A stretch of 42,496 nt of DNA from Sulfuritalea sp. (lineage in GTDB: Bacteria; Pseudomonadota; Gammaproteobacteria; Burkholderiales; Rhodocyclaceae), in contig WYAY01000003.1 in the NCBI GenBank assembly GCA_011526165.1, positions 1 to 42,496 on the forward strand. Direction: 5' to 3'. The notes under the pieces were generated by a model that saw only the letters and a program-made list of their open reading frames with translations, was not told the origin of the DNA and ran no database searches. Of the stretch, positions 1-42,496 are shown in pieces. The number at the start of each line of letters is the position of its first letter. The first letter of the stretch is position 1. A program made the position numbers and the translations under genes.

Positions 1-18
1 ACGTTCTGCAATCTGTAG
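1..18 (+). CDS. 3' end of an upstream gene, possibly zapD (partial)
   Basis: Frame 1 reads T-F-C-N-L followed by TAG at 16-18. A gene ending in this way directly before yacG fits the cell-division protein ZapD, which commonly precedes yacG in betaproteobacteria. Only five codons are visible, so the assignment rests on context and is weak. Confidence 0.35.
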
Positions 19-37
19 CTTTCTTCCTCCCCGGATC

Positions 38-226
38 GTGACGCAGCCCGCCGCTCCGCGCGTCGTCAACTGCCCCACTTGCGGCAAGCCGGTGCCATGG
101 GTGCCAGAAAGCGCCTTCCGTCCGTTCTGCTCCGAGCGCTGCCGCAACATCGACCTCGGTGCCTGGGCGGCGGAGGAATACCGCGTTCCGGAAAACGAGA
201 AGCCCCTGCCGGACGATCAGCAGTAA
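38..226 (+). CDS. yacG: DNA gyrase inhibitor YacG
   Basis: A 62-residue zinc-binding protein of the YacG family, whose members bind GyrB and inhibit DNA gyrase. Two Cys pairs are visible: C12-x2-C15 and C31-x3-C35 in the context CPTCGKPV and FCSERCR. The tail continues [14 protein letters not shown], typical of the family, and the length is normal. The start is GTG at 38, close behind the preceding stop at 18 and without a strong Shine-Dalgarno. The 3' end overlaps the convergent Nudix gene by about 10 bp. Confidence 0.93.
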
Positions 227-1161
227 TCCCACGCCGCGCGGATGGCGGCGACGCCGTGCGCGCCGGCCTGCTGTGCCGCCTCCAGGTCGCCGTGCCGCAA
301 ACCGCCGAGGGCGAACACAGGCAAGGAAACGTTTTCCAGCAACTGCGCGACGCGCGCCCAGCCGAGGCCGGCGACGCCTGGATGGCTCAGCGTCTCCTTC
401 ACCGGCCCCAGCACGGCGAAATCCAGTTCCAGCGCGGCGGCGCGCGCCAGCTCCGGCGCGTTGTGGCAGGAGGCCGCCACCAGCGGCAGGCCGGGCCGCT
501 CGGCCAATTGCATGAGCTGGGTGCAGGGCAGGTGCACGCCGTCTGCGCCGACATGCCGCGCCAGCGCGAGGTCGCCGTTCACCAGCACGCGCGCGCCGTG
601 CGCATGCGCCAGCCGCGTCGCCTCGCGGGCGAAGGCCTCGCGCTTCTCGACCGACAGCGCCGCCTCGCGAATCTGCAGCAGGCGCAGTCCCCCGGCGAGC
701 GCCCGCTCCAGCTTCTCCAGCTGCGCCCCGGCGCCGATCTCGCCGGCATGGCTGATGGCGTAGAAGTCCGGCAAAGTCAGTCCGCGCAGCACGGCGACGT
801 TGGCCGGCAGCATCGGCGCGACGTCGACCTTGTCCGCGGTCTGCCAGGCCAGCGCGTCGTGGTGGATGTCGCGGATCTCGCCGTGCCAGCCGCTGACGCG
901 GAAGAAGTGCAGCCGCACGTGGGCGTGCGGGTAGACGTGCTCGCGGGTGAGCCACGGCGTGTAGCGGTCGGCCACGATGCCGAGCTCCTCGGTGAGCTCG
1001 CGCACCAGCGCCTGCGCCGCGCTCTCGCCCGACTCGATCTTGCCGCCGGGGAATTCCCAGTAGCCGGCGTAGGGCTTGCCTTCCGGACGGCGGCCGAGCA
1101 GGAAGCGGCCGTCGGGCTGCAAGATGACGGCGGCCGCCGCTTCGACGATCTTCCGGCTCAT
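217..1161 (-). CDS. Nudix hydrolase fused to a ThiE-like thiamine phosphate synthase domain
   Basis: A 314-residue two-domain protein. Residues 1-130 are a MutT-type Nudix hydrolase with an intact Nudix box (G40-x5-E46-x7-R54-E55-x2-E58-E59-x-G61), expected to hydrolyse oxidised nucleoside triphosphates such as 8-oxo-dGTP. Residues about 140-314 resemble the TIM barrel of thiamine monophosphate synthase/TenI. This fusion is known in gamma- and betaproteobacteria, and the role of its C-terminal half is unclear. The ATG at 1161 overlaps the stop of the DUF815 ATPase gene (ATGA), so the two are co-transcribed. The inter-domain linker ([15 protein letters not shown]) is encoded by a copy of the 24-bp dispersed repeat. 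Confidence 0.9.
773..796 (+). repeat. 24-bp dispersed repeat, copy 1
   Basis: Begins AAAGTCAGTCC and ends CACGGCG. It lies inside the Nudix/ThiE fusion gene, antisense to it, in the inter-domain linker, where the gene reads AVLRGLTL. Confidence 0.75.
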
Positions 1162-2024
1162 TTCCCGCCGTGCCGGCCGGCGTAGTCGCGGGCGAACTGC
1201 CAGGCGACGCGGCCGCTGCGCGAGCCGCGCAGCAGCGCCCATTGCAGCGCCTCCTCGCGCGCGGCTTCGGTGGCCGCCGCCGGCACGCCGTACTCGCGCA
1301 GCCAGTGCGCGCAGATGGCGAGGTACTCGTCCTGGCCGAAGGGATAGAAGGACAGCCACAGGCCGAAGCGCTCGGAGAGCGAGACCTTCTCTTCGGTGGT
1401 CTCGCCGGGATGGATCTCGCCGCCGACGTGCTTCGTCTCCAGGTTCTCGTCCATGAATTCCGGCATCAGGTGGCGCCGGTTCGAGGTGGCGTAGAGCAGC
1501 ACGTTGTCCGGCGTGCTCGCCACCGAGCCGTCGAGGATGCTCTTCAGCGCCTTGTAGCCCGGCTCGCTCGCCTCGAAGGAAAGATCGTCGCAGAAGACGA
1601 TGAAGCGCTCGCCGCGCTGCGCGACGAGGTCGACGATGTCCGGCAGGTCGATCAGGTCGTGCTTGTCCACCTCGATCAGGCGCAGGCCCTTCGCGGCGAA
1701 CTGGTTGAGCAGCGCCTTCACCAGCGAGCTCTTGCCGGTGCCGCGCGCGCCGGTGAGCAGCACGTTGTTGGCGCTCTTGCCCTCGACGAACTGGCGCGTG
1801 TTGCGCTCGATGCTCCGCTTCTGCTCATCGACGTTGCGCAGATCCTTCAGGCGGATGCGGTGCGGCCGCGCCACCGGTTCGAGGTGGCCGCGGCCGCCGC
1901 GCTTGCGCCAGCGGAAGGCCGTCGACGCCTTCCAGTCGGGCCCGGCGTCGGGCGGAGGCAACAAGGATTCGACGCGCTCGAGCAGCGCCTCGGCGCGGGC
2001 GATCAATCGGGAAAGGTCGTTCAT
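1158..2024 (-). CDS. DUF815-family AAA+ ATPase
   Basis: A 288-residue P-loop ATPase of the DUF815 family, of unknown cellular role but widespread in proteobacteria. Walker A is G92-ARGTGKSS at residues 92-100. Walker B is FIVFCDDLSF, with D146 and D147. A sensor-like LLYATSNRRHLMPE segment and C-terminal arginine-rich helices follow. I chose ATG at 2024 because longer in-frame extensions run into the divergent mltA region and lose similarity to the family. It overlaps the Nudix gene by 4 bp, and mltA is divergent 42 bp away. Confidence 0.88.
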   Translation of the reverse strand: MNDLSRLIARAEALLERVESLLPPPDAGPDWKASTAFRWRKRGGRGHLEPVARPHRIRLKDLRNVDEQKRSIERNTRQFVEGKSANNVLLTGARGTGKSSLVKALLNQFAAKGLRLIEVDKHDLIDLPDIVDLVAQRGERFIVFCDDLSFEASEPGYKALKSILDGSVASTPDNVLLYATSNRRHLMPEFMDENLETKHVGGEIHPGETTEEKVSLSERFGLWLSFYPFGQDEYLAICAHWLREYGVPAAATEAAREEALQWALLRGSRSGRVAWQFARDYAGRHGGK

Positions 2025-2033
2025 CGCGGTTGC

Positions 2034-2039
2034 TATACT
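2034..2039 (+). promoter_or_regulatory. Putative -10 element for mltA
   Basis: TATACT lies about 28 bp ahead of the mltA start codon in the short divergent intergenic region. No convincing -35 hexamer is seen at 17 bp spacing. Confidence 0.35.
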
Positions 2040-2066
2040 TGCAAAAATTCGACTGTAGCGAAATTC

Positions 2067-3269
2067 ATGTCCATGCGCCAACTCGCGCCCGTGCTGGGCG
2101 CCCTGCTGTTCGCCGGCTGCGCCCTGCAGCCACCCGCCGCGACCCAAGCCGATGCCGCCTGTGTCTGTCCGGCCTGTCCCGTCTGCCCGGCCGTGGCGCC
2201 GCCTCCGCCACCGGCCAAGCCGCTGCAGGCGGCGCGCTGGGAGGAGCTGAAGGGCTGGCGCGACGACGATTTCGCCGAGGCGCACGGCGCGCTGCTCGAA
2301 TCCTGCCGCGTGCTCGTCCGCCAGCCGGCCTGGCGCGCGGCGTGCGAGGAGGCGCAGTCGCTGCCGGCGCGCGATGCCGCCCTGCGCGCCTTCTTCGAGT
2401 CGCGCTTCCGTCCCTGGCGCGTGGTGAATCCGGACGGATCGCGCGAAGGCCTCGTCACCGGCTACTACGAGCCGCTGCTCAAGGGCAGCCGCGAACCGGG
2501 CAAGCCGTTCGGCCACGCCCTCTACGGCGTGCCCGACGACCTGCTGGTGGTGGACCTCGGCGAACTGTACCCCGAGCTGAAGAATTTCCGCCTGCGCGGC
2601 CGCCTCGACGGCCGCCGCATCGTGCCCTACTGGTCGCGCGCCGAGCTCACGCCGCAGTCGCCGGCGCTCGCCGGCAAGGCGCTGTACTGGGTGGCCGACC
2701 CGGTCGAACTGTTCTTCCTCCAGGTGCAGGGATCGGGCCGCGTCGAACTGCCCGACGGCCGCCGCGTACGCGTCGGCTATGCCGAGCAGAACGGCCATCC
2801 TTACCGCTCGATCGGCCGCTGGCTGGTGGAGCGGGGCGAGTTGAAGCTCGAGCAGGCCTCGATGCAGGGCATCCAGGCCTGGGCGCGCGCCAACCCGCAG
2901 CGTCTGCACGAACTGCTCAACGCCAACCCGAGCTTCGTCTTCTTCCGCGAGCTGCCGGACAACGGCGGCGGCCCGCCCGGCGCGCTCGGCGTGCCGCTGA
3001 CGCCGGGGCGCAGCATCGCCGTCGACCCGCGCGCCGTGCCGCTCGGCGCGCCGGTTTTCCTCGCCACCACGCTGCCCCTGAGCGAGCAGCCGCTGACGCG
3101 CCTGGTCATGGCGCAGGACACCGGCGGCGCCATCAAGGGGGCGGTGCGCGCCGATTTCTTCTGGGGCTTCGGCAATGAAGCCGGCGCGCAGGCCGGGCGC
3201 ATGCGGCAGAGGGGCGAGATGTGGGTGCTGCTGCCCAGCGCGCTTGTCCCGAACAATTTCTCGAAGTAG
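2067..3269 (+). CDS. mltA: Membrane-bound lytic murein transglycosylase A
   Basis: A 400-residue lipoprotein of the MltA family, which cleaves the glycan strand of peptidoglycan to 1,6-anhydromuropeptides at the outer membrane. The N terminus has a short hydrophobic signal ending in the lipobox-like LFAGC (Cys18), followed by a Cys/Pro/Ala-rich linker. The MltA barrel begins around residue 130 (VTGYYEPLLKGS), passes through FFLQVQGSGRV, and ends with the 3D domain (VMAQDTGGAIKGAVRADFFWGFG), which carries the catalytic Asp. Start is ATG 2067, and ATG 2073 is equally possible. Transcribed alone, divergent from the ATPase gene. Confidence 0.95.
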   Translation: MSMRQLAPVLGALLFAGCALQPPAATQADAACVCPACPVCPAVAPPPPPAKPLQAARWEELKGWRDDDFAEAHGALLESCRVLVRQPAWRAACEEAQSLPARDAALRAFFESRFRPWRVVNPDGSREGLVTGYYEPLLKGSREPGKPFGHALYGVPDDLLVVDLGELYPELKNFRLRGRLDGRRIVPYWSRAELTPQSPALAGKALYWVADPVELFFLQVQGSGRVELPDGRRVRVGYAEQNGHPYRSIGRWLVERGELKLEQASMQGIQAWARANPQRLHELLNANPSFVFFRELPDNGGGPPGALGVPLTPGRSIAVDPRAVPLGAPVFLATTLPLSEQPLTRLVMAQDTGGAIKGAVRADFFWGFGNEAGAQAGRMRQRGEMWVLLPSALVPNNFSK

Positions 3270-3289
3270 TGCGCCGGGCAAGGCGCCGT

Positions 3290-3336
3290 GCACCGTCGCG
3301 GTGCGCGAGGCGGGGCCCGTCGCACCGTCGTGGTGC
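3290..3336. repeat. Tandem pair of short hairpins after mltA
   Basis: Two near-identical 15-bp hairpins: 3290-3304 (GCACCG-TCG-CGGTGC) and 3322-3336 (GCACC-GTCGT-GGTGC). There is no T-run, so they are not classic terminators. They abut repeat copy 2. Confidence 0.5.
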
Positions 3337-3359
3337 GGCGTGTTGCGGGGACTGACTTT
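3336..3359 (-). repeat. 24-bp dispersed repeat, copy 2
   Basis: Read on the minus strand it begins AAAGTCAGTCC and ends ACACGCCG. It is intergenic between mltA and amtB. Confidence 0.7.
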
Positions 3360-3388
3360 AATTCCCTGATTCCTCGCTCCAATTTTCC

Positions 3389-3404
3389 TGGAACGGTTTT
3401 TGCA
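3389..3404 (+). promoter_or_regulatory. Sigma-54 (RpoN) promoter of amtB
   Basis: TGGAAC-GGTTT-TTGCA matches the -24/-12 consensus TGGCAC-N5-TTGCA with one mismatch and correct spacing. The GC of the -12 element is at 3402-3403 and the amtB ATG at 3438, leaving a leader of roughly 23 nt. Ammonium transporter genes are classic NtrC/RpoN targets. The NtrC enhancer was not located. Confidence 0.8.
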
Positions 3405-3437
3405 CCGAAAGTGACCAATTCCTTTTCGGAGCGCACC

Positions 3438-4643
3438 ATGGAGCCCCTCAAGATCACCTCCGCCGACGTCCTGTTCGTCCTGCTCGGCGCCATCATGATC
3501 CTCGCCATGCACGCCGGCTTCGCCTTTCTGGAGCTGGGCACGGTACGCAAGAAGAACCAGGTGAACGCCCTGGTGAAGATCATGGTGGACTTTGCCGTGT
3601 CGACCATCGCCTACTTCTTCATCGGCTACGGCATCGCCTACGGCGTGAGTTTTTTCGCCGGCGCCGAGACGCTGGCGCAGCGAAACGGCTACGACCTGGT
3701 GAAGTTCTTCTTCCTGCTCACCTTCGCCGCGGCGATTCCCGCCATCGTCTCCGGCGGCATCGCCGAGCGGGCGAAATTCAACCCGCAGCTGGCGGCGACC
3801 TTCCTGCTCGTCGGCTTCGTCTACCCCTTCTTCGAGGGCATCGCCTGGAACCAGGCCTTCGGCATCCAGGCCTGGCTGAAGGCGAGCTTCGGCGAGGAGT
3901 TCCACGACTTCGCCGGCTCGGTGGTGGTGCATGCGGTGGGCGGCTGGATCGGCCTGGTCGCCGTCGTCCTGCTCGGCGCGCGGCGCGGCCGTTACCACAG
4001 GGACGGCGGCATCTCGGCGCATCCGCCCTCGAGCATTCCCTTCCTGGCGCTGGGCGCCTGGGTGCTCACCGTCGGCTGGTTCGGCTTCAACGTCATGAGC
4101 GCGCAGCTGCTCGACAAGATCTCCGGCCTCGTCGCGATGAACTCGCTGATGGCGATGGTGGGCGGCACCCTGGCGGCGCTGGTCGCCGGCCGCAACGATC
4201 CGGGCTTCGTGCACAACGGCCCGCTCGCCGGCCTGGTGGCGGTATGCGCCGGCTCAGACCTGATGCACCCGCTCGGCGCGCTGGTCACCGGCGCCGTGGC
4301 CGGCGCGCTGTTCGTCTATCTGTTCACGCTGACGCAGAACCGCTGGAAGATCGACGACGTGCTCGGCGTGTGGCCGCTGCACGGCCTGTGCGGCGCCTGG
4401 GGCGGCCTTGCCGCCGGCATCTTCGGCATGAAGGCGCTGGGCGGCCTGGGCGGCGTGGCCTTCCTCTCCCAGCTCATCGGCACGCTGATGGGCATTGGCG
4501 TGGCGGTGACGGGCAGCTTCGTGGTGTACGGCCTGCTCAAGCAGTTCGTCGGCCTGCGCCTCGATGCCGAGGAGGAATTCAACGGCGCCGACCTCTCCAT
4601 CCACAAGATATCGTCGACCGCGGAGCGCGAGACCTTGTGGTGA
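3438..4643 (+). CDS. amtB: Ammonium transporter
   Basis: A 401-residue polytopic inner-membrane protein of the Amt/Rh family with about eleven hydrophobic segments. The conserved twin histidines that line the ammonia pore are visible at H165 (VVVHAVGG) and H315 (WPLHGLCGAWGG). The family signatures AERAKF and DFAGSVVVH are present. There is no cleavable signal peptide, as in the shorter Amt proteins. The start ATG 3438 has GGAG about 8 bp upstream. No glnK/glnB gene accompanies it here, which is unusual for a nitrogen-regulated amtB; PII control would have to come from elsewhere. The sigma-54 promoter implies induction under nitrogen limitation. Confidence 0.94.
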   Translation: MEPLKITSADVLFVLLGAIMILAMHAGFAFLELGTVRKKNQVNALVKIMVDFAVSTIAYFFIGYGIAYGVSFFAGAETLAQRNGYDLVKFFFLLTFAAAIPAIVSGGIAERAKFNPQLAATFLLVGFVYPFFEGIAWNQAFGIQAWLKASFGEEFHDFAGSVVVHAVGGWIGLVAVVLLGARRGRYHRDGGISAHPPSSIPFLALGAWVLTVGWFGFNVMSAQLLDKISGLVAMNSLMAMVGGTLAALVAGRNDPGFVHNGPLAGLVAVCAGSDLMHPLGALVTGAVAGALFVYLFTLTQNRWKIDDVLGVWPLHGLCGAWGGLAAGIFGMKALGGLGGVAFLSQLIGTLMGIGVAVTGSFVVYGLLKQFVGLRLDAEEEFNGADLSIHKISSTAERETLW

Positions 4644-4685
4644 AATCCCCCGGCGGGCAATGCCTCACCACCGGGGCGGTGCTGG

Positions 4686-4714
4686 TAACATAAGCTATCG
4701 CGTTTTGTTATGGG
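4686..4714. promoter_or_regulatory. Candidate LysR-family operator upstream of lysR
   Basis: Contains the inverted pair TAACA (4686-4690) and TGTTA (4706-4710). It also contains AGCTAT-N6-TTGTTATGGG (4693-4714), whose reverse complement CCCATAACAA-N6-ATAGCT recurs with identical spacing just after lysR, before the lig operon. Confidence 0.55.
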
Positions 4715-4735
4715 AAGCCGTTCCCGTCCGCGCAC

Positions 4736-5692
4736 GTGAACCTCAAGCAGCTCGAATACTTCGTCGCCGTCGCCGAGCTGGGCAGCTTCAGCAAGGCGGC
4801 GGTGATTCTCAACATCGCCCAGCCGGCCCTCTCGCGGCAGGTGCGCCTGCTGGAGACCGACCTGCACGTCACGCTGCTGATGCGCAACGGCCGCGGCGTG
4901 GTGCTCACCGAGGCCGGCAAGCGCCTCTTCGACCACAGCGTCGGCATCCTGCAGCTGGTGTCGCGCACGCGCGAGGACATCGAGGCCTCGCGCGACGAGC
5001 CGGCCGGGCGCATCGTCGTCGGCCTGCCGCCGAGCATGGGGCGGCTGCTGACCGTGCCGCTGGTGGAGGGCTTCCGCCGCGCGCTGCCGAAGGCGCGGCT
5101 GGCCATCGTCGAGGGCCTCTCGGCGCACCTGGCGGAGTGGATCTCCACCGGCCGCGTGGACATCGGCCTGCTGCACAACCCCGAGCCGCAGCCGGCGCTG
5201 GAGGTCACCCCGGTGCTGGAGGAGCCGCTCGGCCTGGTCAGCCCGGCGCAAAAGGGCAGCGAAAAGCGCGGCGGCAAGGCCGGGAAGGGCGCCAGAAAAG
5301 TCAGTCCCCGCGACACGGCGACGCTGGCCGACCTGACGCGCCTGCCGCTGATCCTGCCCGAGCGCTCCCACGCCATGCGCAAGCTGCTGGAGACCCAGGC
5401 CGCGCTGTCCGGCCACAAGCTCAACGTCGCCCTCGAGATATCCAGCGTGCAGTCCATCCTCGACCTGGTGCGCGCCGGCCACGGCCATGCGCTGCTGACG
5501 CCCTCGGCGCTGGCCGCCTCGGGCGACGCGGCGGCCTTCCGCCTGCGCCCGCTGGTCGAGCCGCGCCTGACCAGCACGCTGTGCCTGGCCGTCTCGGCGC
5601 ACAAGCCGGCGACGCCGCTCTCCAAGCACGTCTTCCGCATGCTGCGCGAGCTGGTGGTGGCCGCCGGCCGGGCGCAAGGCGCCCTCCCATAA
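4736..5692 (+). CDS. LysR-type transcriptional regulator of the protocatechuate operon
   Basis: A 318-residue LTTR. The winged HTH spans residues 1-60 (MNLKQLEYFVAVAELGSFSK, then AQPALSRQVRLLE), followed by a linker helix and a type-2 periplasmic-binding effector domain from about residue 92. It sits directly upstream of and co-oriented with the meta-cleavage operon, so it probably activates it in response to protocatechuate or a ring-cleavage product (inference, as for LigR/PmdR). Residues about 172-196, between the two halves of the effector domain, form a Lys/Gly-rich insertion that ends in a copy of the 24-bp repeat. Start is GTG 4736; no strong ribosome site is seen. Confidence 0.9.
   Translation: MNLKQLEYFVAVAELGSFSKAAVILNIAQPALSRQVRLLETDLHVTLLMRNGRGVVLTEAGKRLFDHSVGILQLVSRTREDIEASRDEPAGRIVVGLPPSMGRLLTVPLVEGFRRALPKARLAIVEGLSAHLAEWISTGRVDIGLLHNPEPQPALEVTPVLEEPLGLVSPAQKGSEKRGGKAGKGARKVSPRDTATLADLTRLPLILPERSHAMRKLLETQAALSGHKLNVALEISSVQSILDLVRAGHGHALLTPSALAASGDAAAFRLRPLVEPRLTSTLCLAVSAHKPATPLSKHVFRMLRELVVAAGRAQGALP
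5297..5320 (+). repeat. 24-bp dispersed repeat, copy 3
   Basis: AAAGTCAGTCC core with an ACACGGCG end, inside lysR in the sense orientation. It is read in frame as KVSPRDTA. Confidence 0.8.
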
Positions 5693-5707
5693 CAAGTTGC
5701 TATAGCT
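5686..5707. promoter_or_regulatory. Candidate LysR-family operator upstream of the lig operon
   Basis: CCCATAACAA at 5686-5695, six bases, then ATAGCT at 5702-5707. It overlaps the lysR stop codon and precedes the first operon gene by 54 bp. It is the inverted copy of the element in front of lysR. Confidence 0.55.
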
Positions 5708-5761
5708 GCTAGCGTGCCCCGTGCCTAGGCGGGGAGCGGGCAGGGGGCGAGAATCGCCGCC

Positions 5762-6451
5762 ATGCCCACCCGCATCCATGGCATTTCCTCGATGGCGACG
5801 CGCCTGGTGCTGGCCGAGCTGGCCGGCGCTTTCAGGGCGCGCAGCGGGGTCGACGTCGCCTTCGAGTCGATCGGCGGCGTGGATGCCGCGAAGCGCGTGC
5901 AGGCGGGCGAGGCCTACGACCTGGCGGTGCTTGACGCCGACGCCCTCGACAGGCTCGCCGCCACGGGCCGCGTCGTCGCCGACAGCCAGGTCGGCCTGGT
6001 GCGTTCGGGCGTGGCGATCGCCGTGCGCGCCGGCGCACCGCGGCCGGACGTCTCTTCCGAAGAAGCCCTGAGGCGCGCCGTGCTGGCCGCGCGCAGCCTC
6101 GGCCATTCCACCGGCCCGAGCGGCACGGCGCTGCTGAAGCTGTTCGAGCGCTGGAGTATCCTCGACGAAGTGCGGCCGCGCATCGTGCAGGCGCCGCCCG
6201 GCGTGCCGGTCGGCAAGCTGGTCGCCGACGGCCAGGTCGAGCTCGGCTTCCAGCAGGTCAGCGAAATGATGAACCTGCCCGGCATCGACGTGCTCGGCCC
6301 GATGCCGCCCGGCTGCGAGATCGTCAGCATCTTCTCGGCCGGCCTCTGCGCCGCCTCGACCCAGCCCGAGGCCGTGCGCGCCCTCATCAACTTCATGCAT
6401 TCGTCGGACGCCGCGGAGGCCAAGCGCCACCACGGTATGGAACCGGCCTAG
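5762..6451 (+). CDS. ModA-like substrate-binding-fold protein, cytoplasmic, first gene of the lig operon
   Basis: A 229-residue protein resembling the periplasmic molybdate-binding ModA family (MATRLVLAELAGAFR near the start, GPSGTALLKLFE mid-protein, MPPGCEI near the end). It has no signal peptide or lipobox, so it should stay in the cytoplasm and cannot be an ordinary transport receptor. No ABC permease or ATPase gene is nearby. It heads the protocatechuate operon, where related clusters often carry a tautomerase or transporter gene. Its function is not known to me; sensing or an isomerase/binding role toward a dicarboxylic intermediate is conceivable. ATG 5762 chosen; ends 9 bp before the next gene. 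Confidence 0.75.
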   Translation: MPTRIHGISSMATRLVLAELAGAFRARSGVDVAFESIGGVDAAKRVQAGEAYDLAVLDADALDRLAATGRVVADSQVGLVRSGVAIAVRAGAPRPDVSSEEALRRAVLAARSLGHSTGPSGTALLKLFERWSILDEVRPRIVQAPPGVPVGKLVADGQVELGFQQVSEMMNLPGIDVLGPMPPGCEIVSIFSAGLCAASTQPEAVRALINFMHSSDAAEAKRHHGMEPA

Positions 6452-6460
6452 GAGAAAACC

Positions 6461-7489
6461 ATGATCATCGACATCCACGGCCACTACACCACCGCGCCCA
6501 AGGCGTTGGAGACGTGGCGCAACCACCAGATCGCCGGCATCCAGAATCCGGCGCTGATGCCGAAAGCGTCCGAGCTGAAGATCGACGATGACGCGCTGCG
6601 CGAGTCCATCGAGAATAACCAGCTGCGCCAGATGAAGGAGCGCGGCTCCGACCTGACCATCTTCTCGCCGCGCGCCAGCTTCATGGCCCACCACATCGGC
6701 GACTTCAACGTCAGCTCCACCTGGGCGGCGATCTGCAACGAGCTGTGCTTCCGCGTCTCGCAGCTGTTCCCGGACAGCTTCATCGGCTGTGCCATGCTGC
6801 CGCAGTCGCCCGGCGTCGACCCGAAGACCTGCATCCCGGAGCTGGAGAAGTGCGTGAAGGAGTACGGCTTCGTCGCCCTCAACCTCAACCCCGACCCCTC
6901 CGGCGGCCACTGGACCTCGCCGCCGCTCACCGACCGCCACTGGTACCCGATCTACGAGAAGATGGTCGAGCACGGCATCCCGGCGATGATCCACGTCAGC
7001 ACGAGCTGCAACGCCTGCTTCCACACCACCGGCGCGCACTACATCAACGCCGACACCACGGCGGTGATGCAGCTGATCCAGGGCGACCTGTTCAAGGACT
7101 TCCCCGACCTGAAGTTCATCGTCCCGCACGGCGGCGGCGCCGCGCCCTACCACTGGGGCCGCTACCGCGGGCTGGCGCAGGAACTGAAGAAGCCCTTGCT
7201 GCGCGACCACCTGCTCAACAACGTCTTCTTCGATACCTGCGTCTACCACCAGCCCGGCATCGACCTGCTGACCAGGGTGATCCCGGTGGACAACATCCTG
7301 TTCGCTTCCGAGATGATCGGCGCCGTGAAGGGCATCGACCCCGAGACCGGCCACAACTACGACGACACGAAGCGCTACATCGAGGCGACGCTGAACCTCT
7401 CGGCGGAGGACCGCTACAAGGTGTATGAAGGCAACGCCCGTCGCGTCTACCCGCGCCTCGACGCGGCATTGAAAGCAAGGGGGAAGTGA
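6461..7489 (+). CDS. ligJ: 4-oxalomesaconate hydratase (LigJ/PmdE type)
   Basis: A 342-residue amidohydrolase-superfamily enzyme. It is expected to hydrate 4-oxalomesaconate to 4-carboxy-4-hydroxy-2-oxoadipate in the 4,5-cleavage pathway. The metal ligands H6 and H8 (DIHGHY), H178 (MIHVS) and H223 ([17 protein letters not shown]) are visible, as is the family-typical LFASEMIG near the C terminus in place of the usual catalytic Asp motif. The ribosome site AGGAGAAAACC lies just upstream of ATG 6461. It is followed after 1 bp by the aldolase gene, and the order is that of the Comamonas pmd cluster. Confidence 0.92.
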
Positions 7490-7490
7490 C

Positions 7491-8174
7491 ATGTACGAAC
7501 TCGGCGTCGTTTACCGCAACATCGCGCGCACCGATTCCGCCACGGCCGACGGGCTGGCGCGCTACGGCTCGGCCACGGTGCACGAGGCCATGGGCCGTGT
7601 CGGCCTGCTGAAGCCCTATATGCGGCCGATCTACGCCGGCGCCCAAGTCTCGGGCACTGCCGTCACGGTGATGCTGCACCCGGGCGACAACTGGATGATG
7701 CACGTCGTCGCCGAGCAGATCCGCCCCGGCGACATCGTCGTTGCGGCGATCAGCGCCGAGTGCACCGACGGCTACTTCGGCGACCTGCTGGCCACCAGCT
7801 TCATGGCGCGCGGCGCCCGCGCGCTGGTGATCGACGCCGGCGTGCGCGACGTGAAGACGCTCACCGGGATGGGCTTTCCCGTCTGGAGCAGGTGCATCAG
7901 CGCCAAGGGCACCATCAAGGCCACGCTCGGCTCGGTGAACATCCCGGTGGTCTGCGCCGGCCAGTTGGTCAATCCGGGCGACGTGATCGTCGCCGACGAC
8001 GACGGCGTGGTCTGCGTGCCGCGCGCGCTGGTGGCGAAGACGCTGGAGGCCGCCGCCGCGCGCGAAGCCAATGAGGGTGCCAAGCGCGAGAAGCTCGCCG
8101 CCGGTGTGCTCGGCCTCGACATGTACGACATGCGCCCGGCGCTGGCCAGGGCCGGCCTGAAATATATCGACTGA
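7491..8174 (+). CDS. ligK: 4-carboxy-4-hydroxy-2-oxoadipate aldolase (LigK/PmdF type)
   Basis: A 227-residue class II aldolase of the RraA-like (HMG/CHA aldolase) family. It splits 4-carboxy-4-hydroxy-2-oxoadipate to pyruvate and oxaloacetate, the last step of the protocatechuate 4,5 pathway. The active-site loop [24 protein letters not shown] at residues 97-120 supplies the pyruvate-binding GDLL and the Arg119/Asp120 pair. VHEAMGRVG near the N terminus is also family-typical. Length is normal. It starts 2 bp after the hydratase stop. Confidence 0.93.
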
Positions 8175-8178
8175 CGCG

Positions 8179-9156
8179 ATGGGTTCCCCCAGCCCCCTGC
8201 AATGGACCATCGGCCTCGTTGGCTACGGCGAGGTCGGCCGCATCCTCGCCGAGGACCTGCGCGCACGCGGCGTGGCGAACATCGTCGTCTATGACATCAA
8301 GCAGGGTGGGCCGGACGGGGCGCCGCTGCGTGAGCATGCCGCGCGCCACAGCGTGCGGCTCGCCGATTCGCATGTCGGACTGGCCGGGCAAAGCGACCTC
8401 ATCGTTTCCGCCGTCACCGCCAGCCAGGCCGTGCCGGTGGCGGAAGCCTGCGCGCCGAAGCTGCGCTCCGGCGCCTGGTTCCTCGATTTCAACTCGGCTT
8501 CCCCCGGCGCGAAGATCCGGGCCGGCGGGATCGTCGCTGCTGCCGGCGGCCGCTACGTCGAGGGCGCGGTGATGAACTCGATCCCGCCCTACCGCATCCG
8601 CGTGCCGCTGCTGCTCGGCGGTCCGCACGCCGCCGCGCTGGCGCCGTTGCTCGACGTCCTCGGCTTCGCCGGCCAGGCCGGCCCGGAAAAGCTCGGCGTC
8701 GCCTCCGCCACCAAGATGTGCCGCAGCGTGATGATCAAGGGCCTGGAGGCGATGGTCATCGAGAGCTTCACCGCCGCGCGCGCCTACGGCGTCGAGGACG
8801 CGGTGCTGGCTTCGCTGGCCGAGACCTTCCCCGGCATCGACTGGGAGAAGCAGGGCGCCTATTTCTTCTAGCGCGTCATCCAGCATGGCCGCCGCCGCGC
8901 CGAGGAGATGCGCGAAGTGGCGCAGACGGTGCGCGAGGCGGGGCTGGAACCCTGGTCCGCCGCCGGCACCGCCGAGCGCCAGGCCTGGGTGGCGGACCTC
9001 GCCGACGGCGGGCTGTTCGGCGACCGCACTGTTCCGAGAAAGGATTGGCGCGCAGACGCCGACAGGATGATCGCCGCCTGCGCTTCGTCATCCCCGCGAA
9101 AGCGGGGATCCACGAACCCCGACACCCCCCCCGGATTCCCGCTTTCGCGGGAATGA
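8179..9156 (+). pseudogene. NAD-binding (6PGDH/DUF1932-type) dehydrogenase interrupted by an amber codon
   Basis: Frame 1 encodes an NAD(P)-binding oxidoreductase resembling 3-hydroxyisobutyrate/6-phosphogluconate dehydrogenases with a DUF1932 C-terminal domain. The Rossmann motif G15-Y-G17-E-V-G20 is intact. After 230 residues a TAG at 8869-8871 stops translation (GAYFF, stop). The same frame then continues RVIQHGRRRAEEMREVAQTVREAG and more, which looks like the natural rest of the C-terminal domain. A CAG-to-TAG change would explain it. The extreme C terminus (SPRKRGSTNPDTPP) is translated from the REP element, so the original stop may also have been lost. Genes of this type occur in related meta-cleavage clusters, where their role is unclear to me. 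A shortened functional product is possible. Confidence 0.75.
9089..9156. repeat. REP-type paired-hairpin element
   Basis: Two hairpins in opposite orientation. One is 9090-9109 (ATCCCCGC-GAAA-GCGGGGAT) and the other 9135-9154 (ATTCCCGC-TTTC-GCGGGAAT), separated by a C-rich spacer. Each 24-bp arm is the reverse complement of the other with two mismatches. This is the common proteobacterial CCCGCGAAAGCGGG palindromic repeat. It lies between the broken dehydrogenase and ligI. Confidence 0.85.
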
Positions 9157-9168
9157 AAAGGACTGACC

Positions 9169-10050
9169 ATGGACCCCGACTGGCTGCCATTCCATCCCAA
9201 TCCCGCTAAGCCCGCCTTTGCCGTGCCGCCCGGCGCCGTCGACGCGCATTGCCACGTCTTCGGCCCGGCGGCGCAGTTCCCCTTCGCGCCGGAGCGCAAG
9301 TACACGCCCTGCGACGCCTCGAAGGACCTGCTCTTCGCCCTGCGCGACCACCTCGGCTTCGCGCGCAACGTCATCGTGCAGGCCACCTGCCACGGCGCGG
9401 ACAACCGCGCGATGGCCGACGCCTGCCGCGCCTCCGGGGGCAGGGCGCGCGGCGTCGCCACCGTGCGGCGTCAGGTCACCGACGCGGAACTGCAGGCGCT
9501 GCACGAAGCCGGCGTGCGCGGCGTGCGCTTCAACTTCCTCAAGCGGCTGGTGGACTTCACGCCGAAGGACGAGCTGCTGGAGATCGCCGGCCGCATCGCC
9601 ACGTTCGGCTGGCACGTGGTGGTGTACTTCGAGGCGCAGGACCTGCCCGAACTGTGGGACTTCTTCACGACGCTGCCCACTACCGTGGTGGTCGACCACA
9701 TGGGCCGGCCCGACGTGACGAAGCCGGTGGACGGCCCCGAGTTCGGGCTGTTCCTCAGGCTGATGCGCGAACATCCCGACGTCTGGTCGAAGGTAAGCTG
9801 CCCGGAACGGCTGTCAAAATCGGGACCGCCAAGCTACGATGATGTCGTGCCCTTCGCGAAGCGCATCGTCGAGGACTTCCCCGGCCGCGTGCTGTGGGGC
9901 ACCGACTGGCCGCACCCGAACCTGAAAGGCCACATGCCCGACGACGGCAGGCTGGTGGACTTCATCCCGCGCATCGCAACCACCGCCGAACGGCAGCGCA
10001 AGCTGCTGGTCGACAACCCCATGCGGCTCTACTGGCCGGAGGAAAATTGA
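9169..10050 (+). CDS. ligI: 2-pyrone-4,6-dicarboxylate hydrolase (LigI/PmdD type)
   Basis: A 293-residue amidohydrolase. It opens the lactone of 2-pyrone-4,6-dicarboxylate, made by LigC, to 4-oxalomesaconate. The metal-site motif VDAHCHVFGP has H27 and H29. FVIVQ-type strands, MGRPD and the C-terminal GTDWPHPN with the catalytic Asp are visible. The ATG at 9169 is preceded by an AAAAGGA ribosome site that directly follows the REP element. The gene ends 1 bp before ligA. Confidence 0.93.
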   Translation: MDPDWLPFHPNPAKPAFAVPPGAVDAHCHVFGPAAQFPFAPERKYTPCDASKDLLFALRDHLGFARNVIVQATCHGADNRAMADACRASGGRARGVATVRRQVTDAELQALHEAGVRGVRFNFLKRLVDFTPKDELLEIAGRIATFGWHVVVYFEAQDLPELWDFFTTLPTTVVVDHMGRPDVTKPVDGPEFGLFLRLMREHPDVWSKVSCPERLSKSGPPSYDDVVPFAKRIVEDFPGRVLWGTDWPHPNLKGHMPDDGRLVDFIPRIATTAERQRKLLVDNPMRLYWPEEN

Positions 10051-10051
10051 A

Positions 10052-12236
<2,185 letters not shown>

Positions 12237-12503
12237 GGGCCTATTGGCATTCAGCACATGGGCGCGACGGTCATGGTTGGGATGCAGCGCAAGGCGCGGC
12301 GGCGCAGGCAGTGGTTACTCCACGACAAGCCGCGGCAACGCCGCGATGCGCCCAACCATGACCGTCCCTCCGGGTTGCCGCCCAATGCGGCGTCTGCAGC
12401 GTTGCGCACCTTGGCAAGGGGATGGCCCTTGCCGGCGGCGCGCGCCTTGCATCCATCCGCATTGGGCGACAACGCGCTCCATGCGGTGAATGGCAATAGG
12501 CCC
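12237..12503. mobile_element. MITE-like palindromic element, 267 bp
   Basis: Bounded by 17-bp terminal inverted repeats with one mismatch: GGGCCTATTGGCATTCA at 12237-12253 and the complement of GGGCCTATTGCCATTCA at 12487-12503. Inside are further palindromes: GGTCATGGTTGGG near 12270 against CCCAACCATGACC near 12350, GCCCAATGC near 12380 against GCATTGGGC near 12460, and a perfect 8-bp hairpin GGCAAGGG-GATGG-CCCTTGCC at 12413-12433. No transposase gene and no clear target-site duplication are seen. Short open frames inside it look spurious. Confidence 0.75.
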
Positions 12504-12506
12504 TGA

Positions 12507-14690
<2,184 letters not shown>

Positions 14691-14698
14691 GGCGGGCA

Positions 14699-14722
14699 AA
14701 AGTCAGTTTCCACGAGACGGCG
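14699..14722 (+). repeat. 24-bp dispersed repeat, copy 4
   Basis: AAAGTCAGT core with GAGACGGCG end. It is intergenic, beginning 8 bp after the pobA stop, and is the most diverged copy in the middle (TTTCCAC). Confidence 0.7.
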
Positions 14723-14772
14723 TCTCGACCTGCCCAAGGGCGGCGGGCTGCGCGACGGCCCGGAAAAGCCTT

Positions 14773-14807
14773 TTGACGCGCCCTGAAAAATTGTATACAG
14801 TCTGTAT
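14773..14807 (+). promoter_or_regulatory. vanA promoter with overlapping GntR-type operator
   Basis: TTGACG at 14773-14778 and TACAGT at 14796-14801 with a 17-bp spacer form a plausible sigma-70 promoter. Overlapping the -10 is a perfect 13-bp palindrome, ATACAG-T-CTGTAT (14795-14807), as well as the octamer TGTATACA (14792-14799). Placement over the -10 fits repression by the GntR protein encoded two genes downstream. Confidence 0.65.
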
Positions 14808-14837
14808 TCATTATTGTGGCGTGGCATAGGAGGTCCC

Positions 14838-15938
14838 ATGGGTCAGGCAAAACCGCAGACCGGCTTTCCGCTCAACGCCTGGTATGCCGTCGCCTACGAC
14901 GTCGAAGTCGGGCGCGCGCTGATGTCCCGTACTGTCTGCAGCCGAAAGCTGGTCGTGTACCGGCGGGCGGACAACGTCCCGGTGGTGCTGGAGGATGCCT
15001 GCTGGCACCGTTTGCTGCCGCTCTCGAAGGGGCGGCTGGACGGCGACAACGTCGTTTGCGGATATCACGGCCTGGTATTCAATCCCGGGGGAAGATGTAT
15101 ACATATGCCCTCCCAGGACACCCTCAATCCCTCTGCTTGCGTGCGGGCATTCCCGGCCGTCGAGCGCCATCGCTTCATCTGGGTCTGGATGGGCGATCCC
15201 GCGCTTGCCGATGCAGAGCGAATTCCCGACATGCACTGGAACGACGATCCCGCCTGGGCCGGCGACGGCAAGGTGATCCATGTCAAGTGCGACTATCGCC
15301 TGGTGGTCGACAACCTGATGGACCTGACCCATGAGGCGTTCGTGCATGGATCGAGCATCGGCAACCGCGCCGTGGCCGAGGCGCCCTTCGAGGTCACGCA
15401 TACCGACGAGACGGCCACGGTGACGCGCTGGATGCTGGACATCGATCCGCCGCCGTTCTGGGCCTTCCAGTTGCGCAAGAAGACCGGCAGCGTGGTCCGC
15501 TGCGACCGCTGGCAGATCATCCGTTTCGAGGCGCCCTGCACGGTGACCATCGATGTCGGCGTCGCGCCGGCCGGCACGGGCGCACCGCAAGGCGACCGTA
15601 CGCAAGGCGTCAACGGCTATGTCCTGAACACCATTACGCCGGAAACCGAGACCACCTGCCATTATTTCTGGGCCTTCTGCCGCAACTACAGCCTGCATGA
15701 GCAGGGGCTCACGCAGACGCTGCGGGAAGGCGTCTCGCGCGTGTTCGGCGAGGACGAGGTGATTCTCGAGGCGCAGCAGCAGGCCATCCTCGACCATCCG
15801 GAGAAAGTGTTCTACAACCTGCGCATCGACGCCGGCGCGATGTGGGCGCGACGCATCATCGACCGGATGGTCGAGGCGGAGCGGAGCGGGACGCCGCCCG
15901 CGGAATCGGCGATTTCGTTGCGCGCGACGACAATCTGA
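14838..15938 (+). CDS. vanA: Vanillate O-demethylase, Rieske oxygenase subunit
   Basis: A 366-residue Rieske non-haem iron monooxygenase. It would oxidise the methoxyl of vanillate (3-methoxy-4-hydroxybenzoate) to release formaldehyde and protocatechuate. The Rieske cluster ligands are C55-x-H57 and C74-x2-H77 (CWHR and CGYHG). The mononuclear iron site begins N159-x2-D162-x2-H165-x4-H170 (DNLMDLTHEAFVH). Start is ATG 14838 with a strong AGGAGG at 14828-14833. The substrate is inferred from family and neighbours; related methoxybenzoates such as syringate are possible. A second TGTATACA octamer lies inside the gene at 15096. Confidence 0.88.
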   Translation: MGQAKPQTGFPLNAWYAVAYDVEVGRALMSRTVCSRKLVVYRRADNVPVVLEDACWHRLLPLSKGRLDGDNVVCGYHGLVFNPGGRCIHMPSQDTLNPSACVRAFPAVERHRFIWVWMGDPALADAERIPDMHWNDDPAWAGDGKVIHVKCDYRLVVDNLMDLTHEAFVHGSSIGNRAVAEAPFEVTHTDETATVTRWMLDIDPPPFWAFQLRKKTGSVVRCDRWQIIRFEAPCTVTIDVGVAPAGTGAPQGDRTQGVNGYVLNTITPETETTCHYFWAFCRNYSLHEQGLTQTLREGVSRVFGEDEVILEAQQQAILDHPEKVFYNLRIDAGAMWARRIIDRMVEAERSGTPPAESAISLRATTI

Positions 15939-15953
15939 GACAGGAGTGAAGCC

Positions 15954-16706
15954 ATGGCCCAACCCATTCCGCTGCAAAAGGACCCCTCCCAGACCGACCG
16001 TGCCCTGCTCGGCATTCGCGACCTGGTGCTGCGCGGCGAATTCAAGACGGGAGAGCGGCTGCCTGAACTGGCGCTGGTCGAACTGCTCGGCGTGTCGCGC
16101 ACGCCGATCCGGGCAGCGTTGCAGAAGCTGGCGGAGGAAGGCTTGCTCGAAGCATCCCAGCCGACCGGCTACACGGTGCGCGGCTTCAGCGAAACCGAGA
16201 TCGCCGATGCCATCGAGGTGCGCGGCACCCTGGAGGCCCTGGCGGCACGAATGGCAGCCGAGCGCGGCGTGTCCGCGTCGTTTCTTGCCGCCATGTCGGA
16301 TTGTCTGGGCCGCATCGAAGCGCTGCTGACGAAGGTCAAGCCGGGGCGCGATTTTCTCGCGCAGTACTGCCAGTTCAACACCCAGTTCCACGAATTGCTG
16401 GCCGAGGCGTCCGGCAGCGAAATCGTCGCCCGCGCCCTGACGCGGGCCGGTTCCCTGCCGTTTGCCGGCCACAACGCCTTTGTCTCCGTCCAGGGGGAGA
16501 TCCCCGCTTCGCTGGAAATCTTCCGGATCGCCCAGCGCCAGCATCGCGAAATCCTCGAAGCCATCGAGGCGCGTTCCAGCGCACGCGTCGAGCCCCTGGT
16601 CAAGGAGCACGCGCGCCTTGCGTACAAGAATCTTCAACTGGCCCTGCAGAACAACGAGGCCATGAAAACTCTGCCCGGCGCGTCGCTCATCCGCCGCCGG
16701 CCCTGA
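15954..16706 (+). CDS. vanR: GntR-family (FCD) regulator, VanR-like
   Basis: A 250-residue regulator with an N-terminal winged HTH (residues about 15-75, LPELALVELLGVSRTPIRAALQKLAEEGLLE) and an all-helical FCD ligand-binding domain. It lies between vanA and vanB and starts at ATG 15954 after AGGAG. VanR proteins of this type repress vanAB and are released by vanillate, so it probably binds the palindrome at 14795-14807 (inference). Confidence 0.88.
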   Translation: MAQPIPLQKDPSQTDRALLGIRDLVLRGEFKTGERLPELALVELLGVSRTPIRAALQKLAEEGLLEASQPTGYTVRGFSETEIADAIEVRGTLEALAARMAAERGVSASFLAAMSDCLGRIEALLTKVKPGRDFLAQYCQFNTQFHELLAEASGSEIVARALTRAGSLPFAGHNAFVSVQGEIPASLEIFRIAQRQHREILEAIEARSSARVEPLVKEHARLAYKNLQLALQNNEAMKTLPGASLIRRRP

Positions 16707-16723
16707 TCCACGGGGGGCGCGAC

Positions 16724-17710
16724 ATGGAATCTCTCGAGACCTGGATGCGGACGACCCTGGCATCCGTCCGCGACCTGACGCCGACTATCCGCCTCTTCGA
16801 ACTCCAGCCGCCCGCCCGCCGCCCGGCATGGTCGCCGGGTGCGCATGTCCGCGTGCGCGTGGCGATCGACGGCCGCCCGGCCGTCCGCCGCTACTCCCTG
16901 ATCGACGACGGCAGCGACGACGGGCGGCTGCGCATCGCCGTGAAGCTGGCGGAAAACGGACTGGGCGGCTCTCGCGCCATGTGGGCGCTGCGGCCCGGGG
17001 AGGGCGTGGACATCTCCGCGCCGGAGAACCATTTCGAACTCGGCCTCGCCGCACCGTCCTACACCCTGGTGGCGGGCGGCGTCGGCATCACCCCGCTGCT
17101 GGGCATGGCCCGCTGCCTGGCGCGCACGCGGCGCCCGGTGCGCTTCCACTACAGCGTGCGCAACCGGGAGGAAGCCGCTTTTGCCGAGTTGCTCCGGACC
17201 TGGCTCGGCGAGGGCTTCCGCCTCCACGCGGAAGACGAGTCCGGCAGGCTCGACTTCGCGCAAATCATCGAACCGATCCCGGCGCAGGGCGAGCTCTACC
17301 TCTGCGGACCGATCGGCATGCTGGAGGCCGCGCGCGCGGCCTGGCAAGCCGGCGGCAGGCCCGCCTCGCTGCTGCGCTACGAATCCTTCGCTTCCAGCGG
17401 CCATTACGCCAACCAGTCCTTCACGGCAGTGCTGCCGCGCTTCGGCCGCGAGCTGCAGGTGCCGGCGCACCAGACCCTGCTCTCCGCGCTCGAAGAGGCC
17501 GGCATCGAGGTCCTCGCCGATTGCCGGCGCGGCGAATGCGGCCTGTGCGCAGTCGACATCCTGGCCTGTGATGCGCCGGTGGACCACCGCGACGTCTTCT
17601 TCAGCGACGACGAGAAGGCCGGCAACCGCAAGCTGTGCGCCTGCGTCTCGCGGCCCGCCGGCGGCAGGATCGAGATCGATACCGCCTACCGCGGGCCGGT
17701 GCCGGCCTGA
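16724..17710 (+). CDS. vanB: Vanillate O-demethylase, ferredoxin reductase subunit
   Basis: A 328-residue phthalate-dioxygenase-reductase type protein that passes electrons from NAD(P)H to the VanA Rieske centre. Order of domains: flavin-binding barrel (RRYSLI, residues 55-60), NAD(P)-binding domain (VAGGVGITPLLGMA, residues 116-129; YLCGP), then a C-terminal plant-type 2Fe-2S domain with C267-x4-C272-x2-C275-x29-C305. The start ATG 16724 is preceded by a G-rich site. Only 16 bp separate its stop from the MetVF gene, which places the corrinoid genes in the same transcription unit. It might also supply electrons to the corrinoid activator (speculative). Confidence 0.9.
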   Translation: MESLETWMRTTLASVRDLTPTIRLFELQPPARRPAWSPGAHVRVRVAIDGRPAVRRYSLIDDGSDDGRLRIAVKLAENGLGGSRAMWALRPGEGVDISAPENHFELGLAAPSYTLVAGGVGITPLLGMARCLARTRRPVRFHYSVRNREEAAFAELLRTWLGEGFRLHAEDESGRLDFAQIIEPIPAQGELYLCGPIGMLEAARAAWQAGGRPASLLRYESFASSGHYANQSFTAVLPRFGRELQVPAHQTLLSALEEAGIEVLADCRRGECGLCAVDILACDAPVDHRDVFFSDDEKAGNRKLCACVSRPAGGRIEIDTAYRGPVPA

Positions 17711-17726
17711 ACGGGGCGCAGCCGCC

Positions 17727-19145
17727 ATGTACGCCGCCCGCCTCTGGTCCGTCCGTCACGCCCGCGGCCTGCACCGCGTGTATGAGTATTTCTCGCGCCT
17801 CGCCCCGGCGTTCGCGCCGCTGCTGCGCCTGATCGGCGAGCGGCGCGCCGAGGCCCTGCTGCATCCCCTCGAGCGGGCGGCGAAGGGCTTCATGTTCGAC
17901 TGCCGCGAATGCGGCCAGTGCGTCCTCTCGGCCACCGGCATGGCCTGCCCGATGAACTGCCCCAAGGAAATGCGCAATGGCCCCTGCGGCGGCGTGCGCG
18001 AGGGCGGCCGTTGCGAGGTGCGGCCCGACATGCGCTGCGTCTGGGTCGAGGCCACCGAAGGCACCAAGCGCATCGCCCCCGACCATCTGGCCCATCCGAC
18101 GCCCCTGTTGCCGGCCATCGATGTGCGCAAGCACGGCAGCTCCACCTGGATCCAGGTCGTCCGCGGCCGCCCCGACCCGGCCTTCCAGCCGCCGGTGGGC
18201 GACCGCACTGTCGCGGTTGCCGAGTACGGTCCATTCGAGCAAGCCTGCAACTCGGGCCGCTTCGTCGTCACGGTCGAAGTGGCGCCGCCGGATTCGGCCG
18301 ATCCGCAGGCGCTGCTCGCCCGGGCCGGCAAGTTCGACGGGCTGGTGGACGCCATAAACATCACCGACGGCGCCGGCGGCAACTGCCACATGTCGAGCGT
18401 GGCGGCTTCCGCCATACTCGCCGCCCACGGCTACTCGCCGGTCTATCAGATTGCCTGCCGCGACAGGAACCGCATCGCCATCCAGGGCGACATGCTCGGC
18501 GCCGCGGCCCTCGGCGTGAAGAACATTCTCTGCATCACCGGCGACGACGTCAGCCAGGGCGACCATCCCCAGGCCAAGCCGGTGTTCGACCTCGATGCCG
18601 TTTCCCTCCTGCACATCGCCCGCAACATGTGCGACCGCGGCGAGTACGCCTCGGGGCGCAAGCTCGATACGCCGCCCGACTTTTTCGTCGGCGCCACGGC
18701 GAATCCCTTCGTGCCGCCCCACGCCGACCGCATCGCCAACCTCGAGAAGAAGATCGCGGCCGGCGCGCGCTTCATCCAGACCCAGTTCTGCTTCGACGTG
18801 CCCCTGCTCGAATCCTTCATGAAGGAAGTGCGCCGGCGCGGGCTGCACTGCCGCGCCAGCATCGTCGTCGGCGTCGGCACCCTGGGCTCGGCGCGCGCCC
18901 TGCGCTGGATGGCCGCGCACGTGCCCGGCGTGCACGTGCCCGAGCGCCTGCTGGCGCGCATCGCCGCCGCCACCGACCAGAAGGCCGAGACGAAGCGGGC
19001 CTGCATCGAGATCGTCCGGGCGGTTGCCGCGATCGAAGGCGTGGCCGGCGTGCACCTGATGGGCCACAGGAACGAGGACGTGCTGGCCGAGATCATCGTC
19101 GAATCCGGCGTGCGCGGCGCGTCGGCGCAAAAAACCTTGCAATGA
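17727..19145 (+). CDS. MetV-MetF fusion: methylenetetrahydrofolate reductase with N-terminal Cys-rich domain
   Basis: A 472-residue protein. Residues 50-110 form a cysteine-rich MetV-type module with eight Cys (C59, C62, C65, C74, C78, C87, C96, C104; CRECGQCVLS, CPMNCPKEMRNGPCGG), likely binding metal or Fe-S. Residues about 190-460 are the TIM-barrel flavoprotein MetF (FVVTVEVAPPD, NITDGAGG, LCITGDD, FIQTQFCFD). In acetogens MetV and MetF are separate subunits; here they are one polypeptide. In this context the enzyme probably oxidises methyl-THF from O-demethylation to methylene-THF. ATG 17727, 16 bp after vanB. Confidence 0.87.
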   Translation: MYAARLWSVRHARGLHRVYEYFSRLAPAFAPLLRLIGERRAEALLHPLERAAKGFMFDCRECGQCVLSATGMACPMNCPKEMRNGPCGGVREGGRCEVRPDMRCVWVEATEGTKRIAPDHLAHPTPLLPAIDVRKHGSSTWIQVVRGRPDPAFQPPVGDRTVAVAEYGPFEQACNSGRFVVTVEVAPPDSADPQALLARAGKFDGLVDAINITDGAGGNCHMSSVAASAILAAHGYSPVYQIACRDRNRIAIQGDMLGAAALGVKNILCITGDDVSQGDHPQAKPVFDLDAVSLLHIARNMCDRGEYASGRKLDTPPDFFVGATANPFVPPHADRIANLEKKIAAGARFIQTQFCFDVPLLESFMKEVRRRGLHCRASIVVGVGTLGSARALRWMAAHVPGVHVPERLLARIAAATDQKAETKRACIEIVRAVAAIEGVAGVHLMGHRNEDVLAEIIVESGVRGASAQKTLQ

Positions 19146-19161
19146 AGCCACGGAGACGGGA

Positions 19162-19824
19162 ATGAGCGGAATGAACGAGCAGGAAGCGCAACTGGTGGAA
19201 TGGCTGGCCGACATGCGCGAGGAGGAGGCTCACGAGCTGGCCAACCGGATGCTGCTGGAAGAGGGCGCCGATCCGCTGCGCGTGCTGGAATTGTGTCGCA
19301 TGGCCATGGATGTCGTCGGCAAGCGCTTCGAGGAGGGCGAGTATTTCCTGCCCGAGCTGGTGCTGGCCGGCGAGATGCTCGAGACGATCGGCGCCGTCGC
19401 CAAGCCGCTCATCGTGCAGGGCGAAGGCGGCGCGGCGGCGAAGCTCGGCCGCGTGCTGATCGGCACGGTGCACGGCGACCTGCACGACATCGGCAAGAAC
19501 ATCGTCAGCTTCATGCTCGACATCAACGGTTTCGAGGTCAAGGACATCGGCATCGACGTGCCGGTCAAGACCTTCATCGACGAAATCAACGAGTTCAAGC
19601 CCGACGTGGTGGGCCTTTCGGGCTTCCTGACCCTGGCCTTTGATTCCATGAAGGAGACCATAGCCGCCTTCGAAAAGGAGGGCATGCGCGACAGGTTCAA
19701 GATCATGATCGGCGGCGGGCAGATCGACGAGACCGTGCGCGCCTACACCGGCGCCGATGCCTTCGGCGTGAATGCCGTCGAGGCGGTCAATCTGTGCCGC
19801 GGCTGGACGGGAGCGGCGGCATGA
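19162..19824 (+). CDS. Corrinoid protein of an O-demethylase-type methyltransferase
   Basis: A 220-residue cobalamin-binding protein. Residues 1-90 are the helical cap domain (B12-binding 2) and residues about 95-215 the Rossmann-like B12 domain. The base-off/His-on signature D106-L-H108-D-I-G111 is intact, with H108 as lower axial cobalt ligand. A conserved Ser (S153, GLSGFLT) and a GGG loop (184-186) follow. It carries the methyl group between the two methyltransferases encoded beside it, like MtvC/OdmA of acetogens. It starts at ATG 19162 after GGAG. Its stop overlaps the next ATG by four bases. Confidence 0.92.
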   Translation: MSGMNEQEAQLVEWLADMREEEAHELANRMLLEEGADPLRVLELCRMAMDVVGKRFEEGEYFLPELVLAGEMLETIGAVAKPLIVQGEGGAAAKLGRVLIGTVHGDLHDIGKNIVSFMLDINGFEVKDIGIDVPVKTFIDEINEFKPDVVGLSGFLTLAFDSMKETIAAFEKEGMRDRFKIMIGGGQIDETVRAYTGADAFGVNAVEAVNLCRGWTGAAA

Positions 19825-21095
19825 GCGAGATGATCGGGCCGTATGAGCAGACCGCCGAAGCCAAGGCCGCCTACGACGCGCGTTGGCAGCGCCTGCTTTC
19901 CCTTGCTCGCCTCGAACAACCCGACCGCATGCCGGTCGGCCTGCACAGCTTCTTCTGGCCCGCCAACTACGGCGGCATCACCTACAAGGAGCTGATGTAC
20001 GACTACGACAAGGCGAAGCAGGTCACCCTCGATGCGGCCATCGAACTGGAGCCGGACGGCGTCTATCCGCTGCTCCTCGGCAGCACCATCGGCCGCATGC
20101 TGGAGAAGTTCGACTTCAAGCAGCTGCAGTGGCCGGGCCACGGCGTCGGCGACATGCAGCCCTTCCAGTACCTCGACCGCGAGTACATGAAGGCCGAGGA
20201 GTACGACGACTTCCTCTTTGACCCCACCGGTTTCTACCTGCACAAGTACCTGCCGCGCGTGCTCGGCGTCTTCGAAGGCTTCGACAAGCTGCCCAGGTTC
20301 GCCGGCATGCACTACCTGCGCACGATGTACGGCATGCGCCCGTTCGCGTTGCCGGAAGTGCGCGCCTCGTTCGACAGGATCGTCGCCGCCGCCGAGGAAA
20401 CCAACACGCTGTTCGCGCACCACCTCGACTGGGTGCAGCGCCTCAGGGCCGCCGGCTTCCCGCTCGCCAACGGCACCGTGGCGACGTCGCCCTACGACAT
20501 CATCGCCGACTACTTCCGCGGCGCCACCGGCATGATGAAGGACTTGTACCGCCACAAGGACAAGCTCAAACTGGTGCTCGGCAAGATGTCGACCATCGTC
20601 ACGCGCATCACCATCGAGAACGCCAGACTGGCCGGCCACCCGATCGTCTTCATCCCCATCCACTGGGCGCCGGACGCCTTCATGAGCCCGAAGCAGTTCG
20701 AGGAGTTCTGGTGGCCGCCGTTCCGCAAGATGCTGATGGGCATGATCGAGGCCGACCTGATCCCGATGCCGATGTGGGAATCCGACTGCACCAAGCGCCT
20801 GGAGGTCATCAAGGACATTCCGGCCGGCAAGTGCATCTACTGGTTCGAGCGCACCGACCTGGTGAAGGCCTACGAGGTGCTCGGCGACCGCGTCGCCCTG
20901 CGCGGCAACCTCTCGCCTTCGCTGCTGACCACCGGCACGCCGGAGGAGGTCGATGCCGCCGTCAAGCACCTCGTGGACAACATCTGGAACAAGGGCGGCT
21001 GCATGATGCTCGACGGCGCCTTCGGCATTCCGGACGAGACCCCGGTCGACAACGTGCGCGCCATGTTCAATGCGGCGCGGAAGTACGCCGGCTGA
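19821..21095 (+). CDS. UroD-family methyltransferase (candidate methyl donor:corrinoid methyltransferase I)
   Basis: A 424-residue uroporphyrinogen-decarboxylase-fold protein. In clusters with a corrinoid protein, such proteins move a methyl group from an O-methylated substrate to Co(I). Recognisable segments are FFWPANYGGITYKELMYDY, GNLSPSLLTTGTPEEV and GIPDETPVDNVRAM. The His-x-Cys zinc motif of MtaA-type enzymes is not seen at the expected place; the segment is MWESDC (residues 318-323), with other Cys at 338 and 394. The substrate is inferred to be a methoxyaromatic such as vanillate from the vanAB and protocatechuate context. It is not a haem-pathway HemE. Confidence 0.85.
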   Translation: MSEMIGPYEQTAEAKAAYDARWQRLLSLARLEQPDRMPVGLHSFFWPANYGGITYKELMYDYDKAKQVTLDAAIELEPDGVYPLLLGSTIGRMLEKFDFKQLQWPGHGVGDMQPFQYLDREYMKAEEYDDFLFDPTGFYLHKYLPRVLGVFEGFDKLPRFAGMHYLRTMYGMRPFALPEVRASFDRIVAAAEETNTLFAHHLDWVQRLRAAGFPLANGTVATSPYDIIADYFRGATGMMKDLYRHKDKLKLVLGKMSTIVTRITIENARLAGHPIVFIPIHWAPDAFMSPKQFEEFWWPPFRKMLMGMIEADLIPMPMWESDCTKRLEVIKDIPAGKCIYWFERTDLVKAYEVLGDRVALRGNLSPSLLTTGTPEEVDAAVKHLVDNIWNKGGCMMLDGAFGIPDETPVDNVRAMFNAARKYAG

Positions 21096-21817
21096 TGCAG
21101 ACGCGCCGCGAAATCGCCCTGGCGGGCGCACGGCAGAAACGGCTGCGTGACGCAGAGATCCTGCGCCGGGTGGCCGCCGCCCCCGTGCGCGGCGGCGCCG
21201 CCGCGCTGCGCGCGCGCCTGCGCGAAGAGGCGCTCGAACTGGTGCGGACGGAGCACCTGCTCGAAGCCGCCTACAGCTGTCGCATCGTGCCCCTCGATGC
21301 GCCGCCCGCGCCGTTCCTGCGCGCCGGCGGCGAGCGCCTGCATGCGCCGCGGCTGCTGCCGGAGAGCGGAACATTGACCGCCCTCGGTTGCGCGGTGTGC
21401 ACCGCCGGCCCGAAGATCGAGGCGCGCGTGCGCGCGCTGTTCGCCGGGAAGCGTCCCTCGCTGGCGCTGGCGCTCGACGAGTTGGGCAACGCGCTGCTGT
21501 TCGAGGTTTCGCGGCGGGCCCAGGACCGCATGCTGGCCGACGCCGTGCGCCAGGGACTGACTTTCGGCGGCGAGCTGCGCGCCGGCGACCCGGGACTGGC
21601 GCTGGACGCGCAGGCGGCGGTGCTGCGTCTCGCGCAGGCCGAGGGGATCGGCGTCCGCCTGGGCAGCGGCCAGGCGATGCAGCCGCTCAAGTCGGTGTCG
21701 ATGGTGTTCGGCATCGGCATCGACCTGCCGAAGACGCACTGGTCGCGCTGCGACGATTGTTCCTCGCGCGAGAAGTGCGGCCTGGCGGGCCGCTCCGCAA
21801 CGCTGCAGGCGGCCTGA
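21095..21817 (+). CDS. Stand-alone B12-dependent methionine synthase activation-domain-like protein
   Basis: A 240-residue protein resembling the activation domain of cobalamin-dependent methionine synthase, but without the rest of MetH. Evidence is the mid-protein GCAVCTAGPKIEARVRALFAG, LALDELGNALLFEVSRR and the LKSVSMVFGIGI strand. The C terminus has C219-x2-C222-x5-C228 (RCDDCSSREKCGLAGR), suggesting a metal site. Proteins like this occur in corrinoid methyltransferase operons and may help re-methylate or reactivate the corrinoid protein. The ATG overlaps the previous stop by one base (TGATG). Contains repeat copy 5 (read as AVRQGLTF). Confidence 0.75.
   Translation: MQTRREIALAGARQKRLRDAEILRRVAAAPVRGGAAALRARLREEALELVRTEHLLEAAYSCRIVPLDAPPAPFLRAGGERLHAPRLLPESGTLTALGCAVCTAGPKIEARVRALFAGKRPSLALALDELGNALLFEVSRRAQDRMLADAVRQGLTFGGELRAGDPGLALDAQAAVLRLAQAEGIGVRLGSGQAMQPLKSVSMVFGIGIDLPKTHWSRCDDCSSREKCGLAGRSATLQAA
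21541..21564 (-). repeat. 24-bp dispersed repeat, copy 5
   Basis: On the minus strand: AAAGTCAGTCC core and CACGGCG end. It lies inside the activation-domain gene, antisense to it. Confidence 0.7.
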
Positions 21818-21819
21818 CC

Positions 21820-23670
21820 GTGCCGGCGCGCAGACCCCACAGTCTGAATTTCCCAGAGATCGCGCGGGCGATCGCCAGCGACGGCGAGGAGACGCTCTAT
21901 CAGAGCGCACGCCGCAACGGCGTGCGCCTCGTCGGCGCCTGCGGCGGCCGCGGCGCCTGCGGCACCTGTGTCGTGCACATCGTCGAAGGCGCGGTCGAGC
22001 TCGAAGGCGGGCAGGCCGAGGCCGACGGGGAGGGGGGCACCGGCGGAGAAGCGGCCGCCGGCGGCGCAGGGACGCGCAAGAAATGGGTGCGCGCCTGCCG
22101 TGCGCGCGCCCGCTCGGACTGCACGGTCGAGGTGGCGCCGCGCTCCCTCGCGCCGGTGGCGCGCGCGGAAATCGGCGCCGACGATGCCGAAGACAGGCTG
22201 CCGCTCGATCCGGCGGTCGTCGGTCAGGATGTCAGCGTCCCCGAGGCGACGCTCTCCGATACGCTTTCGGACGCCGACCGGATCGCGCGGGCGCTGGCAC
22301 TGCCGCTCGATGCGGTGGACCTCCAGGCGGCCGTCCGGCTGCCGCAGGTCATGCGCGACGGAGGATGGTCGCTGCGCGTCTTCCGGCGCGGCCGCGAACT
22401 GATCGGCGTGGCGCCGGCCGGCAGCCGCACGCTGGGCCTGGCCGTCGATCTCGGCACGACCAATGCCGCCGGCTTCCTGGTGGACCTGGAAAGCGGCGCG
22501 CGCCTCGCCAGCCTGGGCATCGAGAACCCGCAGACGGCCTGGGGCGCCGACCTGATCAGCCGCATCAACCACGCCACCCGCGCGGGGGAGGGCGGCGAGG
22601 AACTGCGCATGGCCGCCGTCGCCGCCCTGAATGCCCTGGCGCACGACCTGTGCCGGGCCGTCGGCGCGCACATCGAAGAGATCGTCGACGTGGCCGTCTG
22701 CGGCAATACGGCGATGCACCACCTGCTGCTCGGCCTGCCGGTGGCGCAGCTCGGCCGCGCGCCCTTCGTCGCCGCCGTGCGCGATGCCGTCGATGTGAAG
22801 GCGCGCGAACTGGGGCTGGCGGTGAATCCGGGGGCCTGGGTACACCTGGCGCCGATCGTCGGCGGCTTCGTCGGCGGCGACCATGTGACCACCCTGCTCG
22901 CCACCGAACGCCATTGGCGCGCCGTGCCCGCCAGCCTCGTCATGGACATCGGCACCAACACCGAAATCTCCCTGATCCACGGCGGCGCGCGCCTGACCGC
23001 CTCCTGCCCCTCCGGTCCGGCGCTCGAGGGCGGGCACATCTCCTGCGGCATGCGCGCCGCGGAAGGGGCCATCGAGCGCGTCTCGTACGAGGAGGGGCGC
23101 ATCGTCGCCCGGACCATCGGCGGGCGGCAGGCCGTCGGCTTGTGCGGCTCGGGCGTGCTCGATGCGCTGGCCGTCCTGCACCGGGCGCGCATCGTGGACG
23201 ATCGGGGCCGGCTGGCCGCCGGACAGGCCGTTGTCGAAGAAACGAACGGCCAGCGCGCCGCGCTGCTGGCGCCGGGCGTGGCGCTCACCCAGGACGACGT
23301 GCGCGCGGTGCAGCTGGCCAAGGCGGCGATCCGCACCGGCACGGAACTGCTGCTGCGCGAAGCGGGGCTGCGGGCGGACGAGATCGGCTGCTTCGTCATC
23401 GCCGGCGCCTTCGGCGCCTACATCGACGTGCGCAGCGGCATCGACATCGGCCTCTTCCCCGAACTGCCGCCGGAGCGCTTCGTGCAGGTCGGCAACGCCG
23501 CCGGCGTCGGCATCCGCATGATGCTGGCCTCGCAGGCGGCGCGCGCCCGCGCCCGCGAGCTGGCCGAAGGCTGCCGCTACATCGAGCTGTCCACCTTCCC
23601 CGATTTCCAGAAAACCTTCCTGAGCCACATCGGCTTCGGCCGCAAGGATACTTTGAGGAGAACCGCGTGA
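21820..23670 (+). CDS. ASKHA-domain reductive activator of corrinoid proteins (RACE/RACo-like) with N-terminal 2Fe-2S domain
   Basis: A 616-residue iron-sulfur ATPase that would reduce inactive Co(II) corrinoid back to Co(I). The N-terminal ferredoxin domain has C41-x5-C47-x2-C50 and a distant C93. Between them lies a Gly/Glu/Ala-rich stretch at residues 62-86 that looks like an insertion. After a linker, the DUF4445/ASKHA part begins with the phosphate-binding VDLGTTN (209-215) and includes AVCGNTAMHHLL, MDIGTNTEI, CGSGVLDALAVL and IAGAFGAYID. The start is GTG 21820, 2 bp after the previous stop. The stop overlaps the next GTG (GTGA). Confidence 0.9.
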   Translation: MPARRPHSLNFPEIARAIASDGEETLYQSARRNGVRLVGACGGRGACGTCVVHIVEGAVELEGGQAEADGEGGTGGEAAAGGAGTRKKWVRACRARARSDCTVEVAPRSLAPVARAEIGADDAEDRLPLDPAVVGQDVSVPEATLSDTLSDADRIARALALPLDAVDLQAAVRLPQVMRDGGWSLRVFRRGRELIGVAPAGSRTLGLAVDLGTTNAAGFLVDLESGARLASLGIENPQTAWGADLISRINHATRAGEGGEELRMAAVAALNALAHDLCRAVGAHIEEIVDVAVCGNTAMHHLLLGLPVAQLGRAPFVAAVRDAVDVKARELGLAVNPGAWVHLAPIVGGFVGGDHVTTLLATERHWRAVPASLVMDIGTNTEISLIHGGARLTASCPSGPALEGGHISCGMRAAEGAIERVSYEEGRIVARTIGGRQAVGLCGSGVLDALAVLHRARIVDDRGRLAAGQAVVEETNGQRAALLAPGVALTQDDVRAVQLAKAAIRTGTELLLREAGLRADEIGCFVIAGAFGAYIDVRSGIDIGLFPELPPERFVQVGNAAGVGIRMMLASQAARARARELAEGCRYIELSTFPDFQKTFLSHIGFGRKDTLRRTA

Positions 23671-24554
23671 CGCAAGCAAACGGCTTCGCCCTGAACATCA
23701 TCGGTGAGCGCATCAACCCCGGCTTCAAGAGCACCCGGGCGCTGTTCGACAACGAGGACATCGCGGGCATCCAGACCCTGGCGGTGAAGCAGGCGGAAGC
23801 CGGTGCCGCCTACCTGAACGTGAACATCGGCGCGCGCGCGCTCACCGATGTCGATTTCATGGCCCGCGTCATCCGCGCCATCCAGGACGTCGTCGCGGTT
23901 CCGCTGTCCTTCGATTTCCCGAGCAAGGCCGTGCAGGAGGTCTGCCTGGCCACCTACGATCCGGCGCGCGCCGGCGGCCGGCTGCCCATCGTCAACTCGA
24001 TCACCGAGCATCGCTGGGACCTGATGGAGCTCTACGGGAAATACAAATTCAAGGTCATCCTGATGGCCTCCGAGCGGGTCGTGGACGGCGTCGCCAAGGG
24101 CAACAAGACCGCGGACGAGATCTATTCGACGGCGAAGCGGGCCGCGCTGCGCCTGCAGCGGGACTACGGCATGCCGCTGGACGACATCTACATCGACATG
24201 TCGGTGTCGGCCATCATCGCCGACACCGAGGCGCTGAACCGCAGCACCCTCGACGCCATCCGCATGATCGGCGCCGATCCGGAACTGAAGGGCGTGCACA
24301 TGATGGGCGGGCTGTCCAACGTCGGCCAGCAGTTGCCGCCCAAGGCGGCCGACGGTTCCGATCTCAAGCATTGCCTGGAGAATGCCTTCCTCACGCTGGC
24401 GGTGCCCTGCGGCTTCGACACCGTGCTCGGTACGCCGTGGCGCGGCTATGCGCCCCTGCCGGAGGACCATTACGTGCTGGCGACCTACCGCAATTTCCTC
24501 GAGCAGAGCGGCACGAACGCGCTGCGCGCCGTGCGAAAGTTCTACCGTGCCTGA
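23667..24554 (+). CDS. Methyltetrahydrofolate:corrinoid methyltransferase (methyltransferase II)
   Basis: A 295-residue pterin-binding TIM barrel of the DHPS/MeTr/MtrH type. It would transfer the methyl group from the methyl-corrinoid protein to tetrahydrofolate. Family features are the N-terminal FALNIIGERINPGFK, AGAAYLNVNIGA, PLSFDFPSKAVQEV, PIVNSI, ILMAS and HMMGGLSNVGQQLP. The start is GTG 23667 with GAGGAG at 23655-23660, overlapping the activator stop. Together with the corrinoid protein, the UroD-type enzyme and the activator, this completes the four-component O-demethylase set known from acetogens. Confidence 0.9.
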   Translation: MTQANGFALNIIGERINPGFKSTRALFDNEDIAGIQTLAVKQAEAGAAYLNVNIGARALTDVDFMARVIRAIQDVVAVPLSFDFPSKAVQEVCLATYDPARAGGRLPIVNSITEHRWDLMELYGKYKFKVILMASERVVDGVAKGNKTADEIYSTAKRAALRLQRDYGMPLDDIYIDMSVSAIIADTEALNRSTLDAIRMIGADPELKGVHMMGGLSNVGQQLPPKAADGSDLKHCLENAFLTLAVPCGFDTVLGTPWRGYAPLPEDHYVLATYRNFLEQSGTNALRAVRKFYRA

Positions 24555-24558
24555 CGCG

Positions 24559-25812
24559 ATGAGCCCCGACGCGAAGGAATTCGCCGTGGTCGCCGGCGGC
24601 TGGTTCGACGGCGAACGGCGCCACGAGGCCGGTCCGGCGACCTTCGTCGTCCGCGACGGGCGCATCGCGGACATCGCCGCCGGCGACCATGCTGCCGAAT
24701 GTGCGCGGCGCGGCCTGGCGGTGACGCGCGGCGGCTATCTCATGCCGGGGCTGGTGGATGCGCATGCGCACCTCTTCCTCGATGGCGCGCCGACCGACGC
24801 CAAGGTGCGCGCCGAGCACCTCAAGCAGCCGCTCGAACAACTGACCGGGGCGGCGCGCGCCAGCGCGCGCCAGGCGCTTGCCTGCGGCGTCACGCTGGTG
24901 CGCGACGCCGGCGACCGGCACGGCATCAACAACCGCATCCGCGAAGAGGCGGCGGACCCGCGCAGCGGCCTCCCGCGCGTGCGCTCCGGCGGCCTCGGCG
25001 TCAAGCGCGCCAAACGCTATGGCGCCTTCATGGCCGCCGACGTCGACGACGCGGACAGCATCCGCGAGTCGGTCGCGGCGCTGGCACAGAGCAACGACGA
25101 GATCAAGCTGATCCTCACCGGCATCATCGACTTCGAGGCCGGGGCGGTGACCGACGAGCCGCAATTCAGCCTGGAGGAAACGCGCCTGATCGTCGACACG
25201 GCGCGGGCCTGCGGCCGCCCGACCTTCGCCCATTGCAGCGGCGCCAAGGGCCTCGCCATCGCCGCCGCAGCCGGCGTCGGCTCCATCGAGCATGGCTTCT
25301 TCATGGATCGCGGGACGCTGGCGCTGATGCGCGACAACCAGGTCGCCTGGACGCCGACCTTCTGCCCGGTGTATTTCCAATGGGCGCATCCCGAGGCCGT
25401 CGGCTGGTCGCCGCAGACGGTGGGCCACCTGCGGCGCATCCTCGACGACCATGCGCGCCATCTGCAGTTGGCCCATGAAATGGGCGTCGTTCTGCTGCTC
25501 GGCACCGATGCGGGCAGCATGGGCGTGCGGCACGGCCATGCGGTTTTCGAGGAGATCGTGCGCTATGCCGAGGCGGGCCTCGGACTCGAAGCGGCCCTGC
25601 ACGCCGCCACCGCGGCGGCGCGCCGCCATTTCGGCCTCGCCTCGCCCGTGCTCGCCAAGGGGGGTGAATTCGATGCCCTGCTGCTTGCGGCATCCCCCTT
25701 CGGGAACCCGACCTGCCTTCGGCAGCCGCAGGCGGTCTGGGCTGCGCGCACGACCGGACCGCGGCCCATGCATGCTGACGCATCCGACAGGGATTTATCG
25801 ATGAACAAATAG
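24559..25812 (+). CDS. Amidohydrolase family protein (imidazolonepropionase/prolidase-like)
   Basis: A 417-residue metal-dependent amidohydrolase. The N-terminal beta-sandwich leads to H69-A-H71 (LVDAHAHLF). Further likely ligands are His in FAHCSGA, His in SIEHGFF and Asp in LGTDAGS. The substrate is unknown. It follows the methyltransferase gene by 4 bp and may be in the same transcript, although it is not a known part of O-demethylation systems. A GTG at 24547 would be an alternative start. Its last residues (DASDRDLSMNK) run just past the domain. Confidence 0.8.
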   Translation: MSPDAKEFAVVAGGWFDGERRHEAGPATFVVRDGRIADIAAGDHAAECARRGLAVTRGGYLMPGLVDAHAHLFLDGAPTDAKVRAEHLKQPLEQLTGAARASARQALACGVTLVRDAGDRHGINNRIREEAADPRSGLPRVRSGGLGVKRAKRYGAFMAADVDDADSIRESVAALAQSNDEIKLILTGIIDFEAGAVTDEPQFSLEETRLIVDTARACGRPTFAHCSGAKGLAIAAAAGVGSIEHGFFMDRGTLALMRDNQVAWTPTFCPVYFQWAHPEAVGWSPQTVGHLRRILDDHARHLQLAHEMGVVLLLGTDAGSMGVRHGHAVFEEIVRYAEAGLGLEAALHAATAAARRHFGLASPVLAKGGEFDALLLAASPFGNPTCLRQPQAVWAARTTGPRPMHADASDRDLSMNK

Positions 25813-25919
25813 AGAGAGTTGCCGGACCGCGACCCGGATGACGGCGCGGCCCAGGCGGCCGATAGTTGAGGAACCACAGAGTCGTACCATCCATCAACCA
25901 ATGAAGGAGGAGACAAACC

Positions 25920-26948
25920 ATGGGACTGTTCAAAAAACTGCTCGCCACGACCATCGGACTGGCAATGTGGCAAACGGCCTTCGCCGCGGACGTGACGCTG
26001 CGTTTCCACCAGATGCTGCCGCCGCAGGCGACGATTCCCTCGAAAGCCATCGTGCCCTGGGCGCAGAAGGTCGAGAAGGAGAGCGGCGGGCGCATCAAGA
26101 TCCAGCACTTCCCGAGCATGCAACTGGGCGGCAAACCCTCCGATCTGCTCGACCAGGCCAAGAACGGCGTCGTCGACATCATATGGACCGTGCTCGGCTA
26201 CACGCCGGGCCGCTTCCCGAAGTCCGAGGTGTTCGAGCTGCCCTTCTTCAGCGGCTTGGCCGAACCCGCCTCGCGCGCCTTCCAGGAGTACGTCGAGAAG
26301 CACGCGATGGACGAGTTCAAGGACGTCAAGCTCATCGCGGTGCACGTGCACGGCCCCGGCCTGATCCACAGCAAGGACCCGATCACCCGGCTGGAGGACT
26401 TCAAGGGCGTGAAGGTGCGCGGCGGCTCGCGCATTGTTAACATCATGCTCGAGCAGCTCGGCGCCACGCCGGTCGGCATGCCGGTGCCGGCCGTCAGCGA
26501 GGGACTGTCCAAGGGCGTCATCACCGCCACGACCATTCCCTGGGAAGTCACCCCGGCGCTGAAGGTGCAGCAGCTCGTCAAGAACCACACCGGTTTTGCC
26601 GGCGAGCAGGGCTTGTACACCCAGACCTTCGCGGTGGCGATGAACAAGGCCGCCTACGACAAGCTGCCGGCCGACCTGAAGAAGGTGATCGACGCCAACA
26701 GCGGCTCCGATACGGCGGCCATGTTCGGGCGGGCGATGGACGAGGGCGACAAGCGCGGACTGGATATGGCCCAGAAGGCGGGCAACAAGATCCACATGCT
26801 CGATGCCGTGGAAACCCAGACCTGGCGGCGTACCGCCGCCGCCGTGCGCGGCATCTGGTACAAGGAGGTGGCGGGCAAGGGCATCGACGGCCCGAAGCTG
26901 GCGGCCGAGGCCGAGGCCCTCATCGAGAAATACAACAAGAAGAAGTAA
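25920..26948 (+). CDS. TRAP transporter solute-binding protein, DctP family
   Basis: A 342-residue periplasmic protein with a clear signal peptide (MGLFKKLLATTIGLAMWQTAFA, cleavage before ADVTLRF). The DctP fold is shown by LRFHQMLPP, SMQLGG, VVDIIWTVLGYTPGRFP, KVRGGSRIVN and the ATTIPWEV segment. It should capture an organic acid for a tripartite transporter, but no DctQ or DctM membrane-subunit genes are nearby. The ligand may be an aromatic or aliphatic carboxylate given the neighbours. A strong AAGGAGG precedes ATG 25920, and a large hairpin follows the stop. Confidence 0.92.
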   Translation: MGLFKKLLATTIGLAMWQTAFAADVTLRFHQMLPPQATIPSKAIVPWAQKVEKESGGRIKIQHFPSMQLGGKPSDLLDQAKNGVVDIIWTVLGYTPGRFPKSEVFELPFFSGLAEPASRAFQEYVEKHAMDEFKDVKLIAVHVHGPGLIHSKDPITRLEDFKGVKVRGGSRIVNIMLEQLGATPVGMPVPAVSEGLSKGVITATTIPWEVTPALKVQQLVKNHTGFAGEQGLYTQTFAVAMNKAAYDKLPADLKKVIDANSGSDTAAMFGRAMDEGDKRGLDMAQKAGNKIHMLDAVETQTWRRTAAAVRGIWYKEVAGKGIDGPKLAAEAEALIEKYNKKK

Positions 26949-26961
26949 GGCCATCTTGACC

Positions 26962-27002
26962 TGCCGGCGTCGCGGTGGCTCGGGGCTGCCGCGACGCCGG
27001 CA
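26962..27002 (+). terminator. Strong intergenic hairpin after the TRAP binding-protein gene
   Basis: A perfect 14-bp stem TGCCGGCGTCGCGG with its complement and a 13-nt loop (26976-26988), without a U-run. Probably an mRNA 3'-end stabiliser or attenuator that sets higher expression of the binding protein than of the downstream genes. Confidence 0.6.
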
Positions 27003-27019
27003 AACAGGGATAAGGAAAT

Positions 27020-27883
27020 ATGAATCCGGACAATCTGATCGCCATCGATGTGCACACCCACGCCGAAGTGTCCTGCCGGCAGGAGCCGGACGAGGCCTGG
27101 AAGCCCTTCGAAGAGGCCGCGAGCAAGTATTTCAAGGCCGGCAAGCGGCCGACCATCGCCGAAACCGTCGCCTACTATCGCGAGCGCAAGATCGGCCTGG
27201 TGATGTTCACGGTCGACTCCGAGTACCAGATCGGCAACAAGCGCATTCCGAACGAAGAGGTGATCGATGCCGCGCGCGAGAACAGCGACATGATGATCGC
27301 CTTCGCCAGCATCGATCCGCACAAGGGCAGGATGGGCGTGCGCGAGGCGCGCGCCCTGATCGCGGGCGGCGGCATCAAGGGCTTCAAGTTCCACCCGACC
27401 GCGCAGGGGTTCATGCCGAACGACCGCATGGCCTATCCGCTCTACGAGGCGATCGCCGAGCACAAGCTGCCGGCCATTTTCCACACCGGCCACAGCGGTA
27501 TCGGCAGCGGCATGCCGGGCGGCGGCGGCCTGCGCCTCAAGTACTCCAACCCCATTCATCTCGACGACGTCGCCGCCGATTTTCCCGACATGACCATCAT
27601 TCTGGCGCATCCGTCCTGGCCCTGGCAGGACGAGGCATTGTCGGTGTGCCTGCACAAGCCGAACGTGTACATCGACCTGTCGGGCTGGTCGCCCAAATAT
27701 TTTCCGCCGCAGCTGGTGCAGTACGCCAACGGCCAGCTCAAGCACAAGATGCTGTTCGGTTCGGACTATCCCCTGATCGCGCCGGATCGCTGGATCAAGG
27801 ATTTCAAGGAGGCCGGCTTCAAGCCCGAGGTGCACGACCTGATCCTCAAGCAGAACGCCATCAGGGCGCTCAGGCTCGGATAG
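27020..27883 (+). CDS. Amidohydrolase 2 family protein
   Basis: A 287-residue amidohydrolase-2 TIM barrel. Metal ligands H12-x-H14 (DVHTHAEV), His in IFHTGHSG, His in ILAHPSWPW and Asp in FGSDYP are visible. Members of this group include decarboxylases and hydratases of aromatic catabolism (gamma-resorcylate and ACMS decarboxylases, LigJ), so a decarboxylase or hydrolase acting on an aromatic acid or ring-cleavage product is plausible. The actual substrate is unknown. AAGGAA precedes ATG 27020. It is 14 bp ahead of the CoA ligase gene. Confidence 0.82.
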   Translation: MNPDNLIAIDVHTHAEVSCRQEPDEAWKPFEEAASKYFKAGKRPTIAETVAYYRERKIGLVMFTVDSEYQIGNKRIPNEEVIDAARENSDMMIAFASIDPHKGRMGVREARALIAGGGIKGFKFHPTAQGFMPNDRMAYPLYEAIAEHKLPAIFHTGHSGIGSGMPGGGGLRLKYSNPIHLDDVAADFPDMTIILAHPSWPWQDEALSVCLHKPNVYIDLSGWSPKYFPPQLVQYANGQLKHKMLFGSDYPLIAPDRWIKDFKEAGFKPEVHDLILKQNAIRALRLG

Positions 27884-27897
27884 CGGGGGCACCGACC

Positions 27898-29742
27898 ATG
27901 AACGGAGGATTCGGCTGGCAGTCCGTGGCGTTCGATGTCAGGGTGGACAAGCGCCGCGACGGCGCGACGCTGATCGAGCCGACGCGGCGGCTGGCGGACT
28001 ATCCCGGCCGCGTCACCGACCGGCTGGAATACTGGGCGCAACAGGCGCCCGAGCGGATCTTCGTCGCGCAACGCGAGCCCGGCGGCGCGTGGCAGTCCTT
28101 CACCTATCGCGAAACCCTGGCCAGCGTGCGCAACATCGCTGCCGCCCTGGCCTTGCGCCAGCAGGACGGCCGGCTGTCCGCGGACCGGCCCATCGCCATC
28201 CTGTCGGGCAACGGCATCGATCACCTTCTGCTGGCCATGGCGGCCATGCATGTCGGCGTCCCCTACACCCCGGTCTCGACCGCCTATTCGCAGGCCAGAT
28301 CGGACCACAACAAGCTGCGCCACGTCTTCCAGCTGGTGACGCCGGGCATGGTGGCGGCGTTCGACGCGCAAGCCCTCGAGCCGGCCATCAGGCAGACCGT
28401 CGCCGCGGACGTGGAACTGGTATCGAACACCGGGGCGCTGGCCGGCCGGCCGTGCACCAGCCTGTTTCAGCTGGAAGGCGAAGCGGACCATGCCGCGCTG
28501 GAAGCGGCCCGTGCCGGCGTGCACGCCGACACCATTGCCAAGTTCCTGCTGACCTCGGGCTCGACCGGCCATCCCAAGGCGGTCGTCACCACCCACCGCA
28601 TGCTGTGCAGCAACCAGGCCATGCTGCTGCAGGCCCTGCCCTTTCTCGCCGAGGAGCCGCCGGTGCTGGTCGACTGGCTGCCCTGGAACCACACCTTCGG
28701 CGGCAGTCACAACGTCAATCTGGTGCTGTTCAACGGCGGCTCGCTCTACATCGACCACGGGCGGCCGATGCCGGGCGGCTTCGAGCCGACGCTGCGCAAC
28801 CTCTCGGACATTTCGCCGAGCGTCTATTTCAACGTGCCGAAGGGCTTCGAGCTGCTGGTCGTGGCGCTGCAGCGCGACGCGGCCCTGCGCGAGAAGTTCT
28901 TCCATCGCCTGCGCGCCTGCTTCTTCGCCGGGGCCGGCCTCTCGCAGCACACCTGGGATGCGCTGAACGACCTCGCGCAGCGGGAACGCGGCGCCGACAT
29001 GCCGGTCATCACCGGGCTGGGCGCCACCGAGTGCGCGCCCTCGGTGTGCTTCACCCGCCCGGGCACGCGGCTGGCGGGCGCGATCGGGTTGCCCGCCACG
29101 GGGAACGTCGTCAAGCTCGTGCCGGTGGAAGGCAAGCTGGAGATGCGCGTCAAGGGACCGAACGTCACGCCGGGCTATTGGCGCCAGCCCGAGATCAGCG
29201 CCGCCGCGTTCGATGAAGAAGGCTACTACCGGCTCGGCGATGCCGTGCGCTGGATCGACGAACGGGATGTCGATCAAGGCCTGATGTTCGACGGACGCAT
29301 CGCCGAGGACTTCAAGCTTTCCAGCGGCACCTGGGTCAGCGTCGGGCCGTTGCGCGCCAGGCTGCTGTCGGCCCTGAACCCCTTCGCGCAGGATGTGGTG
29401 ATCGCCGGATTGAACCGGGACGAACTGGGCATCCTGATCTTTCCGGACTGGGGCGCCTGCGCCGACTTCCTCGGCGTCGACGCCGGCTCGCCGCGCGACG
29501 GATGGCCGCTGGCGCGCCTGCGGGAGGAAATCGGGCGGCGCCTGCAGCGGCACAACGATTCGCACCCGGGCGGCTCGACCACCGTCAGGCGCGCCCTGCT
29601 GCAGCTGGAACCCCCCAGCCTGGACAAGGGCGAGGTGACCGACAAGGGCAGCATCAACCAGCGCATGGTCCTGGGCGGTCGCGCCGAACAGGTCGCGCGC
29701 CTGTACGAGGCCGCGCCGGACGGCGCCGTCATCGTCGCCTGA
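27898..29742 (+). CDS. fcs: Feruloyl-CoA synthetase-like acyl-CoA ligase
   Basis: A 614-residue AMP-forming ligase (ANL superfamily). The P-loop motif TSGSTGHPK is at residues 219-227. VDWLPWNHTFGGSHN, ITGLGATECAP and the YYRLGDAVRW adenylation motifs are present, followed by a C-terminal domain with SSGTWVSVGPLR. Length and the WLPWNHTFGG segment match the feruloyl-CoA synthase group, which activates hydroxycinnamates such as ferulate with ATP and CoA. No feruloyl-CoA hydratase-lyase or vanillin dehydrogenase gene lies in the window, so exact substrate and downstream route are uncertain. ATG 27898. Confidence 0.82.
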   Translation: MNGGFGWQSVAFDVRVDKRRDGATLIEPTRRLADYPGRVTDRLEYWAQQAPERIFVAQREPGGAWQSFTYRETLASVRNIAAALALRQQDGRLSADRPIAILSGNGIDHLLLAMAAMHVGVPYTPVSTAYSQARSDHNKLRHVFQLVTPGMVAAFDAQALEPAIRQTVAADVELVSNTGALAGRPCTSLFQLEGEADHAALEAARAGVHADTIAKFLLTSGSTGHPKAVVTTHRMLCSNQAMLLQALPFLAEEPPVLVDWLPWNHTFGGSHNVNLVLFNGGSLYIDHGRPMPGGFEPTLRNLSDISPSVYFNVPKGFELLVVALQRDAALREKFFHRLRACFFAGAGLSQHTWDALNDLAQRERGADMPVITGLGATECAPSVCFTRPGTRLAGAIGLPATGNVVKLVPVEGKLEMRVKGPNVTPGYWRQPEISAAAFDEEGYYRLGDAVRWIDERDVDQGLMFDGRIAEDFKLSSGTWVSVGPLRARLLSALNPFAQDVVIAGLNRDELGILIFPDWGACADFLGVDAGSPRDGWPLARLREEIGRRLQRHNDSHPGGSTTVRRALLQLEPPSLDKGEVTDKGSINQRMVLGGRAEQVARLYEAAPDGAVIVA

Positions 29743-29762
29743 ATGCGCATGCTCCTTGAGCA

Positions 29763-30317
29763 TTGCCCGACCATCCCGATCGCGTGCGCTCGGCCTGCGT
29801 GATGGACATCGCGCCGACGGCGACCACCTTCGCGCTGACCGACCAGGCGCTGGCGACGACGTATTTCCACTGGTTCTTCCTGATCCAGCCGGCGCCGCTG
29901 CCCGAACGCATGATCGCGGCAGATCCGGCCACATGGCTGAAAGGGTGCCTCGCGCGCTGGAGCATGGGCAACGAGGCGGCCTTCGATGCGGACGCGGTGG
30001 CGGAGTACGTGCGCTGCTTCTCCGACCCGGAGGCGATCCGCGCCAGCTGCGACGACTACCGCGCCGCCGCCGGCCTCGACCTGCGCCACGACGCCGAGGA
30101 CGCCGAGGACGCCGCCGCGCGCATCCGCTGTCCGCTGCTGGTGCTGTGGGGCGCGAAGGGCTTCGTCGGCCGCAGCTACGACGTGCTGGCGCTGTGGCGC
30201 GAGAAGGCCGTAGACGTGCAAGGCGCCGGCCTCGACTGCGGGCATTTCCTGCCGGAGGAGGCGCCGGCGGAGGTGGCCGGCAGCATTTTGCGGTTCATGC
30301 GGGCGGACAATCGATAG
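29763..30317 (+). pseudogene. N-terminally truncated alpha/beta hydrolase (haloacetate dehalogenase-like)
   Basis: The readable frame starts inside an alpha/beta hydrolase at [16 protein letters not shown], the strand just after the nucleophile elbow. It then has the cap region ([18 protein letters not shown]), the acid-residue region ([12 protein letters not shown]) and the C-terminal catalytic His ([11 protein letters not shown]). The nucleophile and oxyanion part, about 110 residues, is missing. An in-frame TGA lies at 29757-29759, and only a TTG at 29763 could start it. The break falls within 20 bp of the CoA ligase stop, pointing to a deletion or recombination junction. Probably non-functional. 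Confidence 0.75.
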
Positions 30318-30328
30318 GGCAGGGCGCT

Positions 30329-30350
30329 GCCCGGGGCGATCGCCCCGGGC
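30329..30350. terminator. Bidirectional terminator-like palindrome
   Basis: A perfect 22-bp palindrome: stem GCCCGGGGC, loop GATC. It lies between the alpha/beta hydrolase remnant (+) and dsbC (-), which converge here. It has no U-run on either side. Confidence 0.55.
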
Positions 30351-30362
30351 GGCTTCGTCGCA

Positions 30363-30386
30363 AAAGTCAGTCCCGGCGGGACGGCG
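30363..30386 (+). repeat. 24-bp dispersed repeat, copy 6
   Basis: AAAGTCAGTCC core and GGACGGCG end. It is intergenic, 13 bp from the palindrome and just before the end of dsbC. Confidence 0.75.
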
Positions 30387-30391
30387 GCGGC

Positions 30392-31093
30392 TTACCTGAC
30401 CTGCGCCAGCTTCTGCTCGAGCTGGGCGACGGGGAGGGCGCCGGGGATGCGCTCGCCGTTGGAGAGGAAGATGGTCGGCGTGCCGCGGATGTTGTACTTC
30501 TGGGCGAGCGCGACCACCTTCTCGGTCGGCGCGTCGCAACTGCCGGCAGCGGGCGGGGTGTTGTTGACCATCAGGTCGTTCCACGCCTTGGCGCGGTCGG
30601 CGGCGCACCATACGGCACGCGACTTCTCGGCGGAGTCCTGCGACAGGATCGGCAGCAGGAAGGTGTAGATCGTCACGTTGTTCATGCCGGCGAGTTCCTT
30701 CGCCAGCCGCTTGCAGTAGCCGCAGTTCGGGTCCTCGAAGGTGGCGAAGACGCGCTTGCCGTCGCCGCGCACCTGCTTGATGGCGAGCTCCAGCGGCAGG
30801 TCGGAGAACTTGATGGCGGACAGCTTGTTGAGCCGCTCCTGGGTCAGGTTGGCGCGGGTCTTCGTGTCGATGATGTTGCCGGCGAAGAGCAGGCTGACCT
30901 TCTCGTCGGTGTAGTAGATCTCGTTGCCGACATGGATTTCGTAGAGGCCGAGGTGCTCGGTCTTGCGCACGCCGGTGACCTTGCCGCCGAGCCAGGCCTC
31001 GACGGATTTCTTGACGGCGGCTTCGTTGGCGTGGGCGGCGCCGGCGACAAGCGGCAGGGCGATGAGCAGGGGGGCGATGAATTTCTTGAACAT
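30392..31093 (-). CDS. dsbC: Thiol:disulfide interchange protein DsbC
   Basis: A 233-residue periplasmic disulfide isomerase. The signal peptide MFKKFIAPLLIALPLVAGAAHA is followed by the dimerisation domain (residues about 23-85) and a thioredoxin-fold domain with the active site C124-G-Y-C127 (FEDPNCGYCKRL). The second, structural Cys pair (VWCAADR and GSCDAP) and the cis-Pro RGTPTIFL are also visible. Length is normal. It is 16 bp downstream of the UbiH-family gene on the same strand and may be co-transcribed. Confidence 0.94.
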   Translation of the reverse strand: MFKKFIAPLLIALPLVAGAAHANEAAVKKSVEAWLGGKVTGVRKTEHLGLYEIHVGNEIYYTDEKVSLLFAGNIIDTKTRANLTQERLNKLSAIKFSDLPLELAIKQVRGDGKRVFATFEDPNCGYCKRLAKELAGMNNVTIYTFLLPILSQDSAEKSRAVWCAADRAKAWNDLMVNNTPPAAGSCDAPTEKVVALAQKYNIRGTPTIFLSNGERIPGALPVAQLEQKLAQVR

Positions 31094-31109
31094 GATGTCT
31101 CCGATGGGG

Positions 31110-32294
31110 TCAGCCGAGCGCGTAGCGCACCAGCATGTTGCGTACGACAGGCAGGCTGTCGGTAAGGTTCAATCCCAGGTTGCGCAGCAGCGAGACGGCC
31201 GGATGGGAGGGCCGGAACAGCCTTTGCAGTCCATGTGTCGTCCATTGTAGCAGGGCAACCTCCTCGGCCCGGGCGCGTGCGTAGCGCCGGAGCAGCCGTT
31301 CGTCGCCGCAATCGCCCGCCGCCTGCGACAGCAGCACGCCCGCCAGTTCGCGCGCGTCGGCGAAGCCCAGGTTGATGCCGTGGCCGGAAAGGGGGTGGAT
31401 GGCGTGGGCGGCGTCGCCGATCAGCGCCAGGCGCGGCGCGACGATGCGCGGCACGCGAATCATGCGCAGCGGGAAGGTGGCCGCTGCAGTCAGCGGTGCG
31501 AGTGCGCCGAGGCGCTGCCCGCCGGCCTCGGCGACGCGGCGGCAGAGCGCCGCCGCCTCCAGCCCGAGCAGTTTGCCGGCATGCGCCTCGGGCGTCGACC
31601 AGACCATCGAGATGCGCTCGCCCGGCAGGGGCAGCCAGGCCAGCACGCCGTCGTGGCGGAACCACTGGAAGGCGGTGTTGCGGTGCGGCCGCTCGCATTC
31701 GAAATTGGCCACCACGCCCATTTCGCCGTAGCCCAGGATGTCCGCCGGCAGCCCTGCCTGCGCGCGCAGCCAGGAGTCGGCGCCGTCGGCGCCGACCGCC
31801 AGTGCCGCCTGCAGCGTCTCGCCGGAAGTCAGTCGCAGCAGGACGGCGTCCCGGCGCACTTCCAGCCCTTGCGGCTGCGCCGGGCAGAGCAGCGTCAGGT
31901 TGTCCTGTCGCCGCAGTCCCTCCCACAGCTCGCGCTGCATGAGGTCCGCCTCGGCGATCCAGGCCAGCAGGTCGACGCCGCTGTCCCAGGCGGAGAAATC
32001 GAGCCGGCCGCCGCCGTCGCCGCGGATGGCCATGTCGTAGACCGGCGTGAGGCGCGCGGCATCGAGATGCCGCCAGGCGCCGAGGTCCTGCAGGAAGCGC
32101 TGCGAGGCGGGGCTGACGGCATAGACGCGGCTGTCCCAGCCGGCCGGCGCCGGCCCGGGCGCGCGGCTTTCGACGAGGCCGATGCGATAGGGGCTGCGCC
32201 GCAGCGCGGCGGCGAGGCTGGCGCCGGCGAGGCCGGCGCCGAGGATGAGGATGTCGAAGTGCAAATCGCGTCGAAAATGAGGCGGGCCGGGCAT
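31110..32294 (-). CDS. UbiH/COQ6-family FAD-dependent hydroxylase
   Basis: A 394-residue flavoprotein monooxygenase of the UbiH/UbiF/VisC family, which hydroxylates ubiquinone precursors. The FAD motif GAGLAG (19-24), the family signature DSRVYAVSPASQRFL and the second motif GDAAHAIHPLSGHGINLGFADA are present. Which ring position it hydroxylates cannot be told from the sequence. I chose ATG 32294 (MPGPPHF); the in-frame ATG at 32336 would extend the gene over the tRNA promoter. Contains repeat copy 7, read as AVLLRLTS. Confidence 0.87.
   Translation of the reverse strand: MPGPPHFRRDLHFDILILGAGLAGASLAAALRRSPYRIGLVESRAPGPAPAGWDSRVYAVSPASQRFLQDLGAWRHLDAARLTPVYDMAIRGDGGGRLDFSAWDSGVDLLAWIAEADLMQRELWEGLRRQDNLTLLCPAQPQGLEVRRDAVLLRLTSGETLQAALAVGADGADSWLRAQAGLPADILGYGEMGVVANFECERPHRNTAFQWFRHDGVLAWLPLPGERISMVWSTPEAHAGKLLGLEAAALCRRVAEAGGQRLGALAPLTAAATFPLRMIRVPRIVAPRLALIGDAAHAIHPLSGHGINLGFADARELAGVLLSQAAGDCGDERLLRRYARARAEEVALLQWTTHGLQRLFRPSHPAVSLLRNLGLNLTDSLPVVRNMLVRYALG
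31825..31848 (+). repeat. 24-bp dispersed repeat, copy 7
   Basis: GAAGTCAGTC core and GGACGGCG end. It lies antisense inside the UbiH-family gene and is one of the more diverged copies. Confidence 0.55.
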
Positions 32295-32314
32295 TGTGCA
32301 GCGGCCGGCCAACC

Positions 32315-32343
32315 TTGACAAGGCCTTGCCCGGCAACGATAAT
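32315..32343 (+). promoter_or_regulatory. Sigma-70 promoter of tRNA-Met
   Basis: TTGACA (32315-32320), a 17-bp spacer, then GATAAT (32338-32343), followed by a C-rich discriminator (CGCCCCC), as at growth-rate-controlled stable RNA promoters. The tRNA begins 18 bp after the -10. Confidence 0.85.
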
Positions 32344-32360
32344 TCGCCCCCTTCCCCAGT

Positions 32361-32437
<77 letters not shown>

Positions 32438-32467
32438 CCCTTTTCCTCCGCCAGGCCGGCCCTTCGC

Positions 32468-32473
32468 TATAAT
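32468..32473 (+). promoter_or_regulatory. -10 element ahead of the unknown gene and miaB
   Basis: A perfect TATAAT 30 bp after the tRNA and 30 bp before ATG 32503. No good -35 is seen at 17 bp spacing. Likely drives the unknown gene-miaB-phoH-ybeY-corC-lnt unit. Confidence 0.55.
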
Positions 32474-32502
32474 CCTTTCATGCCAAAGCAGAAAAGGCAC
32501 CC

Positions 32503-32886
32503 ATGAACCCGATCGTCTCGGCGATTATCAGCAGCATCATCGACAGCATCCTCGAGTCGGCGATGGCGCCGGCGCCGGCCCTGCCGCCCAGCGCGCCGCC
32601 GGGCGTCGTGCGGCCCGCGCTCGACCAGGGGCCGCTGGCCATGATGACGCCGCCCAGCAACGGCTATGCCCAGTTCGGCAGCGAGACGCTGCGCCTCTCC
32701 GCCAGCCTGCAGATCCGCGACATCCATAACCGCATCGTCATGCCGATGTCCATGCAGGCGCCCGCGCCGGTGCTCTACAAGCTCGACGAGTACGGCTCGG
32801 TGCAGCGCGTCTGGGTGCTCAGCCAGGAAGAGGCGGAAGTCGCCGACCAGCTCATCAAGCAGAAGAAATCCTCTTCGCAGAAGTAG
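32503..32886 (+). CDS. Conserved-looking hypothetical protein, 127 aa
   Basis: I do not recognise the family. The N terminus ([20 protein letters not shown]) could form an amphipathic helix. A Pro/Ala-rich linker follows (residues 22-50), then a compact C-terminal region ([21 protein letters not shown] and [21 protein letters not shown]) with a basic Lys/Ser tail. There are no Cys, so no metal cluster is evident. Start ATG 32503 has AAAAGG upstream. The stop overlaps the miaB GTG, so it is translated in the same unit and may be linked to RNA or translation functions (weak inference). Confidence 0.75.
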
Positions 32887-34217
32887 TGGCCAAGAAGTTC
32901 TACATCAAGACCTTCGGCTGTCAGATGAACGAGTACGATTCGGACCGCATGGCCGACGTGCTCGCCGCCGAGGGGATCGTGAAGACCGATTCCCCCGAGG
33001 ACGCCGACGTCATCCTCTTCAACACCTGCTCGGTGCGCGAGAAGGCGCAGGAGAAGGTGTTCCACGACCTCGGCCGCGTGCGGCTGCTGAAGCAGTCGCG
33101 CCCCGATATCGTCATCGGCGTCGGCGGCTGCGTGGCGAGCCAGGAGGGCGAGGCCATCGTGCGCCGCGCGCCCTACGTCGATGTCGTCTTCGGCCCGCAG
33201 ACCCTGCATCGCCTGCCGCAATTGATCCGCGAACGCCGCGCCTCCGGCCGGCCGCAGGTGGACATCTCCTTCCCCGAGATCGAGAAGTTCGATGCGCTGC
33301 CGCCGGCGCGGGTCGAGGGCGGCTCCGCCTTCGTTTCCGTCATGGAAGGCTGCAGCAAGTTCTGCACCTATTGCATCGTGCCCTATACGCGCGGCGAAGA
33401 GATCTCGCGCCCGCTCGACGACGTGCTGGCGGAGATCGCCGGGCTGGCGGCGCAGGGCGTGGGCGAGGTGACCCTGCTCGGCCAGAACGTGAACGCCTGG
33501 CGCGGCCTGATGAGCGATGGCGACGCGGCGGATTTCGCCTTCCTGCTCGATTGCGTGCACGACATCCCCGGCATCGAGCGCATCCGCTACACCACCTCGC
33601 ATCCGCGCGAGATGGCGCCGCGCCTGCTCGAGGCCTATGCGCGCCTGCCCAAGCTCGTCTCGCACCTGCACCTGCCGGTGCAGTCGGGGTCGGATCGCGT
33701 GCTGGCGGCGATGAAGCGCGGCTACACCGTGCTCGAATACAAGTCCGTCGTGCGCAAGCTGCGCGCGGCGCGCCCGGACATCTCGCTGTCGACCGATTTC
33801 ATCGTCGGCTTTCCCGGCGAGACGGAGGCCGATTTCGAGGCGACCATGAAGCTCATCGAGGACGTCGGCTTCGATGCCTCCTTCAGCTTCATCTTCAGCC
33901 CGCGCCCCGGCACGCCGGCGGCGGAGTTGGCCGACGACACGCCGGCGGAGGTGAAGACGCAGCGCCTGATGCGCCTGCAGCAGCGCATCGAGGCGCAGGC
34001 GCAGGCGATCAGCCGGGCGATGGTCGGCACGGTGCAGCGCATCCTGGTCGAGGGCGCCTCGAAGAAGGACGCCGCCGAGCTGGCCGGCCGCACCGACAAC
34101 AACCGCATCGTCAATTTCGCCGGCCAGCCCCGCCTGGCCGGCCGCTTCATCGACGTGCTCATCACCGCCGCCCTGCCGCACTCGCTGCGCGGCGAGGTCG
34201 CCACCCGCGAATCATGA
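32886..34217 (+). CDS. miaB: tRNA-2-methylthio-N6-dimethylallyladenosine synthase
   Basis: A 443-residue radical-SAM methylthiotransferase that adds a methylthio group to i6A37 of tRNA. The N-terminal domain carries the first [4Fe-4S] ligands C12, C48 and C82 ([24 protein letters not shown]). The radical-SAM motif is C156-x3-C160-x2-C163 (CSKFCTYC). A TRAM domain lies at the C terminus. The start is GTG 32886, overlapping the previous stop. The stop overlaps the phoH ATG by four bases. Confidence 0.96.
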
Positions 34218-35182
34218 TCGCGAGAGCGAAGGCGCTGGAGGTCGTGCTCTCGCCGCTGGACAACCAGCGCCTGGCCAACCTGTGCGGCGCGCTCGACGAG
34301 AACCTGCGCCAGATCGAGGCCGCCTACGACGTCGCCATCGCGCGGCGCGGCGAGCGCTTCACCGTGCGCGGCCATCCGGCGCAGTCGGCGCAGGCCGCCA
34401 ACGCCCTGCAGCACTTCTATGCCGAAGCCGGCGAGCACCTTTCGGTGGACGCCATCCAGCTCGGCCTGGTCGAGCTGGCCAACCGGGGGCAGGCCGGCAT
34501 GCCCGCGCCGGGCCTGCTCACGCGCAAGCCCGAGCTGCACGGCCGCACGCCGCGCCAGGTGCAGTACCTGCGCCAGATCCAGGAGCACGACATCACCTTC
34601 GGCATCGGCCCCGCCGGCACCGGCAAGACCTACCTCGCCGTGGCCAGCGCGGTGGATGCCTTCGAGCGCGACCAGGTCAGCCGCATCGTGCTGACGCGCC
34701 CGGCCGTCGAGGCCGGCGAGCGGCTCGGCTTCCTGCCGGGAGATCTCGCGCAGAAGGTCGATCCGTATCTCCGGCCGCTCTACGACGCGCTCTACGACCT
34801 GATGGGCTTCGACAAGGTGGCCAAGCTGTTCGAGCGCCAGGCCATCGAGATCGCGCCGCTCGCCTACATGCGCGGGCGCACGCTGAACCACGCCTTCATC
34901 ATCCTGGACGAGGCGCAGAACACCACGCCCGAGCAGATGAAGATGTTCCTCACCCGCATCGGCATCGGCGCCCGCGCGGTGGTCACCGGCGACGTCACCC
35001 AGATCGACCTCGCGCGCGGCATGAAGAGCGGGCTGATCGAGGCCTCGCGCATCCTGCGCGAGGTGCGCGGCATCGCCTTCACCGAATTCCTCGCCGAGGA
35101 CGTGGTGCGCCACCCGCTGGTGGCGCGCATCGTCTCCGCCTATGAGCAGCACGAGAAAGCCCGCGACGCCGGCGCGCCTTAG
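34214..35182 (+). CDS. PhoH-like ATPase
   Basis: A 322-residue P-loop protein of the PhoH/YbeZ family. Walker A is GPAGTGKT (residues 132-139) and Walker B is [19 protein letters not shown], followed by [11 protein letters not shown]. The conserved partnership with ybeY, which follows immediately, suggests a role in rRNA maturation or RNA handling. ATG 34214 overlaps the miaB stop. The 3' end overlaps ybeY by about 40 bp. Confidence 0.95.
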
Positions 35183-35597
35183 CCTCAGCGTGCAGTACGC
35201 CGTGCGGGAGGCCTCGTTGCCGACGCGCGCCGAGGTGCGCAGGTGGGTGCGCGCGACGCGGCCCGGCGCGGCGGAAGTGACGGTGCGCTTCGTCGATGCC
35301 GAGGAGGGCCGCGCGCTGAACGCGCAGTACCGCGGCAAGGATTACGCCACCAACGTGCTGACCTTCGCCTACGCGCGCGCGCCGGTGCTGGCCGGCGACC
35401 TCGCACTCTGCGTGCCGGTGGTGCTCGAGGAGGCCGCCGCGCAGGGCAAGGCGGTGCCGGCCCATTTCGCCCACCTGATCGTGCATGGTATGCTGCACCT
35501 GCAGGGATACGATCACGAGAACGGCGCCGACGCCCGCATCATGGAAGACAAGGAACGCGAGATCCTGGCGCGCCTCGGCCACGCCGACCCCTATTGA
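35142..35597 (+). CDS. ybeY: Endoribonuclease YbeY
   Basis: A 151-residue metal-dependent RNase involved in 16S rRNA 3'-end maturation and ribosome quality control. The zinc motif H115-x3-H119-x5-H125 ([11 protein letters not shown]) is intact, as is the TNVLTFAY strand. I kept ATG 35142, which overlaps phoH by 41 bp; a GTG at 35193 would give a shorter protein that still holds the domain. Ends 2 bp before corC. Confidence 0.94.
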
Positions 35598-35599
35598 AC

Positions 35600-36430
35600 A
35601 TGGAGCCTTCCCCGAGTCGCCCCACGCTGCTGGAACGCCTCTCGGCTCTGCTCATGCGCGAGCCGGAGGACCGTGAGCAGCTGATGGCGCTGCTGCATTC
35701 CGCGCACGAGCGCAACCTGCTCGATGCCGACGCGCTGTCGATCATCGAGGGCGCGCTGTCCGTCTCCGACATGCAGGTGCGCGACGTCATGGTGCCGCGC
35801 GCCCAGATGGAGACGATGTCGATCGCCGATCCGCCCGAGGCCATGGTGGCGCGGGCGGTCGAGACGGCGCATTCGCGCTTTCCCGTCACCGGCGAGGACC
35901 GCGACGACGTCATCGGCATCCTGCTCGCCAAGGACCTGCTGCGCCTGCATGCCGGCGCGCAGGTCGCCGTGCGCGAGCTGCTGCGGCCGGCGGTGTTCAT
36001 CCCGGACTCCAAGCGTCTCAACGTGCTGCTGCGCGAGTTCCGCGCCTCGCGCAACCACATGGCCATCGTCGTCGACGAGTATGGCGCCGTCGCCGGGCTG
36101 GTCACCATCGAGGACGTGCTCGAGCAGATCGTCGGCGACATCGAGGACGAGTACGATTTCGACGAGGCCGCCGACAACATCCTGCTCGACCAGGCCGGCC
36201 ATTACCGCGTCAAGGCCACCACCGCGATCGAAGCCTTCAACGCCGCCTTCGCCACGCGGTTTGCCGACGAGGATTACGACACCGTCGGCGGCATGGTGAT
36301 CCACCACCTGGGCCGACTGCCCAAGCGCGGCGAAGTCGTGCAGGTCGACGGCCTGCGCATCCAGGTGCTGCGCGCCGACAGCCGGCGGGTGCACACGCTG
36401 CTGGTGGACCGGCCGCAAGCGGCGGCATGA
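35600..36430 (+). CDS. corC: CorC/HlyC-type CBS-domain protein
   Basis: A 276-residue cytoplasmic protein with a short N-terminal helix region, a CBS pair (residues about 55-180: VRDVMVPRAQMETM, then NHMAIVVDEYGAVAGLVTIEDVLEQIVGDIEDE) and a C-terminal CorC_HlyC transporter-associated domain (HYRVKATTAIEAFN and the VQVDGLRIQVL strand). It is associated with magnesium and cobalt efflux. It has no DUF21 membrane domain. The start ATG 35600 follows ybeY by 2 bp. The stop overlaps the lnt ATG. Confidence 0.93.
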   Translation: MEPSPSRPTLLERLSALLMREPEDREQLMALLHSAHERNLLDADALSIIEGALSVSDMQVRDVMVPRAQMETMSIADPPEAMVARAVETAHSRFPVTGEDRDDVIGILLAKDLLRLHAGAQVAVRELLRPAVFIPDSKRLNVLLREFRASRNHMAIVVDEYGAVAGLVTIEDVLEQIVGDIEDEYDFDEAADNILLDQAGHYRVKATTAIEAFNAAFATRFADEDYDTVGGMVIHHLGRLPKRGEVVQVDGLRIQVLRADSRRVHTLLVDRPQAAA

Positions 36431-37896
36431 GCCGTTCGGTGTTCAATGCCGTCGCGGCCTTCCTGCTCGGCGCGGCATCCGTCCTCGGCTACGCGCCGTT
36501 CCTGTTGTTTCCGCTGCCGATCCTTGCCCTGGCGGCGCTGGCCTGGCTGTGGCGGGACGCCGCGCCACGCCGCGCGGCCCTGCTCGGCTTCGCCTTCGGC
36601 GCCGGCCTGTTCCTCGCCGGCGTCTCCTGGGTGTATGTCAGCATGCATGTCTTCGGCGGCATGCCGCCGCTGCTTGCCGGACTGGCGGCCTTCCTCTTCT
36701 GCTGCCTGCTGGCGCTGTTTCCGGCCCTGGCGGGCTTTCTGTTCGCCAGGCTGCGCAGCCGCCGCCTGTTCGCCGACGCGCTGCTCGGCGCCGCCGCCTG
36801 GACGCTGGCGGAGTGGCTGCGCGGCTGGCTGCTGACCGGCTTCCCCTGGCTGGCCTTCGGCTATGCCCAGACGCCGCCGAGCCCGCTGGCCGGCTATGCG
36901 CCCGTGCTCGGCGTGTACGGCGTGGGCTTCGTCGCCGCCCTGATCGCCGTCCTGGCGGGGCTGACTTTTGCGGAACGCCGCCACGGGCTGCAGGCTGGCG
37001 TGGCGGCGCTCATCCTGCTGGCGGTCGGCGCCGGGCTGATGCGCATCGAATGGACGCAGCCCGTCGGCAAGCCGCTCAGCATCAGCCTGCTGCAGGGGAA
37101 CATCGAACAGAGCCTGAAATGGCAGCCGGAACGCCTGCCGCTGTCGCTCGACGCCTATCTGCGGCTGGCCCGCGCCCATCCGGCGCAGCTCGTCGTGCTG
37201 CCCGAGACGGCGCTGCCGCTGATGCTCGACCAGCTGCCGCGCGACTACCTCGCCGAACTGCGCCGCCCGGCCGGCGGCGGCCTGCTGCTCGGCATCGCCG
37301 CGCAGGACGCGCAGGGGCGCTACACCAACAGCGCCGTCGGCTTCGCGGCGGACGGCGTGCAGGCCTACAGCAAGCGCCACTTGGTGCCCTTCGGCGAATT
37401 CACGCCGCCGGCCTTCGCCTGGACGCTGGCGCTGCTGAAGATCCCCATGTCGAACTTCACGCCCGGCGTCGCCCGGCAGCCGCTGCTGGCCCTGGCGGGG
37501 CAGCAGCTGGCGGTGAACATCTGCTACGAGGACGTCTTCGGCGAGGAGATCATCCGCGCCCTGCCCGAGGCGACGCTGCTGGTGAATCTGTCCAACACGG
37601 CCTGGTTCGGCGACTCGCTGGCGCAGCCGCAGCATCTGCAGATCGCCCAGATGCGGGCGCTGGAGACCGGCCGCGCCATGCTGCGCGCCACCAATACCGG
37701 CATGACCGCCATCGTCGGCCCGGATGGCCGCGTCGAGCGCGTGCTGCCGCCCTTCAGCGAGGGCGCGCTGGTCGGCGAGGTGAGCGGCCGCAGCGGCGCC
37801 ACGCCCTATGTCCGCTGGGGCAATGCCGCCGCTCTGCTGCTGGTGGCCGCCGGGCTGCTTGTTCCCCTGACCGGTTTACGCCGCAGTGCACATTGA
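36427..37896 (+). CDS. lnt: Apolipoprotein N-acyltransferase
   Basis: A 489-residue inner-membrane enzyme that adds the third acyl chain to lipoproteins. About six N-terminal membrane segments precede a periplasmic nitrilase-fold domain with catalytic E260 (LPETALPL), K316 (YSKRHLVPFGE) and C366 (NICYEDVFGE). A final hydrophobic segment lies at the C terminus. ATG overlaps the corC stop. Residues about 174-181 (AVLAGLTF), at the end of a membrane segment, are encoded by repeat copy 8. A strong terminator follows. Confidence 0.95.
   Translation: MSRSVFNAVAAFLLGAASVLGYAPFLLFPLPILALAALAWLWRDAAPRRAALLGFAFGAGLFLAGVSWVYVSMHVFGGMPPLLAGLAAFLFCCLLALFPALAGFLFARLRSRRLFADALLGAAAWTLAEWLRGWLLTGFPWLAFGYAQTPPSPLAGYAPVLGVYGVGFVAALIAVLAGLTFAERRHGLQAGVAALILLAVGAGLMRIEWTQPVGKPLSISLLQGNIEQSLKWQPERLPLSLDAYLRLARAHPAQLVVLPETALPLMLDQLPRDYLAELRRPAGGGLLLGIAAQDAQGRYTNSAVGFAADGVQAYSKRHLVPFGEFTPPAFAWTLALLKIPMSNFTPGVARQPLLALAGQQLAVNICYEDVFGEEIIRALPEATLLVNLSNTAWFGDSLAQPQHLQIAQMRALETGRAMLRATNTGMTAIVGPDGRVERVLPPFSEGALVGEVSGRSGATPYVRWGNAAALLLVAAGLLVPLTGLRRSAH
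36945..36968 (-). repeat. 24-bp dispersed repeat, copy 8
   Basis: On the minus strand: AAAGTCAG core and GGACGGCG end. It lies inside lnt, antisense to it. Confidence 0.65.
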
Positions 37897-37995
37897 CCCG
37901 GGCCGCCTAAATGTGCAGAATCCGCCCACCCAGCAAATGCCGGATCGAATTGAACAAGGCAAGGCGGACAGCATGGTCTGCCGTGGGAGGAGGGG

Positions 37996-38025
37996 AAACG
38001 GGGGCTTCGGCCCCCGTTTCTTTTT
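37996..38025 (+). terminator. Rho-independent terminator after lnt
   Basis: A 10-bp stem AAACGGGGGC with loop TTCG and its complement, followed by TCTTTTT. It is correctly oriented to end the miaB-lnt transcript. Confidence 0.93.
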
Positions 38026-38048
38026 GGGAAACCCGGTTCAGGGATTCC

Positions 38049-38369
38049 TTAATACCCGAGCGTGTGGCTGCCGAGATCGACGGTGAGCACGCCGCGGCCG
38101 ATGGCGGCGGCGGCGGCGCGCACGAACTGCTTCGCCCAGGGCGTCGGCTCGGCCCAGGCGGCGTCCTTCTGCGTCTTGGCGAGACAGAGGATCTTGTCGG
38201 CCAGCAGCAGCTTGCCGACGGGATTGGTCGGCACGCAGCCGGCCGTCTCGAATTCCCGGCCCAGCCATTCCTGCGCCTGGCGCGCATCCAGACCGGCGAG
38301 GTCGGCGTCGTGCAGCTCGAACTCATGCCGCTCGCCGTTGCCGGTGACAACCGTGACGTGACAGCCCAT
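38049..38369 (-). CDS. Hypothetical protein, 106 aa
   Basis: I do not recognise the family. The frame is clean and has an ATG at 38369. The N-terminal half reads like a small beta-rich domain ([22 protein letters not shown]). It is followed by a helical stretch ([34 protein letters not shown]) and a short C-terminal strand ([15 protein letters not shown]). Cys are at positions 3, 45 and 62. It is the only minus-strand gene in this part and is divergent from glyQ, so it is transcribed alone. Confidence 0.7.
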
Positions 38370-38562
38370 CGCTGGCTCCGCTAGTGTTGGAACGGGCGAA
38401 TGTTACCCCATCCGCCCTGCCCGCACAGTCGCAGGCCCGACATTCTCCGCACCAACCGGGCACGATTCCGCTTTGCCGGCGCAAGGGCGAAAAGCCCGGG
38501 CAAGGCGCGTTCCGCGAAGGAAAGCCTGTAAAATCGCGCTTTTGCGATTCGGCAGTCGATTC
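38370..38562. promoter_or_regulatory. Divergent intergenic region with possible glyQ promoter
   Basis: 193 bp between the 106-aa gene (-) and glyQ (+). TAAAAT at 38529-38534 is a likely -10 for glyQ, though its -35 is weak. It overlaps a 6-bp hairpin AATCGC-GCTTTT-GCGATT (38532-38549) that would lie at the start of the transcript. No T-box or other riboswitch pattern is evident. Confidence 0.45.
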
Positions 38563-39480
38563 ATGCCCACGTTCCAGGAAATCATTCTTCGTCTCCAGGC
38601 GTTCTGGGACAAGCAGGGCTGCGCCCTGCTGCAACCCTACGACATGGAAGTCGGCGCCGGCACCAGCCACACCGCCACCTTCCTGCGCGCCCTCGGCCCC
38701 GAGCCCTGGAAGGCCGCTTACGTGCAGCCCTCGCGCCGGCCCAAGGACGGCCGCTACGGCGAGAACCCCAACCGCATGCAGCACTACTACCAGTACCAGG
38801 TGGTGCTGAAGCCCGCGCCGAAGGACATCCTCGAACTGTATCTCGGCTCGCTCGAGGCGCTCGGCTTCGACCTGAAGCGGAACGACGTGCGCTTCGTCGA
38901 GGACGACTGGGAAAACCCGACGCTGGGCGCCTGGGGCCTCGGCTGGGAGGTGTGGCTGAACGGCATGGAGGTCACGCAATTCACCTATTTCCAGCAGGTC
39001 GGCGGCATCGACTGCAAGCCGATCACCGGCGAGATCACCTACGGCCTGGAGCGCCTGGCAATGTACCTGCAGGGCGTCGAGAACGTCTTCGACCTGACCT
39101 ATGCACCGGGCCTGAAATATGGCGACGTCTTCCACCAGAACGAAGTCGAGCAGAGCGCCTACAACTTCGAGCACAGCAACGTCGAGTTCCTGCTGCACGC
39201 CTTCGGCGCGCACGAGGGCAATGCGAAGCACCTGATGGAGCAGCAGCTCGCGTTGCCGGCGTATGAGCAGGTCCTCAAGGCGGCGCACACCTTCAACCTG
39301 CTCGACGCGCGCGGCGCCATCTCGGTGACCGAGCGCGCCGCCTACATCGGCCGCATCCGCAACCTGGCGCGCAGCGTCGCGCAGAGCTACGTCGACAGCC
39401 GCGCCCGCCTCGGCTTCCCGATGGCGCCGAAGGCCTGGGCCGACGAAGTGACCGCCGCGCTGGCGAAGAGGGCGGACTGA
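38563..39480 (+). CDS. glyQ: Glycyl-tRNA synthetase, alpha subunit
   Basis: A 305-residue class II aminoacyl-tRNA synthetase subunit of the bacterial alpha2beta2 type. Clear family sequence is [54 protein letters not shown] and the [20 protein letters not shown] motif 3 region. The ATG at 38563 was chosen over in-frame upstream starts because the family begins with this segment. It is followed by glyS after 1 bp. Confidence 0.97.
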
Positions 39481-39481
39481 G

Positions 39482-41575
39482 ATGACGACGAAAAACCTGC
39501 TCGTCGAACTGTTCGTCGAGGAACTGCCGCCGAAGGCGCTGAAGAGTCTTGGCGAGGTTTTTGCGGACAAGATGCTGAACCAGTTGGTACGGTTCAATCT
39601 CAAACTTCGCGATCCTAGGGGGATGGTTGCTTATGCCAGCCCCCGTCGCTTGGCCGTATATATTCCAGACGTTGAAAGCCAGGCACCGGACGCGAAAGAA
39701 ACCAAGAAGCTGATGCCTGTGGCCGTCGCGCTTGATGCCAGTGGCAATGCCACCCCCGCCTTGCTGAAAAAACTCGCGGCGCTTGGACAGGACGCGTCGG
39801 TCGTTCAAATGCTCAAGCGCGCGATGGACGGCAAGGCGGAAGTGCTGTTCCTCGACAGCGTCGTGCCTGGAGCGACGCTGGCCGATGGTCTCCAGATCGC
39901 AATCGAAGCGGCGCTCGCCGCATTGCCGATCCCGAAGGTCATGAGCTATCAGTTGCAGGACGGCTGGAACAGCGTGAAATTTGTACGCCCGGCGCACCGG
40001 CTGGTGGCGCTGCACGGCGCCGATGTCGTGCCGGTTTCCGTGCTCGGCCTGCAGGCGGGACGCGAAACACTGGGCCACCGCTTCGAGGCGGCGCATCCTG
40101 TCGTGTCGATCAAGGATGCCGACAGCTATGCGCAGCAGATGGAGACGGAAGGCGCCGTGATCGCCGGCTTCGAAGCGCGCCGCGCCGAGATCGAGAAGCA
40201 GCTCAAGGCCGCCGCAGCCAAGGAAGGGCTGAAGCCCATCGAGGACGTGGCGCTGCTCGACGAAGTGACGGCGCTGGTCGAACGGCCGAACGTGCTGGCC
40301 TGCCGCTTCGAGCAGGAATTCCTCGACGTGCCGCAGGAATGCCTGATCCTCACCATGAAGGCCAACCAGAAATACTTCCCGCTGCTGGATGCCGCCGGCA
40401 GGCTGACCCACAAGTTCCTCGTCGTCAGCAACATCCGGCCGGCCGATCCCTCCGCAGTGGTCGGCGGCAACGAGCGCGTGGTGCGCCCGCGCCTGGCCGA
40501 CGCCAAGTTCTTCTTCGACCAGGACCGCAAGAAGTCCCTGATGGATCGCATTCCCGGCCTGTCCAAGGTGGTCTATCACAACAAGCTCGGCACCCAGGGC
40601 GAGCGCGTCGAGCGCGTCGCGGCGCTGGCCCGCGCCATCGGCCAGCAGCTGGGCGGCGAGACCCTGGCGAACCAGGCCGACCGCGCCGCGGTGCTGTCGA
40701 AGGCCGACCTGCTGACCGACATGGTCGGCGAATTCCCCGAGCTGCAGGGCACCATGGGCCGCTATTACGCGCTGCACGACGGCGAGCCCGCCGAGATCGC
40801 CGACGCCATCGAGGATCACTACAAGCCGCGTTTCGCCGGCGACGAACTGCCGCGCGGGCCTGTCGGCCTGTGCGTGGCGCTGGCCGACAAGCTGCAGACC
40901 CTGGCCGACATGTTCGGCATCGGACAACTGCCGACCGGCGACAAGGATCCCTTCGCCCTGCGCCGCCATGCGCTGGGCGTGATCCGCATGCTGATCGAGC
41001 GCGACCTGCCGCTCGACCTCGCCTGGCTGTTCCGGGCGGCCAAGCTGGCCGACGCCAAGGTCGCCGAGCAGTTGTCGGACTTCATCTACGAACGTCTCGC
41101 CGGCAGCCTGCGCGAGCAGGGATATTCGGCGCTGGAGGTGGATGCTGTCCTCGGTCTGGCGCCGCAGCGGCTCGGCGACATTCCGAAGCGCCTGGCGGCC
41201 GTGCGCGCCTTCACGGCCCTGCCCGAAGCCGCCAGCCTCGCCGCCGCCAACAAGCGTGTCGGCAACATCCTGAAGAAAGTCAGTCCCGGCGAGACGGCGA
41301 AAGTCGACGCGGCGCTGCTCAGGGAGCCGGCCGAATTGGCATTGAACGCCGCGCTGGCCGAGGCCAAGCCGAAGTCCGATGCGGCCTTCGAGCGCGGCGA
41401 CTACACCAGCTCGCTGCAGGCGCTGGCGGCGCTGAAAGGCCCGGTCGACGCCTTCTTCGACCACGTCATGGTGAACGTCGACGATGCCGCGCTGCGCGCC
41501 AACCGCCTCGGCCTGCTCGCCGGGCTGCATGCCGCCATGAACCGCGTCGCCGACCTGTCCAGGCTTTCCGCATGA
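39482..41575 (+). CDS. glyS: Glycyl-tRNA synthetase, beta subunit
   Basis: A 697-residue tRNA-binding subunit partnering GlyQ. It begins LLVELFVEELPPKALK and contains the EFLDVPQECLILTMKANQKYFPL and DKLQTLADMFGIG family motifs, with a C-terminal anticodon-binding DALR-like region. Length is typical (about 690-700). The segment at about 599-606 (KVSPGETA), in the variable loop after NKRVGNIL, is encoded by repeat copy 9. Its 5' third (39590-39840) is visibly less GC-rich than the surroundings. The stop overlaps the gmhB ATG. Confidence 0.97.
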   Translation: MTTKNLLVELFVEELPPKALKSLGEVFADKMLNQLVRFNLKLRDPRGMVAYASPRRLAVYIPDVESQAPDAKETKKLMPVAVALDASGNATPALLKKLAALGQDASVVQMLKRAMDGKAEVLFLDSVVPGATLADGLQIAIEAALAALPIPKVMSYQLQDGWNSVKFVRPAHRLVALHGADVVPVSVLGLQAGRETLGHRFEAAHPVVSIKDADSYAQQMETEGAVIAGFEARRAEIEKQLKAAAAKEGLKPIEDVALLDEVTALVERPNVLACRFEQEFLDVPQECLILTMKANQKYFPLLDAAGRLTHKFLVVSNIRPADPSAVVGGNERVVRPRLADAKFFFDQDRKKSLMDRIPGLSKVVYHNKLGTQGERVERVAALARAIGQQLGGETLANQADRAAVLSKADLLTDMVGEFPELQGTMGRYYALHDGEPAEIADAIEDHYKPRFAGDELPRGPVGLCVALADKLQTLADMFGIGQLPTGDKDPFALRRHALGVIRMLIERDLPLDLAWLFRAAKLADAKVAEQLSDFIYERLAGSLREQGYSALEVDAVLGLAPQRLGDIPKRLAAVRAFTALPEAASLAAANKRVGNILKKVSPGETAKVDAALLREPAELALNAALAEAKPKSDAAFERGDYTSSLQALAALKGPVDAFFDHVMVNVDDAALRANRLGLLAGLHAAMNRVADLSRLSA
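41276..41299 (+). repeat. 24-bp dispersed repeat, copy 9
   Basis: AAAGTCAGTCC core and GAGACGGCG end. It lies inside glyS in the sense orientation and is read in frame as KVSPGETA. Confidence 0.75.
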
Positions 41576-42105
41576 AGCTGGTCATCCTCGACCGCGACGG
41601 CGTCATCAACCACGAAAGCGACCAGTTCATCAAGTCGCCGGACGAGTGGCGTCCGCTGCCGGGCAGCCTGGAGGCGATCGCCCGCCTGACGCAGTGGGGT
41701 TATCGCGTGGTGGTGGCGACCAACCAGTCGGGCGTCGGGCGCGGCCTGTTCGACATGGACGCCCTGAATGCCATCCACGACAAGATGATCAAGGCCGTGG
41801 CGCTGGCCGGCGGACGCATCGATTCGATCTTCTTCTGCCCGCATGGCGCGGATTCGACCTGCGAATGCCGCAAGCCGAAGCCCGGCATGCTGCGCGAGAT
41901 CGCCCAGCGCTATACCACCGACCTCAAGGGCGTGCCCGCCATCGGCGACAGCCTGCGCGACCTGCAGGCGGCCGTCGCCATGGGTGCCCAGCCCATCCTC
42001 GTGCTGACCGGCAAGGGTGCCAAGACCCACGACCATCCCGACCTGCCGCGCGAGACGCTGGTGTTTCCCGACCTGGCCGCGGCGGCGGCGCATATTGCCG
42101 CATGA
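41572..42105 (+). CDS. gmhB: D-glycero-D-manno-heptose-1,7-bisphosphate 7-phosphatase
   Basis: A 177-residue HAD-superfamily phosphatase of the histidinol-phosphatase-like subclass, acting in ADP-heptose synthesis for LPS. The nucleophile motif D7-R-D9-G-V-I-N, the second motif VVVATNQSGVGRG, the zinc loop C89/H91/C97/C99 (CPHGADSTCECRKPKPG) and the final acidic motif IGDSLRDLQAA are all present. ATG overlaps the glyS stop. The stop overlaps the acyltransferase ATG. Confidence 0.93.
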   Translation: MKLVILDRDGVINHESDQFIKSPDEWRPLPGSLEAIARLTQWGYRVVVATNQSGVGRGLFDMDALNAIHDKMIKAVALAGGRIDSIFFCPHGADSTCECRKPKPGMLREIAQRYTTDLKGVPAIGDSLRDLQAAVAMGAQPILVLTGKGAKTHDHPDLPRETLVFPDLAAAAAHIAA

Positions 42106-42496
42106 CCCGCAAGGCGCCCAGGCCGAGCCTGCCGATCATCCTGCGCTCGGCCCTCTTCATGGGGGTGCTGGTGGTATTCACGGTGCCCTACGCCCTCGGC
42201 GTCATGCTCTGCTTCCCGCTGCCGCACCGCTGGCGTCGGCGGTCGGTGGTGCCCTGGGTGCATGTCGCCTGCTGGCTGATCGAGCACGTGCTGGGCATCG
42301 ACTATCGCATCCTCGGCCGCGAGAACATCCCCGACCGCCCCTCGGTTATCCTCTCGAAGCATCAGTCGGCCTGGGAGACCATCGTGCTGCAGCGGGTCTT
42401 CCCGTGGACGCTGTTCGTCTGGAAGAAGGAGCTGAAGATGCTGCCCTTCTTCGGCTGGGCGCTGGCCGCCACGCCGATGATCTCGGTGGACCGCGG
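42102..42496 (+). CDS. plsC: 1-acyl-sn-glycerol-3-phosphate acyltransferase (partial, runs off the window)
   Basis: The first 131 codons of an inner-membrane acyltransferase. Two N-terminal hydrophobic segments (ILRSALFMGVLVVFTVPYAL and HVACWLIEHVLGI) precede the catalytic H-x4-E/D motif, here KHQSAWET. FVWKKELKMLPFFGWALA and the start of the ISVDR motif follow, where the window ends. It would make phosphatidic acid from lysophosphatidic acid. ATG 42102 overlaps the gmhB stop (ATGA). Confidence 0.93.
   Translation, partial: MTRKAPRPSLPIILRSALFMGVLVVFTVPYALGVMLCFPLPHRWRRRSVVPWVHVACWLIEHVLGIDYRILGRENIPDRPSVILSKHQSAWETIVLQRVFPWTLFVWKKELKMLPFFGWALAATPMISVDR

Follow-up and report, generated by a model that had tools for sequence, protein, structure and literature searches.

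A ten-gene row in Sulfuritalea encodes a Rieske vanillate O-demethylase and a predicted corrinoid O-demethylase behind one predicted GntR operator

Main finding

In the window, a 42,496-nucleotide stretch of a Sulfuritalea MAG (85% complete), an O2-dependent Rieske VanAB system and a corrinoid- and THF-dependent demethylase are encoded in one tight row, and gene content and order agree with the earlier note on this point. We propose that the row is a ten-gene operon with two entry enzymes for the use of vanillate and other meta-methoxylated benzoates, controlled by a GntR repressor that methylene-THF releases; we give this reading a probability of about two in three. One predicted switch would govern two chemically unrelated demethylation routes, one requiring O2 and the other independent of O2 and using vitamin B12. 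What is new here is a TGTATACA palindrome overlapping the vanA −10 box, a candidate site where both routes can meet.

Methoxy groups are among the main features of lignin, and access to its aromatic carbon depends on demethylation. How demethylation proceeds without O2 in facultative bacteria is unsettled. In Rhodopseudomonas palustris, the vanAB-type rpa3619-3621 are needed for S-lignin units even anaerobically, according to an earlier study cited in PMC12366328. For other lineages, the present operon offers a concrete answer, a corrinoid system beside VanAB that is probably co-regulated, and it joins two enzyme classes usually treated as separate worlds. The row also yields a named operator, TGTATACA, and a named effector, methylene-THF, as testable candidates, and points to a route for lignin engineering that is native to Proteobacteria and makes no formaldehyde.

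Gene organization and conservation

The row spans 14838-25812 in the order vanA-gntR-vanB-metVF-corrinoid protein-UroD-family methyltransferase (MT1)-activation protein-RACo-type activator-methyl-THF methyltransferase (MT2)-amidohydrolase (Table 1). The first nine genes lie where the earlier note had placed them, all nine reading frames are open, and Pfam and NCBIfam name eight of the nine, leaving the activation protein without a family match. Their successive junctions are +15, +17, +16, +16, −4, −1, +2, and −4 bp. The largest gap is 17 bp, as had been claimed, but three stop/start overlaps were counted (−4, −1, −4) instead of four. The proposed content of the row was correct; its end was not, for the amidohydrolase follows MT2 after 4 bp and comes after MT2 in 40 of the 47 relatives with room for it. 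An alternative upstream GTG at 21775 for the RACo-type activator would give a fourth overlap.

When the same gene order was sought in relatives, as the earlier note had suggested, all ten genes were found in this order in a same-genus MAG (L027/L034); the L034 row belongs to a second species and lies on a 1.05-Mb contig. The order vanA-gntR-vanB-metVF-corrinoid protein-methyltransferase is also present in two alphaproteobacterial MAGs, L057 and L109. Between the window and L034, dN/dS is 0.12-0.34 for all ten genes, indicating that all are under purifying selection. These values and the recurrence of the ten- and six-gene orders make a chance arrangement or an assembly join unlikely. Of 79 loci, 36 hold the full set of MT1, corrinoid protein, MT2, RACo-type activator, metVF, and activation protein; the rest either run into a contig end or lack some parts.

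Table 1. Features of the gene row and its upstream region in the window.
Feature	Position	Strand	Remarks
Sigma-70-like promoter TTGACG-17 bp-TACAGT	14773..14801	+	upstream of vanA; consensus scan
TGTATACA palindrome, predicted GntR operator	14792..14799	.	overlaps −10 box, 46 bp before vanA
Second TGTATACA, possible looping operator	15096..15103	.	inside vanA
vanA, type III Rieske vanillate O-demethylase oxygenase	14838..15938	+	PF00355 + PF19112 VanA_C
gntR, FCD/VanR-group repressor (Atu1419-like)	15954..16706	+	PF00392 + PF07729
vanB, FAD/NAD/[2Fe-2S] reductase	16724..17710	+	PF00970, PF00175, PF00111
metVF, MetV-like (DUF5981) fused to methylene-THF reductase	17727..19145	+	PF12225 + PF02219
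Corrinoid protein (methyl carrier)	19162..19824	+	PF02607 + PF02310; best solved match 4jgi, E 1.3e-50
UroD-family MT1 (substrate:corrinoid), predicted O-demethylase	19821..21095	+	PF01208; CdmB 9rui profile match E 1.8e-50
MetH-activation-domain-like protein	21095..21817	+	predicted fold
RACo-type [2Fe-2S]/ASKHA corrinoid reductive activator, GTG start	21820..23670	+	PF14574, PF17651, PF17650, PF00111; 3zyy E 5.7e-79
MT2, methylcorrinoid:THF methyltransferase, GTG start	23667..24554	+	PF00809; solved matches 2yci, 4o0q
Amidohydrolase, conserved last gene of row	24559..25812	+	PF01979 (domain search of 24541-25812)

Promoter, operator, and GntR regulator

In a simple consensus scan of 14300-26200, the site before vanA was the sole promoter-like site, and none was found inside the gene row. 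Because shuffled sequence gives a mean of 0.6 sites, the prediction is weak alone. The same layout, TTGACA-17-TACAAT, was read by eye before vanA in L034. TGTATACA is the core of ATGTATACAT, the sequence bound by Atu1419, a GntR repressor that is released by methylene-THF (PMC7797058). As an Atu1419-type operator requires, TGTATACA overlaps the −10 box of vanA in the window. It lies within 130 bp of vanA in all ten type III loci with gntR and in none of the four without it. In L057 and L109 it precedes vanA as well as metVF, and it also occurs ahead of gntR-metVF rows that have no van genes (L094, L098) and in a Rhizobium MTHFR/GcvT-family/GntR locus mirroring Atu1418-1420. The site is not row-specific: the host genome has seven, five of them outside the row and some at unrelated genes. 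A backwards control pattern gave 3 sites against 7 in this genome and 0 against 10 in G010, a genome of the same genus. TGTATACA is absent from the loci of the three other Rieske-linked lineages (L037; L068/L072/L080; L083/L087); not every pairing therefore includes the GntR regulator.

For Atu1419, too, a second, degenerate site lies within the target ORF (PMC7797058). The two window sites are 304 bp apart, or 28.95 turns of 10.5 bp, and the intragenic one is possibly a looping operator; only 4 of the 10 gntR-bearing type III loci have such a site, at 290-307 bp in L034, L116, and L154. The GntR protein has metal ligands N142/H146/H197/H219, spaced as in Atu1419, and recognition-helix residues R49/T50/R53, as compared with the Atu1419 residues named in PMC7797058 and not with an aligned Atu1419 sequence. 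Metal-binding FCD regulators in general share these metal ligands, and both the metal site and the Arg/Thr/Arg helix also occur in four GntR rows that are more distant, so these residues are not specific. The fork with L094/L098 in the GntR tree is unstarred (90/93). The single GntR gene and its matching operator make control by one regulator, as the earlier note had it, likely, and the repressor is predicted to act at the TGTATACA before vanA.

VanAB and its pairing with the corrinoid genes

VanA has the Rieske and VanA_C domains and is accompanied by the VanB reductase. Its Rieske and iron-ligand motifs line up with DdmC. Identity is 60.1% to the R. ruber MSA14 plasmid protein, 76% to that of Azospirillum B510, and 65-69% to Rhizobium, Roseomonas, Peteryoungia, and Cupriavidus proteins, and the VanA tree places the window with R. 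ruber and R. qingshengii rows (fork support 100/99). By identity of at least 60% and clustering with the R. ruber-type clade, with the MSA14 protein as the reference in place of R1, the window VanA is assigned to the type III vanillate demethylases.

The vanA-gntR-vanB set is an existing stand-alone module elsewhere (Azospirillum B510, Rhizobium, Roseomonas), with the same three-gene order where gntR is present and the same TGTATACA before vanA. No corrinoid genes are annotated beside these modules in the stretches opened, whereas the window row has a full corrinoid demethylase. The Rhodococcus type III loci are without gntR and TGTATACA; the window has both. Homologous operons that begin with metVF and have sequence upstream of it number 30; in nine of them a Rieske oxygenase is directly upstream of metVF, compared with 0.004-0.05 expected from Rieske density. 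These genes come from at least four Rieske lineages, and the VanA tree forces at least four gains or losses of the pairing. Such Rieske/corrinoid pairings seem to have arisen several times. The other 21 operons are without a Rieske gene, which counts against the dual-route explanation, and Rieske-linked rows are not significantly clustered on the methyltransferase tree (58 of 500 shuffles as low).

Corrinoid system

The component set of the MtvABC/OdmABCD corrinoid O-demethylases is present at the locus: a UroD-family MT1, a corrinoid protein, a MeTr-type MT2, and a RACo-type activator. The AF2 model of MT1 (pLDDT 94.5) has the UroD/MtaA fold. Its close clade consists of the window, L034, L037, and L041, each at least 78% identical to the window MT1. 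The VanA genes that adjoin or lie near these genes belong to two lineages, a pattern that a shared substrate class would predict. In the literature, no assay was found for any member of this MT1 family, which counts against the dual-route explanation. The methyltransferase is also held by Aromatoleum anaerobium, Thauera phenylacetica, and Paramagnetospirillum caucaseum, which are not labelled MAGs.

The activation protein matches no Pfam or NCBIfam family at 1e-3, and 2 of 44 members of its family touch PF02965 (best E 0.023). In a fold search with its predicted structure (mean pLDDT 90.5), all 19 matches with E ≤ 0.001 were MetH activation domains at 13-19% identity, so the name that the protein had been given holds. 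Cysteines 219, 222, and 228, close to the C-terminus, are invariant and may mark a difference from the MetH activation domain.

Two other assignments were rejected. A glycine betaine (MttB/MtgB) system was excluded since PF01208 is the sole Pfam family of MT1, outside the trimethylamine-methyltransferase family, and a LigM/DesA THF-dependent O-demethylase since Pfam found no GCV_T-family domain among the ten genes.

Proposed mechanism and alternatives

With O2, NAD(P)H electrons would pass via VanB to VanA, which would hydroxylate the methoxy group to give protocatechuate and formaldehyde. When O2 is absent, or alongside the VanAB reaction, the Co(I)-corrinoid protein would take the methyl group on MT1 from the same kind of substrate, MT2 would hand it to THF, and MetVF, predicted to run as a methyl-THF oxidase, would convert methyl-THF to methylene-THF. 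Oxidised corrinoid would be restored by RACo and the MetH-activation-like protein. Formaldehyde from the VanAB route could also combine with THF, so both routes would lead to methylene-THF, and this compound would free the vanA promoter of the GntR repressor bound at TGTATACA. The row may be a recurrent device that combines, in one transcription unit, an O2-dependent and an O2-independent way of removing the same methyl, both induced by methylene-THF. Methoxyaromatics could then still be used as conditions shift between oxic and anoxic, with no oxygen sensor of its own needed; we hold this wider proposal tentatively, at a little under even odds.

The earlier note had the corrinoid route feeding aerobic protocatechuate cleavage. 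The neighbouring genes (LigK, LigAB, LigI-like, PobA) fit the proposed operon, and LigAB would cleave protocatechuate with O2, but an exclusive tie did not stand. The host genome also encodes a Bzd-type benzoyl-CoA reductase, a 4-hydroxybenzoyl-CoA reductase, and Had and Oah of the benzoyl-CoA route, so aerobic ring cleavage is not the only possible fate of the product, and the benzoyl-CoA route may serve without O2. No NarG was over the cut-off in this 85%-complete genome.

The corrinoid route could instead be an oxic partner of VanAB that spares NAD(P)H and avoids formaldehyde, not an anoxic back-up. Plasmids of Azoarcus, Paracoccus, and Sinorhizobium, which live aerobically, carry kindred MetV/MetF-MeTr-ASKHA rows, and PMC12478193 describes glycine betaine demethylation by a corrinoid route in aerobic Ruegeria. 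The description of corrinoid demethylation as typical of anaerobes is thus qualified by precedent in aerobes. One predicted promoter is common to both systems in the window, so both would be made together. We nevertheless consider such a role rather unlikely: the two reductases with Had and Oah serve anoxic aromatic breakdown, and among the relatives are a Desulfuromonadales MAG and Aromatoleum anaerobium, both of which live anaerobically.

VanAB and MT1 might also act on different methoxy groups, VanAB at meta and MT1 at para or on another methoxyaromatic, and veratrate- or trimethoxybenzoate-like compounds would then be fully demethylated. The R. ruber R1 enzyme, a type III VanAB, requires a meta-methoxy group and removes the methyl from vanillate, 3-methoxybenzoate, and 5-methoxysalicylate (PMC9867520), and the MAG G021 holds four methyltransferase paralogues, suggesting substrate specialisation. 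Close MT1s beside two VanA lineages and the pairing of Rieske genes of other subfamilies fit matched substrates, though neither is decisive, and we judge such a split unlikely.

The corrinoid system could take methyl groups from a non-aromatic donor such as a haloalkane, the operon being shared only because both systems feed methylene-THF; to a regulator that senses C1 units, the identity of the methyl donor would not matter. The nearest solved MT1 structure is CdmB (9rui; best stretch residues 183-422), of the chloromethane system of Acetobacterium dehalogenans, which PMC13222342 describes as acting on haloalkanes, not methoxyaromatics. Specificity is not readable from this match, the closest solved structure need not be the closest in function, and no MtvB, OdmB, or VdmB chain is among the 16 solved-structure matches of MT1. 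Cdm differs from the window in gene set, host, and neighbourhood. The setting among protocatechuate genes, the Rieske linkage repeated in at least four lineages, and several MT1 paralogues in one genome make a non-aromatic donor improbable. Two head-to-tail transcription units, with vanAB and the corrinoid genes regulated apart, would fit the vanB-metVF spacers of L057 and L109 (376 and 351 bp), each with its own TGTATACA. We hold this to be very improbable: both units there carry the same operator, the gap is just 16 bp in the window and 15 bp in L034, and the consensus scan gave no internal promoter-like site.

Comparison with known systems

Known multi-component corrinoid O-demethylases include MtvABC of Moorella, the OdmB-type system of Acetobacterium, and the Desulfitobacterium systems. 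The window shares with them the UroD-family MT1, the corrinoid protein, MT2 to THF, and the RACo-type activator. It differs in its host, whose genome encodes aa3-like and cbb3 oxidases, in the MetV-MetF fusion and the MetH-activation-like protein, and in the upstream genes for a Rieske enzyme and a GntR regulator. A formyl-THF synthetase was not found in the 85%-complete host genome.

Betaine-type operons (Ruegeria mtg, PMC12478193; Paracoccus L146, Azoarcus L147, Sinorhizobium L148) likewise hold a corrinoid protein, MetV/MetF, MT2, and an ASKHA activator together, and PMC12478193 suggests that MetF2 of Ruegeria oxidises methyl-THF. L146 and L148 differ from the window in that an MT1 of the trimethylamine-methyltransferase family lies close by (the L147 stretch has none). 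In L146-L148, metV and metF are not fused, and the stretches shown carry no annotated Rieske gene. The Atu1419 regulon of Agrobacterium fabrum resembles the window in its VanR-group GntR, in ATGTATACAT lying over −10 boxes, and in the second site inside an ORF, and Atu1419 controls vanillate demethylation and a methylene-THF reductase (PMC7797058). Its demethylase is of the THF-dependent LigM type, whereas the window has Rieske and corrinoid systems.

Organization of the predicted demethylation gene row

The window carries ten co-directional genes: vanA, gntR, vanB, metVF (a MetV-like/methylene-THF reductase fusion), a corrinoid protein gene, MT1 (a UroD-family methyltransferase, predicted to act from substrate to corrinoid), an activation protein gene, a RACo-type activator gene, MT2 (a methyl-THF methyltransferase) and an amidohydrolase gene. 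The nine junctions between them measure +15, +17, +16, +16, -4, -1, +2, -4 and +4 bp. This read-out agrees with the gene list, coordinates and gaps of at most 17 bp in the earlier note, which had proposed an O2-dependent VanAB and a corrinoid demethylase in one operon under one regulator. It had counted four stop/start overlaps, of which we found three (-4, -1 and -4), and its nine listed genes stand, the final amidohydrolase having been overlooked. The solved relatives of this amidohydrolase are varied amidohydrolases, and a cyclohydrolase or deformylase function for it is speculative.

VanA contains Rieske and VanA_C domains and aligned with the dicamba demethylase DdmC across the Rieske ligands and the D-x2-H-x4-H iron site, residues which we take to have these roles in VanA. 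The closest solved structure to the corrinoid protein is 4jgi, and those to MT2 are 2yci and then 4o0q; 4jgi and 4o0q are presumably from Desulfitobacterium O-demethylases. Family and sequence searches gave no match for the activation protein. In a structure search with its AlphaFold2 model (pLDDT 90.5, built on a 44-sequence alignment), all 19 matches at E <= 0.001 were MetH activation domains, and its predicted identity as a MetH-activation-like protein is settled by structure only. Searched against a structure library reaching to April 2026, in which CdmB is not listed, the MT1 model shows the UroD/MtaA fold. The nearest solved structure to MT1 is CdmB, a chloromethane enzyme described in the excerpted text of PMC13222342 as a close relative of the O-demethylases MtvB, OdmB and VdmB. 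A LigM-type or betaine-type system was rejected for the row because the domains differ.

Coordinates and loci of the features discussed in the text
Feature	Locus	Position (nt)	Remark
Ten-gene row	window	14838-25812	vanA to amidohydrolase
Amidohydrolase	window	24559-25812	final gene of corrinoid row; after MT2 in 40 of 47 loci with room (79 loci, best 80 of 99 relatives)
Acyl-CoA synthetase	window	27976-29739	
Intragenic TGTATACA in vanA	window	15096-15103	304 bp from promoter site
Intragenic TGTATACA in vanA	L034	5279	307 bp from promoter site
Intragenic TGTATACA in vanA	L116	6243	
Intragenic TGTATACA in vanA	L154	4243	
TGTATACA pair	L187 (G000:C61, own genome)	4534, 6625	about 2 kb apart
TGTATACA pair	L188 (G010:C3)	5564, 7614	about 2 kb apart
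TGTATACA outside the row	own genome		two on C61; one by iron-transport gene; one by PHA-granule-type gene; one without named gene
Type III loci with gntR and site	window, L034, L057, L109, L114, L116, L142, L143, L154, L155		
Type III loci without gntR, without site	L113, L115, L144, L145		
Paired VanA groups on tree	window + L034; L057 + L109; L037; L068, L072, L080; L083, L087		L037 beside a Variovorax VanA
Annotated vanA-gntR-vanB	Azospirillum B510, Rhizobium TA1, Roseomonas, A. thermophilum, Peteryoungia		plasmid regions

Recurrence of the Rieske-corrinoid pairing

Relatives of MT1 were collected in a single scan of named genomes, which found 99; the best 80 were kept and represent 79 distinct loci. 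Among these best 80 of 99, 31 loci have metVF immediately 5' of the corrinoid gene, and in 30 of the 31 at least 2.5 kb of upstream sequence is available. A Rieske VanA homologue is found upstream on the same strand in 9 of these 30 and no Rieske gene upstream in the other 21. A VanB homologue accompanies VanA in 7 of the 9 paired loci. Measured to predicted starts, the last van gene is 4-21 bp from metVF in 7 of the 9, and 376 and 351 bp away in L057 and L109. The expected number of Rieske neighbours is 0.004 at the density in the relatives (15 hits in 201 Mb, from rounded sizes of 59 relatives and the own genome, whose own hit is included) and 0.05 at one per Mb. The observed nine are far above this expectation, and a chance neighbourhood was rejected; an assembly chimera was rejected because the gene order was found again in other MAGs.

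A 41-row VanA tree requires five changes in corrinoid-operon membership, and starred branches force at least four of them. The MT1 tree shows no significant clustering of the paired rows (58 of 500 shuffles equally low). The window, L034, L037 and L041 share one MT1 clade (SH-aLRT 100) and their VanA genes fall in two lineages, which fits one putative substrate class; the L041 VanA lies about 2.8 kb before metVF and on the opposite strand. A2 (the window and 43 of 55 listed homologues) and A3 (the window and 69 of 78) exclude rows containing stops or X. Opposite-strand Rieske VanA homologues near MT1 (L051, L054, L062, L041, L050 and L110) form a second type of neighbourhood besides the operon.

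The distribution of MT1 is rare and patchy. Apart from the own genome, which is matched in both cases, strong matches occur in 3 of 59 relatives (G010, G021 and G045), and 1 of 368 further genomes of the class has a match at E <= 1e-60; plasmid records gave no match at 1e-20. Proteobacterial titles, mostly of MAGs, account for 77 of the 79 loci from the best 80 of 99 relatives, the other two being titled Terriglobia and Desulfuromonadales. Within the same best 80, the holders not labelled as MAGs are Thauera phenylacetica B4P, Aromatoleum anaerobium LuFRes1 and Paramagnetospirillum caucaseum. The six-gene core of metVF, corrinoid protein, MT1, activation protein, RACo and MT2 is complete in 36 of the 79 loci. 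One Sterolibacterium-type MAG, G021, has four MT1 paralogues (contigs C73, C83, C100 and C152; L028-L031) with 64-79% identity to the window MT1, and only that of C100 was seen beside the activation protein, RACo, MT2 and amidohydrolase genes. This suggests several substrates with components in common.

Each half of the pairing is already known. We found no description of Rieske and corrinoid demethylases in one operon in the searchable open-access PMC text, and no such paired operon appears in the excerpts of PMC11264602, PMC10602745, PMC8027834 and PMC8630106. As excerpted, PMC11264602 has mtv and mto genes annotated in none of its MAGs. Corrinoid demethylation under aerobic life is known for betaine (abridged text of PMC12478193), and anaerobic and aerobic bacteria have been combined on lignin compounds, according to the title of PMC11161944. 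The interest of the operon lies in the recurrent pairing and the predicted shared C1-responsive switch. A study cited in the portion consulted of PMC12366328 reports that R. palustris needs vanAB-type genes for methoxyaromatic use even anaerobically. The present arrangement offers a way to test this puzzling requirement, by a search for such an MT1.

Predicted operator sites and the GntR regulator

The palindrome TGTATACA, the predicted operator of GntR, overlaps the -10 box of the sole promoter-like site found. Across 98 loci (1.47 Mb), 33 copies were observed against 4.8 expected from base composition, and 23 of them precede vanA, gntR or metVF by no more than 500 bp. For the type III VanA loci among these 98 (the G045 loci L119 and L125 are outside the set), the site precedes vanA by at most 130 bp in 10 of 10 with gntR and in 0 of 4 without it, the starts being predicted ones except in L114 and L143, whose annotated start is the further one. 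An additional copy lies 56 and 48 bp before metVF in L057 and L109, respectively. L094 and L098 are corrinoid rows headed by gntR, with no van genes in the locus and TGTATACA before gntR; L038 and L042 have it before metVF with no gntR in the locus. The loci of the other three paired lineages (L037; L068/L072/L080; L083/L087) contain no TGTATACA. The GntR sequences of the window and L034 group with those of L094 and L098 in a tree (90/93, unstarred).

According to excerpts of PMC7797058, Atu1419 is a VanR-group GntR repressor that binds ATGTATACAT, whose core is TGTATACA, over -10 boxes. Atu1419 can also loop DNA and recognizes a degenerate site within the ORF of a target, and N5,N10-methylene-THF releases it. 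A LigM-type vanillate demethylase and a methylene-THF reductase are among its targets. The window GntR resembles Atu1419 in metal-ligand spacing (4, 51, 22) and recognition-helix residues, which are common also to more distant FCD proteins. A second site inside an ORF is likewise present: vanA contains TGTATACA in four loci, 290-307 bp from the promoter site. It is encoded as Cys-Ile in the window and L034 and as Cys-Val-Tyr in L116 and L154, and its recurrence in differing codons suggests that selection may act on the DNA, not on the protein. In Rhizobium johnstonii, the window GntR has a counterpart of 45% identity that faces a methylene-THF reductase and a GcvT-family protein across an intervening TGTATACA, a layout resembling Atu1418-1420. 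These observations support one C1-sensing regulator, with a presumed effector, over both demethylation routes.

Of the seven TGTATACA sites in the own genome, five are outside the row and were not counted in its regulon; the C61 set has its own GntR. The C61 gene row comprises old yellow enzyme (OYE), GntR, thiolase and acyl-CoA ligase genes, and Had and Oah genes adjoin. The site pairs seen on C61 and C3 in both species are perhaps a second, related GntR regulon.

The vanA-gntR-vanB module

The window VanA shares 76% identity with a plasmid-encoded protein of Azospirillum B510, 65-69% with those of Rhizobium, Roseomonas, Peteryoungia and Cupriavidus, and 60% with that of Rhodococcus ruber. 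The R. ruber R1 "type III" enzyme acts on vanillate, 3-methoxybenzoate and 5-methoxysalicylate and less on syringate, and the type III enzymes include a mostly alphaproteobacterial subclade (PMC9867520, as excerpted). Ten plasmid regions with type III-like VanA were examined; the order vanA-gntR-vanB is annotated in five and gntR is missing in four. Ciceribacter L154 is a sixth region with this order, unannotated and read from similarity. The trio is therefore a stand-alone module elsewhere. In B510 it lies near hydroxycinnamoyl-CoA hydratase/lyase and AMP-binding ligase genes.

Metabolic context of the host

The own MAG has 2.97 Mb in 255 contigs, with a completeness of about 85%. Its cbb3 CcoN is above the cut-off; with 577 bits, an aa3-type oxidase subunit stays below the cut-off of 671 and is therefore termed aa3-like. 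Four more COX1-family proteins receive no NCBIfam name, one of them matching CtaD weakly. Above cut-off are Had, Oah and three subunits (N, O and Q) of a Bzd-type benzoyl-CoA reductase, whose genes have another activase-type gene among them, as well as the 4-hydroxybenzoyl-CoA reductase alpha subunit (1261 bits, cut-off 995). Since oxidases and anaerobic aromatic enzymes are both encoded, the organism looks facultative, with predicted oxic and anoxic aromatic routes. Canonical NarG gave only below-cut-off matches in all four genomes searched, and the best NarG-like match of the own genome obtains its top score from the DMSO-reductase II/ethylbenzene-dehydrogenase group.

PurU is above its cut-off and formyl-THF synthetase had no match in this 85%-complete genome, which makes formate release by PurU the likelier predicted end of the THF route. 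A formaldehyde dehydrogenase piece at a contig edge scores 468 bits (cut-off 544), and its counterpart in the relative G010 is over the cut-off. Upstream in the window, LigK and PobA are above cut-off, LigA and LigB are also present, and a LigI-like hydrolase is below the cut-off of its model. Downstream of the row are a DctP binding protein and then an acyl-CoA synthetase, whose best NCBIfam match, PRK12582, is below its cut-off and which may feed aromatic acids to CoA-dependent routes.
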